Shown one piece after another: positions 1 to 64,000 of a stretch of 64,000 bases of DNA. A program made the translations under genes and the position numbers. Location: positions 186,001 to 250,000 of the forward strand of contig JAKTTT010000014.1 in NCBI GenBank assembly GCA_030581615.1. Reading direction: 5' to 3'. The notes beneath the pieces were generated by a model. The model saw only the letters and a list, made by a program, of their open reading frames with translations, did no database searches and had not been told where the DNA came from. Numbering within the stretch: the first letter of the stretch is position 1; each line of letters opens with the position of its first letter. The stretch is from Alloascoidea africana (taxonomy: Eukaryota > Ascomycota > Alloascoideomycetes > Alloascoideales > Alloascoideaceae).

Positions 1-754
1 AATGCTACTTCTAACCAAACTGTGTACTACTGTATCTTGTGTATGCACAGATCTTCTTCTTCTCGTACCAAACTCACTGAATGAACATCCAGCTGCTAAC
101 AATTGACTGCCCTTATCAAAAGCAAGTTCAGCCTGGCCCTCATAAGTCCAATCCGTATCTACAAATCTGAAATAGGCCTCAGAAATAAGAGCTAGAATAG
201 GGATTTCGTAAAGGATGGTTTCGGCCCATTTCCCCGAAACCTCAATGTCCAGATCATAAGAGGACTCTTCAAATGTAATTCGAACCTGATTCACAGGATC
301 CAGGCGAAATGTCGACAGATACTGATAGTACTCTTGCGGTAGATAAGGGACAGCCTTTCGTAGATACTCAATTTCATCGGGTAAAAAAGTGAGATCTTCC
401 AGGTCTACGAATACAATTGTTAGACGGTTTGTAGTCCAAAGCCTTTGAAAAGAGTGAAACTCACAGTTTACTTCTTTTCTGATCCAATCAGCGGCTTCTT
501 GGTTGAACTTCATACTAGGAGTTCTGTTTGTATACTTGTACAAGACCTCTACGGAAATCGCAAATTAGATAAATTGGTATATTTCTCCTTGAACTTTCCA
601 TTTTTGGGTCTTTCCATCGCTGCTTACCATCTGTTGGAAAATGCTTGTAAACAGCCGCTTGCATTGTAAGCTTGTAGAGGTCTGTGTCCAGTAACGACAC
701 AATGACTCGCTCATCTCGTATGGCATCCGGCTCCTCAATTAGTCTTTCACTCAT
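1..754 (-). CDS. NPT1: Nicotinate phosphoribosyltransferase, 5' part (two introns, runs off window)
   Basis: Converts nicotinate plus PRPP to nicotinate mononucleotide in the NAD salvage (Preiss-Handler) pathway. I read three exons: 754-628, 548-465 and 404 to the window edge, with introns of 79 and 60 bases (GTAAGC...TAG and GTGAGT...TAG). Splicing joins SLLDTDLYKLTMQAAV to KYTNRTPSMKFNQEA and then to YLEDLTFLPDEIEYL, the order found in yeast Npt1. Further on, SEAYFRFVDTDWTYEG and the conserved SEFGTRRRRS segment are clear. The start ATG at 754 gives an N-terminus about ten residues longer than in S. cerevisiae. The C-terminal half lies outside the window. It is divergent from ASF1, with about 800 bases between the starts. 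Confidence 0.95.
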
Positions 755-1550
755 TGAGCTAATGTTTCTTTTATATTACTGTTTGAAGGTATAAAAGAAA
801 AGAGTTCAGTAGCCGTATCTTCTAGTTCTAGAGACTTTTTAGCGTTTAAATTGCTACCAGGAGTAGTAATTACTCACTTCCTTAAACACCCGTTCTCCGT
901 TTACTCGAGACCATCCACTGGACTTTTATTAATTCTGGTATTAACTCTGGTTCTAGACTGAGAAGAGGGTGTCCAATCAGCAGACCAGATTGCGCCCGAC
1001 TTCTGCATCGCCGTTAGATATTCAAAGTAGCTGCTTGCTTTGAAAGTTCTAATTTTTATTATTCTTTGTTATGTGCCTCGCAGATATTCTGAGGTTTTGC
1101 ACAAAATTATATTTTCATATTCTGTTTTTGTGGGCAAATACAACGAGTTTGTTTTCTTTGTCTCCCATGTTTCGTTTTCTTATTCTCGGCTTGTAGACTA
1201 TTCCAATTCTAGCCACATGCTCCCTGATGTTATGAAAAGTTCAGGGTATAATCGGCAGCGAAGGCCATCCAACTCGGTTAGGAGTGAGTTCCAAAGCAAA
1301 AGAGACCGACCGGACTTGACTATAGCACAAGTTCCAGCAAATTGCTGTCACCTAAAGGAAAAGGAAGAGCACATAACACTAACTTTCCATACGGAGATAG
1401 CCATAAGATTTCAAAAAAGAAGAAATTGTAGAAGATGGAGACGCTGTGCATCACGTGATCCAAACATCTCTTGCAAAAATGAAACCACACGCGTCCTTCT
1501 TTTGATAAACTAGAGTAAAAAAGCATAGACACAAGTAATCGCATCGCACA
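755..1550. other. Divergent NPT1/ASF1 intergenic region
   Basis: This is a promoter region shared by two divergent genes. It holds a perfect CACGTG palindrome near the ASF1 side, listed separately. A 157-codon open frame on the plus strand (1040-1513) crosses it, but it has no recognisable domain and I treat it as chance. Nothing else stands out. Confidence 0.6.
1450..1459. promoter_or_regulatory. ATCACGTGAT palindrome, Cbf1/bHLH-type site
   Basis: The ten-base perfect palindrome ATCACGTGAT lies 91 bases upstream of the ASF1 start codon. In yeasts TCACGTG is bound by Cbf1 and other bHLH factors. The position suits a promoter element; binding is inferred. Confidence 0.5.
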
Positions 1551-2658
1551 ATGTCGATAGTATCGCTACTGGGAGTAGACGTTTTAAATAATCCTGCCAA
1601 GTTTACCGATCCCTATGAGTTTGAGATAACATTTGAGTGTCTGGAGCCTTTGAAGGATGGTAAGTTATATATCTACGCGTTGTGGGTCCTGAATTAGTTC
1701 TTGATTGCACAAAGTGTAATGTTCTAACTGTTTATCATCTAGATTTGGAATGGAAACTCACTTATGTGGGGTCGTCAAGATCGTATGTTCATTCTGTTTA
1801 TAGTCATCTTGCTCACTGAAATTTCCATTTGGTTTCTAATTCTTTCATATCATAGACAAGATCATGACCAAGAACTCGAATCTTTCCTGGTAGGACCAGT
1901 ACCAATCGGTGTCAACAAATTTCTGTTCAAAGCAGATGCGCCGTCCCCAGAATTAATCCCAGCAGCGGAACTTGTCAGTGTCACAGTTATTCTCCTCTCT
2001 TGCTCTTATAATGACCAAGAGTTTGTGAGGGTCGGCTACTACGTCAATAATGAGTACGACAGTGAGGAACTAAGGGAAAACCCACCGAATAAAGTCCAAG
2101 TTGATCATGTTGTGAGGAATATTCTGGCTGAAAAACCCCGGGTCACACGGTTCAACATAAAATGGAATAATGAAGGAGGGGACCCTAACGAATTCCCCTC
2201 TGAACAACTTGATGGAGATCTGCGTATGAGTTATTTCGTGTTTTCTCAATAATGACTAGTTTACTAACTCCCAGGATTTACTAGTTGATGATGAAGATGA
2301 TACCTATGGCGACGAAGAAGAGGAGGAGGAGGGAGAAGAAGAAGAGCAGGATGAGGAAGACGAGGAAGAGCCTCCCAAGAAGAGACAGAAAGCATCAAAT
2401 GATAATGGGAACGATGATGACGGCGATGAGGGAGACGAAGATGACGAAGATGATGACGAAGAGGCTGATGAAGTAGAAGAAGCTGAGGAGGAAGCCGAAG
2501 AAGAAGCTGAAGAAGAAGAAGAGGTCGAAGTTATAAAAGTTCAGACTAATGATACTGTAGAAGATTCTCATAACCAGAAGGCAGTATCAAGTATAAGCCA
2601 GACGACCACAGGAACAAAGCTATCCCCAATCAAAGCCCAGGAGATAGAAACAAAGTAA
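1551..2658 (+). CDS. ASF1: Histone H3-H4 chaperone Asf1 (four exons)
   Basis: Nuclear chaperone that binds the H3-H4 dimer and hands it to CAF-1, HIR and Rtt109 during replication and transcription. Exons are 1551-1659, 1743-1782, 1856-2223 and 2285-2658, giving 296 residues. The N-terminus [18 protein letters not shown] and the core segments [31 protein letters not shown] and RFNIKWNNE are hallmark Asf1 sequence. The third intron carries TTACTAAC followed by two AGs; only the second (TTTACTAG) keeps the frame, opening an Asp/Glu-rich tail of about 90 residues that contains a PPKKRQK nuclear-signal-like stretch. A long acidic tail is typical of yeast Asf1 and absent from animal orthologues. 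Intron retention would stop the protein just after the globular core. Confidence 0.95.
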
Positions 2659-4241
2659 GTCTCATTTTCTCTAGCATGAATTGTAATATTAATAAGAACA
2701 TTGAACTATGTAAACTTTATGAACAAATACATTTACAACTACTTGATGCAGTTTGGAAAACGGGCTGACTCTTATCTCCTCATAAAACCTGAACAGAGCC
2801 AATGGTCTTTACATTTTCCAAAAAGATGCCTCACGATCTTGGGAAATTAAAGGTGACAGCTTGTGATCCTATCTTGTCTTATTAACCTTACAAATGGCAT
2901 GGCCTTTCTGACTACAACGTCTCGATCCATCGGGGTTACAACTATCCACTTTGCGTATAATTGACATTACATTGTGAAAAGGCACTTGATATGGTCTTTG
3001 GTCTCATATCAGTGTATTTGTTATTTTGTGACCCTAATTCGCGTTATTGTGTTGGTGGTCATAGTGAGGTGTTCCGGCGATTATGCGGAGGTTACACTCG
3101 AGATTTCGCTGAACCGAAGATGCAAAAAGAAATGGATCTTTACAGTTTGCTTTTACTGGCTCTTCTGTAGTGCTTCAGAAGATTTTGTATTCTTAATGCC
3201 ATACAAGAAGCTTGCACTTTAGTACCGAACATTTTCACAAATGCTGATGTACAACTAGAAAGTTGCCAGTTTCTAATTTTGACAGACATGAATAGTATCT
3301 GTCAATTCCCCACGAGGTTGGTATATTTATCGCAGAACACCTAATTTTAGACAACAACCAAAATAGAGCCAAACCAATTTAAGCCTCCTAGTACACAGAG
3401 AATCGAAACCTCATCCTTCTCTGTTTTATCAAATCCCTACATTGTTTTACCATTCTCCTCTTCTAGGTTTCCGCTTGATAACAGGGAACATTTGGAAGGA
3501 AGGTTCATTGAAGTTGAATATCCTTCATCTAGAATCACACTATTGATAGAGGTGTCACGGCGTAGTAAGATTTCTTTACTGCAGATGCTCTTTTTCCCCA
3601 GCGCGGGGAATTAAATCCTTCGTTTTCTCCGAACTCAGAAATAGATGTTGGTTCTGCCGTCACTGGGTCGCTGTCTGTCTATTGAGTTCTCTTCAAGCAC
3701 TCTTGAGACTGTTCTATTTCTATCTCGGAAATGCTCCGAGCCTTCCTTTCTGGGTTAACATGCCAGCAGTATTATTCAAGGCACTCCTGAATTAAACTGG
3801 AACCGCTCTTCAAGTTAGTTCATTTATTCTCCTACTCTTGATGGGCATCTGGCTTAGGCTCAACACCTTGTAAACCTCCTCACATGCGTGGACTTGAGCT
3901 CAATGAATTCCATCTCCCTTCCTGCAAGGAACCCTCCAAGGCTTTTACGACTAGCATTACTGAAGGAGACACAACTTAGCACAAGTCGACCCACAGTACG
4001 GATAAAAAATACACAAAATCTCTCAAAAATATTTAGACACGTATATCAGCGGAGCAAATCCAATATTCAAATCTATCTGTACGTTCACATTTCTTTGAGA
4101 CCCCTAGTATAACCCCTTATTGGCACAGCAAAACAGTAAATAAAAATGAGAAAAATATAGATATCGAAAAGTAAAAGTTGTCACAGGAATAGCAGCTCAT
4201 CAAATGAGCGAAACAGTATCATATAGATAACGTGAGAAAGT
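2659..4241. other. Convergent intergenic region, ASF1/SUN
   Basis: About 1.6 kb between the 3' ends of ASF1 and the SUN-family gene. Open frames here are short (under 85 codons), overlap one another and show no family similarity. I see no tRNA or other RNA gene signature. Confidence 0.6.
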
Positions 4242-5537
4242 TCAATACAGGACAAATTGGGCTTTGCCAGATAAGACAGCAATGGTGCAACCGTCGCCTC
4301 CAGAGGCGGTGCTACCACTGAAGACGCCATCTTCATACTTGCAAGTGCCACTGATACTGGCGCCACCGACAGCCTCGATTCTGACATTGAAGTTGGCAGC
4401 TTCGTAATTGTTCGGGTTAGGGATTAAGGACAGATAAGCTTTGCCATCTGTGTGCCCTGCTCCAAAGACCAATGGTGCCCAATTTCCAACTTGTGACGAT
4501 GGTGTTCCCCAAATGCATCCGTCTTCGGCGCTTACACCAGCATTGTTAACGTAATACTGGGCAGATGTTTTCATAGACTGCCAGGAGTAATATTCATCGC
4601 CATCTACAACGGAAAGTGGTTGGGATCCACCACCATTAACAACAGTTGGGATGCACATATTTTCACTTCCTGGATAATCGGTTCGACAGATGCTAACAAC
4701 GTTGTCAAGCGTTGAGGTGACGACTGCCAAGTCTTGATCTTGCTCACAAAGATTTCCCTGGTTGGCATTTGTACGGTATAAATATCCATCGTCCTTGCAG
4801 TATAGCCCACCAAGAGAAACGCCATTGGCAGGCTGATTGCTGGGCCATTGTGTCTTGGACATACCAGGCTGGCAAGCATAAGAGCAATAACTCCCGGGAC
4901 TGCAAGGGCCCGAGTTCTTGGTGTCGCCATTTTCGTTTGCAATGGTGGTCCAACCTCCAAGTCCGAGCCAATCAATTGAAACTACCCCATTACCGCTGGG
5001 GAACTTTGAACATTTAATTGTCCCATCTTCGAAAGACCCAGAAGACCCAGAAGGTTCAGATGACCCAGATGGCTCAGCGGACCCAGAAGATTGGAAAGAT
5101 CCGGAAGGTTTGGATGACTTAAAAGATTGAGATGACTTAGAAGATTGGGGTGATTCAGATGAGAATTTCCCAGAACCAGAGCTGGAAGTTGAAGGAGTGT
5201 AGAATTCAGAGGCAACTGTAGTGGAAGCTGAATACGAGAGTCGGGTCGCAAAAGAAGGTTTAGAAACGATAGCTGATGCTGAAGATGAACTTGTATCTGA
5301 AGCGATGGAGCTTTCTTCATAAGAGTCTGTTACACCCAACTCACTAAAAAACTCGTCAGCAGAAACTTTTGCTTGAGGGTAATGAATCTTGGTTACTGTT
5401 TTGTGCACAACGACAACGTCATCACGTTTGTGCTTATGTTGATTGTGAGAGTGTTCAATGGGTGAGGGAGCTCCTTGGACACCAACCAAGTTGAATGAAG
5501 CCGCCAGGGCAAAAACGATAGATGATGCGAATTTCAT
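4242..5537 (-). CDS. SUN-family secreted cell-wall protein (Sim1/Sun4/Uth1/Nca3 group)
   Basis: Secreted wall-associated beta-glucan-modifying protein of the fungal SUN family (GH132), involved in septation and wall remodelling. The 431-residue protein has a signal peptide (about residues 1-22, ending GVQG|APS), a Kex2-type KHKR site at 35-38, a Ser-rich linker (about 76-165) and the cysteine-rich SUN domain to the C-terminus. Diagnostic segments include [52 protein letters not shown] and EDGCIWGT. Length and architecture match the family. No intron is needed. I cannot tell which of the paralogous S. cerevisiae members it corresponds to, so no symbol is given. Confidence 0.95.
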
Positions 5538-8500
5538 AATTCAGATGTTGTCTATAGTAGGAAACCTAACTTGAAGAAATAACTGAAGGTTAGTAGGAAA
5601 GTTATTGGTCGCTCGCCCGTTGGCATGAATTTGAACCCAAGAAAACAGACTCCAGAAAAGTCACAATCTAGATTGATTCAGACGCAATGATGCTGATATC
5701 CAGACATTGATCGATATTTGTGGCACTACTCGAAGGCAACTTACTGTTAAGGATAAGTACTGTACAAGGTCAAGGTCGACTGCTCCAGAGTTACAAGGAG
5801 TTTATTTCTATTTAGTTTTGATAAAGGAGAGAGAGTTTGTCCACCAAGTAAAGGAAAGTGAGATCTTCAGAACTATGATAGTTAGAAGAAACAGAGAAAA
5901 GGAGAGATAACAAAGGACGGACAGCAAAAAGCTACGGATAGACAATTTAATAAGAGAACGAAACAAAAGCAAGAGAAGAGAAGACGTTACAAGGAAAACA
6001 CTGGTGTTTATATATTTCAGCATCGATGTTCAATTGCACTCCTGCATATTATGTCTGCTGTACTTTTGCCTGTAAAGATTGCTGCTGCTTTCACTTGCCC
6101 ATGCAATTGAGGATAGCCACATTCGAAGAAAGCTTTTTTGACACTTGCAAATTATCTCATTATCTTAATACTTTTTAACCATTATTAGATTTGATATCCA
6201 TGGCCCGAGGAAAGACTTTTCTAGTATATTTTTAAGGACCACATTGATTCTCTGTTCGTTTTTTTGGCCATCTACTTATACTCAAAGTTTGCCAATCCAT
6301 ACACCCTTCATGCAAGATTCAAGGAACATTTTTCAATTAAGATTTGAAAAAGTCCCCCAGATTGGGATCTAGATCGATCGACGACAATAACTCTTCTCGA
6401 AATTCCAAAAGCTACAGAAATGAAAAGGCCAATAAGTCTAGCAAGAGGAAAAGTCTGTGTGCGAACCAGACCGAATTTCAGAAAAAATAGTCTTCCATTT
6501 TTTTAATCAGCTAGACATACCTAGCATCCAATGAGTATAAAGTAATATCAAACCAGAGTAACTTTTCCCAGAGATGACTTGAACTGCAGGTCATGAAGAT
6601 ATACCCCAACGTTCATTTAACTTTAGTATTTGGCGAAAAGTGGTAATTTTCCACTTTGGTAGTCTTGATGTACACTTAGATCTGCTGGCTGGGGGCTTGT
6701 TCTGGATCTTCTCCCACATTAAGAATCCTCCAAGATTGATAAAACCAAGATCTTTGCTTTGAAACCAGTTTTAGTTGCTGGTGATTCTGTCAAGATAGTG
6801 TTTTAAAAGATGTATTCCCAGATTCGGTGTTATCTGTATTTTCAGTTCAAAGTGCTAGCTCTACCAAGAAAGCACCAGAACCAGAGGATATCACGACTTG
6901 TTCTCAACGGTCTAACATATGACGGTTTAATTGCTTATTGCTTTTATGCAGGGATTATTTTCTTTGTCGCAGAGAACACATAATTGACACAGGAATTCAC
7001 GGATAATCCTATTTGGTCTTAGTGCTCCACTTTATTGTGGTTCTTTGATGAGAACAATAATCCCACGTCTTGGCTACGAAAGCGGTTTACTTCCCTATTA
7101 GTAAGGAAAACAAACAAAAAGAAATATCTCTGGGAAGCACATTAACAGCTTTGGATTATGGGAAGAAATCTCGTTAGTTTCAGCAGTTTGGAAATAGGTA
7201 ATTCCACTTAAAATCACGAAAGAAACACGGATATTTGGAAAAGCATAACACAAGTACTATGTATCTTTCAACTTCACCTTTGGACATAAAATGTATCGCA
7301 GGAGCACCCGGACTACTAAAGTAGCCGCATAACGCTATTGAGTTGTATTTAATTATCTTCGAAAAGTTGATGAGAAGTACTAATTCCAAATATTTTCTGA
7401 TGACATCTTTTTTTTCGGGCTAGTTTAGTGCTATTTCAATCACTCTTGGAGAAGTTCTTTTCCAACTTACACGAGGATTAATTCTTGTGTTCTGTCCGTA
7501 AGCTGATACCTTTGATAATTTTGTTTGTTGTATTGTCCAAATTCAAGGTTGAAGTTCATCGTTACAGGCAACGTTGCAGTTTCTGTGGCGATGGGTAACC
7601 CTTGAAGAGAGACTTTTTCTATGCATCCATTGGCTTGTCTTAAGATCGCATCAGCAGATTGTCCTCGTGCTTTAACTTCAGTCGTTCCGAAAATGATTAA
7701 CAGAAGTATTAATCTAGAACTACTAAACCTAGTTTGAATGTTTCGGGGTAGAGGAGGTTAACATGGATAACGAAAGTCAAAGGAATACCGCTGGTCCATG
7801 AGATCTGCTTCCATAGTCAAGGTCTATTATTTTTGCTATGTATTCTTCATTCGTATTATGTTCCCAGCTCTCTCTGACGTCTATGACAGACTAGTATACC
7901 CTTCAGTTGGCTGAAAATTTTGACAAGTTTTTTTGGCTTTGAGATGTGCATGAGTCCATTAACACGCCAAACCTGGATAAATCTCAGTCCCACACTATCT
8001 ATTGATCCCAGATCCTGGTCTGGTCAAAAAAGAAGCTTTTAGACCAAAAAATCTTTTGAAATTCAGACAGGAGATTTTTCTTGCAGGATGGCTGAATGCG
8101 AAGGTACATTTGACTAGGCTCTTCTCTTCTGTGTCCCTGCACTATGGATAGAAGAGAAATCAAGCAATGGTTACATCTGTTTTTAGGGGCATAACAGTTG
8201 CTTCATACTTGCGGTTCTGTCATTGTTTTATAGAACTTGATAAGAATTCTGTTAGCTGATTTTCACCAAACGTACTCTCATGCTTTTGCTTCCAATTCGA
8301 TGGACAACAGTAGATCTGTGAAAAGTCAGAGGCTTTTTGGGGGGTAATGCGATATTGGCATGTCTTGCTCACTATGAGTTCTACATAAATAAAACCCTGA
8401 TAGGTTATTACGCTTGGATAGATTATAAGCTCTTTGTTTTCTATATAGAATTGAAAAGGGCTTCCTATATGTATACTTTAAGAAATAGATCAGCAGTTAT

Positions 8501-8848
8501 TGAGCATGAACACGATGGGAAAACACAACACACGAACTATCATGAGGTAAATCTAATTTGGCATTATAATCTGCTCTTCAAGGGAAGTTGTTGCAAGTAT
8601 GGTTAGATTAGATGGTTAATTACAACAAATTCTCTAAGACTATGCTACTATAATACAAGAACAATAAATAAAAACAGTCAAAAAGTCAAAAAGTCAAAAA
8701 TCAGGAAACTTTTGTTTACATTAGTGTTTGGTACAAAAGGTCCAAAGTCGTTTATCTTCCAAAGCATTAATATCCTTATACAAACAAAGTTGTAGTAAGG
8801 TATAGCGTCGATGAATTGAAAATAGTGAGTTAGAAACGTAGAATATAA
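5538..8848. other. 3.3 kb intergenic region upstream of the SUN gene
   Basis: AT-rich region between the SUN-gene start and the 3' end of the velvet gene. No open frame above 90 codons and none resembling a protein family. It probably contains the SUN promoter. I see nothing definite in it. Confidence 0.6.
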
Positions 8849-11323
8849 CTACTGAGGTGGTAAACCCAGATTCTTTAGCGAAGGCAATTTTAAGTCTCCA
8901 GTTTTTGAGGAAGTGGAAACGTCCGAAGTCGCTTTCGACACTGAAGAGGGGTCCTTGGCAACTGAGGTAGCTGTTGTCAAAACTGGATTATACAACATAT
9001 CGTGCGATGCTTCGCTTACGGTGGAAGAGGTGGTAAGCAAAGATGGCACATTAACTGGAGCTTGATTGGGATTCCCAGTAGTAAGAGACATAGGAAGGGA
9101 GGGCAAGGCTCCAACTGTACTTCTTCTGACCGGAAGACTCAGAATTGGAGTCAGTGAAGGTTGTTGTTGCACTTGAGATCCACTAGCAAAGAGCTGGCGG
9201 GCGACAATATTCGATCCTTTGCCTGCGTATTGTAAGGCTGTTGGAGATGGACCTGATGTTGACGTTTTTGCGCTTTGCTGTAAGAGTTCGGTCGGACTGA
9301 TAGAGATACTAGAACCAGAAGCAAAAGAAGGACCTTCACTTCCTATATTATAGCTCCAATCTGGTGTTACAAGTGATGTAGAGCTTAAAGGTAAAGAGCT
9401 TACAGTAAGCTGCTGCCTTTGTTGAAATGGGTCCACTTGTGGCAGTACCAGCAGTGGAGGAATACTCCCGGTGCTTAACGCTCGCATCTGTTTGAGAGGA
9501 GGGGCATGTAGGTCTGAACTTATTTCCTGCTCTTCCCGAGACCGCAAATCAAACGTACTAGGTGTTGATATTTTTCTTTTGTTTCGAATACTGCTCAATG
9601 GGGGAGTTGTAAATTGTATTTCAGACAATGGAGGAAGAGGTGCCGAGGGTTGAAGCATAAATCGCTTCCCTGCAGGCTGTGGACCCTTAAAATGGCTAAA
9701 GGCTACTGCTGATGATGGAGGAGTTGTGTGAGTCTCATGTTTGGGCACTTCTTCTGGTGGAATATAGTTAGGAGGATGTCTTGCTTTGGCTTCATTTCCA
9801 GCTTTGGTTCTACAAAGTACATGTTAGTTCTCAGTTTCGATGGGAATATGCAATTCAAGAACTAACTCACCTTTTCGGTTCTTTTCGAAGCCTAAGCCGA
9901 ACTCCTTGTTCACAGACCAGTTTTGTCAAAGGAGAAGATAATAGAGATCCAGAAAACCTTTTTGGCGAAAGAACTAAGATAATTGTTAGTTGATACGTCC
10001 ATCAACGATTTAGCCCAATTAATTACAATACCTGAGAAAAAACTTGAGTCAATTGAAGCTTTGAATGACAATCCCTTTTCACTACAAAAATTAGTGGAAA
10101 GTTTTGGCAAAATTATCTAATTCCACTCACCTTAGCTCAAAGAGTCTAAACTTTAGCTTAAACTCTCCTGGAACCAGCATCGACAGATCTCCAAAAACAA
10201 AATACAGTCCTGTGTCCTCATGGTATGAGATCGTATTACCTGATGCCGATCGAATTCCCAGTAGAGGATATGATGAATCATGATTGAACTTCTCAATGAG
10301 CTTTTCTTTTCCTTTGCTTGAATGAGGTGAATAAGTTTTTCGAGAAGTAGTCGAAGCAGCTTTGCTTTTAGCCTTCTTGCCTTTGGATGTCGTAGGCTCT
10401 TCTGGTTTTTTAGAGTCTTGAAGTACTTCACAGAACACAAGAAAAGTTTTGCCAAAGAGCCAAGATGGACTATACTCTATTGAACAACGATAAGGAAGGT
10501 TAGCGATGCACTGGGTAACTTGTGAGATTTCACTTACCATCACAAAGACCTTTTGGTGGATGGTCTAGGTTTTCCCTGACAACTGAAACTTTTAGAATAG
10601 GGGGAGGATCTAATGCTCTTCTATCTATCTGTCCGGTTTTATCTGCTGGTAAGGTAACTTTACATTGAATTGGCTCCTGCAAAAGTCTTATACTGTATTG
10701 TGGTTTTCTAATCCAAAGCATGTTAAAACGGCTGGCCAAAAGATTGCAATGACAAATACTTTGTACCTTTGAGGCTCCGAATAGGAAACCCTTGACTGAT
10801 TTAGTGCCTGTTGAATTGTTATTTGATGTTTCCCGATACCTGAAGTTATTCCTATACTGCTTGAGCTTTCAGGAACATTTTGCTCGCTCTGAGAGTATAA
10901 GCGGTGCGTCAAAGATGAAGACGATTCTGAACCTGTTATATTTATGATAGATGACTGTTGAAAATCCTGGGGCAAGACAAATCCAGGGTACGAGCTTGAT
11001 GTAAGGGCTGGACCGAAACGTAGTCGAGCTTTGTGCTGGTGACGATCATGTATGTCTCCCGTGCTGTGAAATCTTCTGCTGAATAGGTCTGCAGATTGAA
11101 TTTGTGAAGTCTGCATAGTAGGCGCTTTTGTGACTTTTTGTGTTGAACTGGCGGATGTAAAGATTAATTGGCTTGCAAGCAATGGCTCTGTTGCTGGAGG
11201 ATGGTGGTGTGAACTTTGATTTTTGGTAGACAAATGTATTGATGGGGCTTGCCGCTCACTCGAACTTTTGTCGTCAGATTTTTTTTCATGCTTCAAGTTT
11301 TCAGGAATATTGAAGCTATCCAT
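8849..11323 (-). CDS. Velvet-domain transcriptional regulator (six exons, 728 residues)
   Basis: Velvet proteins are fungal DNA-binding regulators of development and secondary metabolism (VeA, VelB, VelC, VosA) with an NF-kappaB-like fold. Exons, 5' to 3', are 11323-10767, 10707-10538, 10476-10131, 10081-10032, 9973-9871 and 9809-8849; the five introns are 49-61 bases and every phase agrees. The domain begins QYSIRLLQEP (about residue 189), then DRRALDPPPILKV (214-226), then SWLFGKTFLVFCEVL; a Lys/Ser-rich insert of roughly 60 residues follows. It resumes with GLYFVFGDLSMLVPGEFKLKFRLFEL (ending near 357), SVLSPKRFSGS and EQGVRLRLRKE (to about 406). An insert in the middle of the domain recalls VelB. 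A Ser/Thr-rich N-terminus (185 residues) and a long Ser/Pro/Gln C-terminus (about 320) look disordered. The subfamily is uncertain. Confidence 0.86.
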
Positions 11324-12781
11324 TTATATATTCCCAACGGAAGATTTTGACCTTAAATGCTATGTTGTGGTGCTCAAAAGATAATAAAACAGCTCAAGTA
11401 TCATCCAAAATATACAATGCAAAAGGAAATCGGAAGTAGTGATTGAGAGAAAAAAGTAGAGAAAAAGAGAGATTCTCCGAATAAGCGCTCAGGCTGGGGG
11501 TGGCACAGGGAACAGTGTCAGGTTAAAACACCTGGAAAATTGAAAGCGTAAGGTTCCGAATAAGATCAGTGAACGCCTTCAATAGCCAAAGGTTAGAATT
11601 AGAAATGGGCTCTGGGAAGCAATGATATGTGAATTGACAATTCTATTTTATTGGAACAACAAAGATAAAACACTGCTTTCGATCAATATATCAAACCAGT
11701 TTCCAAAGAGACCTGAGGTTGTAAGCAAAAGAAGAATTAGAACGAGTATTTAGATAGACAAACTTGTTAGTGACTAGGTAAAGTATGCTTAAAGAAAATG
11801 TGGTTGTTTTTCCAGTCTAAAATAAAATTCTGACAACCAGGATAGAGAAAAACACTCTTCTCCTTCCTCTACTATATTATATAATAAGGGGAAAGCATCT
11901 AAGAGATCTCCAGAGTTTTAATGCAAGAAGGGTTACAATATTATACTCTCCATATGCCCAAATTTTCGCATTTGACAGAAAACGAATGAAGGCGCCGAGA
12001 AAAATCCTGAAATGTCTATTGCATGGTATAGCAAAATAAATCCCAAAATCTATTTAATGGCAACTGTGTATTAGAATTGAATATTCGAGGATTGGTGTGT
12101 ATGGCTGATTATTAGATGTCAATGGTATGGGGCGACATTAAGGCCTTAGATAAAAACATTATTAACTTCAAATCAAAAATCAATAGAAAAGGAATATCAC
12201 TCCAGTAGTAAGACAGTTTTTGCAAGGTTTTGTTCAAAAGGTTTATCATTGTAATTAAAGAAAATTGTTGGTAATGTTGACTGCATGAGTATGAAGGTGC
12301 GCCTTAACATAATAGTGAGAACCACATGCTCAGGTGGAAAAACCTCCTTAGTATTTGGTCAGAAAAACCTTTTTCCGCCACTTTGTGTCCCTTCAAACAG
12401 TGACAAACTTGAGCACAATTTTCCTGCCAATCATTACATTTTGTTCACTGGTGTAAATGTTGGTTATGCAGGTTATACAGTCGCATCGTGCAGACGCCCA
12501 GCACATATGCAAACTTACAGTATCTGGACGGAAAAAAGCGTGTCATCTATTTAATATGTCCACAGACAGGGTCATATCATATAATTGGAGACACTTTGCT
12601 TGAAATTCAAAGTAGTTCAAAACGGTGGGATCTGAGTCATCAAAGATCACGAATCAGATATACGACTTGGAAAATTGTCGACTTCCTTATCCGGCTAGGA
12701 AACCAATACGCTCCACCGCTTCTTACTTGTAAAGAAGAAGTGCGTCCCTCGCATTCTTTGCAATTTGTAATTGGACACCCT

Positions 12782-13356
12782 TCAAAAATAATGGTATTTT
12801 AGGAACCAGAATGCTTCAACATTCTGTTTGTGTCTTTGGCCAATAACGTTGGATGAAAGAGAATGTTCCTTGTAGACCATCATGGAATATTTCAATTTGA
12901 CAGGATGGATGACCTGATAGAGCCCTCCATATTTAAAATTCTTTGTACCGGTGAAAAGAACGAAAAGCAATGGTTTTGTAGAACCTTTTAGTGTTTTGAA
13001 TCTGTCTTCGGGCTCGTCACCTCCAGATTTAGGTTTGCGTATCTGTTTTGCATCTTTGTTATCTTGTATTCCGAGTTGTATCCACAGTATAGGCTAACTT
13101 GAACAAAAAAAATGCGCTCTTGACTATATTCTTTTAAATCGAAGTATAAAAGATATGGGAGGAACATTACGACCGCCATACAGAACCATACATATATCGC
13201 TTGGCACACACTACACCAGTAACTAATTATAATTTGAAATCTGTTTGTTGGCTGTGATCTGTCCTGACGCAGGAAACAAAGCATTACGACCATCATGCGC
13301 CAGGCATATATTAGAGTAAAACCATGCTTGGCCTCACTTATTATGTAATTATGCAA
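12782..13356 (-). other. Coding-like fragments, possible decayed or unmodelled gene
   Basis: Two overlapping minus-strand frames look more like protein than noise. One (13356-12988) has hydrophobic stretches such as YLLYF and AIYVWFCMAVVMFLPY. The other, downstream, reads DRFKTLKGSTKPLLFVLFTGTKN and then KYGGLYQVIHPVKL. I could not join them with convincing splice sites and recognise no family. A multi-exon gene, a pseudogene or chance are all possible. Confidence 0.25.
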
Positions 13357-13668
13357 ACTGATTTTTCCTTTCGATTATGGCGAGTTCATTCCATTCAGTT
13401 ATCAGAAGCAATCAGCCAAGGTCAAATCAATTTGCAATCAAACGGGCGACAGTAAAACCATCAAATACTGATATATCTCCACTTTTTCCTTCAAATATAC
13501 TTTTGACTTGTCTCACAACAACTGACACAACCTTCACTCTATGCATGTTTTAAAAAGTCACAATCTTTGGGAAGGTTCTGTTCTTCAGTGGGCAATTCTC
13601 ACAAAATGCACACAACCTAATAAAAGTTTTACTGATCAATTGAGTTCACTTGGAACTGCCATTATCTA

Positions 13669-14001
13669 CTATGTTCTATTTGGAAACCGATTATTTGTTG
13701 GCAGAGCCTCACTTTGTAAAGGCGATGTTTGGAGGCGAGAAAAAGACATTCCCATTCCTCCCAGATCTTCTGTAAAATACAAAATCTTCTTTGCGCCATT
13801 TGAATTGGCAAAATGATGCCCAGCATTAATGTATGGGAATAATTCCGCGTGGTCTTCTCTTGAGTCGATCTCATTGTTTTCCCGGAAGAAGGGGTTGCCA
13901 GATGCATGCAGGTACAAGCGTCTATTATTGGTGAAGACGTATGCAGGGCTTGGCCTTGGCGCCAGCCTCGTAAAATAGGAGATAGCATAAGACTGGATAT
14001 C
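13669..14001 (-). other. Coding-like exon or gene remnant of unknown family
   Basis: A minus-strand frame of about 110 codons following a possible acceptor (GTTAG) reads SYAISYFTRLAPRPSPAYVF, then RRLYLHASGNPFFREN and FPYINAGHHFA. The composition is protein-like, with balanced charged, aromatic and small residues. There is no start codon at its head, which suggests an internal exon or a remnant. I do not recognise the family; a resemblance to fungal surface-protein beta-helix repeats is only an impression. Confidence 0.3.
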
Positions 14002-14832
14002 TGTTCTAACACTTATCCAATAGCAGAACGAAAATTAAACAAAGTTCTTGTCAACAAATTGACAATAAAAAACCTATAAACTTCATGCCTTGAATGAAAT
14101 CAACCGTTTTGTTTCGAGCTGTTTGAGGGGATTTGGACTATCAATTCAGTGGTTTTCTTTCACCATTACACCTAGTGATTGAAAATACATAGTTAAAGGC
14201 AGTGAGAAATTGAAAACATTTCGTTTCTCTATTTCTTGGTACTCCAAAAACAGGAAACATTTAATATCATTCCAGAAAGCCATTCATGCCTGATAAATTG
14301 TGACATAGTCGTAAAATGGCAAGGCTTACAGGACGGTTTATTCACCGTTTATAATTTTTCATTCCATTCAAGCAAAACATGAGCAATTATTCCTAGTTAA
14401 CAGTGATATAGAGAAGGCAATGAAATGCTTCCGGTATGGAGAATAGTACATTAGATTGACAGTGTCCTTACATGATGACATCGGGCTTCCACGCATGCAG
14501 ACACACCCATTGTAGTTATTAGCAGGCGTTCGGAACAGCAGCATCCGCATGCATATTGAGGATTGGAAGATGGGCCTCAATAACACTGGACTATCATCTA
14601 GACTGATCTAATCAATAGAAACATATTTTTTGGTCTTTGAGAATGAGGAATGGACAAATAACAGAAATGAATAGTATCCTTTAAACAAAATGGCTTAGCC
14701 TCGACAATTCCTCGAATATCGAATCTGATCAAGATATCTATGATACTTGAGGTTTTGACGTGACAGGCAGCTCCAGATGCATTCACCATCAGCCTGCTGC
14801 TTTCCCTGAACATAACATCAGTATCATTCTCC

Positions 14833-15903
14833 ATGGAGGATGAGACGGCTCAGAATGCTGAGCTTTACCAACTACTCGGTAAGTAACTAAAAAGATGTTT
14901 TGTCACTTTGTTGTAGTCCTAGTGGTAAGCTATCAACATTGTGAATTACTTGATTCAGACGGGAACACGGGAAAGCTGTTTAGCAATTAAGCAACTAAAT
15001 ACATACATTTTATGCTCACAGTTGGATGTTAAAATAACACAGGAACTGGAGTATTGTGCCGCGTTGCGTGTGAAGGGATCAATTTATTTGTTGGGATTCT
15101 TTTGAACAGTATATGTCAAAGAAATTGCATACTTCAATTATTTATCATTCCATCGATGCTTACCACCTTAGTGAATATTCATTGTTAGGGTCGGATCATC
15201 TAACATTCTCTTTCTTTTTGTTAATTTTGCTTATTTGGATTTTACTGGATTTTGAAGTGGGTAAAGCAAATAGCCGCTGGTGTAAAAATAAGACTAGCTC
15301 GACTGATTTCAAGTTATTTTTTATTGGTTAAGAGACGCTCAAAGTTTAAATATCTTGCACTTTCTATAACTGTTTGCCTAACATTGTAGACTCTACTCAA
15401 TCTGAAGCTGATGCTCTAGTGTGTTTGAATTTTTCCTCTGGCAGAATTTCTAGAAAAATAGGAGCTTTAGACCAGTCACAGGTAAGCTTATTATTTCTTC
15501 CTTTGTTTAGAAAAAAGCAAGTGAAGGAGAATAGGGGGAGTGCTAGCTTCATAAAATTTAACTGGTTGATCTGCCTTTAATTCAATTAAAAAAAAAATCA
15601 CGCCAAGTTTCTAATCTTCAGGGATTTTTATATAATAGATTTGCAGATGGTACAAGTCATTTTCTTATTTATTGCATCTAATTTTTATAAAGGTATTTTT
15701 GGTCAGAACATGACCTGTCATCTTTCTCTCGCTCTAACCTTCTCTTTTATTTCTGGCCCATGTAATTCAATCCTTTTTTCCCTCAAAGTAAAACTATTGA
15801 TTTTGGCATTTGGAGAGATTAACGCTACATAGTTCGCGACGAAGTGTTAGAAGATTCTATCACAAATACTTTTGCATCTGTCTATGGTTCCAAGAAAGCT
15901 TGA
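14833..15903 (+). CDS. Possible small spliced gene, unknown function (four exons)
   Basis: A tentative model joins 14833-14878, 15390-15481, 15647-15692 and 15833-15903 into an 84-residue protein, and all phases agree. Exon 1 reads MEDETAQNAELYQLL and ends at GTAAGT. Exon 2 follows CCTAACATTGTAG, reads STQSEADALVCLNF and RISRKIGALDQSQ, and ends at GTAAGC. The last exon reads VRDEVLEDSITNTFASVYG and stops. The third exon is hydrophobic and is the weakest part. The frame is also open upstream of the ATG to a possible acceptor (GTGACAG), so the true start could be further 5'. Family unknown. Confidence 0.33.
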
Positions 15904-17953
15904 TTAACTCGGGAGAATCTACTGATAGAGTTAACCGAAATCCCAGAACCCACCCCCAAAACAGCAACCTCTCAAATACACTTAAAGGGAACAGCTATAT
16001 GCCAATACATATGTCTCACTTTATCATTAATGATAATTGTTTCAACATGTAAAGCAGGATTAAAACAAGAAACTCATTTCCTTTTCTAGCCGAACGATTT
16101 TTTAACTCTTTTGGTCATTCCCTATCCCTTAAACATTTTGGAAAAGCCTTTTTAAAGACATTTATATTTCTTTGACAATTAACGATGGACTTATATTCAA
16201 GGAGAACCTTTTGTATTTCCCAGGAATAATATTACTCTTTTATAAAACAAATTGCTGTTGAAATAAAAAGAGGCAAAAGCGAAATGCCCGCTGTATCTGA
16301 TTGCAATTTCAGCTCCCTGGTAGACATGAAAAACCATAAACTCATGAAAGCATGGCAGCATAAATCTTATCAAAACTTCCAGTAAACAAGTCAATATTCT
16401 AATTAAAAACCCAAAGGAAAATTTGCCTGAGGAGGTGCTTTGAATTTTAGAGACAAATGATCTGGCTTAAATAATGCAGTCATGAAAAAAGCTCACAATA
16501 AACTGATATGTCTGGAAAGCCTTTGGACTAGCTTGTCTAAAGAAAGCCAAATATCCATACAAAAAAAGTAAATGCTTTTATATATAAAAAGTACCTTTAC
16601 AAATGAAGTTAATCTCTCTATCCAGCGTTTACCCTCAAACTCATTTGCCCACAGAGAGACCAAAAAGGCCTATTACTAAATGTTATTCGCCTGTTCCATA
16701 CCTCCTGAAGTATTACTGATTATCTTCAAATAACGTCTTTCAACCAAAAGGATATGAATCTAACCGAAATCGAAACTTACCACCTCTCGATGATTATCGT
16801 TTGCGTAAAACAAACATTAAAATAAGCAACCAGCACTCTCTTGTGCATGGCAATAGCAGATTTGACATAAGCAAGGAGCGGAGAAGAACAAAAATCTTTC
16901 CACAACTCAGGAAAGCACTCCTTAGGTCCATGTTCAACTAGTTTGAAGTTTTCTCAAATAATCTTTAAACAGAGACTGACCTCTGGCATGAAGGGCTTCA
17001 TAATTTTCAAACTTTGTAAGCCATATTTTGCTTTACTTTCAAACATATTAAGATTCTATCCGAACTAGAATTATTAAATGGAAGAATCAGCATTTAATGA
17101 GGCTAATGACCAAAACTTCAGACTTTTTTATGTTTTGTTTAACTATTTGCAAGTATCTGAGATAACTGTTTCAGCTCCAGGTTGATTGTTAGAAGTAGGT
17201 TGTAAAGTTCAGAATTTACTCTAACCAGAGAATCCAAAAGGTTACAATCCTAACTCCCAGGGAAAAAAGACTCAAAAGACACACAGTTTCTGGATAACAA
17301 ACTAAACCAGAAATAAGAATCGTTGAAATTGATGAAGAGGTTTGCAGCGTCTTGTCATTGACTTTCGTTGGGTATTAACCTGTTGTTTTGGGAGTCAGAT
17401 ATAAAGATTTCTTTCAAAAACAAAAAAATCATGCTTCCAAAGCGGCCGGTCACAAAGCATAAAAGTCCATGAATTGTCATTTTAGAACCTGAACTAACAT
17501 TTTATAAACGGAGCATTTGATGACACCTTTGCACATTCAATTGCTATCTTAGCTTTTCTTCATCAAGGTTGCAAAGAGAATAAGCGAGATAGAATTGAAC
17601 TCACAATTTATACTTTCCGAGTTGTTTGATGATAGACCATATTTCTTTGCAGATTCAATCTTTCCTAGTTTTGGACTGCGACAATCATGAGGTAAAAACT
17701 GTCAAGTTATAGCACTTTCTCACTACAACCCTATTCATAAATACCCTTATCAGAAACCTGAGAGCACAAGACAGAGTTTTATCGGCACTTGTGTTTGAGA
17801 ATTTTCTACAAACCTTTCTTTTACCAAATACAAACTAATCGTTTCTTTAAAGACACTAAAAACTGTTGAGTCTTTATCTCTGATATCATAATTGCTAGTA
17901 TCCCTTACTAAAAAAAATAAAAGGAGGAAATCCATACAAATTCCCCAAAGTGC
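15904..17953. other. Gene-poor 2 kb region
   Basis: AT-rich sequence with no open frame above about 80 codons and no recognisable similarity on either strand. It probably includes 3' sequences of the neighbouring minus-strand gene. Confidence 0.55.
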
Positions 17954-18646
17954 CTAATCTGCAATGAGAATATCCTTATTAATGAATTTATCAGTCAGAA
18001 TACAATGCGTTGCAATGATGTGACCCACAGATTCCCTTGAAACAGTGTATCCTTTAACATCCTCACCAAATCGCACATTACTATTCAACGCCCCGTCAGT
18101 GAGAATAGTAGGCCGTACTATTATCTTCTCAGGGATAGCAAGCTCTTTTAAATTTGCTTCCATAACTTTTTTGTCCTCATGTGGACTACGGAGCAGTGCA
18201 TAAACAGGCCATAACAGAAATGGGACATCGCTGGATTGGCCATCCTTTTTCAAAGGCGTTATACCGGTGGTTGATATGGCGATGATTCTTTTGAGTGGTG
18301 TTTTAGTCTTTTCCAGAGCCTCTTTTAGTACGGCCATCGAGTCTCCACAGACGGTAGGGTTATCGTTGACAAAGCCCGATGTTAAAGAGAAATGCGGCTT
18401 GCCCCCAATGGCACTTAAAAGGATGTCTTGGTTTTGGATTAATCCGATGACATTCTCAACGTTGAGCGCATCTCCTTTTAAAACTGTTACGCGGTTATTG
18501 TTTGTCGCTGGGTCTGTGCCCTCTAATTTGAACCGGCTGGGATCGCGGACAAGTACTGTTATCACGCAGGATTGATCTTGCTCCAAAAGAGTTCGGATAG
18601 CAGCATTTGCACAACCACCAGTAGCACCAAGAACAGCAATTCTCAT
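17954..18646 (-). CDS. NmrA-like / atypical short-chain NAD(P)-binding oxidoreductase
   Basis: Predicted 230-residue cytosolic protein with an N-terminal Rossmann fold: MRIAVLGATGG is the dinucleotide-binding glycine motif, followed by strand-helix spacing typical of NAD(P)H-binding (NmrA/BVR-B-like) proteins (VLVRDPSR, VLKGDALN, DILLSAIGG). The segment RIIAISTTGI followed by a downstream IIVRPTILTDG resembles the SDR-like active-site region of the flavin or biliverdin reductase group. The substrate cannot be told from sequence. It is a single exon with its ATG at 18646. The upstream region (18647-19027) separates it from SRP68. Confidence 0.75.
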   Translation of the reverse strand: MRIAVLGATGGCANAAIRTLLEQDQSCVITVLVRDPSRFKLEGTDPATNNNRVTVLKGDALNVENVIGLIQNQDILLSAIGGKPHFSLTSGFVNDNPTVCGDSMAVLKEALEKTKTPLKRIIAISTTGITPLKKDGQSSDVPFLLWPVYALLRSPHEDKKVMEANLKELAIPEKIIVRPTILTDGALNSNVRFGEDVKGYTVSRESVGHIIATHCILTDKFINKDILIAD

Positions 18647-19027
18647 CTTGAAAGGTAGTTTAATGCTCGGACTGGTTTTAAAACCTTTCCCCCTTTATAT
18701 ACAGTAGAGGCACGTTTTGATTGCTGAGGCTAAGCACTGGTGGCAATCTCCACTGGTATGACCGATAATTCCACAGCCCCGCCATCAAACCTATAATCAA
18801 AAAGGTGCTTGTTTAATCGGTCGTCGGGCCACGAAAGCCGATCGGGAATCGCCTATATCCCGATCAGAGAATGGAAGCCCACATCAAGTAGTAAGTAGCT
18901 TGGATAGGATTTTACATACTCAAACTGCCAAGTATCAATACATTGTTCATTTCTATACAACGTGAACGGGGCAAAAAAGCTAAACTTCATTTATCAAGTT
19001 GATCTGATAAATTTTCCTACGAGATTG
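18647..19027. other. Short intergenic region between SRP68 and the NmrA-like gene
   Basis: About 380 bases, presumably the promoter of the NmrA-like gene plus the SRP68 3' end. It holds a TTTATATACAG TATA-like run about 45-55 bases upstream of the NmrA-like ATG. Nothing else is evident. Confidence 0.45.
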
Positions 19028-20887
19028 TTAAGACTTTGACCAAAAGCTAAAGAACCCACCACGTTTTGCCTTTTCTTCCGAACCTTTTACCTCCTCTTTC
19101 GTTGTGCGTGGTGCTGATTCTTGTGGAGTATAACGCATGTAATTGAAGGCAACATCGAAAAGAACAGGTTTTATGCTGACAGGCAATAACCGGGGATTTT
19201 TGTCGACAATACTTGCTAGAACGTCTTTTGGATGTCCCTCTGGATATATTTTCAGATTGTCAGCGACGCTAGTTCCATATCCTGTTTCGGTTAGAGCTGA
19301 ACTTGAATGCTTGTAGTGTGCCAAAAGGTGTACTTTTGCCAACCTGGAGGAACACTCTTTTTGTAATTCTTCAATATCCTTTGTAGTGAGCAGATCACCT
19401 GGAAATGCTACAGTAATCGGTCCAAGCTCTTTTGCAAGCTTATCAGCTTTGTTTAACAAGGCCAATGCTTTCAGAGTGGTATTCTTGGAAGACTCCTCGT
19501 CTGTTGACTGGAAACTAAAACTGGAAAGAATAATCAAGAGCCTCCTAATATTGACATATCCATGAAAGTACTGAAGCGAGTTTGAGAGTTCTTCATCTGG
19601 ATAAACACCTGGCAGGTTCTTCAGTTCTTCTAGATTATCCAGAATTGTATCGTACAGACGAATCACTTGTCCAAGCTTTTCAAATTTTTTTAAACTTGAG
19701 CGAGGTTTTTGTTTTGCATCCTTGTTGTTTCCGTCATCATTGTCCAACTTGGTCAGTGTCTCGGAAATCAAGAGCTGGTATCGTTGAATAGTTGTGAAAA
19801 GGAGGTAATAATTGATAAATGTAAGCACAATTTGTCGGTGTTGTGATACGTCATCTCCATCATCTTCATAAGCTCCATTCCCTGCAGATGTAAATCCTGC
19901 TTCTATTTCCTTCTTAACCTGCTCTTTAGCATCTGACCAACCCTCAATTACGGGATCAAACCAGTTTAAGCTGAAATCCTTTTCACTTGAACTCTTGGAC
20001 AATTCAGCAGCAAGCTTTGATTGTAACTCTTTTTGCAAAAACTTTGCGTGCGCCAATTGCCTCGCAAGACCATCATTGTAAACCTTTGCCGTGTGATCCC
20101 GCCATGTCACCTCAGTTACAAGCTCTTCTTCTTCTTCTTCTTCCATATCATCATTCTGGGCTCGACCTCTAACTCTGCCTCTATTCTCAATAAAGCGTGG
20201 CTCTTCCTTTTCAAGAATCTGAATCGCCGCATTTGTCCTATCACAATGCCTTGCGCTGATTCCAAACAGATCGCTTGAAAATGAAGCATCTTCTTTATAC
20301 GCTGCTGTCACAAGGCCAGGCTCAATAAGCTTGTCACATTCCCTATAAATGTCTGAATCGAGCTGGTTCACAACCTTGGAGAGGTAGGACAGAATGATGA
20401 TAGCTGTGCCAAACGACTTTGTAACTCCTTTCCAATTTCTCGAGCTTGTCTTTAAAAAACCTCGAATGATTGCTTCATAGGCATACAATTCGAAAACGTA
20501 TTTACTCTCAACCTCAATCCCCTCCCCCGCGATTTGGATTGCCCTTTGAATGTATTTTAAACTCTTTTTCAATTTTGCAACGTAGTACTTCTCCCGTCTC
20601 TTGGAAGAGTTGACACTCAACACAGCCATGGTTTCAAGCGCATGAATTCTATCTCGTTCTGCCAAAAGAATAAACAACTCCAATTGTAAAGGTGAGGCTG
20701 GTTTCGTTTCTCCTTCTATTTTCTCCTTTTCCCCTGGTTTACCATTGTTCTTGTTGGGTTTCGTCTTGCCCTCCAACACCTTTCGTATTCTCGCTATCCT
20801 ATTTGTCAACGATTTTCGCAAGGCATGTAGATCATGTAAATCGTGGATATCACTGGCGGTCTCAAAAAACTTTAGTGGTTGAATCAT
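19028..20887 (-). CDS. SRP68: Signal recognition particle subunit Srp68
   Basis: Component of the SRP S domain; binds SRP RNA together with Srp72 in cotranslational targeting to the ER. I start it at the ATG at 20887 (MIQPLKFFETASDIHDL); the open frame extends four codons further only with a GTG. The 619-residue protein opens with LRKSLTNRIARIRKVL, the conserved basic RNA-binding helix of Srp68, and is helical, TPR-like throughout (LAERDRIHALETMAVL, YVFELYAYEAIIRGFL). An acidic Glu run lies in the middle. The C-terminal LFDVAFNYMRYTP is the conserved Srp72-contact segment. Length agrees with yeast Srp68. It is divergent from the small gene at 21052 across 164 bases. Confidence 0.92.
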   Translation of the reverse strand: MIQPLKFFETASDIHDLHDLHALRKSLTNRIARIRKVLEGKTKPNKNNGKPGEKEKIEGETKPASPLQLELFILLAERDRIHALETMAVLSVNSSKRREKYYVAKLKKSLKYIQRAIQIAGEGIEVESKYVFELYAYEAIIRGFLKTSSRNWKGVTKSFGTAIIILSYLSKVVNQLDSDIYRECDKLIEPGLVTAAYKEDASFSSDLFGISARHCDRTNAAIQILEKEEPRFIENRGRVRGRAQNDDMEEEEEEELVTEVTWRDHTAKVYNDGLARQLAHAKFLQKELQSKLAAELSKSSSEKDFSLNWFDPVIEGWSDAKEQVKKEIEAGFTSAGNGAYEDDGDDVSQHRQIVLTFINYYLLFTTIQRYQLLISETLTKLDNDDGNNKDAKQKPRSSLKKFEKLGQVIRLYDTILDNLEELKNLPGVYPDEELSNSLQYFHGYVNIRRLLIILSSFSFQSTDEESSKNTTLKALALLNKADKLAKELGPITVAFPGDLLTTKDIEELQKECSSRLAKVHLLAHYKHSSSALTETGYGTSVADNLKIYPEGHPKDVLASIVDKNPRLLPVSIKPVLFDVAFNYMRYTPQESAPRTTKEEVKGSEEKAKRGGFFSFWSKS

Positions 20888-20981
20888 GGCTTTGAACACA
20901 AGTCCTTTCCTCTTTTATTCCTGTGGAAGTGGTGAAAAAAAAAAGGGAAAGGGTCTATGCCTTCCGAATATGGTAGTGTAT

Positions 20982-20991
20982 ATCACGTGAC
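20982..20991. promoter_or_regulatory. ATCACGTGAC site in the SRP68/21052 divergent promoter
   Basis: A TCACGTGA core lies in the 164-base interval between the SRP68 start and the divergent gene at 21052. The same core occurs upstream of ASF1 and of KAR9. It suits a Cbf1 or bHLH site that could serve both genes; function is inferred. Confidence 0.5.
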
Positions 20992-21051
20992 CAGCACTTT
21001 TTGAAACTCTCAGCAAAGTGGAAAGGAAGAGAATTGTGGAATAAATATTAA

Positions 21052-21552
21052 ATGGATCAGAAAGAGAGTATTGTAAGCATACTTGGTCTTTGCCAATCTG
21101 ACCCTAGGCTGTTTGATGATCTGCAAGAACGAGGCATAAAGTTGGAGGATGCTGATATGAAGGAGTTTGGAACGGGAAGCAATCGAACCAAATGCTACAA
21201 TTTCTACAATCTTGGGATTTCATTTACATTCACGAAAGGGAAAGAAGATCTATATTACTTGGATAGCATTGATTTTTACAAGAGAGTGCCGAGGATTCAA
21301 TCACGAATCCAATCTCGGTATAATACAGTGGCAGAAGGGATTTTGCCCCTGGGGGTCAAGCTGGGGACATCAGCTGGAGAGCTCGTCAGTATGTTTGGCG
21401 AGCCGGATGCAAAAGGCGGTGGCGTTGGACTGGTTGGACAGGACATTTGGCTGCGATGGGATAGCAAGGGCATCCAAGTCGAGGTCGAGGAGCGGTCCTG
21501 GGAAAATGCAAAGGATGCTGGATGGAGCAGTATCACCGTTTTCAAAGACTAA
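21052..21552 (+). CDS. Conserved-looking 166-residue protein of unknown function
   Basis: A single-exon gene that starts MDQKESIVSILGLCQSD and ends SSITVFKD. Its composition is that of a soluble globular protein; I see no signal peptide or membrane span. The middle holds GISFTFTKGKEDLYYLDSI and the C-terminal half LPLGVKLGTSAGELVSMFGE, a pattern resembling small DUF-type proteins in which a GEP segment follows a short helix. I do not recognise a named family. It is convergent with PAM18, and the two stop codons overlap within the four bases CTAA (21549-21552). Confidence 0.7.
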   Translation: MDQKESIVSILGLCQSDPRLFDDLQERGIKLEDADMKEFGTGSNRTKCYNFYNLGISFTFTKGKEDLYYLDSIDFYKRVPRIQSRIQSRYNTVAEGILPLGVKLGTSAGELVSMFGEPDAKGGGVGLVGQDIWLRWDSKGIQVEVEERSWENAKDAGWSSITVFKD

Positions 21553-22153
21553 GGCCAGTTCTGTCGGGTTCCTTTGCCGGAAATATAGCCATCGCGCTCC
21601 AGCACCTGTTTCGCTTCGTTAATCTTCATAGCGATGTACTTGGAGCCACCTCTATCTGGATGATTCTGTTTCATCACTTTCCGGTGTAGCCTTTTGAGTT
21701 CTGTTTCGCTGAGTTGACCACGGAGAGTCGTTTCGGGCAAGCCAAATATCAGAAGAGCCTCTTTTGCGGTCATTTCTTTTTGGAACCCGCCGCGGTAGAA
21801 CTTTAGATTCGAGGAAGAGGATGGATATGAAGAGGAAGAGGAAGAGGAAGCCGAGTCTCGGAAGCCCTTTTGGAAGGCCTCAAATGGGGAAAATGACGAA
21901 GACGATTTAGGCTGTATGGTTTTGTACCTAGTGTATGCTCTGATTCCCGCTCGAGCCTATCGCGAAAATGATAATGTCAGTACGAGCAGAGCAGAAAATC
22001 AAACTACTACGTTTGGGAGGACAGAATGAATACTAACAGTTAATGCAACTATGGTGACCCCAACTCCTATGATTATTGGTAGCACCTATAGACATTTTCT
22101 GGTTACCACCTCTGAATACTTTTATCGAGACTGAGCATCCAGGAACATACCAT
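21549..22153 (-). CDS. PAM18: Mitochondrial import motor J-protein Pam18/Tim14 (three exons)
   Basis: Inner-membrane J-protein that stimulates the mtHsp70 ATPase in the TIM23 import motor. Exons are 22153-22151 (only the ATG is coding), 22085-22038 and 21956-21549, giving 152 residues. The first intron begins GTATGT directly after the ATG, the second begins GTTAGT. The spliced N-terminus MVLPIIIGVGVTIVALTARA is the single membrane span. A Ser-rich intermembrane linker follows, then FYRGGFQKEMTAKEALLIFGL and the J domain with HRKVMKQNHPDRGGS (intact HPD) and KINEAKQVLE. This matches fungal Pam18 throughout. The upstream PFA3 stop lies only 77 bases away. Confidence 0.95.
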
Positions 22154-22230
22154 TCCCGCTGGATTGTGTAGAAATAAAAAAAAAGAGTACAAAAAAGAGT
22201 GTGGGATAGAAGATCTCTCCTGGTAGATGC

Positions 22231-23673
22231 TCAAACTCTCACATCCTCCACCCGCGGTCGGGCTCCGTGCTCATAACCTGTCCGGGTTTGCAAGGCCCAG
22301 TTTCTCCGTTCCTCGTCTCCACGGGCAAAGACCCGTTGGTGAACCTCCTCGTTGACGGGAAACCAAGTGCCGTCCTCGTTTTTAGCGGCACGCCGGTGGA
22401 TGGGGAGAAGCCACTCGGCCCAGGTCTTGCCCATGACCAGCTCCCAGTTCTGGCGGTATCCAAGGTCAAACACATTCCCCACGGACTTTGACGTTGGGGG
22501 TTGTGAGAACCGATATCTGTTCTGTGGTATTTCCGTCTTGTATCTGACGTGCTCCATGCTTTCCAGCGTAGTCAGGTTTTGTAGCAATAGCCATGTTGAA
22601 TGTGATGCGAAGAAGAAAACAGCTAAGGAGATTGCAGTCGAGAGGACAAATTGGAATAAGATTGCAAGACTGAGGAACTCTTCTTTATACTTTTCACTTT
22701 TGAAGAAGCCTATCATAACCACAAGAGATGAGATGAAGCCTAGGAGAGCGTATACCACCACATACCATAGAAACTGGATGAAGAACTTTTTGTTGTGGAA
22801 GCCTATACAATTTGCGAACCAGGGACAGTGATGATCCATTTGTAGCACACAGTGGCCACAGCTCGAGCAGTGATGTGTTCTGTCGGGCTTCCAGCACTTG
22901 CACTTTGTACAGTAGCGAAACTGGCCATTATCCTTTGAAGTGATTCCAGTTTCTATTTGTCTTGGGACTGGTGGTAGAACCCAGGTTTCGTGGCCATCAT
23001 TGTTACCAGTATCGTTCTCCTCATCGTACTCCTCATACTCACGCTCAAATATACCAGCAAAGTCTTCTAGGTCTAGAGGACTTCCCGGACCCTGGCATAC
23101 TTTTAGATAGAAGGTGATGCTCAGCAGTGCTAATCCTATTCCTGTGAGTGCTAGAATGTAGCCTGTCAAGCCACCAATATGTCCAAGACACACATCGACA
23201 ACGTGAATGTAGCCCGTGACAGAGATTAGTCCTATGCAAAAAACTTTAGGAAACAGAGATGATAGCGAGAGTAGAAATCTCTGTGCTCTTCGAGATATGC
23301 TGGACTCTTTGTGTTCGTGTGCTTTCACTCTTATTCGTACCCGTGTACCACGGCTACCGTTGGGGGCTAGAGGCGTGCTTGTTGGTTCCGGGGCCAAAGC
23401 CCATGCGTTTCGCTGGAGGGCCTGATGAAGGGACCCTAGACGGCTTGTGTTGGAGTCTCCAGACACGATCTCGGAATGTGTCACAAGAGGAGCCGTGGTG
23501 GCTGTTATGGTCTGCTGGGGGGACGAAAGCAGAGCTACGCTGGGGTTCAGGGTGGCACCTGAGGGCTCTGCTCTGTAGCCAGGCCGTCGAAGCTGGCTGT
23601 GGGCCTGTGCCTCCAGGTCCATATCCATATCCGTATCCGTATCCAGACCGGGACGGCTCGTGTGGGTGGCCAT
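22231..23673 (-). CDS. PFA3: DHHC protein S-acyltransferase, Pfa3-like
   Basis: Integral membrane palmitoyltransferase; yeast Pfa3 acts at the vacuole on Vac8. The 480-residue protein has an N-terminal extension of about 135 residues with a D-T/D-M run (11-19) and Ser/Pro-rich sequence. Two membrane spans follow (about 145-160 and 170-192). The cysteine-rich domain CTKCKCWKPDRTHHC leads to the catalytic DHHC at 280-283 (MDHHCPWFANCIGF). Two more spans come next, then the conserved NVFDLGYRQNW motif. S. cerevisiae Pfa3 is 336 residues, so the N-terminal extension is distinctive. The gene lies in a GC-rich island with POS5 83 bases upstream in the same orientation. Confidence 0.88.
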   Translation of the reverse strand: MATHTSRPGLDTDTDMDMDLEAQAHSQLRRPGYRAEPSGATLNPSVALLSSPQQTITATTAPLVTHSEIVSGDSNTSRLGSLHQALQRNAWALAPEPTSTPLAPNGSRGTRVRIRVKAHEHKESSISRRAQRFLLSLSSLFPKVFCIGLISVTGYIHVVDVCLGHIGGLTGYILALTGIGLALLSITFYLKVCQGPGSPLDLEDFAGIFEREYEEYDEENDTGNNDGHETWVLPPVPRQIETGITSKDNGQFRYCTKCKCWKPDRTHHCSSCGHCVLQMDHHCPWFANCIGFHNKKFFIQFLWYVVVYALLGFISSLVVMIGFFKSEKYKEEFLSLAILFQFVLSTAISLAVFFFASHSTWLLLQNLTTLESMEHVRYKTEIPQNRYRFSQPPTSKSVGNVFDLGYRQNWELVMGKTWAEWLLPIHRRAAKNEDGTWFPVNEEVHQRVFARGDEERRNWALQTRTGYEHGARPRVEDVRV

Positions 23674-23756
23674 GCTGAGAGTGTATTACGATGCTATATA
23701 GAGCTAACTGGAGGAGCAAAGCAAAGTGGAAGGGTTCAGGGCTCAGGGCTCAAAAC

Positions 23757-25683
23757 TCAGTGGGGCGGTCTCGGGTTGCCCGTACCGCCGAACGACGAGT
23801 TGAACCCGAGCAGCTCGTTCAACCCGCCCGTCCAGTCGTTTTCCGTGCGGGCGACGCACCAGATGCCCCGACGGCGCCGGGCCTTGCCGGGTGCGCTGCT
23901 GCCCTGGCCGTCGCCAGCCTGGGGCTCTGGGCCCAAGGCCGGCCCAAGACCGAGCTCATCGCCCTCAAAGTCGTCTTGGGACTGGGACTGGGACTGGGAC
24001 TGGGACTGGGACTGGGGCCGGGGACGGGCCTGTTTGGCAAGGACGTTGTTCTTGAGATAGTTCGCAAAGTACGGGGAGTGGCCCTCCGACATGACTCTGA
24101 GCTCATCGCCAATGCCCAGTTCGCCCTGGGCGACTCCGTCAAGGCTCAGCTTGGCCGAAGCGTTTCGCGAAACAGAGGCCACCGAAATGTCTATCCGGGA
24201 GCGGGCTGGTAAGATCAGAGGTCTGAAGCTGAGCGAGCGCGGGCAAATCGGCGTGAGCAGGACACAGGGCACCAGAGGGTGCACAATGGAGCCTCCCGCC
24301 GACAGCGAGTAGGCCGTGGACCCTGTTGGTGTCGAGATCGAGACGCCGTCGCCAATGGTTCGCGTCAGGAAATTGCCGTCGATCCGGATGTCCAGTGTCG
24401 TCAGGTGTGGCTGCGATCCGCGATGGAGGTTGATATCGTTCATCGCGTGGAGCACGGACAAAGAGGTCTGTCTCTGCGGATGGTACTTTTGCGAGGCCTC
24501 AGCGGTGCCCGTCACTATCCGGTTATCAATAATGTCCGCTCTTCTCGAAGCTGATCCCTTGGCTGCCACGGACTGCGCAAGTGAGAACGATGCCGCAGAG
24601 GGAATCGAGGACGAAAAGGGGCTCGAATGGTGGACATGCGGTTTCTCGTTTCTGTAGACATGGGTTTGCAACCTCATGCGATTTAAGACTCGGGCCCTGG
24701 AGCTGATCACTTGGCCAAACGCAGACACAAAGTCCTTGAACTGGAACGGCAGCAGAAATCCCAGAGTCCCCAGTGAAAAGCTCAGGATGGGCGGCACAGA
24801 TTCACGGGCGAAAAGAGAAGTCGCACGCAGGATCGTCCCGTCTCCTCCAAGGGTTACAATGAGATCAGCCTTTTGCGCAATCTCCTGATGTGTTCCTGTG
24901 TAAAGCATTTGGGTCGACTTGACCCCAACGGTGCCAGAATCACCGTCCACTGAAGTCTGTTCTTGCTTCTCCACATAGTTCTGTATTTGGAACTCGTGTT
25001 GCAATTCTTCTGCTGTGTCCTGTTCCACAATGACGCTTAGATCCGGATAGGTTTCATGAATATGACTAAAGAAACAAAATTAGACAAAAGAAAAAACGGT
25101 TTGTGTACGTTAGTAAAAGGGAAAACAAGATATGCTAGATACTTTTCTCAAAACGTACGTTATAAACTCAACGGTTGCATCTTTAACATGCGGTATGAAT
25201 GGCTTCTTGATTATGAAAACGTTTCGAAGCCGGTTGGGATTCCATATCATTGTGTGCAGCTTCGAATTGTGATTTGCTTCAAAAAAAGAATTAGGATGGA
25301 ACAATTGTGTTGGATGGTTTGTCCCTATTCATACCAATATATTCTGGATGGATCCTCTTGCTCAAGGTTTCACAAGAGCGGATCTCAACGTCTATCTTTT
25401 TTGGCCGTAGAAACCTCTTTTGATCGCCACCAGTGCTCTTCGGCCTTGCAGCTGTCATTTCAGCATTGAGCAGAACTGGAAATTCCGAGAATGGTCTTTT
25501 GTTGAGAATTGAGACTGCCCTTCGGCGACCTGGAATTTTAAGGTTGTGAAAGGACGCCAGCGACGGCTGCGTACTGTGACGGGAGTAAGCGCGGGACTGG
25601 GACTGGGTGTGGAACTGGGCTTTGGGCCCTGGCCCCAGCCAATGCATCTGCAAATTGCCAACGGCGGAGACTCTTCCTCTCAT
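23757..25683 (-). CDS. POS5: Mitochondrial NADH/NAD kinase Pos5 (three exons)
   Basis: Phosphorylates NADH/NAD to NADPH/NADP in the mitochondrial matrix. Exons are 25683-25335, 25276-25159 and 25065-23757 (591 residues), with introns of 58 and 93 bases. The spliced reading NSKLHTMIWNPNRLRNVF, KKPFIP and VEFITHIHETYPDLSVIVEQD follows S. cerevisiae Pos5 almost residue by residue, which confirms both junctions. Catalytic motifs: LGGDGT near 229-233, TLGFLLPFQF, HAMNDINLHRG, STPTGSTAYSLSAGG and LTPICPRSLSFRPL. The basic N-terminus suits a mitochondrial presequence. A (Ser-Gln)n run and Gly/Pro-rich stretch interrupt the C-terminal part before the terminal RTENDWTGGLNELLGFNSSF. The 3' exon is GC-rich. 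Confidence 0.95.
23965..24017. repeat. GGGACT hexamer tandem repeat inside POS5
   Basis: The hexamer GGGACT is repeated in tandem on the plus strand and encodes alternating Ser-Gln on the minus (coding) strand. It lies in the C-terminal insertion of POS5. A shorter run of the same hexamer occurs in the first POS5 exon near 25588-25605. Length variation between strains is likely. Confidence 0.75.
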
Positions 25684-27673
25684 TACCGTGGTGGTGGTGG
25701 TGGTGGTGGTGGTGGTGAGTCAGAGCTCTCGTCAGCGGTGGTTGATGGATAGCCAAGCCGGCTGATTGTTGGCGATGGAGGCCCGCACCACGGGAGTTCG
25801 GGGCCCAGGGAGGGTAATTCCCGCCCGCCCTGGGCCTGTTTCGGCTCGTTGATGAGAGACTCTGTAGACACGGAAGACGACGCTGCTTTGGAACGCTCCA
25901 GTTTGTGATTTTGGTTTTTGGTCACAGAACAAGAGTTTTGCTCCACTTTTGTTTTTCAAATTGGGACACCTTCGCGAGTATCCTCGCTCCAGGAACGAGG
26001 AACGAGGAAAGACTGATCTTGGAGATCCAAAAGTTGTAAGCTAGAGGCAAAGCAATGTTGTAAATTACGGTAAAATTGCTTTCCCAGAATGGGTTCGGAA
26101 CGCTAGCATCTGTAGCAACGGGTAATTTTGAAGTAGAAGCATCGCCTAGCCAGGTCCGACTTATTTCTCCCTATGTTTCGTCTACCAAATTTAGAAAAAG
26201 ATACCAACCACAAATAGACTAGACATTAAGAGAGAAGTTTAGTCGGTTTTCCAGTCGGAAAATTACACCAATCTGCGATGTGTTATCGTGCCCAGAAAGG
26301 AATAGGTTTGCTAAACTTGTGATTGGAGGAACTTGTTCCATATTTTCCTCTCTGTCCTTCGCTTCGGTTTAGAGTTCAATGTGTCTTGCCTTGTCTCGTG
26401 TGTTTCATTTTTTTTTATTATCTATAACAGTTAAAACAAAATGTGAATACAGTTGCAAATGGTTCCTGATACTGGATTAAGTTTGGTGTTTTTTTTTTTT
26501 TTTTGCAGATTCTGATGTTTGCTGTATGTATAGCGGTCGGGCTTTGTAAGCTTTAACCGAACAGAAAGATCTCTTTTACATATAAACCCACGAAGGATGA
26601 GAGGCAAGCCAATACTTTTCGTACCGGAAGACGCTAAATTTCAGACTTAAACACTGCCACTGGCTTTTCTTTTTTTCAACTTTTGGTGGATCGCATACTT
26701 TGGAACCAAAGTAACATAGATAGACAACAACAAAATAGACTCAGAATTGACTAACCCGGGATATTTTTACAAATAACCCGTCTGACCCCACACTTCAAAT
26801 GTTGATCCACTCCTAACCTCTTTTCATTATTTTATTTTAAAATTGAAACTTGCCAAAAATACAAAAATACAAAAATCACAGGCGGTGGCCCCTGTTTAAA
26901 TTGGATTAAGCATAGTGGGAAAATAAATTTTGCATGGTTTACTCACCCATGTGTAACCTCAAGCTTGAACAATGGGCCAAGTATAAGCTTTTTGAAGCAT
27001 GTGAATCGTTTTTTATCTATTATACATCCTAGTAATGACCGTTATTTTCCCCCAGCAGCTAAGGTACAGCAGATGATGAACCCGATGACCAGGGAGGTGT
27101 ATAGCACACACACATATACAGATAAGATTTACATACATCGCGTAATTTGTCTCGGAAACGTAATGTAGCTTAAAAACTAGAAAACTTGATGTCTGACCAA
27201 ATCAGAACAACAATATCGGCTAACAAAGTTGTGATGTGAAATTGAACTCGAAGGTTTAAAAAAGCCACAGCGCAAAGAAAATAAAAAATAAAAAAATAAA
27301 TAAAAAGTCCAGAGCAAATGGAAGCCATGTATAATCAGTAGTTTACTGACCAATGGAAGATGGAAATGATTCTAGAAAGATAAAAACAGAAAGCAGGGCT
27401 GTGGGGTAGGAAATGGTACAGTACAAACCCAAAATGTGTTTGAAAAAAGTAAGCACAAGTAAGTCATTAAAAGTTTTTTTAAATAAAAGATTGAAAAAAA
27501 AAACAATGCTGTAACTCTAAGATTATAAGTGAAACGGTTGGCTTAGTTTAGTTTCATCGTATTGAATGACATCATCATTCTTTTATGTCATCTCATCGGA
27601 GAGGAGTTAGCAACACAAAGTAACGAAAACAAAATAGTTTGTTTTTTCTATTTAGTCGTTTCTTTTGTTAATA
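25684..27673. other. POS5 upstream region with GGT microsatellite
   Basis: About 2 kb between POS5 and the polyglutamine gene, both on the minus strand. A (GGT)n microsatellite lies at 25688-25715, immediately upstream of the POS5 ATG. Several A-rich and T-rich runs occur (for example near 26489 and 27295). No credible open frame or RNA gene is seen. Confidence 0.6.
25688..25715. repeat. (GGT)n trinucleotide microsatellite
   Basis: About nine tandem GGT units directly in front of the POS5 start codon. On the minus strand it would read as a poly-His run in a non-coding frame. It is a purely visible simple repeat. Confidence 0.85.
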
Positions 27674-29164
27674 TTAGGGATAATGGCTATACAGATCAAA
27701 CCAAGAATGTTCTTGTAACGATTGCGATTGTTGCTGCTGTTGCTGTTGTTGCTGTTGTTGTTGTTGTTGTTGGGATTGTTGCTGACTAGGCGCTAATAAC
27801 GATCCACTGGTTGGAGTTCCAGAGGCTGAGGAGGAAACAGGCAGATTGTGGGGGTTTCCTCCCAAGGACAAGTTATGACTACTCAAGTTTGTCTTCATTC
27901 TGTGCGCACCTGACTCATGCTGTTGAGTCTGATGTAGCATGTGGTTGTGATTTTGTTGCTCAGGTTGGTGCGGGTTTAGTAGATCTGAGTAGCTGTTCAT
28001 AGAGTTGGACATTGCACCCGTTGGATGCAGCTGACGGTTTTGATGATGATGATGCTCAAAAGCTGTGTAAGGATATGAAGATAAATATTGAGGATTTTGA
28101 TGTTGCTGTGTATTGTTGTACAAGTTTAAATTCACGCCAGATCCCGTCGTCAATAAAGATGAATTCGAATTGATACTGCCATTCCTGCTTAGATGGGGTG
28201 GGCTTCGATACGGGTGTGGATAGTGTGGAGGCTGTCTCTGGGTGTATGGACTATAACGTAGATTTCGACCATGAATTTTCTCATCAGTACTGAAAATCCT
28301 GGTTTGATCCCTTGATCCCTGGCTATTACTACTGCTGATGCTATTGGTAGAGCTGCTGCGAGTTCTAGTCAAAGATTGATGGGGATCGGAGGAGTTTATT
28401 CTACTCGAAAGAATCGTGGTTGTGTTTGGAATTCTGCTACTGCCATTACTGGTGGCAACTTCGTTAAAGTTGATAGTTGTCAGACAGAGCGAGGCTTTGT
28501 AAATGCTCAAAGGTTTTGGTCTTAATTTGTCTCTGTTCTGGGAGTTTTCCTGGAGATATCGGGTGAGTTGTGAATTGAACTCTCTGCGCTCTTCACTGGA
28601 AAAAAGCGGTTTCCAACAACATGTTTTGTTCAATACATCGACATATTCGTATCTGCAAGAGAACCTCATAGTGCAAAGAAGATCTGCCATTTTTAGAATT
28701 TGTTCTGCATCGTAGTTTTCACCTGCTCCAGAGCCAGAATCGGAAGTAGAACCAGAAGCAGAACCAGAGTTGTTCAGCAAAGATCTGGTTCTGGCGCGGC
28801 TGAGGTCCGTAGCACTGCTGTTGCTGTTGCCGTTGGGAGGATCGTAGTACAAATTATAAGAAGATGAAGTTGCACTGCGCGTGAGCTCGGACCTATCATC
28901 AGCATCGGCATCAGTCTCAGATTCAGCATCATCGGAATCAACAGCAGATGTAGAAGCAGAGGCGGAAGCAGCAGCAGAGTTAAAGCCAGTTGAAGAAGAA
29001 TCAGGAGTATTTTGGAGACTTTCAGCCTTTCGTATCAAATCGTACAAGTTTGACTCATTTCTGGGCTCTTTTTCTATGTCAGATTTATTACGTTCGTACC
29101 AGACTCTCCAGGACTCAATTGGGTGGGTTTCGGTAGAGTATTTTGGAGTAGGCTCTATCGTCAT
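27674..29164 (-). CDS. Polyglutamine-rich protein of unknown function, 496 residues
   Basis: A single long open frame with its ATG at 29164. The N-terminus has a folded-looking segment (PIESWRVWYERNKSDIEK, YDLIRKAESL), then Ser/Ala/Asp-rich sequence. A second folded-looking segment near residues 155-215 reads QILKMADLLCTMRF, CRYEYVDVLNKTCCWKPLF and EERREFNSQLTRYL. The C-terminal 250 residues are rich in Ser, Asn, His and Gln, with a pure glutamine run of about 15 close to the end. This architecture is common in yeast transcription or mRNA regulators and prion-like proteins. I do not recognise a named family. The 6.3 kb gene-free sequence upstream is unusual and would suit a heavily regulated gene. 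Confidence 0.72.
   Translation of the reverse strand: MTIEPTPKYSTETHPIESWRVWYERNKSDIEKEPRNESNLYDLIRKAESLQNTPDSSSTGFNSAAASASASTSAVDSDDAESETDADADDRSELTRSATSSSYNLYYDPPNGNSNSSATDLSRARTRSLLNNSGSASGSTSDSGSGAGENYDAEQILKMADLLCTMRFSCRYEYVDVLNKTCCWKPLFSSEERREFNSQLTRYLQENSQNRDKLRPKPLSIYKASLCLTTINFNEVATSNGSSRIPNTTTILSSRINSSDPHQSLTRTRSSSTNSISSSNSQGSRDQTRIFSTDEKIHGRNLRYSPYTQRQPPHYPHPYRSPPHLSRNGSINSNSSLLTTGSGVNLNLYNNTQQHQNPQYLSSYPYTAFEHHHHQNRQLHPTGAMSNSMNSYSDLLNPHQPEQQNHNHMLHQTQQHESGAHRMKTNLSSHNLSLGGNPHNLPVSSSASGTPTSGSLLAPSQQQSQQQQQQQQQQQQQQQSQSLQEHSWFDLYSHYP
27719..27785. repeat. Trinucleotide (TTG/CTG) repeat coding polyglutamine
   Basis: Mixed TTG, CTG and TTGTTG units on the plus strand encode the glutamine run near the C-terminus of the minus-strand gene. 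CAA and CAG codons are interspersed, which usually slows repeat expansion. Confidence 0.8.
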
Positions 29165-29417
29165 GATTGGTGGTGGAGGGGGTGGAAGAATATGTTTTCA
29201 CAGTCCTGGGCAGAAGTAAAAACAGAAAAGTGCAGATATATAAATGATTTTGTTTGGCGAAGTGGGAGGAGGAAAGTGATGGCAAGAAAAAGGAAGGTGA
29301 ATTTGCTTGTGCTTTTGCTTTTGCTTTTGGCTTTTCGCTTTTGCTTTTTGCTTCTGGAAAGCCAGGAAGGTTCTGAGGTGGAGACTCGAGTGCGAAAAGA
29401 GAGCGAGCGAGTGAACA

Positions 29418-29466
29418 AGAGAGCGGAGAGCAGAGAGCAGAGAGCAGAGAGCAGAGAGCAGAGCGT
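29418..29466. repeat. Tandem AGAGCAG-type short repeat
   Basis: Several adjacent copies of AGAGCAG/GAGAGCAG lie upstream of the polyglutamine gene, about 255-300 bases before its ATG. It is a visible simple repeat; long open frames through it on the minus strand are an artefact of the repeat. Confidence 0.75.
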
Positions 29467-29830
29467 GTAGGCGTGCGAGCAGTGAAAAGCGGTAAGCAGA
29501 CAAAAACGCGAGCGCTGTCCATGTGACATGCATTACTACCCCAATTGGCAACAACGTTATTATATTATTTCTTCCTCGCGCACAGCGATTTGTGCACTCC
29601 ATTCCAAAACAGAAACACAAATACAAGAAATTATAATTGTTAAACGGGGTCTCTCCACTGCCTAATTAGGTTTAGCGCGCTGCCGCAGGATGCTTCCCAA
29701 TCGGGCCGCCTTGCAGCAGGTCCAGCCTCGCGCCCGGGTGCCTCGCGGACCGTATTTGCAGGGTTGCACGGAGGTTCTAGAATAGGTTGCCAGATAAACC
29801 CTAAAACCGTGTTTTCTGCTAGCCGTGTGC

Positions 29831-29869
29831 TTTAGAGAGTGCTCTAGAGAGTGCTCTAGAGAGTGCTTG
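29831..29869. repeat. Three tandem copies of GAGAGTGCTCTA
   Basis: The unit GAGAGTGCTCTA occurs about three times in direct succession, and each copy contains the inverted pair GAGTGCTC/AGAGCACT. It lies about 670 bases upstream of the polyglutamine gene. It could be a cluster of factor binding sites. Confidence 0.65.
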
Positions 29870-32800
29870 GAAGTGCGATGGAGCGGCAGTGGCGGCAGCG
29901 GAAGCGGCAGCGGAAGCGGGAACAGCTATAAAACTCCTGCAAAAGCAGCAGCGGCACCAAAAGTTGTAAACTACGGTCGCTCTGTCTCTTTGCTCGGCTC
30001 GACATGGCCAGAGAGTGATTTGTTTCATGCCAGCAATCCCATCAATCTTGCTCCCCTTTCCGAGTATAGCTCCAAAGTCCCCGTCACTGCCACAAAAGGA
30101 GAGAGCCCAAGTGGAACGTCCTGAGACCTCTGTTTCAGATTAATGAGGGTGCAATTGAGCACGACGCAAGCTTTACGAAGACGGATGCTGCCAATGACCT
30201 TTTCCTCAGACTCGCTCCCACGGCTCATCACGGATGGTTATCGCACTCGCTGAGTCTATTTTTGTTCTTCAGGGACATATGTCAGAATCTGTCGCCCGGT
30301 CCGGCGCCTAACCTTATGCCTGCAGGTGCACAGGCGGGTTGCAGATGCTGCGGGATGTGAGACATGTGCATATGTCAAACTCTGTGTAACGTAACTTCTA
30401 ACGGTAATTACTGCTGTTTTGGGAAGCATATATAACACTGTCAAGAAAAATAAAAAATAAAAAAAAACTCCTGTGTGGACGGGCGAGCGAAGGGTGCGAG
30501 AGAGAAATGGAGAAGAAATAAACATCTGGTGCAAAATTCAATTATTAATGCACCGAATGTTCGCTTGGGAGCATCAAAAACCGTTATTATGCTTATCGTA
30601 TTACCCTATGGGAATTGCGCTTCTCAACTTGGTGTTATTTCCTATCTCCTCGACTAACAAAACCTCCTTATACCACTATTAATCAAGTCTTCCACCCTAT
30701 AACTCATTCATGTCTTTTTATATCGGTAGTTCCCCCCAACTGTAGATCAGTCCTAGTACACATACCCGACTATTTATTAACCCTGTTTGGGTTTCTCTAT
30801 CAGTTTAAGATCTGAGGGGCAAAAATTTCGTATCCCACCGAATCGACCGGTTAGACCGTCATACGGTTTTGTTTTACACTGACGGGTTTCCATCAATCAG
30901 CTTATCTTTGATGTGCAATAATGTTTCATCTTCTTGTTTCTGTGTTTGTGTATACTCTCTTTCCCATGTATGTACACAATAGCTTAAACAGCATTAAAGT
31001 GCGCTAACTAAACAACCAGAAAAAAAGAAAAAGAAAAAAATTAATGCTCAACGTCCATACATTCCACTATCTCGCACTAAAAAAAGGAAAAATAAAAAAA
31101 ATTGCAGGGTAGTACCACGTAAGGAAAGGTCGATTACGCCACCTATTCACTACTGCCTCTGCCACTGGAATTCATTGCTTTCTACCATTGAGATGTACAT
31201 CACACGATTTAGTCCTGCTATTTTCATCGTACTCTTCTATTTATGCATAAATATTCATAATTAGGAGGTACCATCGGTAATACTGAGATTGTGATTAAGA
31301 CTGATTTAGCTTCAATCTCTTGTCCTAGTGGTCGATTGGTGGACCGTCTTCTTACCTTTATTCTGCCAAGCCAAGGAGCTAACTTTTTCCCGATGGCTAT
31401 TAGTGCAACTTGCTACAGCTGTTCCTATTAGTACTATGAAATGAATAATAAAGCTCTTCTGTTGATTTTTCAGAAGACTCTAATTGTCTTTTAGTTGTTC
31501 AGTTTCTACTCCAGTTTCATATCTCAGAAGCAATTCTTTCATTTCTGATTGAACAAAAAAAAAAAGAAAAACCTGTATTAATAATTATTATTAAGCGATA
31601 ATGAAAAAAAAAATCCTATCTGTAGCGATAAACTCGAGCTAAAAGCAGTTTAAAGTTAAACCACAGCATAAACCCCTTGAAAACTTTCGCCCGTCTATGT
31701 AAACAAACAGATGAATAACATAGTAGTAAGGAAGTTAGTGGCTTAAAATCTATGTGATAAAATAGGCTTAATTTGTGTGAAAATGGCTTAAACATGCTTA
31801 GGAATCAACCTTTGACGCATTTTGGATTATTTATTCATCTATTCTCAAGGTGAGAATATCTTCACTCAACCTGGAATAGCTAAACCCCTTGGAATGCCCC
31901 CAAGTTTCTTGTTTGTTGTTTCTCACTCATAGATATTGACGTAAAGATAGTGATATATTTCCCACCATTTGTAGGATTGGGAAACACAGATTCTTTTGTT
32001 TTCTTTTGGTTTCTTGATAATCTTCTCTCATAGATTCGTCATATCCTTCGCCTCCTCTCCAGCTCATCCAAGACTTTAGGTGTCGAGGAGCTTATGTCTC
32101 TGCTTGCAAAACAACTTCAGAGCACCCAATCCCGATAATATTTGTTATACCTACCTGGTTTTCAATCTTCGCATCACGCGTGTTTTGTTTTTTTCCGAGC
32201 ATTAAAGAGCCAAGCTTCAAACAACAAGACAAATGTTACAAAACATAATTGTTTGTCATTTAAATCATATTCAATACCCCGTCTAGCATAATATAAGCTG
32301 ATAAGTATGTTAGTGGATCCCTTTATTTACTTGTGGTGTGTTTCAACAGTGAGATGCTATATGTATGATTCTTATCTGGATTGCACAGAACCGACACTAC
32401 AAGTTTTACTATTCAAGAACTAGGTCCATTGGTCCAAGAAGGAGCCAAAAAATTTAAACATCAGGAGAAACCCAAAGTGAAAAATAGCTCTTAGTGAGAT
32501 CAGCTTGGTCCTCGCAACCAAATTCTATGTAGATCTTTATCATTTTTCTTCGGGGAACGTCAAAGAGCAAGTCCAGAAGCCGAATCCTTGTGGTTATACA
32601 AAATGTGATTATCCTGGAAAAAAAGACATGTGCTGGGTTAAACGTTTAATAACAAGCTCGAGTCTCGAGTCATTCTTCTTCTGGCTTAAAGTTTAAATAG
32701 GGAGCCTCTTGATTGAGTTGAGATTGAATTAAACATTATGATTAATACTTCAGTCAGTATTTATCCGCTTTATTTCCGGAGTTAGGAAACTGTCGATCAT

Positions 32801-35521
32801 TGGCGTAGACAAAAAAAAGTGTCTAATTGAATTACCTCTATACATTGTTATGCGCTTGGAGTAAATGCCTATTCCAATTTGTTTTTACTGTTTTTTTGTT
32901 TTAATGTTCAACGGTAGCAATAGAACCAGATGTAGAAGGTTGGTGAATGATAGAAATGAGTGAAAACCTAGTTATATTTGTTTTGCTCTCTATGGTATTC
33001 TTTTCAGTTTGTTGTAAGTGATCTATCATTCCAATATTCACACAAGCCATGTCATTTGTCTTGAATTGCTTTTACTACTTTTACCTTTACATTAAGAGAA
33101 CTGAAAAGAAAAACGTATTAAAAGCAGAGCAATTGCATTTATCAAAATTCCAATTTTCCAGTTTTAAATGCAAACAAAGAAGTCTAATTCTATCACATGT
33201 CAGCTTTACTTGGATGGAAAACTCGCTTAATTGCTGATTATTTGTTACAAATCTTGTAAATAAACCATTAACTACTTGGAAGAAAATTAAATTACTTTAG
33301 AAAAAAAAAATAGAATTGAATATGATACTACAAGCCAATATTTCATTGTAAATTTCGGTTTTTGAGCGTCAGAATGCTTATTCATGCTTTGGCTATTCCT
33401 ACTTAGACCATCAACAGCTCATATCCTGCATCAGATCGCCAAGGGGTGAATCGGGTACAACATATATATTCAAGAGGTAAGCAAACGGTAAACTGATTGA
33501 TTGAGTTGGTTGGTTGGTTGGATACTTTCAATCTAACTTGTCAGAACCTGACAGATCTTGGCAAAAAAAATCTGATATTAGATTTGTACAAGATGACGCA
33601 TGAATCCTAAGGATACTTATGTTCGAGAATCTAGTTTTCTAGAAGAATTTTTACAATTAACATGCAACCAGTTATTATAAACACATTATTTGATTGATCT
33701 GCATCGAATAGATATTCTTGGGTTTCTATTATATTTCCCTATTTTTTTAAAAAAAGTTTGAAATTGATGTGAGATACAAATCTGTGCATCTAGCAAAAGT
33801 ATCAGGTAAAAGAACGAGTTTAATTGTAGTGTATTGTTATTTACTTTCTATTCTGACGGGTAATACTAAGAAATTATGGAAAAAATTGCCGGACTTTGTT
33901 ATACAGCCTAATTGTGCTATATTGAGAGTTATTGTTCAATGATCGCTCACAATAGAATTGTATTCTCCTTGTTACAGTCTCCAATCTTCTAGTAATAATA
34001 GGATAATGGAAGAGTCCATTAGTTATTCAGAAGAAAATACAACAAGCCGAGAGAAATGTTTAGCAGAATAATCAACTTTACAAGAATGGCGATTATTCCC
34101 AAATGACGCTGAAAATTTTAAAATACACGATTCATTCTTTTTTCTTATTCAAATAAAAATTATTCTTGTGTTTTCGTGTATTCAATTGGATATTTTTTTT
34201 CGGAATACTTAACTTGAATAGGAGATTAAGAACGATTCAATTTACACAGTACGAAATCAGGAGAAAAACAAATTCTTTTGGTTGTATTCACTTAGTTCTA
34301 CGGTCACACTGAATAATGTCTCACTCAGGTGCTATTTAGTTTTAAATTCAATTCCAACGATAATACACTCTATTGTTTTCTTCTAGCCGTTATTATCATT
34401 CATCCAATCTGAGAAGGAAACCTTAAAACCTTCTGCTATCTCTCCACCGTCCCTTCGTATACAGCTACCTTTCGGACTAGAAACACCTCAATTGTCTCCA
34501 CCTTTGGCAACCTGGAGAAATCCAGACACTAAACTAAAATAGAATATCCGGAAACCTGCTCATCCCTTGATACACCCTTATTAGTAGGTAAAAAAAAAAA
34601 GATTCGGAATTACCTTCTGCATTTAAGCAATTTCATTCCTGAATTAAGTCGTACCTAAAAATTTCACAATGAAATCTAACTTCCTTAAACTTGGATATCC
34701 AATACCTCTATTAATGGCCCATGAAATTTATTGTTTGAAAAAAAGATTGCATTTGAAGATGTGTATCACCTTCCACTCTACCAAGGAACATGGTTGATGC
34801 AGCTCTCCAAAACAGCAAGAAGTTCACATGTTTGCCAGAACTTCTGGAACCCCAGGAAAAGATGTCCAACTAGACCGTGCGCGGTTCCAGGTCCGCTCGT
34901 TTAGCTCTGGTCTCATTCTTACTAGATCTGAAAATGCTTTTTCTACCACCTTGGACGATTCTTTTGCCATTCCTATCCTTGCAATTGGAGCCTACTCCAA
35001 ATAAACTAGGCGATACTTGCTAAGACTTCAGCTACACAAAGCTACCAATATAGTCTATTTTCTTTCAACGTTGAAGCTATCAGAATTGTGCAAAACTTCA
35101 ACCACCCCAAAATTTGGCACACATTCAATGTTCTCTATGGTTGTTGGGTTTAACAGTTATCTCAGAACATGTGTTAAAAGTTATGTAGCATGCCTCATGG
35201 TTTAAGCAGATGACACTTTCACTTTTCAAGTACAGAGAGTCATTGTACTCATTTTGTGAGATTTAATTGATATCCTAATAATTGCTCCCGTTTGCTTGGC
35301 TCAGGAATTCTTTGGGTTCCATTACTAGATCAAAACACATTGGACCAGATTTTGTCAAACCTGTTTTCGCAATCCCAATGAAATAGCAAAATGTGACCTG
35401 CCTATGGATGTGCATGCCAATAAAATCCTTCTATCTTTATTATATACAACTGGATAGTGACAAAACATCTAAGAGATTAACAACCAAGTAATCATGGAAA
35501 CCTATTCGTTGGACGTATCTT

Positions 35522-36391
35522 CTAAAATATACCAAACCATTTCTTTCGTTTCTTCTCTTCATCCATTTTACCCACGGTTTGACTTTGTCCACCTGTCAAG
35601 TCTCCTTTCTCCTTTTCCAACTGACTTTCAGCAATATCAAACGCTCTTAGCATTTGTTCATCGCGGTTTTGCATGATTCGCTCGGCAGCCACCAGGTGCA
35701 TCCGATTTGGCCGTTCCATGGCATAGGAACTCTCATTGTCAACAGAAGAGTAACCACTTGATGTGTTTATCAACTTGTCTTCTAGACCCCGAACTTTGGG
35801 AACAAGATCTTCACGTTCTTGTGCACTTAGTGTTCCTTTGAAAAAGTATTTCAGCTTTAGTCTGAATCTATACGCTGGGGAAAAAATGTGTTCGTATCCA
35901 TCGTTCCATCGATGATAGAAAACACAATAGACAACCACTCCTAATCATCCATAGTGTTAACAGGCCTCCTTTCATGAATACTGAGCGTTTTACTTCTCGT
36001 TCTTTATGGCAATGAACATACCTCCCGTGAAAGCGGTACCCGCTATTTTTAATCCCTGGTTAAACCGATTGTACGTGTCTATCCGACGCAAAACCTTATA
36101 CTGGCCAGGATATAAATCACTTTTCGGTCGAGGAGTATACATCATCTTTTTCATCTGTTGTCGAACTTTCCTGTAACGGGTCTCCTCCGCCGAAATTGAT
36201 TCACCCGTGGTCGTGCTTGTGGGTATTAAATACTCAGAAGGATATCCTTCCGGTGGTCTTTGATCATCGGGATCATAAGGATTATATGGTGCTTTAGGTG
36301 GAATCCATCCCACTGGATTAGGTCTTCGTTCCATCTTGTGATTATGATCGCTATCCAGTTGATTCTCTGTCATTGGAAATCTTGAAATCAT
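35522..36391 (-). CDS. Unknown single-membrane-span protein (two exons), 262 residues
   Basis: Exons 36391-36022 and 35940-35522 join across an 81-base intron (GTATGT...GATTAG), restoring TAFTGGVVVYCVFYHRWNDG in one frame. The N-terminal half is Pro-rich and hydrophilic (NPVGWIPPKAPYNPYDPDDQ, RPPEGYPSEYL). A basic amphipathic segment (RYRKVRQQMKKMMY) and YKVLRRIDTYNRFNQGLKIA lead into one membrane span of about 15-18 residues. A mostly charged C-terminal region ends EEKKRKKWFGIF. The layout resembles small inner-mitochondrial-membrane assembly factors, and the gene next door but one is mitochondrial MDL1, but I cannot assign a family. A second ATG at 36373 could be the real start. Confidence 0.72.
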
Positions 36392-36838
36392 CGAGGGTGG
36401 ACGGTTGTTTCAACACACTAAATAAATCTCTAAAACGCTGTTTACCAAATCAAATTTCCGCTTATAGATTTAGTTTATTCACGCCAGGTGGAATACAAAT
36501 TTCATCATCAATGAGAATTGTGTAAAGTACCAAAATAAAAAGCCAATTCTGACACATCAAAAGAAAATAACAAACGGATAGAAACTCAAAGAATTTCTGG
36601 TATAAATAAAGCACTTAACAAAACAAGTGTTTTTCGAGGTATTTTGAATCCATATTCTTGGTCTTCTGGTACCATACTGTTTGTGAGAGAAAAAAGAAAT
36701 CGCGAGGTAAAAATAAAAAGTCCAACCATACCTCAGATAATATAGAACAACAAATGGAAGTCAGTCGTGAGAGAAACTAGTAGATAACAAAAATCAAAAA
36801 AAAAAGTGACATATTTCAATTCGTGAAATTAGATAGAG
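36392..36838. other. Short AT-rich intergenic region
   Basis: Promoter of the single-span protein gene and 3' end of KAR9. AT-rich with no open frame of note. Confidence 0.5.
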
Positions 36839-39766
36839 TTAGTAGGCACCATTCATGATGCCGCCCCTTGAAGAAGCTGGACCGGTATCTTTAACACGGC
36901 GCTTAGGTATATTCAGTCTAGTATCGTAAGTATCACTTGGTCGTAAAGCTTTATGTTGTACACCGCCTAGAGAAGCTCGCTTGCTGTGTTGTATCTTTGA
37001 CTGGTAAGAATTAGGCCTTTGCATTGTTCCAACAGTTGCATGAGCACCAGAAAAGCCATAAGAAAAATCAAAATCAGAGCTTGCTGGAGTGGGGTTTGAA
37101 GCAGGTCCGTTTGATGGAAGCTTCGAGTACGGTAAACTAGAAACTCGGACAGGTGCAGAGTATGGCGTTTCTGGGTTGCCAACTGTAGGCAAGGTTTTGA
37201 CCAATTTTGTGTTTGGTAAGTCTGAAAATGGCGATTGCAAAGATTTATTTCGACGGTGAGAAAAAGATTTTGTTGCGGTACTGGAATAGCTGATAGGAGT
37301 TTGAAGGGTATCACATCTGCTTCTTCTGATCGACTTGGATAAGGTACCTGGCACAGGGATCTTCGTAGGGGAATTGATTCTTGGAGTAGGCGGCTGTCTA
37401 ACTGAGAAGGTGCTGTTAGATCCCAAGCCAGAACCTAAACGAGGAGGACTTAGATGAACACTTGTCTGAAGAGGAGTTGGGAGCATTGATTTCCTCCTCC
37501 GTGCAGACTGGAGCACTTTGGGAGAAGAAGGAATTTTGATAGAAGTGGATTTGGTTGAGTGTATTGAAGATAGCATAGGGGTTGTTAAAGACTTTGAATG
37601 TGCATGAAATGATAATTCTTTGAACTGAGTCTCATGCTTTGGTGGAGGAGAGTGGAACAAAACGGGAGAAGACAATTTCTCGCTTTCATCTTTTCTTCGA
37701 TTTGAAATCGGTGTTGCAATAGTTTGTTTGCTGGAAGGAGATTTCCATGGAGAAATGGAATTAGGGTTCGCTCTTTGATCGCTTTCGAGTTCCACAGCTT
37801 GGATTATGCTGCTAATGGTATCCATCTCATCTTCAAATTCTTTGCGTTTCAGAGCCTGACTTACATGGTCAGTTGTAGTAGACCCTCTATTGGAGCTGTT
37901 TTCTAACTTGACTGTGGTTTTAGTTTGTTGTTTCTTTTCGCCAGTTGCAAACGTGCTCTCTGGCGAGACGTTTTGGTTACCTTTTGTATGGAGATCGCTT
38001 ATCTTGACAGATGCGGTTTTAATAGCCGAACAGGCCATATGCGTGGTTTCTGAAATCTTGCGGTGATGGCTCATGGCCCCATTAGCCATGCCTTGATTAA
38101 TCGTATTCATCAGAATGGCACCTACAGAACTGCGTGCCTGCTTTGACTTTGCCACATCTTCTCCAGTTCCAGCATCGGACTCTATTGAACTTGACTTTGA
38201 ATGAATACTGCTGGACCTTGATGCCGTACTTGCGGTGGAAGGAGGCGAGCTTTTAATATTCTCCTCAAGCATCGTCACGCTCTCGGTATCCCTGATCGTT
38301 GGATCGCTTCCAGACTCTGTGTCTGTCAGAAGTTTCCATTCCTTACATGTTTCCTCTAGAGTTTTGAATTTTGCGAGAAGCGCGGTCGAGGAACAAACTT
38401 GGATGTTACTTAGACAAACCTTAAGTGTTGCCCTGGTAGAAGTCAATAGTTCGCGCTGGTGCAAATTCGCGTCTGAAACAGAGCCTTGAATCCTCACCAC
38501 CAATCTTAACGGCCGTGCTCCGCCATTAGTTCGCTTATGGTCCGCTGAGGACGACGATGGGTCAGGACTATTAGTACTGTCCGCTAGGCCCTGATGCAGC
38601 CTCACGGTGTCCATCAATTCGGACATTTTGTCTAGCAGAAAGAGCAAAATACCTTCCCAGCGCTTGGCGACAAGATCATCTTCAAAGCTCTTGATATCTT
38701 TATTAAGACGGTTCCAATGCTCCCGAACGTCGGAAAGCCTTTGTTCCAACGATTCCACCGAGGATGGGAAAATAGACCTCGCAGAACCAAAATAGGACTC
38801 CATAGGAATTGGTAGATAGTCGATGCTTGCCTGAAGGGGCTCCAGAGACGAATGCAGAGCTGCAAATTTCTCATTGATCGAACGGTCCATTTGATTGAAT
38901 GTTGGAATGATCTTCTTGTCCACTGCACCATACTGTACCATTTTGTCCATCTCCGCCTCAGAAAGTGCATTTAGTAGGGCTCCCAAGTCTGTTGTGCAGT
39001 CGTTGTCGTCATAACCGCTTTGCGAGTGGTTGTGAGAACTAAGATCTCCATTGGCATGTTTATCGGTACCGCTAATGCCATCAATCTTGCTGAGTACAGA
39101 GAAATCTGATGAGCTTGGAAGACAATTCAAGCGGTTTTGACATAACCCGTATAATTCCTCCTGGCGCTTTATAATTTCTAGCTTTACATCTGGCAAAACA
39201 TGGGAGTAGAGTTCTTTCCACTCGGTCGCAATGTCCACCTGCTGTTTTATCTCGTCAACAAGTTGTTTTGCCTCAAACCACCCGTCAGGCACATTTTCGA
39301 TTTGCTGTAGTACATTCGAGATATCCTCTTCAAGGTTTGTAACACCACTAGCTGTACCTCTTGCGTACAGTCCTGTGTCTCCATTCTCCAAGATGTAGAG
39401 CAACTTGGACATGACAACGCCGGTATCTTCAATTGCACTTCCAATTCTCAACAGCTCCGCGCGGCCTTCAAAAACCCACTCCACGTCATCTTTGGAGCCC
39501 AGGCTACTGAGAAGGACTTTGGCATTTTCCACATAGATCCGAATGTCTATCGCCAGGTTTTCCAGTTCTTTCAGCGTTGAATCTGTAAGGGTGAAACACT
39601 CTGTAGGTCTGTTCTTCTCACTGCGGCATGTGCTATCAGGTCCGTAGTAGGTAGGAATGGAGAAAAGAGCAGAGATCTGGGCCAATCTGTCCGAAAACGA
39701 GGTCTTGGGCAGGACATTGAGCAGCTCGGAGAAACGCTGTCTCCTCCTTCCGTGGTGGTGCTCCAT
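36839..39766 (-). CDS. KAR9: Spindle-positioning protein Kar9
   Basis: Adaptor that links astral microtubule plus ends (through Bim1/EB1) to myosin V on actin cables and so orients the spindle. I start it at the ATG at 39766 (MEHHHGRRRQRFSELL); the frame extends twelve codons further only with a TTG. The protein is 975 residues. The folded N-terminal half contains LPKTSFSDRLAQISALF, EWKELYSHVLPDVKLEI and RQEELYGLCQNRLN, typical of the Kar9 domain. The C-terminal half is Ser/Thr/Pro-rich and basic, with a TKIP motif of the [S/T]xIP type that binds EB1-family proteins, and related IKIP and LNIP segments. Kar9 is a marker for budding yeasts. Confidence 0.92.
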   Translation of the reverse strand: MEHHHGRRRQRFSELLNVLPKTSFSDRLAQISALFSIPTYYGPDSTCRSEKNRPTECFTLTDSTLKELENLAIDIRIYVENAKVLLSSLGSKDDVEWVFEGRAELLRIGSAIEDTGVVMSKLLYILENGDTGLYARGTASGVTNLEEDISNVLQQIENVPDGWFEAKQLVDEIKQQVDIATEWKELYSHVLPDVKLEIIKRQEELYGLCQNRLNCLPSSSDFSVLSKIDGISGTDKHANGDLSSHNHSQSGYDDNDCTTDLGALLNALSEAEMDKMVQYGAVDKKIIPTFNQMDRSINEKFAALHSSLEPLQASIDYLPIPMESYFGSARSIFPSSVESLEQRLSDVREHWNRLNKDIKSFEDDLVAKRWEGILLFLLDKMSELMDTVRLHQGLADSTNSPDPSSSSADHKRTNGGARPLRLVVRIQGSVSDANLHQRELLTSTRATLKVCLSNIQVCSSTALLAKFKTLEETCKEWKLLTDTESGSDPTIRDTESVTMLEENIKSSPPSTASTASRSSSIHSKSSSIESDAGTGEDVAKSKQARSSVGAILMNTINQGMANGAMSHHRKISETTHMACSAIKTASVKISDLHTKGNQNVSPESTFATGEKKQQTKTTVKLENSSNRGSTTTDHVSQALKRKEFEDEMDTISSIIQAVELESDQRANPNSISPWKSPSSKQTIATPISNRRKDESEKLSSPVLFHSPPPKHETQFKELSFHAHSKSLTTPMLSSIHSTKSTSIKIPSSPKVLQSARRRKSMLPTPLQTSVHLSPPRLGSGLGSNSTFSVRQPPTPRINSPTKIPVPGTLSKSIRRSRCDTLQTPISYSSTATKSFSHRRNKSLQSPFSDLPNTKLVKTLPTVGNPETPYSAPVRVSSLPYSKLPSNGPASNPTPASSDFDFSYGFSGAHATVGTMQRPNSYQSKIQHSKRASLGGVQHKALRPSDTYDTRLNIPKRRVKDTGPASSRGGIMNGAY

Positions 39767-40103
39767 GCCTGAAGGTTGAGTGGGAGAAAGAATTGTGGAC
39801 AAAAAGAATCAGGGCTTCCATAATAATCGGCGATGTTTTGTTTATTCTTTTTTAAATGACCTGCAAGTCGTGTCACGTGCTTAAAACGACAGTCATGCAT
39901 GCACGTCTCGGTCAGCGCTGAGTCAGCACACGCGATACGCGTTTCGATTGGTCCCAAACCCTAAATCCCAGGGATTTTGTATGGTTTTCACAAGTTTGAT
40001 TGATTGATCTTTTCAGTTTTTGATTTTTTGATTTTTTTCTGCTGATTTTTGATTTTGTGTTCTATCCGTTCCCAATGATATCTAAAAAGGTGTCTTCTCT
40101 ATT
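39767..40103. promoter_or_regulatory. KAR9 upstream region / MDL1 3' region, with GTCACGTG
   Basis: A 337-base interval. GTCACGTG occurs at 39872-39879, about 106 bases upstream of the KAR9 ATG. On the MDL1 side there is a T-rich run with TTGATTTTTTGATTTTTT repeats. Confidence 0.5.
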
Positions 40104-42824
40104 CTATCTAAGACTTGCATGCTGTTCTTCCCGCGCATCCACCATTTCAATAGCCTCATAAATCTCTTCTTCTATTAACTCTTTTTCAACATCCTCCTTT
40201 GAATCCTGTTCCTTACTCTGTTCCTTAGGTTCAGCGTTAGCACCAACAACATCATTAGTTTCCTTTAGCAGTTTGCTAAGTTCGCTATCCTCTTGCGCAT
40301 ACAGATCCTTGAACTTGCCATATTCGACCACTGTCCCATCATATCCCAAAACCATCACATCTTCGGCTCTTCTTATTGTCGACAGCCGATGCGCAATGGA
40401 AATCACTGTCATACGGGGCTCTTTCTTCATAAGCTGCTGTAGCATGTAATTTATAACGTGCTCGGACTCCGAGTCCAAAGCAGATGTAGCCTCATCCAAG
40501 ATAAGAATCGCAGGCTTTTTGATGAGGGCTCTTGCAATAGCTATCCGTTGCTTCTGACCTCCACTGAGCTGCGCGCCTCGCGGCCCAATATTTGTGTCAA
40601 GACCATCTGGGAAGTTGTGCACAAATCCACAGTTTGCACGGTTTGCGCTTTGAACAATGTCCTCTCTAGACACATGCTGATGAGGAGCCAACCCATAAGC
40701 AATGTTCTCTGCTATGGTCCCACTTAACAAAATAGGCTCCTGTTGTACAACACCAATGCTTCTCCTCAGAGTTTTCAAATTGTATTTTCGAATATCTACC
40801 CCATCAATTTTGATGCTTCCACCTGTCAAATCGTAAAACCCAAGCAGCAAGGATGTGATTGTGGATTTCCCACGCCCACTCGGACCCACAATGCAAACGT
40901 TGGAGCCAGGAGGTATAGTAACAGACAAGTCCTTGAATATCTTGACGTCGGGTCTTAACGGGTAGTGGAACGAAACCTTATCAAATTCAATATTCCCAAC
41001 CACTGTTTCAGAATTCATTTTCTGACCCAGAGTGGATTTAATCTGTGGTTTTCTATCCAGCAGCTCAAAAAGTCGAGCCGCTGCACCTGAGCCCTTCATC
41101 AAGTCGCTGTAGAATCCCGTAAGACCAAATATAGCCCTTTGAGTCGAATCCAAATACATCATAAATGCAGTCAGGTCTCCCACTGACATTGTTCCGTTGC
41201 GAACCATGAATGCACCATATCCAAGCATCAGTAGAAAAGCAGCATCACAGACAAAATCAGTTCCAGCAAAGAAATAACCGCTGAGAACAGCCTCTTTCCG
41301 AACGAGAGTGTAAACATTTCGAATGCTATTGTTATACCTTCGAACCTCTTTTACCTCGCCTACATATGCCTGGACAGTTTTGGCAGCACCAAGCTGTTCT
41401 TCACTCACCTTTGTCATGTTACCAACAGATTCTTGTATCTCTCTGGATAGTTTTCTTATCTTCTTTCCGTAAATGGATGCAGCGACAATACACGGCGGGG
41501 CGAAAAGCAAAACCACAGAAGAGAGTTTCAGGCAAATGATGGCCATCATGCCTATTCCAAACCCAACCGCTAGAACTGACTTGAGACCCTCCGCAACGTT
41601 CGTGGTTAGACTTCGCGAAACAACGTACGCATCGGTAGAAAGTCGAGAGAGCAGGTCTCCTACTTTATTCACATCATAGAACTCGGCATCTTGTTGCAAA
41701 GTTGAGCGAAGAACCTTGGCTCTTATTCGAGCGACCAGCTTTTCTGCCAGAGTTTTCAGGATAACACTCCTCCCAAAAGTCGACAGTGTTCCTATCAGAA
41801 AGATAACTCCCATTCCAACTAGAAATTGGGGCAGCGACATTCCCCAGAGAACAGGGGGGTACACTCCTGTCACTGGATCACGGCCCGAAGTCGATGCATC
41901 GAGAACCATACCGATAGCCATAGGTGCAAGCATCGCGACCACTGATGATACGAGGAGACATAAAATTGCTAGGGAGAAAAGACCGCTATCGTACCTTGCC
42001 AGGGACAAAAGTCTTAGAATTTCTTTCCACCCTCCTGGAGTATCTGCACCGCGTGGTGACAGCTTTATGTTTCCAGCTGGATCCTCTTTTTCGTGTTTAG
42101 CTTCTGATTTCTCGTTCGCTTCGCATAAACTTGACGAAGACTTTGTTGTTTTCGTTATAGAAGATGGTTGTAACTCAGATTTTGTGGTATCATTTGCTTT
42201 TAAATTATTCCTTAATGCTCTAAATGAAGAAAAAAACCTTGTGGAAAATTCTAAATGCGACTGAAAAGGATGCGAAAGTCGAGCAACATGTGGAGATGCA
42301 AGTAGAAATGGTTGAGATATGGTTCCTGGAAATGATTTACTTGTTGCTGATTGATAAGGAGTGACGGTTTTAGGAAATGACAGAGGTTGACGGACGCTCG
42401 TGGGTATTCGTATGCCATTGTTTCTATTGTCATAAATCTTTGCGGTGCAAAAGTTGATTTCATGAGATCCGCACAAACCATGTGCGTCGTCGGTGTCTTG
42501 GGATTGACAGAAACTTGTGCCCCGGAGCAGAGCACTTGTAGCCGTACTCGAGACTCCTCTTTTATACACAGAGGAACTTATGCCTATCCTTTTAGACGGT
42601 TTGTGATCATGATCTGGCGATTTTGTGGCTCTCAAGGCCGAGAAAGGCTGGGGAAGCGTGAGGGTATTACCGACGTCGGAGACTATTCCGACCGATGCAA
42701 CCACTGAAATATCCCATGTAGAAAAAGAGCGCCGAGAACAAAGTGTTCGAGTCTTCGGCGAGGTGCAAATGCCAAGGTTGGAACAGAATGACCGCAGGCG
42801 TGACGGGCCTACCCTGGTGGACAT
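40104..42824 (-). CDS. MDL1: Mitochondrial half-size ABC transporter, Mdl1-like
   Basis: Inner-membrane ABC exporter; yeast Mdl1 exports peptides produced by matrix proteases. The 906-residue protein begins with an Arg/Ser-rich presequence. About 280 residues of poorly conserved N-terminal sequence precede a six-span transmembrane domain. The nucleotide-binding domain (about 630-870) holds Walker A GPSGRGKST, the Q-loop, signature LSGGQKQRIAIARAL, Walker B ILILDEATSALDSESE and the H-loop ISIAHRLSTI. All catalytic elements are intact, although the Walker A middle residue is Arg. S. cerevisiae Mdl1 is 695 residues, so the N-terminus is unusually long here. Mdl2 is the alternative assignment; the split cannot be settled by eye. 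ATP15 lies 320 bases upstream in the same orientation. Confidence 0.9.
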   Translation of the reverse strand: MSTRVGPSRLRSFCSNLGICTSPKTRTLCSRRSFSTWDISVVASVGIVSDVGNTLTLPQPFSALRATKSPDHDHKPSKRIGISSSVYKRGVSSTATSALLRGTSFCQSQDTDDAHGLCGSHEINFCTAKIYDNRNNGIRIPTSVRQPLSFPKTVTPYQSATSKSFPGTISQPFLLASPHVARLSHPFQSHLEFSTRFFSSFRALRNNLKANDTTKSELQPSSITKTTKSSSSLCEANEKSEAKHEKEDPAGNIKLSPRGADTPGGWKEILRLLSLARYDSGLFSLAILCLLVSSVVAMLAPMAIGMVLDASTSGRDPVTGVYPPVLWGMSLPQFLVGMGVIFLIGTLSTFGRSVILKTLAEKLVARIRAKVLRSTLQQDAEFYDVNKVGDLLSRLSTDAYVVSRSLTTNVAEGLKSVLAVGFGIGMMAIICLKLSSVVLLFAPPCIVAASIYGKKIRKLSREIQESVGNMTKVSEEQLGAAKTVQAYVGEVKEVRRYNNSIRNVYTLVRKEAVLSGYFFAGTDFVCDAAFLLMLGYGAFMVRNGTMSVGDLTAFMMYLDSTQRAIFGLTGFYSDLMKGSGAAARLFELLDRKPQIKSTLGQKMNSETVVGNIEFDKVSFHYPLRPDVKIFKDLSVTIPPGSNVCIVGPSGRGKSTITSLLLGFYDLTGGSIKIDGVDIRKYNLKTLRRSIGVVQQEPILLSGTIAENIAYGLAPHQHVSREDIVQSANRANCGFVHNFPDGLDTNIGPRGAQLSGGQKQRIAIARALIKKPAILILDEATSALDSESEHVINYMLQQLMKKEPRMTVISIAHRLSTIRRAEDVMVLGYDGTVVEYGKFKDLYAQEDSELSKLLKETNDVVGANAEPKEQSKEQDSKEDVEKELIEEEIYEAIEMVDAREEQHASLR

Positions 42825-43144
42825 TTGGACACTGGTAGAGAGCGTAGTGCAGTGTGAGACTGGTAAGTAGAAGCTTTCCGGATGTGTGTCCGGAAATAAT
42901 TACGGTATGACTGGGTGGATGGAAAGCTACAACGGTGATCCAATAGAGTGTGCTATACTGCCGACTACCGAAAGCATGTCCACGAACAAATAGAGCATTT
43001 TATTACCGACAAACCAATATTGACTATGTATGATTGATTGACGTGATGGATCAGGATAAATAGTTGCGGTAAAAACTGCAAATCATTACATTTGTGGCTC
43101 AAACTATTGTCGTTGATATGCCAGAGCTTTCATAGGTTGGACAT
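42825..43144. other. Intergenic region MDL1/ATP15
   Basis: A 320-base interval forming the MDL1 promoter and ATP15 3' end. An imperfect inverted repeat (TCCGGATGTGTGTCCGGA) lies around 42877-42894 and could be a small hairpin. Nothing else is evident. Confidence 0.5.
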
Positions 43145-43561
43145 CTAAGCTGAAGTCGTATTGCTTTCTCCGAGAGTCAAAGGCTTGGGAGCATTGCCTT
43201 CACCCTTGGCCCAGACTTGAAATTTGGCTTCTGTAACACTTCGCCGTGAAGCAATAGCTTTGGCGTCCTGTTTCAATGAGTTGCGGAGAACATTAGCAGA
43301 GATTGCCAAATACTTGTTGAAGCTACGATTCGTAAAAGAACAAAACAAGTGGTAAACAAGTTAGTGTCACTATTCATACTCAGGCCTTGCTTGAGATCTT
43401 ATTTACTGCTCGATTAACATGATGGTTCACGAATTCTTCTAAACACTCAATCGTTCCCACCACGCGCACAATCTCCTTAGCTCCAATCCTCAGCGATATA
43501 GAAAAGGCATAAAGAAGCCATGGATAAGCACATACGACACAATCTTCTTAGAGGTAGACAT
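43145..43561 (-). CDS. ATP15: F1F0-ATP synthase epsilon subunit (two exons)
   Basis: Small central-stalk subunit of mitochondrial F1-ATPase. Exon 1 (43561-43536) encodes MSTSKKIVS and ends at a consensus GTATGT donor; exon 2 is 43322-43145. The 213-base intron is longer than most here. Splicing in phase 2 yields a 67-residue protein with FNKYLAISANVLRNSLK, aligning with SYAAYLNVAAQAIRSSLK of yeast Atp15. The 62-residue yeast protein and similar mammalian subunit agree in size. A competing junction one base further would shift the frame, so the GTATGT donor decides the model. Confidence 0.93.
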
Positions 43562-45772
43562 TTGTGTAGGTCAAAATGATGATTTGATTCCAATGGGGAT
43601 GTTCACTCGACCTTTCTCCGACTAATTTCCGAACAAGATGTATATGCTCATATTTACGTCCTGCGTAATGCTCAGAATGGGTTCTCTTCCTTAGAAACTA
43701 GGCCATGTTTCATACAATAACAAGCTTTATGGTTGTAGCATAGCGTTTGAGAGAAGCCCAAAACTAATTATCAAAAGAATTCTGGAATTATAGAGACTTG
43801 GCACGGTTTTTGGGAACGAGACTACCTCCGAACCAACCAATGGCCTCTCTCATAAGTTTAACTGTTAATCCTGGAGACTTTTCATCCTTAATAGAAAACC
43901 CCGGTCTAATGTTGAATGTTGGAATGATGCAAAATCATCTTTTAAATTATTATCTCCTTTGGTATCTAAGTTCCTATTGTTCCAAATAGTGGTGATTGAG
44001 ACCATTTCTTGGGTTCGCTCACATTGTTGCAGTATCTGATTGGCAATGCTTAGCACTTTGTAGGGTTCCTCAAAAGCAATTTTGCAGTGTGTAATGATAG
44101 AGTTGTTCCCTTTCAATTGCCTTCGAGTGTCTGGTTACAAAGTCATATGCAATGTTGAGAGTCTTCGCCCGAAAACACAATTGAGAAGCGTTCATTTAAC
44201 TCTGGTTACAATGAAGAAAATCAATTAATAGTTATCCCATTGATTGATGTTTGTATAGTAATACACACATTAAATAGATCTAGGTAAAAATTCGGTATAT
44301 GTGCTCTCACACAACAAGGTTGTAAAGATTAAGATATTCAATTATCTATATTAACACGATACGGAAGGTATGGAATGACTTTGAAAGAGAATGAAATATT
44401 GCAAATGTTTATGTTGAGAGATTTGGGGGGTATAAATAAACGGGTAGCTTCATATAAATCACCGAAAAGTTTGGGTATCCTTGAGACAAAAATAAAAGCC
44501 AGAGAGTTGACAAAACGAGATATCGCAAAGGTATCGAAGTCAAATTTTTGCACTAGCTGAATCATTCTAACACGGTCAAGAGGGTATCATCAAATTGTTT
44601 TCTCTCAAGTCACATTATCATGTTTAACATGAGGAGGTTACACTCAGTTATCAAAGTATAGCCGACAAAGCATTAAAAACTACAAAAAGAAAGAGTGGCA
44701 TGCAAATCCATAGATCAAGTGTAATAATAGTATTAATGGGTAACCAGTAAACTTCAAATAAAGACACCATTACTGTATGAAAGGCAACACATTTATAGAA
44801 TGTTGTGATCACACAACGAAAACAAAAAGAATACAAGACCAGCTTGAACGAAACCAAAAATATAGGATCATAAAGATGAGTAAAAAAATGCATCACATAC
44901 GTAGATGAGGAACTTCAGGAATGGATAGGAAATACCCAGATTAGAACAAAATATGGAGTTATAAATTTATATGGGCATGAACGATTGACATCCAAACTCT
45001 ATCATCAATTCAGAGTTTAGTTCGGTCTCAACTGCTTTTCATCTTGGAAAGTGGAAGAAAAAAGAATGAAAAGGAAAAATGAGATCAAGGAAATAAAAAA
45101 GATTAAGACGCCAAACAAGGCAAAAGCCATATGTTATTTCCAGCTCTTGCCTTCCATAAATGTACGAAACGAAAAGAGGACATTCATTCTCTCTGTAATT
45201 CAATTATCAAAACGGGAAAGTGATGTGAAATAAAGTAGAAACGACAAACAAGCTACTTGAATTATTAAAAAAAAAAAAACAGAATGGTAAAAAAGGTGAA
45301 AAGGACAAGGCGATAAACTGGATTAACAGACAATAGCAAGCCCTCTTTCCTTTTGAATCGATTGACAATGAAACTAATCAACAATCCAAAGTTTTAAGTC
45401 TTAGACAGCCATTCTGGGTTCATTTCTGAGAATCTGCCAAATAAACCTGTGACAGTACAGTAATCTTGAGACAATAAATCAAAAATAATATCAATTATAC
45501 TCATCAAAGACATAGAAGATGATAAAAAAGGGAAAAAAAAGTGAGTTATAGGAAGACATAGAAGAGTGTTAATTTGCATTTCTGGCTTTCTTTTTGCGTC
45601 TTGTCACTTGATTTTAAACAACTCAAAGATCCAAGCGATTCTAGAATGAATGTAAGAAGTGATTGGGGTATAGGTTTCATATGAAGCTCAATGGTATTGA
45701 GGGCATAATATGAATGTTTCAACACTACCATTTCTTAAAACTCCAAAAGTTAAATTCCCGAGTACTTTTCTG
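43562..45772. other. 2.2 kb intergenic region
   Basis: Lies between ATP15 and the KH-protein gene. A minus frame at 44116-43865 (THCKIAFEEPYKVLSIANQI) and opposed frames near 44.35-44.57 kb look mildly protein-like, but they are short, lack convincing starts and show no family. Otherwise AT-rich, with an A-run near 45267. Confidence 0.5.
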
Positions 45773-47290
45773 TTATAATTGTTGAATATTATTTCCATTT
45801 CCAGTTAATGAGTTATTGATAGACACATTTCCTTGGTTTGATTGTTGCTGCTGCTGATTTCTCATCATATTTCTTCTTTTGTCATTTTCGATCTTGTGGT
45901 TAATGAGCAAAATTGCAACCTGGTTTCCTTGTTGAGTTCCACTAATTGTGATCAATCTTTCGTTAGGCTCGCCGCCAGCCACTGATGAAGAAGGTTCGTC
46001 GCTGATTCTGATATTCGAACCAGAAGAATCTCTTATGTTTCGGATGGACTGACCGCTTTTTCCAATAACACTACCAACATACTCGTTAGGTATGTAAATA
46101 TCTTGGGTAACCATGCCTGTACCTGCGGTAGGGCCATTTAAGGGCAAGGAAGCAGAGGGGAGTCGTTGCAGAGCTCCACTAGAGCCCATTCCTCCGACAC
46201 TGGAATTATCATCGCATCCAACAGTGATCGTCCCATGTCCATAAGCAGAGCCATTGGGCTGAGCAAGACGTTTGGGGCCTGTGGTGTTATATGGTTGTGG
46301 TTGAACGTTATAAGGAGGCACATTCATTTGGCCATTCATCATGTTCATTCTTCCGCCACCAACATTTGAATAGGACCCTGGTGGAGCTCGAGGTTGAAAA
46401 TTGAACCCACCGTTCATTCCCATTCCCATGCCCATGCCCATATTCATGTCGCTCCCAATATTCATACCCATTCGCATTCCCATCGCTTGCCCTTGTGAAT
46501 TCGCAGGATTGTACTGTACCTGTCGTGTACCTTGCAATTTTGACTTATGTTCGATGTAGGTGATGGAAATGTAGTATGCTGCAATATGAATAGCATCTGC
46601 CACTCCAGTTACTGTAATTGTTCGGTCGCTGGAGCCAATTAGAGCCTGCTCACTGGCTTTCAACTTGGCAGCACTCTGCTCTTCAATCTCTCTGAACTTT
46701 GAGCCGTTCTTTCCAATAATATAGCCTGTGATAAGGTGCGGCATTAGAATCCTCAGTTTGAACGGCTTTGAAAAGTCTGGGTTTGACGGTTTGTCAAGTG
46801 GCTCCTCTTGAATGTAACGGACAACAATGCCAATCGCCTTGGCCACGTTTTCAGCTGAACCTTTAAAATGAATCACTCTCTCGTGAACTTGTCTGATATT
46901 TTCACTGACATTCATTCGAATATCAGTTTGCACCTTGATCGAATTTATGCGTTCTCCCCCTTTACCAATTATCGTCGAAGCTTCACGAACTGAACACAAC
47001 ACTCTCAAGTGGATATAAGTTGGATTATCGCCTCCAGCGTTACCACTGTCTCTGCGCGGTAAAGTATGACTGCTAACAGGAGGTTTTCTCAAGCCCGACT
47101 CGGTTAAGGAGTTTCCCCGATCGAGGTTCATAGTATTTGTGTTTCCTGGCAATGCGTTGTTATTTTCACCTCCTTCAATAACAATGTTGATATCATCAGA
47201 GTCTAGCGATATTGCTTCATTATCGAGCGCTACCCTTTTCGAGTCCAGCTCTCTGTCGCTCAAAGGGGATTCTGAACCTTTTCTTTTCAT
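45773..47290 (-). CDS. Triple KH-domain RNA-binding protein (Pbp2/Hek2/Rnc1-like)
   Basis: PCBP/hnRNP K-type RNA-binding protein. Each of three KH domains shows an intact GxxG loop: IIGKGGERI, IIGKNGSKF and VIGKSGQSI. KH1 and KH2 are adjacent, and KH3 is separated by a Met/Gly/Asn-rich linker of about 130 residues with repeated GMGMGM. The C-terminus is Gln/Asn-rich. I start it at MKRKGSESPLSDRELD (ATG 47290, 505 residues). The frame stays open 54 codons upstream to an ATG at 47452, but that stretch is pyrimidine-rich and ends in TTCCCCCAG, a typical acceptor, so it is more likely a 5'UTR intron. Pbp2, Hek2 and S. pombe Rnc1 are the nearest named relatives. Confidence 0.88.
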   Translation of the reverse strand: MKRKGSESPLSDRELDSKRVALDNEAISLDSDDINIVIEGGENNNALPGNTNTMNLDRGNSLTESGLRKPPVSSHTLPRRDSGNAGGDNPTYIHLRVLCSVREASTIIGKGGERINSIKVQTDIRMNVSENIRQVHERVIHFKGSAENVAKAIGIVVRYIQEEPLDKPSNPDFSKPFKLRILMPHLITGYIIGKNGSKFREIEEQSAAKLKASEQALIGSSDRTITVTGVADAIHIAAYYISITYIEHKSKLQGTRQVQYNPANSQGQAMGMRMGMNIGSDMNMGMGMGMGMNGGFNFQPRAPPGSYSNVGGGRMNMMNGQMNVPPYNVQPQPYNTTGPKRLAQPNGSAYGHGTITVGCDDNSSVGGMGSSGALQRLPSASLPLNGPTAGTGMVTQDIYIPNEYVGSVIGKSGQSIRNIRDSSGSNIRISDEPSSSVAGGEPNERLITISGTQQGNQVAILLINHKIENDKRRNMMRNQQQQQSNQGNVSINNSLTGNGNNIQQL

Positions 47291-47552
47291 CTCAGGCTTT
47301 CCTTTTTCTTCAGTGCTGTTGAGCAATAGGCTTACACAGGTGAGAACCTGGGGGAAAAGAAAGAGAAAATAAGTGAGTTGGGTAGGGTAACAATGGGCGT
47401 TTGGTTGTAAGTCTTCAAACTTTATTACTATGGTGAATCGGTGAAAAATCATGTTAAGGTTGTTACATAAAGAAAGCGAGATGAAAATGCAAATTGTAGG
47501 ATGCTAAACAATAAGATACAGAGGAACTAATTAATACGATTTACTTCTCCAT

Positions 47553-48107
47553 TCAAATGGTCAAAATAAATAAAGATAAAATGAGCCCTAATGGAAAGAG
47601 CATTGCTGAACCAGTTGAGCCTATTGCAACTGCGCCAGAGTCGCTGGTATCATTCACTGAGATGGAAGCACTTGCAGAACTGGACGAGGATTCGCTTTGC
47701 GTCTCCTCCTCACTGGAGGATTTGGCCTCATCTGTTTTTCTCGAAGCTGTGCTGAGAGTGGTGTCAGTTGGGCCTGTCTTGGTTGGCGCTACAGTGGCAG
47801 TTTCAGCCCCAGAGGTAGTAATAGTGCCTGATCCAGACAAGACATCCCAAACGGTCTTGAGGTAGTCTGACTCTGCTCCAATCACAGACGATACCCGCTG
47901 TGCGATCTCACTCTGCTGTGCCAGAACGCTAGACTCGGTGTATGTGATGTACTGGAGGTAGTCGGGCGTCGTTGTAGGAGTGGCCGTGGTAGCGATTGTG
48001 GTTGTGGCGGTTTCTTCAGATGGAGAGTCACTTGTAATTGGAGCTGCGAAGACTTGTGCGACAACAGCAAAGACAGTCAGTAGGAAAGAAGATGCAGAAA
48101 ACTTCAT
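47553..48107 (-). CDS. Small Ser/Thr-rich GPI-type cell-surface protein
   Basis: A 184-residue protein with a signal peptide (about 1-21, ending QVFA|APIT), Thr/Ser-rich low-complexity sequence, and a short segment YLQYITYTESSVLAQQSEIAQRV that looks helical. Acidic Ser/Glu-rich stretches follow, then a C-terminal hydrophobic tail (MLFPLGLILSLFILTI) preceded by small residues, as in a GPI-attachment signal. No enzymatic domain is visible. The tail and composition indicate a minor wall mannoprotein. Family otherwise unrecognised. Confidence 0.83.
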   Translation of the reverse strand: MKFSASSFLLTVFAVVAQVFAAPITSDSPSEETATTTIATTATPTTTPDYLQYITYTESSVLAQQSEIAQRVSSVIGAESDYLKTVWDVLSGSGTITTSGAETATVAPTKTGPTDTTLSTASRKTDEAKSSSEEETQSESSSSSASASISVNDTSDSGAVAIGSTGSAMLFPLGLILSLFILTI

Positions 48108-50787
48108 GATTGGTGATATGTGTTTTTGAAGAGTAAGAGGGGCTTGTGAATTCGAGGGTTTGTTGAATAGAAATCTTTCACCAGACCTAGCATCTCCTTC
48201 ATTTATATTGCCCTATGGTGAAGAGTGAAATGGAGGAGGCAGAGTCGCCAAAAAGCCCGAATTGCATATTTTACTATCATATTTGGACACAGATGCCCAA
48301 AACGGCCGGCTGCGTATCGAGGTTGGCAGTATTTAGTACTACCAGCCCCCAAAGCGATAAGCCTTCCTCCCTCTTTTCCATTGACCAACCACTTTATCTG
48401 TTTATAGATTTTATCGTAGCCATCACAAACAATCCATTAAAAATATATCAAGAGTGAGATGGCTGGTTGAGCATCCTTTGTTCTGGTGATGAATAGTTGG
48501 GCCGTGGTAAGTTTGACTATTTTTGGTGGAGATCAAATCTCTAGTGGACTAGCAAGCATTTTAGCTGCGCCACGGTAATCTAAGTCTTAATTGTCCCAGC
48601 CTTTGGTATCTTCTGTGACAGGCAACATACATTCTTCTTTGATTTTAACCTTCCCCGTTTGGTTTATCTTCAGTGATCTTGAAAGTTTGTACATCTTGTC
48701 CTATGCGACTGTCTGTGGTGCCAGGGGAACGAAAAGCCTAAGCTCTGACTCCACACAAAAAAAAAAAACGCATTTCCAAGCCTGAAAACCAGGAACTTCA
48801 CTACGGCTTTTTAGCATTTTAGTACCAGTGTCAGTTACTAGAACCAAGATATTGACAAAGTTGAGATCCCAGTGATCTAACTATTTGATGACTTTCAAGT
48901 GACTGCCATGTTTTCGTTTAGCTTAAAGGCCAATACGAGTCTAAGTATCTAAAGAGGTGCCTTCCAACTTTTATAATACGGGTTATTATTATTTTAGGGT
49001 TGTATCAATTGTGCGTATTGTGATTTTCTGCTTCTTCATTGTTGGCACCATTTTTCAAGCAACATAACATCTTCTGTTTGTATTTTAAATTGTTTTTGAT
49101 CTGTATATAGCCAAGCCAGTTCAAAGTTCTTAGGTTAGTTTTTTTGCAAGCTTGTCTATTATTCATTGAGAAAGCAGGTGTATCTCGTTGATTTTAGTGT
49201 CTCAGTATAGCGAAACTTTATCACCCTTTCTCTGGTTCTACATGCTTACTCGATACTCTTGAAACTGCGTTTAATCCAGAATATAATAGCCGATTTTCAA
49301 GTGAATTTAGCCTGTTTACATTGTTAACGGCGGCTCAATCAGGCAACCGCGTAAGAAATTTACTTATGTGAAAAGTAAAACGAGAGCTACTTCCGTCGTA
49401 TTCATTCAGAATCAAGATTACTGTTCCCTCTAATGCAATTATTTTAGTAACATCTCCAAAGTCTAATATTTTGTGACTATCTAGTACATTGTTAAAGCAA
49501 AGCTATTTTCTTCTTTCCATGCTCCTCATCATTTGCCAAGCTCGGGGAATTGTGCCATCTTCTGACAGTGAATATAACTCCGGGCATCAAACTAATCGGA
49601 GAAAAAATAAGATAGCATCTTGAAAGAAATGCTCCGATACAATTATTTTCTGCAGCTAAAAGCTTTAACAACTGATGATGGGCTCCGATTTGGGAGTGTA
49701 CCTGTGAGAGTATTGTCCCAAGCGATGCCTTCAGTCTCTATGAAGACCGTCAGTAAGATGCTTCTAAATTAACTTTATTGTACGTTTTTCCGCGCTTGCG
49801 GAGCTGGATGCGCACCCCGTTTAGATAGCGATCGCTTGTGTAGAGTTCTCATCCTAAATGGCAACATAATTTTTGTTAGTTTGAGCAATCGGCTTTTACT
49901 ATTGCAAATGTTGTGATGTCAGCTATTTTCGCAAGGATAAACCAACCTTTCGCTAAGTGGGATAGGAAAAGCTCAATCGCCGTAACAGCATAATAGACAA
50001 ACACGTGTTCAAGTTTTCTGTGAAATGATACGCTTTTCCCAGTTATTTGTAGAAGATTGGTTAAGACACGGTCATTATCTACAGTATCAGTGAAGGAACA
50101 ACAATTTAGACTTTGAACGCAGATGCCAAGCTTTGGCTGGCATGCAGGGGCAACTCCCCCGGATCAATATTGTCCCTATCTCCTGTCTGAAAATCAACCT
50201 CCTGTAAGAAAACATAGAGCTCCTTGATTCCGACTTTTGGAAACAAATGGCACAAAAATCTTCCACTTCATCAAAAATGCTGCACTGATTTCTTTTTACT
50301 GGGTAATGGGTAAAGTGTTTTCAATGGCGTCATCACAGTCACATTTAATGAGGCTACATTTCTTTCAAAGTGAAATTAAGGGAAAAAAGATATGCACTTC
50401 TCCCACGTGGGGAGGGTCAACTTCTTCAATTGAAATCATTTCCGCGGGCTACAGCATTCAATATTGTATTTTTCCGTTCTCAACGCCTATATCCTTCAAT
50501 AATAGACTTGACTTTTGTTGCGGTTCCCACATGGGTGAACTATATTCTAGTAGACCTCGCACATTGATTTGATGAGATTGCTTTAAAACAACTCAAGGCA
50601 AGATTGAAGAAAACGTGCTTCTTTGGGTGATCTAACATCTTTTACCAAGCATGATCCTAATGAAGTAAAAGCTATGATAAGCTAGTGGGTGTCAGATTTG
50701 CAACAACGGGGCCTAAATTTTAATATCGAGACGGAATAAATATGCTGGATTTTCCCCGTATGCTTGATTCGATATCACATTTTTAAC
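48108..50787. other. 2.7 kb intergenic region between divergent secreted-protein genes
   Basis: Separates the GPI-type gene (minus) from the first secreted EEP gene (plus), so it contains both promoters. A CCCACGTGGG palindrome occurs near 50402-50411. No credible gene; the frame at 50237-50572 is not family-like. Confidence 0.55.
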
Positions 50788-51738
50788 ATGCTCATTTCTT
50801 TCTGTTGCCTTTTTGCCTTCTTGGTTTCTGTTGTATTTGGCGCTCCAATTGTGGATAGTGTGAGTAAATCGCCAATCTCAGTTGTTCTACCTCCTCCATT
50901 ATGTACGTAGACTAATGGTCTGTTTCAGGCAAAGCTCGTCTCTAGGTCCTCTGGATTTGACTTTAGGATATACTCACACAATATCCGCTATGCGACAACT
51001 TCTTACCAGACCAATGAAAAACCTTGGTCGAGCAGAAAGGCTCAAGTTTGCGCTAGTTTAAAGTTCAATGGCAAGACTAACACATTAGTTGGTCTTCAGG
51101 AGGTACTTCATAGTCAACTAGAAGATATCTTGAATGATCTTGGGAGCGAGTGGTCCTACTATGGCGTTGGCAGAGATGACGGAGCTGAAGCAGGAGAGTA
51201 CTCTCCAATTCTCTACAAGTCATCAGAATGGACTATCCTTGAAAGCCATACCTGGTGGCTTAGCGATACTCCAGACACTCCCAGTATTGGTTGGGATGCA
51301 AACAACAAGAGGATTGTAACATATGTTCATTTAAAGCATACTGATGGCCAAACAATTAATATCTATAATACGCATTTAGACGATGTTGGTGAGACTGCGA
51401 GGAATAATGGGATTGCTTTAGTTCTGCAAAAAATTAAAGAAAAAAACACAAACTCTCCAAGCTTCTTGTTTGGTGATTTTAATACAGAATCATCGGATGA
51501 ATGCTACAAGACTGCTTCTGAAGCTTTGAATGACAGCAGGGGTGCATCTAAATACCAGTATGGACATAAAAATACCTATACTGGATTTCAAAACACTGTA
51601 CCTGAAAAGGCAATTGATTTCATCTGGGTTCCCAAGTCTGGTGTATCCGTGAACGGCTTCGCAGTGCTTCACTCGCTATTTTACAATGAATATATGAGTG
51701 ACCACAGACCTGTCTCAGCAGACATTACCATCAACTAA
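50788..51738 (+). CDS. Secreted endonuclease/exonuclease/phosphatase-fold protein A (two exons)
   Basis: Exon 1 (50788-50859) encodes a signal peptide (MLISFCCLFAFLVSVVFGAP). A 69-base phase-0 intron (GTGAGT...TTTCAG) follows, then exon 2 at 50929-51738; 293 residues in all. The EEP (DNase I-like) catalytic set is complete: Asn in IYSHNIR (42), Glu in GLQEV (82), NTHLDD (His 173), GDFN (Asp 207, Asn 209) and SDHRP (Asp 282, His 283). This secreted subgroup could act on nucleic acids, phospholipids or sugar phosphates; the substrate is not readable. A paralogue lies tail-to-tail at 52926-53854. Confidence 0.88.
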
Positions 51739-52925
51739 TAAGCCAATTAAAGACAATCTGAAATACTGCTTTCCTTTACAAAATTGCTCCAGCTTTCCTT
51801 GCTTTCACCTGGAATAATTGAGTTTGAACAAAAAACTCTACCTTTCCAACAGACTCTTTCATCAGAGTAATAAATGCACTATCGTGCTACTAGACACAAG
51901 GACAATCTTCTGTTTTCCATTACTTTGTTAGAATTCAACACGTCTAGCAATGCTACACACTCTTTGGGTATAGTAGCAAAATGGCCATCGCTCGCACTTT
52001 CATACCACCAGCATAGCAGTTAACTAGTTAACTTCTTCAGTTACTTTCACTTAGCTACAGAACTTCTTTGTATAGTCAGTTTCAGCTTTTACGTAAAGAG
52101 CAAGGAATAAAAGTATTGAAATGATTCGTTTTTGCCTTCACTGCTTTAGTCTCTATGCCCTTGCAATGAAATGCCATCTTGAAAATGATCAACTGTGCCA
52201 TAGGATGCATTATGGTAGGTTAAACTTGGCCAGATATCATACTATAAAGCTTACCCGCCTTTACCGCTATGTAAACGAACAAAGCGGGAATGACTAGAAA
52301 GCTGATCAGTCAGAGGGTCAGCGAAATCCTAGGAAAAACTACCTTGGCCATACTAACGATTACTGGGGCGTAGGGGAGCCGAACAATTGAACGGTAAAGC
52401 TTCATCTCTTTCTAACAACGAGCTGGGTCATGTAAGTTTGGGATTTTTTATTTTTTTATATCCCGCACGCTCCATATTCCTAAATGTGGTGAACGCTATG
52501 GAGACCCAAAATAGCAGAGAAAGAACAAGCATCGACAGCCGCAGCAACTTCATATTCACAAGCGCAAGGCGTTACCAAAGCGCTTTTCTCAATAGATGAT
52601 CCTTATGCCTTTCCTGAACTCCACAAAGCAAGACCACTATAATTTTGTAGCCATTTATTGAGACTTTTGATCTAAACTGCTAAACCGATGCTAGAAATTG
52701 ATCATACTGGACAAGCAAAATCACTCTTGATCTATAAACTAATTAAAGCTCACAATTAAATGCTTGATTCTTCTCCCAACTAGCTCAAAACACTGGTTAT
52801 CGGATAGATCTTCAAGCTTCTTCTTTTTTCGGTCGATTCCAAACATTTTTTTTTGTATTGAGTATATCTGAACAGTTGTTGATAGGAAAATGCTATATTA
52901 CAAACGAAAACGAGAAAATAAAATG
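51739..52925. other. Interval between the two EEP paralogues
   Basis: About 1.2 kb between convergent stop codons. It includes one plus-strand 70-codon frame (52387-52599) without an ATG start or similarity. I see no repeat that would explain the inverted duplication. Confidence 0.5.
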
Positions 52926-53854
52926 TTAAAAAACAGTGATATCGGCCATGATTGGCCTGTGATCACTTATGTACACAGAATCCTGTAACGATGATAGTAC
53001 ATCGAAGGTCTGGATTGTGACTCCTACCTTTGGAGCCCAGATATAATCAATAGTTTTCTCGTGAACTGTGCTCTTAAACCCAGTAAAAGTATAGTTGGGC
53101 CCAGAACTATTGGAAGCTGCATACCTCGTGTCGACTAAAGATTTTGCAGCAAGTTTGTAGCACTCATCTGATGATTCAGAATTGAAATCGCCGAACAAAA
53201 AGCTCGACCGCTTTTGGTGATGTTTCTTCATTTTTCTGAGAATTAAACGAATCGCCTCATCTCTTGACTTCATCCCTTTATCATCTAGATGAGTATTGAA
53301 AAGATTGATTCTTGTACCATCATTATGTTCAAGACTGACGTAGGTCACAATTCTTTTATTTTTTGCATCCCAGCCAATACTTGGTTTGTCGGGGGTCTTA
53401 CTGAGCCACCAGGTATGATTTTTAAGTATCGTCCATTCTGAATGCTTGTAAAAGATTGGAGAATATTCACCTGCTTGAAATCCGTCATTTCTCCCAACTC
53501 CATAATACGACCACTCGGTCCCCAGACCATCTCTGATATCTTCCAGCTGATTACGTAAAACTTCTTGAAGGCCAACTACAGTGTTTTGCTTACTGTTTGA
53601 GATTATACTGGCCACAACCTTGTCTCTTCTTTCCGACCAGGGCTTTTCTCCTGTCTGCAAGGTGGAAGTGTTGAACCGAATATTGTGGGAATAAATTCTA
53701 AATTCAAGGGGTTGTATGGATTGAGCATTATGTTTCTTGGAGTTGTTAGTTGACTGTGCGATCCAAGACTCTATATTCAAACATTTTCACTAACATTATG
53801 CACAGATGCGGCTGAGGCAGCTAGAAAGAAAAATGCTAAGGATGTCAACAGCAT
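52926..53854 (-). CDS. Secreted endonuclease/exonuclease/phosphatase-fold protein B (two exons)
   Basis: Paralogue of the gene at 50788. Exon 1 (53854-53795) encodes MLLTSLAFFFLAASAASVHN; a 59-base intron with a CTAAC branch point (GTTAGT...TCCAAG) follows; exon 2 is 53735-52926. The intron is phase 0 and at the same place as in the paralogue, and both second exons are exactly 810 bases. The protein is 289 residues. EEP motifs are present: FRIYSHNIRF, VGLQEVL, NTHLDD, FGDFN and SDHRP. Between the copies, runs such as EWSYYGVGR and AGEYSP are identical, while the ends have diverged, so the duplication is old. Confidence 0.86.
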
Positions 53855-56433
53855 GGTTCACAAATATCGGTTCGAATTGGAGAAAGACATGCCGAATTAT
53901 ATAGATTTTTTCTTATCTCCAGCCATTAAAATTGTTATGCTTTAACCTTTAAAGTTTTTTTAACCGTTGAAGAGTATCCACATCATGTTTCTCCCTCTTG
54001 TAAGTTTTAAACAGAAAAAATACAGTAACTGTGTTACCCCTAAATTTAATCATCGAAGAGGTATTACTCTCTCTTGAGATCCACTTTTAATCGCCAGACT
54101 TTTTTGTGGATAATAGCATCTACATTGACTGAAATCCTTTTTCGACTTTTGTTTAGGTTTTGGGGAAACCAACCGGAAAAGAAGCTATTGAGGGGTTTAA
54201 AATCATTCTTAAAAGTTCTAGAGAAAAAAATCCAAAGAAAGGTGCTTTCCAACTTAAACATCCCTAACGAAAATTATATATCACTCAAGACGATGATCGC
54301 TCAATGTTGGAAGTCATTAATAAATGGTTATAGAGTACACTTCAGACACAGCCTCAGACATCGAACCTTGCAATTTAAAAAATTCATCGAATGCCTAGTG
54401 TGCGGATTGTCTAAATCTTGCGGTTATAGTTATTTAAGAGGTTTTAAATTCTAATATTAACAGATAGGCAATAATATTATTCCGTTTAACATATCTCAGT
54501 TGTCCCAAGTTGCCTTACGGCTTTCCAAAAGAAATAGTGAAACATGCATGACAGAAAAGCTTAGCTTGCATCAAAAGATCCTTAGCCGCATCGCAAGCTG
54601 CCACAATTTGATGTTTAATTAAAGTCAGTTCATTAGGGCTTTTACCCCTTGCTTAAATTCTTAATATAGATCTATAAGTCTCAGAGAGAATCAGTACTAG
54701 GACATGCAATCATCAAGAAACAATAAAGTGCATCAAAAGCATCGCCCGATTCAAACTCAAAATACGAACTGAGAAGTTGTTTTTAGGATTGCACTGCCTT
54801 GAAGATTTTCCACTCCACTTTAATTGCAAATCTGTGCAACTAGCAAATAATGCTCTTCTTGGACATATGGGGTTGGTGCAAGTTGAGAGCTATTTCCATA
54901 AGCAAATAACTACAAAATTACTCTCTATAACAGGTCATCAAATGTGTCCAAATCTTGAATTGGTGAACCGTTACAAAATTTGGAGTTATTTGTCACTATT
55001 TCCTAGTTCGATTTTTATTAAACTAGAATGAACTTAAGAGGATCATTTGGTAATCGTTGCATTCCTGTTGACTAACTGAGCACATACGATATGTTTACTC
55101 CTTGCGAAGAGGATGCACAAACATCTGGACCGACATCTATGTAATCTTTTTTGTCTATTGCTTTCAGTTGAAGCTGTTTGCAATTTTCAAATCCCTATCC
55201 ATACAGGCTTTATGAAGTGCAATGATTTGAATGAGAACTCACTGACTGGGTAGATTCGTCCTTTGTCAAAAAGTTTTGCGATTTTGCAGGTTAGCTGCTG
55301 TTTGATAGTTTTATTATTTATTATCCACTGTATTGACAGTTTTTGTCAAACAAGCTTCATACAGGTCTCTGGGAGAACGTAGACTGGATAGAGGGCTTTA
55401 ACCGCTCTGTCCGTTGACGTCTTTGCTCATCCATACTAGTTGCTTAAGTCTTGCTGTCATTTGTTTGGTTTCTGTGATGGCGTTGTCGATGACTTGTTTA
55501 AGGATAATCTATCATCAACCCATATCCTCAGCCGATTGCGATAATTCGCCATTTGGAAGGTTTTTTAACCACTATATACTAACGCTCTGACCCATAGTCG
55601 AACGCAATTGTGTTTTTGTTGGTCTTAAGGATATTCTGTAAGAGGGGATTGTACCTTCAGGTAGCGTTAATCGCTAAATCTTCAATAGGTCCAATTACCT
55701 CTACTCTAGAGTTTCTCAAAAAGGCATATAGTCCTAAGTGGAAATTTGAGAATAATAATGCCAATAATGGAGGAAATCCAGAGTTGGTCTTATATCTTGT
55801 TATTGTGAAAATGCCAATAATTTTGAACCTTGTTTTCCTGTCTTTCAGGAAAGACATAGTCTCGTCGATCAGTTTCATCTCTAATATTTTGTCATTGGCG
55901 TAGTTGAGCGAAAATTCTCTACCAAGTAGAATCACTTTTGTAGCATTTGTCTCGATTATTGAGGAAAGCTGTACTTTTTCACGTCCCCCACCTCTTTCTT
56001 TAGCTGAATTCGCCAACTGACATGCTCTGTTCTTCCACTTCAAAAACTGTACAGGCAACTAATGTTTCTACATTCTACTGATGTTGTTTAAGAAAGTGAT
56101 TGGCTTAAAGTGGCGAATTTTGTTGAATGCTATGACAAAGCAACCAGGAGGAGATCTTTCCGGTCCCTCAGATAATATTCCAATCAAAAGCTTTCATTAA
56201 AAACGGACATTAGTGGATTTCATCAATTAGTATGGGCCATATATCTCGGATTTTTATGAGCTTATCTAGCCCTGAGGATTTATTTTTGGGGAACTTCGTG
56301 ACTACTCATTCTTGTTCTTCTGGGTTAATAAACATCTTTAGAAACTCGTTTGTTCTTGTTCTCGTAATCTATATGTTTGCTTCTTTTGGGTAGAAGCTAT
56401 TGGCGCATTGTCCCGCCAAGATATTTTGTTCGT

Positions 56434-56862
56434 CTAGCAATTTATGGGCTGGCAAGTCAGTACATTGTTTTTAATTGATTTGAAGTCTATGGTTTCGAGA
56501 CACATTAGGAGAGCATTCAGGTTTCCACTCGTACAGGGCTCAATTGAAAATTCCACTATATTTGCAAGTTTTGGTGTTGGTGATGGCCGCTTGAGTTTTG
56601 TGTCTACTATTTCACTTAATCTACCATTTTTTTGATTACCTTGAGTCCTCTCTAATGATTCTTTCCATAAAACTATGGGAATAAGAGGCGGTTTTATTGA
56701 ATTCATCTTTATTTCTGGACTTGAGCTGGAATTTCTTTTTCCGGTGATTTGCCGATCAGAGCTTAGTCTGTGGTAGTTCTTGCTCAACATGTAATCACAA
56801 ACACATTTGGAGTTTGCATGCTTAATTCCTGTTTTGGACGTCACGTGCACAACACGACGCAC
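56434..56862 (-). other. Protein-like open frame of unknown family
   Basis: About 142 codons with even composition: KNYHRLSSDRQITGKRN, KPPLIPIVLWKESLERTQ, then KRPSPTPKLANIVEF and CTSGNLNALLMCLETIDF. No ATG at its head; the first internal ATG lies near 56790. Coding feel continues past the stop in another frame (LLDEQNILAGQCANSFY). The paired cysteines recall twin-Cys mitochondrial ribosomal proteins such as Mrp10, but the spacing is wrong and I do not claim it. It may be an unmodelled spliced gene or a relic. Confidence 0.3.
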
Positions 56863-57659
56863 CTTTCTGCGCCAATAAAATCAACCATACGAAAAACAAC
56901 CATTAATCCTAATTGCAGATAAATAGTAAGAAGCGTCATATCCTATCTATTGTATAGTCTGCAATGACATCATGATGATCTCAAAATGCTGCTAAAACTT
57001 TGGCAGATAATGCAAACGCCTACGAAAGCTTTTGAGACTGGGCCTCTCCAAACTCTGACAGTAATCCTAGTGATCTTGACCTTGTTCAACAAGGCATACC
57101 AAGTCAACCGAAAATTCGTCTTATAAGGTCTGAGTATCCAGCGGTGATGTTAAATTCAGGGGCGGGCCATACTTCTAATAGTCAAATCCCCCTCCACCTT
57201 GTCACTGTCAGAATGGTTTGGATTTGATCAATGAACCGCTCTACTAATTTGAATGTACGCGTAGGAAAAAGTGTACGGGTGTTGGCGTGGTACAGCAAAA
57301 TCGGAAAAAAAATGGTTCCTTCGTTCCGAACTCATGATTACCTGCCTCCCATACCTCAAGGCCAATACAAACATCAGTATCGTAGACAGAATTTTTGGCT
57401 TAAAAACTTGTTATGACTTCCTGTCGCATGTAAAAGCTCATCCTTATCAGGTCCGACCTTTAAATATAGCGGTCTAGGACTATCAACATCCTTCTCCAAA
57501 GTCAATTAAAGTTGGCAAAACTTTGAAGTAGATAAACAACTATCACTTCCAACTTTTTGGGACTAAACATTGCTATAACAGTTAATCTAGCTGTTTTAAT
57601 TGTGAGACTTTTTGTTCACACATTGTGTTTCGCTAGAATCTCTTAAACCAGCCAGTTGC

Positions 57660-58024
57660 CAGTAGATAAAGACAGTACAAAGAAACGTACCTGGTTTTGT
57701 GATCTGTGGAAACAAACTAGAATGGTATCTACGTTTTCTATCAAATATCAAAACTAATAAAATTGAAAATACTACTAGCAGCATCAACCCGAAATTTTTC
57801 TCAAATTCGAAGGTTTCGAGAACTTTACCTTTCCTCAATGAATTTCAATCTATTGAAAAGGCCAATAGCGTTAAAAAGATGATGGCATGATGTTGAGAGA
57901 GAGCTAGAAAGTAATGATGTGAGTTCACGTTCACAACGGAGAGTTTTCAAGCATGAGTTCAAAAAGGTTTTATTGAGTGCTGCTGACAGTGGGGAAGTGT
58001 TGCAATACGAATATGAGGATTCCT
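57660..58024 (+). other. Protein-like relic upstream of the transposase-derived gene
   Basis: Two adjacent plus-strand frames read like one protein that is no longer continuous: GNKLEWYLRFLSNIKTN and VSRTLPFLNEFQSIEKAN in the first, QRRVFKHEFKKVLLSAADSG and VLQYEYEDS in the second. There is no start codon at the head. I do not recognise the family. It could be a decayed gene or exons joined by an intron I cannot place. Confidence 0.3.
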
Positions 58025-58494
58025 GAAGGCTCAAAACTCAAATAGAGTTGTGTATCTATAATGATCAAGCGCTTTTTAAATTGATCTATTCAATTAGCTC
58101 CTCATCTTCTTTCTCTGTATTTTTTTATCCCCATTCTACTTTCAACAAAATCAGAAAGCATTTATTGAGACTGGCAACAATAAGAGAGAAAAAGGGCAGT
58201 TCATTGAGTAACAGTTAGGTTTGGCCTGTTTCTGTTACTATTAGTGTCATCATTCTCATTTTTAACACATATATATTCATGCTGTTTTGTACATTACCAT
58301 ACTCTTTTCGTCTCTGACTCTTTTTGCCTGACGCCTATTCCAAGAGAGAAGGAGAAAACTATTGCTATATATTTCTCTTGTGTGTGCGAGTACCCGTTTT
58401 TACTGTAATTACTAAATCAAAACAGGTTCTAGTTGAAGCGAACAGCTATTTGATCTACCCTTGGCCTCTGTGCTCGTGTGTTTCCTTAATTTAG

Positions 58495-59856
58495 ATGTCC
58501 CGCAGACTATCAGACATCGAGCAGACTTCTCTTGCCAGAGTAGAAGCCGAAATCAAGGCCGGTAAATATAAATCAATAAAAGAAGCTGCTCGTAAGAACA
58601 ATGTTCCCTATAGTACGCTCTTTGGGAGAATCAGATATAACCATAAATCACACAGAAAGGCAACAGCTCATAGCCAACTACTATCAGAGTCAGAGGAGAT
58701 GTTACTGGTATCTGTAATCACGCAACTGGGGCTCACTGGGTACCAGGTTTCTTATGAGGAAGTCAAGCAATTTGCAATTGAAATCATAAAGAAAAAATCG
58801 GATGATACAAGTGAAGACGTCAGTACAACTAGGGCTCTTGGACATCATTGGATTAACCGATTTTTCACACGGCATCCGCAATTGAAGAACATTGTTGTTA
58901 CCTCTCTAGAGAAAAAGAAAAACAGATTAAACGATGCCGAGATTCTTCAACAATTCCTTCAAACCTACTCTGAAGTTGTTAAAAAGTTCAATATCAAAGA
59001 GGAGGATATCTACAGTCTTACCGACTCTGATTTCTCAATACGGGAAGAAAACGGAATTTGGAAGATTGTAGATTCAAAGGAGGTGAAAATTCCTAAGCAG
59101 GCGGTTAAGACAGAGATAGACCCAGAATTGTCACAGCAGCTGAAACGTACCAAAGATGAAAGCTTGACAATTGTAGAGTGCATTTCTGGAACTGGCAAGG
59201 CTCTTCCTCCATATATCATCTTCAATAATATAGCGGTTCTTCCCAATTGGTTGCCCAAAGATTCTGAGTCTGATTGGATGTATGTCGCAAGCGTGAAAGG
59301 ATGGGGAAGCTCTTCTGTTCCTTCTCATTGGCTAGATTTCGTCTTTAACGGGAATACAAATCTATCTCTTAACGAACCTGACACTTTCAGACTACTCATG
59401 TTTGACTGCAATGTGAAGCTCGAGTTTTTGGAATTATGTATGGAGAATAGGGTGTGCTTTTTAAGAGTGCCTTATGCAATTTCTAATCTAGTGCAGCCTC
59501 TTAAATTATCGGCTTTTCAATCTCTTGAGTCTTGTCTGGGAACAACTGTGGAGGAAGATGATGAAAATGTCTCCAAAGTAAATGATAAGCAAGAATGGAT
59601 AAGCGATTTGAAAAGTGCAAGGAAAATGGTTGTATCTCCGGACAATATAAAAACCAGATGGAAAACAACTGGCCTCATTCCGTTTGACACAGACCGAGAA
59701 TTCCACAAGGTGTTAGAGGAGCCTTTGGATATTCAAATAAATGAAGCTATAAGCAAATCGTTGGGGGGAGAGGATATTTTACCTCAGTCACCGGAGGATT
59801 TCGGTTTTTTCAACACAGAGGAAGGAAGCAGCTCTACAAACTATCAATATTATTGA
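58495..59856 (+). CDS. Domesticated pogo/Tigger-type (CENP-B-like) transposase
   Basis: A 453-residue intact single-exon gene. Residues 1-55 form a psq-type helix-turn-helix (IKEAARKNNVPYSTLFGRI). Residues 60-135 form the CENP-B-type DNA-binding domain (HWINRFFTRHPQLK), and about 160-400 a DDE-superfamily core, seen in ECISGTGKALPPYIIFNN and VCFLRVPYAISNLVQPL. The catalytic triad is eroded: the first motif is SLTDSDF where pogo elements have N-x-DETG, the second Asp (304) has lost its GHGSH neighbours, and the third position is PLK (Lys 337) in place of PLD. An intact frame with a dead active site indicates a host gene, as in CENP-B, fission yeast Abp1/Cbh proteins and other domesticated pogo genes. 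The C-terminus is acidic. No terminal inverted repeats were seen. Confidence 0.85.
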   Translation: MSRRLSDIEQTSLARVEAEIKAGKYKSIKEAARKNNVPYSTLFGRIRYNHKSHRKATAHSQLLSESEEMLLVSVITQLGLTGYQVSYEEVKQFAIEIIKKKSDDTSEDVSTTRALGHHWINRFFTRHPQLKNIVVTSLEKKKNRLNDAEILQQFLQTYSEVVKKFNIKEEDIYSLTDSDFSIREENGIWKIVDSKEVKIPKQAVKTEIDPELSQQLKRTKDESLTIVECISGTGKALPPYIIFNNIAVLPNWLPKDSESDWMYVASVKGWGSSSVPSHWLDFVFNGNTNLSLNEPDTFRLLMFDCNVKLEFLELCMENRVCFLRVPYAISNLVQPLKLSAFQSLESCLGTTVEEDDENVSKVNDKQEWISDLKSARKMVVSPDNIKTRWKTTGLIPFDTDREFHKVLEEPLDIQINEAISKSLGGEDILPQSPEDFGFFNTEEGSSSTNYQYY

Positions 59857-60539
59857 GTTTGTCCCAAATATCAAATTTTCTCTAGCATCGTTGTTAATTT
59901 TATTTGTTTCAGCTTTCCAATTTTAAGTGCGTAGGCTGCTTCATTCCAGCTACTGTATAAACGAAAGACGCCAAAGACTTAAACTCACCCACTACAGGTG
60001 TTTTTGATAAATTGAAACCTAATAATCTTTCATTCTATAAATTATTGGCTTTTGTTAGTAACTCCTGTTAAGGAAGTAATAGGATTGATTCGAAATGCGC
60101 GTAAAATTGGACCACAATCCCATTATTAAAAACCCCACAAGTTGAAAATTGATCGAACAGCCAAATTTCAGTACTCTTTGATCTATGATAATGAAATTCC
60201 AAATGCTGTAATGCTAACAATTCTATTACAAACAAAGTGTTTATCTCCTAAAACAACACTATAGAAATTAAAGACCATAACAAAAAAAATCAACTTTATA
60301 TGGCTACCAAAAGATTAGCAGAAAGAAGAACTTTCTCTAGTTTTCACGATTAGGTAGGTCAAACAAGTCGAGTTGTGCGTAAGTATCGTCATATTAGCGT
60401 ATATTAAGGCATGACGGGTTGGGACTGGTATTATACCGGCACATTGAGAACACACCAATATGACTGTGACCAGCTGAGGTGTTCAGTTCGGTCTATGCCA
60501 ATTCTCGCAAGGTGCTTCACCCCATTTGTACTTTGAACA
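59857..60539. other. Intergenic region upstream of APM1
   Basis: About 680 bases, AT-rich, between the transposase-derived gene and APM1, both on the plus strand. No open frame or RNA signature. Confidence 0.5.
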
Positions 60540-62024
60540 ATGGCATCAGCTCTATATTTCCTAAACCATAAAGGTACTCCTCTGTTATCTAGGAATTACA
60601 AAAATGACATTCTTCCATCAGCAGTCGAATTCTTTCCTACGCTACTTCTGAATAATGATACAGGGTCCCCTATAATTTATCACGATGGCGTTCACTATAT
60701 TTATATTACGCATAACGATATCTATATCCTGGTTTTGCTCAGTACCATCACAGAAGATGGAAGAGGGTGTTCGAGTGTCAAAGCGAATGTGATGCAGATT
60801 GTGGTTTTCCTACATCATCTCATTAAGGTTCTGACGGATTACTTCAACAACCTGGAGGAAGAATCTATTCGGGATAACTACGCGATTATATATGAGTTAC
60901 TTGACGAGATGATGGACTACGGACACCCCCAGATTTCCGACTCAAATATCATGAAAGAGTATATTACACAAGACTCGCACCAGCTTGATATCGAAGCTCG
61001 TGTAAGTAAGGCTACTACCAACGCTATAAGTTGGCGAACCAAGGGCATTTTTTATAAAAAGAATGAGTTTTTCTTGGATGTCGTGGAAAAAGTAAACATG
61101 TCGGTAAGCACTCAAGGAAATGTTCACACGCATGAAGTTTTCGGAGAAATTCTAGGAAGTTGTTATTTGAGCGGAATGCCTGAGCTAAGCTTAGGCTTGA
61201 ACGACGTGTTGAGGTTGGATTTCGAAGATAGAAAGAACAATAGATTAGACAGGGATGCTGGTTCATTGGATGTCAGAGGAATTAAAAAGAAAAGGATTCA
61301 GCTAGAAGACGTGAAATTTCACCAGTGTGTTCAGCTTTCAAACTTCACAACAAACCGATCAGTTCAGTTTATTCCGCCCGATGACAAGTTCACGCTCATG
61401 TCATATAGAGTAACGCCGAAAGTAAAGCCGCTACTCTGGCTTGATTTTACAATAAACCACAAAACGCCACACAGCGGTAAAAAGGATAATAGGTTATCTT
61501 TGCCCCATCTCTCCATGGCCCTTCGCCTAAAGTCTCAGTTCAAGAAAAAATCAATAGCAGAAAATGTAGAGGTGAAAATACCTGTTCCAGAGGATACGAC
61601 TGCTCCGAGGTTCAAAACCCGTAGTGGGAAAGTTGTTTATAGCCCTGAAGAATCCAGCATTATTTGGAAGATTCCACAGATGGGTGGAAATCGCGAGTTT
61701 GAGATGAAGGCCGAGATTTCTCTATCATCTGTAGCTTCTGATGAAAATGAGTATTATGAAATTGTGCCTGTTTCTCCTCCTAAATCATCAACAACCACTC
61801 ACATTCCTGCCCAAGATAGCCTCAACTCGAGTGGTGAGAAAGGAATACATGGGAATACGAGGTTTAAAAAGCCAATCTCAATAAATTTCAGCATTCCCTA
61901 TTTTGCAATCTCAGGTCTATCTGTTAGGTACTTGAAGGTTCACGAGCCGAATTTGCAATATCCCACTCTTCCTTGGGTAAGATATGTGACAAAGAATGGA
62001 GAAGAGTATTGTTTTCGGACATGA
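60540..62024 (+). CDS. APM1: AP-1 clathrin adaptor medium chain mu1
   Basis: Mu subunit of the trans-Golgi/endosomal AP-1 complex; binds YxxPhi sorting signals. The 494-residue single-exon protein has an N-terminal longin-type domain (MASALYFLNHKGTPLLSRNY at the start, then EEESIRDNYAIIYELLDEMMDYG) and a C-terminal mu-homology domain from about residue 165 (NAISWRTKGIFYKKNEFFLDV, LSGMPELSLGLND, PPDDKFTLMSYR). It ends VRYVTKNGEEYCFRT, close to the WVRYIT...Y..R ending of mu1 proteins. The variable loop inside the mu-homology domain is longer than in S. cerevisiae Apm1 (475 residues). CTG codons fall at conserved leucines here, arguing for the standard code. Confidence 0.95.
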   Translation: MASALYFLNHKGTPLLSRNYKNDILPSAVEFFPTLLLNNDTGSPIIYHDGVHYIYITHNDIYILVLLSTITEDGRGCSSVKANVMQIVVFLHHLIKVLTDYFNNLEEESIRDNYAIIYELLDEMMDYGHPQISDSNIMKEYITQDSHQLDIEARVSKATTNAISWRTKGIFYKKNEFFLDVVEKVNMSVSTQGNVHTHEVFGEILGSCYLSGMPELSLGLNDVLRLDFEDRKNNRLDRDAGSLDVRGIKKKRIQLEDVKFHQCVQLSNFTTNRSVQFIPPDDKFTLMSYRVTPKVKPLLWLDFTINHKTPHSGKKDNRLSLPHLSMALRLKSQFKKKSIAENVEVKIPVPEDTTAPRFKTRSGKVVYSPEESSIIWKIPQMGGNREFEMKAEISLSSVASDENEYYEIVPVSPPKSSTTTHIPAQDSLNSSGEKGIHGNTRFKKPISINFSIPYFAISGLSVRYLKVHEPNLQYPTLPWVRYVTKNGEEYCFRT

Positions 62025-63032
62025 AATTTGTATTGTATGTGTAACGAAAATATGATAGACATGATAATGCTAGAAACCCTAGGATGGAATAAAGTATCTG
62101 ACTTACTGAAGGTGCCTCCAAATGCCATTAATTGTTTGTCAAATTCTGAAAGCATTTTTAGCTCAGACCCATTAAAGAAATAAGTTCATAATCACAGCTC
62201 TCAGAAAATTGAGAGAGCCAACAATAGAGCAAGATGCTTCACTTTATGATACAACTGTATCGGTGAAACCAAAAGGATAAGGACATCCTACCATGTACAT
62301 TCAGATCATAACCTGGCAGAGATAAGCGTTTATTAAATGATTTTCTGCTCTAGTTTGAAGCGTGGGGCTTTTTGCTGAGGCATTTCATTATATGCATGCC
62401 AAACAGAAAGGATAACTAGTCGTGTTTTGCTAAGCGCTACACTCTTGTATCCAGATGATTATCTTCCATTCTTTTCCCAATTAGTTTTTAGGAGATTCAG
62501 TTCTCATTCTCCGATGGTTTTATTAACAGGCAAGGGATGCTTGTCAAAAGATGACCAATCGCCATATTTTCTTGTTCATTTGAGGTCTGATAAAAAGCCC
62601 CTATTTGGTTTATACTCAATTCCAATACTCAGTGTTTGGCATTAAACTGACATTAGTCTTTCATAGTAGTTTTTAAACAGTTTATAGGTATAATGCAGAG
62701 CAAGCAATAATTCATAAAACCAAATACAGAAGAAACATCGCAATACATAATCTTTCTTTCACAACTGTAGGAACTTGAAAAGTTAAAACCTTTGGTCAAG
62801 AAACCACTGAAAGTATAAAATCGGCCCTTGCTCGTTACTATAAATTCTCTAGAGTTTGCATTTTTCAAAAGAATTTTTCATCTCTAGTATATCCTCGTTT
62901 TGTGCTATTCCTTTCCAAACGCCGAAATCCTTTAGATACAAATTTACTCAGAAAAATTTGGTGTATTCGTATCACTTCTCTTATATTATAGTTCTACTAT
63001 CTAACGCCTTTGTTCTAAAAGGAAGCTTTGAA
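62025..63032. other. Upstream region of the ZIP transporter gene
   Basis: About 1 kb between APM1 and the ZIP gene. I looked for a canonical Zap1 zinc-responsive element (ACCTTNAAGGT) and did not see a perfect copy. No gene on either strand. Confidence 0.5.
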
Positions 63033-64000
63033 ATGTTTGATTACTTGAAAACCCAAATGCTTACAAAAAAGCTATGTTTTCTGGTCATCATTATAAGATG
63101 TGCCGTTTGTACTGTCAGCTTATCTACGCAAACAACAGCAATGACTAGTTGCCATTTTCATGGTTCCATTCAGCACTGTGTAAACGAGGAGGGAACAGAA
63201 GTCTACGTCTCTTCTTCTTCAACAGAGCATGCGCCAACCACTACTGGTTGCCACTCACATGGCAATACAGTCTTTTGTATTGACGGAACAAGTGAATTTC
63301 AAAAACATGAGCATCACCAAACCGCAACGCAGAAATCAGCAATCACAACTTCTGGAGAGTCGAGTGAAGTTACTAGTTGTCATTTCCACGGCTCAACACA
63401 ATTCTGTAAAAATGGTGAAGGAGAAGAAGGGTTCATTAGTCCTGCCCCGACAGAGGTGAACAACGCGCCTTCAGCGTACACAGGCTGCCACTCGCATGGT
63501 CCAGATACGTTTTGCCTGATTGGTGAAAACGAAGTCCAATTTATTACAGAGAAAAGCAAATCGAACAAAGATAACTCCAAGGACAGCAATCCCAAAAAAA
63601 ATTGCCATTTCCATGCTGGTGTTGAGCATTGTGTTGAAGATGAAGTGGACGGAAAAGCTTCAAGCTGCGAATTTGTGAAAAGAGATTACAACATCCGGCT
63701 CCGTATTGGTCTCTTGTTTGCAATTTTAGCGAGTAGTGGAGCTGCAGTATATTCTCCCATTGTTCTCAAGAGATTCACGAACCTAAATCTTGATGGTATT
63801 GTTTTTACTATTATTAAACAATTTGGAACTGGCGTTATCATCTCGACAGCTTTGATACATCTTTTAACTCATGCACAGCTCATGTTTAGCAACCCGTGCA
63901 TAGGGGAGCTAGGTTATGAGAGCGTGTGCACTTCTCTAGTCCTTGCCGGGCTTTTCATTGCTTTCTGTATTGACGCTATTTCAACAAGACTTGTGAACAA
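63033..64000 (+). CDS. ZIP-family zinc transporter with five Cys/His repeats, 5' part
   Basis: Plasma-membrane Zrt-type zinc importer; the frame is open from the ATG at 63033 to the window end (322 codons seen). An N-terminal signal or anchor segment (LCFLVIIIRCAVCTVSL) is followed by an ectodomain of about 160 residues with five motifs starting at Cys 40, 73, 116, 152 and 191: CHFHGSIQHC, CHSHGNTVFC, CHFHGSTQFC, CHSHGPDTFC and CHFHAGVEHC. ZIP membrane spans follow: YNIRLRIGLLFAILASSGAA, GIVFTIIKQFGTGVIISTAL with the conserved IHLLTHA metal-binding helix, and LAGLFIAFCIDAISTRLV. The last CHFHAGVEHC motif is a common feature of fungal ZIPs; the four preceding copies are an expansion. An ATG at 63057 is an alternative start. 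Confidence 0.93.
   Translation, partial: MFDYLKTQMLTKKLCFLVIIIRCAVCTVSLSTQTTAMTSCHFHGSIQHCVNEEGTEVYVSSSSTEHAPTTTGCHSHGNTVFCIDGTSEFQKHEHHQTATQKSAITTSGESSEVTSCHFHGSTQFCKNGEGEEGFISPAPTEVNNAPSAYTGCHSHGPDTFCLIGENEVQFITEKSKSNKDNSKDSNPKKNCHFHAGVEHCVEDEVDGKASSCEFVKRDYNIRLRIGLLFAILASSGAAVYSPIVLKRFTNLNLDGIVFTIIKQFGTGVIISTALIHLLTHAQLMFSNPCIGELGYESVCTSLVLAGLFIAFCIDAISTRLVN
63150..63632 (+). repeat. Five degenerate CH[F/S]HG...C protein repeats
   Basis: In-frame repeats in the ZIP ectodomain with starts 33, 43, 36 and 39 residues apart. The motif alternates CHFHG, CHSHG, CHFHG, CHSHG, CHFHA. The alternation indicates duplication of a two-motif block of about 76-79 residues. The spacers are Ser/Thr/Glu-rich and poorly conserved. 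Confidence 0.85.

Follow-up and report, generated by a model that had tools for sequence, protein, structure and literature searches.

The 64-kb stretch of DNA analyzed here, hereafter the window, very probably contains an intact, divergent velvet gene of a Saccharomycotina yeast in which CTG encodes leucine. The gene leans toward the VosA type, was most likely inherited by descent, and would encode an NF-κB–like DNA-binding regulator. Budding yeasts with a velvet gene are natural tests of what this regulator, which in moulds coordinates development and secondary metabolism, does without most of its usual network. The initial annotation took the find as a sign of a lineage that kept an ancestral regulator; it is not novel, since velvet genes in part of the Saccharomycotina are already published (PMC10845976 and PMC5106798). 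While the phenomenon itself is thus on record, this gene is a further, divergent case in which the domain is complete and the gene model can be read.

The six-exon, in-phase model that had been proposed at positions 8849–11323 was recovered on the minus strand. The predicted gene has five introns and encodes 728 residues plus a stop, in phase throughout and with all 728 codons open. Its parts, as placed by the splice model, are as follows.

8849–11323, minus strand: velvet-family gene, splice model, matching PF11754 with 92.4 bits
10767–11323, minus strand: exon 1, start codon and Ser/Gln-rich N-terminal tail (to about residue 186), without a Pfam match
10708–10766, minus strand: intron 1, 59 nt, GTACAA..TTAG, with a weak donor and without a CTAAC branch site
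10538–10707, minus strand: exon 2, velvet motif 1 (QYSIRLLQEP ... DRRALDPPPI) and DNA-contact loop A; the unspliced frame matches PF11754 positions 1–39
10477–10537, minus strand: intron 2, 61 nt, donor GTAAGT, branch GCTAAC
10131–10476, minus strand: exon 3, Lys-rich mid-domain loop (residues 262–313, from the alignment) and velvet motif 2 (YFVFGDLSML ... RLFEL); the unspliced frame matches PF11754 positions 92–178
10082–10130, minus strand: intron 3, 49 nt, donor GTGAGT
10032–10081, minus strand: exon 4, aligned to VosA
9974–10031, minus strand: intron 4, 58 nt, donor GTATTG, branch ACTAAC
9871–9973, minus strand: exon 5, velvet motif 3 (SPLTKLVCEQGVRLRLRKEPKR); the unspliced frame matches PF11754 positions 205–236
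9810–9870, minus strand: intron 5, 61 nt, donor GTGAGT, branch ACTAAC
8849–9809, minus strand: exon 6, Ser/Pro-rich C-terminal tail of about 320 residues and stop, without a Pfam match

All five introns are of the GT..AG type, with strong donors (GTAAGT or GTGAGT) in three of the five (introns 2, 3, and 5) and a CTAAC branch site in introns 2, 4, and 5, the weakest signals being those of intron 1. The junctions are predictions, and alternatives exist for introns 1–4 (15, 15, 18, and 4 open GT-AG pairs, respectively, the chosen one counted); the chosen ones restore the domain.

A search of the spliced protein with the Pfam profile PF11754, a check that the initial annotation had proposed, returned 92.4 bits (with a cut-off of 25 bits) and an E value of 5.6e-26. 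Since residues 190–406 cover profile positions 1–236 of 237, the full velvet domain that had been reported is indeed there. Of the five frames tested without splicing, three match consecutive stretches of the profile, collinearly and on one strand, with 22.4, 34.9, and 24.2 bits, the middle one alone exceeding the cut-off, and the domain is therefore independent of the exact junctions. These same matches show that the three conserved velvet motifs are present in order, in the layout described in PMC10845976, while the two tail frames of the five tested gave no Pfam match when unspliced. The midpoint of the domain lies at 41% of the length of the protein, which is "middle" by the definition of PMC10845976. 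A tblastn search of the 64-kb window with its own velvet domain and with VosA, VelB, and VeA revealed no second velvet copy, and the lone match outside the gene (VosA at 30207–30073, E 0.053) was taken as chance. None of the 30 window frames scanned with Pfam gave a methyltransferase such as LaeA.

A search of the PDB at E values up to 1 returned VosA (1.4e-15), VeA (6.7e-7), and VelB (2e-6) and nothing else. VosA (4n6q/4n6r), which we take to be the Aspergillus nidulans protein, was the best match, with a phmmer score of 60 bits compared to 29.7 bits for VelB (4n6r). When the protein was aligned with these two reference domains and that of VeA (9i2s), it was found to keep DRR..DPPP, the DLS of motif 2, the F.G..S motif, and EQG. 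Among the 145 core columns, 24 are common to all four sequences, and in 16 the three references agree and the velvet protein differs. The DNA-contact region is among the parts that have changed. The triplet just ahead of loop A, R-A-R in all three references, is Q-C-K here, and loop A itself is about four residues longer than in VosA, with a single Lys in place of VosA K37 and K39. The positions of VosA R41 and K42 are both Arg, as in VelB and VeA; VelB likewise has one loop A lysine, and VeA has a longer loop A. In VosA, DNA binding was severely impaired by each of the single loop A mutations K37A, K39A, R41A, and K42A (PMC3876986). Since both loop A and the triplet ahead of it are altered, DNA recognition may differ, and a changed site preference is possible.

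Between the FLVFCEVL and LLGIRSAS strands lies a mid-domain loop of 52 residues, which is 33–37 residues longer than the corresponding loop in VosA (about 15 residues) and VeA (19 residues). Judged by its position, it is the same loop as the one that carries the insertion of VelB, which has 99 residues, is reported as 132–231, and is rich in Pro, Gln, Gly, Tyr, and Ser (PMC3876986). The insertion here is shorter and Lys-rich, the stretch 259–311 comprising 22.6% Lys, 18.9% Ser, 5.7% Pro, and 1.9% Gln. The insert of about 60 residues recalling VelB that had been noted earlier is thus present, although somewhat smaller than stated, and it resembles that of VelB in position but not in composition. 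For the same reasons, the protein lacks two subfamily traits: the continuous domain without mid-domain insertion given for VosA (PMC3876986), because of the 52-residue loop, and the Pro/Gln/Gly/Tyr/Ser-rich insertion between motifs 1 and 2 of VelB, since the loop fits in position but not in composition.

The tails on either side of the domain are also biased in composition, with 20% Ser and 10% Gln in the N-terminal 187 residues and 17% Ser and 13% Pro in the C-terminal 320 residues. Disorder estimated from composition and a simple scale barely separates them from the core (0.17 and 0.20 versus 0.105). Short basic clusters are found at residues 274–277, 402–405, 408–411, and 484–487. Such long tails had been called unusual, but they are not remarkable because velvet proteins with lengths from several hundred up to thousands of residues have been published (PMC10845976).

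Which velvet subfamily the protein belongs to was addressed with a tree of four sequences (the velvet protein, VosA, VelB, and VeA), whose core ends at EQG, where the VeA chain stops, and whose alignment is not reliable between motifs 1 and 2. The best quartet joins the velvet protein, which has the longest branch, with VosA at an ultrafast bootstrap of 46. The approximately unbiased (AU) p values were 0.64, 0.33, and 0.44 for groupings with VosA, VelB, and VeA, respectively, and since the test leaves all three topologies standing, we leave the subfamily among the VosA, VelB, VeA, and VelC types. There is nevertheless a lean to VosA, because pairwise scores and one loop point there. Identity to VosA is 34.7% over 167 aligned residues, and the extra residues that VelB and VeA have after the LFE strand are absent here, as in VosA. 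The domain ends in VRLRLRKEPKR, which can be compared with VKLRIRKEPRT in VosA (7 of 11 residues identical, versus 2 of 11 for VelB). In other respects the protein departs from VosA, since a tail of about 187 residues stands ahead of its domain, which itself has 217 residues as against a mean of about 166 for Pez-VosA (PMC10845976). With VeA it shares the DRR and DPPP motifs, the SPLTK/STPIS motif, and the EQG end, but core identity is 42 of 145 columns for VeA and 49 each for VosA and VelB.

The equal core identity is one reason to consider that the protein might be of the VelB type, with a mid-domain insertion homologous to that of VelB. Columns that match a single reference are likewise evenly spread among the 145 (10 for VelB, 9 for VosA, and 7 for VeA), the long loop sits between the two strands that flank the insertion of VelB, and Sac-Tap-VelB is one of the two dominant velvet clades of Saccharomycotina (PMC10845976). 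We nonetheless regard a VelB-type protein as doubtful, since its insert is rich in Lys/Ser/Thr/Glu rather than Pro/Gln/Gly/Tyr/Ser, the post-LFE residues of VelB and VeA are missing, and both the domain end and the phmmer scores favor VosA. It is also conceivable, if unlikely, that the gene represents a minority, little-studied velvet lineage of budding yeasts, in which VosA-like core parts would be combined with an altered loop A and with a Lys-rich insertion of its own, gained at the VelB site. If so, one protein may combine VosA and VelB features that are split in moulds, with a changed DNA-site preference.

To place the VosA-leaning gene in its genome, we used its neighbors, as identified by Pfam scans that covered 30 of the 133 open frames of at least 80 residues in the window.

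1–775, minus strand: NAPRTase
1743–2249, plus strand: ASF1
4245–5540, minus strand: SUN family
17957–18694, minus strand: NAD(P)-binding protein
19031–20914, minus strand: SRP68
22234–23685, minus strand: DHHC palmitoyltransferase
23760–25079, minus strand: NAD kinase (POS5-type)
36842–39808, minus strand: KAR9
40107–42899, minus strand: ABC transporter
45776–47503, minus strand: three-KH protein
50911–51735, plus strand: endonuclease/exonuclease/phosphatase gene
52929–53786, minus strand: endonuclease/exonuclease/phosphatase gene
58495–59853, plus strand: DDE_1/Tc5-type transposase, an uninterrupted 453-residue frame
elsewhere in the window: adaptor medium chain and ZIP transporter

The Kar9- and Pos5-type genes had been described as lying beside the velvet gene. 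Since the nearest edges of the NAD kinase gene and KAR9 are 12.4 and 25.5 kb away, respectively, they are in the region rather than beside it.

ASF1 was the most informative of these neighbors. It scored 191–200 bits against 15 of the 32 listed chains, which we take to be S. cerevisiae Asf1, and at most 156 bits against the other 17 (156 and 155 for two of them, about 139 for ASF1A/B, and 124 for cia1); one of the two, chain 5zba, is presumably from Aspergillus fumigatus, and cia1 is presumably a fission-yeast protein. The NAD kinase scored 312 bits against POS5 and 178 bits against the next of 14 matches, among which we recognized no other fungal enzyme. The remaining comparisons were of little use: SRP68 matched SRP68 chains only, none of them recognized as yeast, and the ABC gene matched mainly P-glycoproteins and ABCB10, with no listed yeast relative by which the contig could be placed. 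The budding-yeast-like background that had been suggested for the velvet protein is thus backed by the ASF1 scores and weakly by the NAD kinase, and the contig most likely belongs to Saccharomycotina. CTG appears to be read as Leu. Of the 23 CTG codons of the ABC gene, 12 are covered by the alignment, where they face four Leu, three Ile, one Val, one Ala, one Ser, one Gln, and one gap, and the FGDLS leucine that is common to VosA, VelB, and VeA is encoded by CTG in the velvet gene. A leucine CTG argues against the CTG-Ser lineages, to which Saccharomycopsis belongs.

The velvet introns resemble those of other genes on the contig. An ASF1 intron at 1660–1742, readable from flanking codons, has GTAAGT and TTCTAAC, and NAPRTase has a consensus intron candidate at 464–405; the shared style speaks against a contaminating piece. 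Velvet genes have been reported in four Saccharomycotina clades (PMC10845976), and Saccharomycopsis fibuligera has 12 of them (PMC5106798). Most Saccharomycotina genomes are without them, and in the published scenario velvet genes are expected in the ancestor of Saccharomycotina and were then lost from most genomes (PMC10845976). Retention of ancestral genes by some yeasts, the same general phenomenon, is described for Geotrichum candidum (PMC4479816), although the word "velvet" is absent from the main text of that paper, as it is from those of PMC12322030 and PMC2045113. PMC8867778 was set aside as a source on velvet genes because "velvet" there is the assembler.

From this published scenario and from the distance to VosA, we infer that the velvet gene most likely came down from the ascomycete ancestor and persisted here, whereas most budding yeasts lost theirs. 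The patchy presence of velvet genes among Saccharomycotina could also be read as a sign of horizontal transfer from a filamentous fungus, and so could the five introns of this gene, when several of its neighbors are long single open frames. We consider transfer very unlikely, since these introns have the same style as that of nearby ASF1 and four clades of Saccharomycotina have such genes, while the low identity to VosA, together with the longest of the four branches, argues against a recent gift from an Aspergillus-like donor. That the gene might be a decayed copy is harder still to believe: motif 1 is divergent, as could be expected of a pseudogene, but none of the six exons is interrupted or out of frame across the 728 codons, and all three motifs have been kept. 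What the gene shares with the velvet genes reported in other Saccharomycotina (PMC10845976) is its presence in what is most likely a budding yeast.

The published structures of VosA and VelB suggest that the velvet domain of this protein would fold as an NF-κB–like β-sandwich and dimerize, with the basic loop A contacting DNA. The Ser/Pro/Gln-rich tails and the Lys-rich loop are likely to be flexible and might serve in nuclear import or in regulatory contacts. By analogy with known velvet regulators, the protein might control sporulation or yeast–hypha development. Allowing up to two mismatches, the VosA consensus has 87 matches in the window compared to 70 expected, a number reached by 4 of 100 shuffles. 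The 1 kb upstream of the start codon has no conspicuous VosA-type site, only one match with two mismatches (11494–11504). CCGCGG does not occur within this 1 kb and is found three times in the window (2.3 expected).

The window shows several other features. Neither tRNA genes (ARAGORN, bacterial settings) nor Rfam matches at gathering score were detected in the 64 kb. Two intervals, 11324–17953 and 29666–36838, are without an open frame of 150 residues, and their GC content is mostly 31–40% outside 29–31 kb. The two endonuclease/exonuclease/phosphatase genes are convergent and 62% identical over 259 residues, and they form a local inverted duplication. The compact ASF1 gene, which encodes a histone chaperone and spans 1551–2249 on the plus strand, has an apparent second intron just after 1783 (GTATGT) and hence two introns near its start. 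A GC island of 46–57% extends over 21000–26000 in a window of 40.6% GC. GC3 is 0.68 in the NAD kinase gene and 0.54 in the DHHC gene, as opposed to 0.33–0.44 in the seven other genes counted. Finally, compared with POS5, the NAD kinase frame contains additional residues at about 145–205 and 338–397, and a perfect hexamer repeat at 23977–24016 falls in the second of these stretches.
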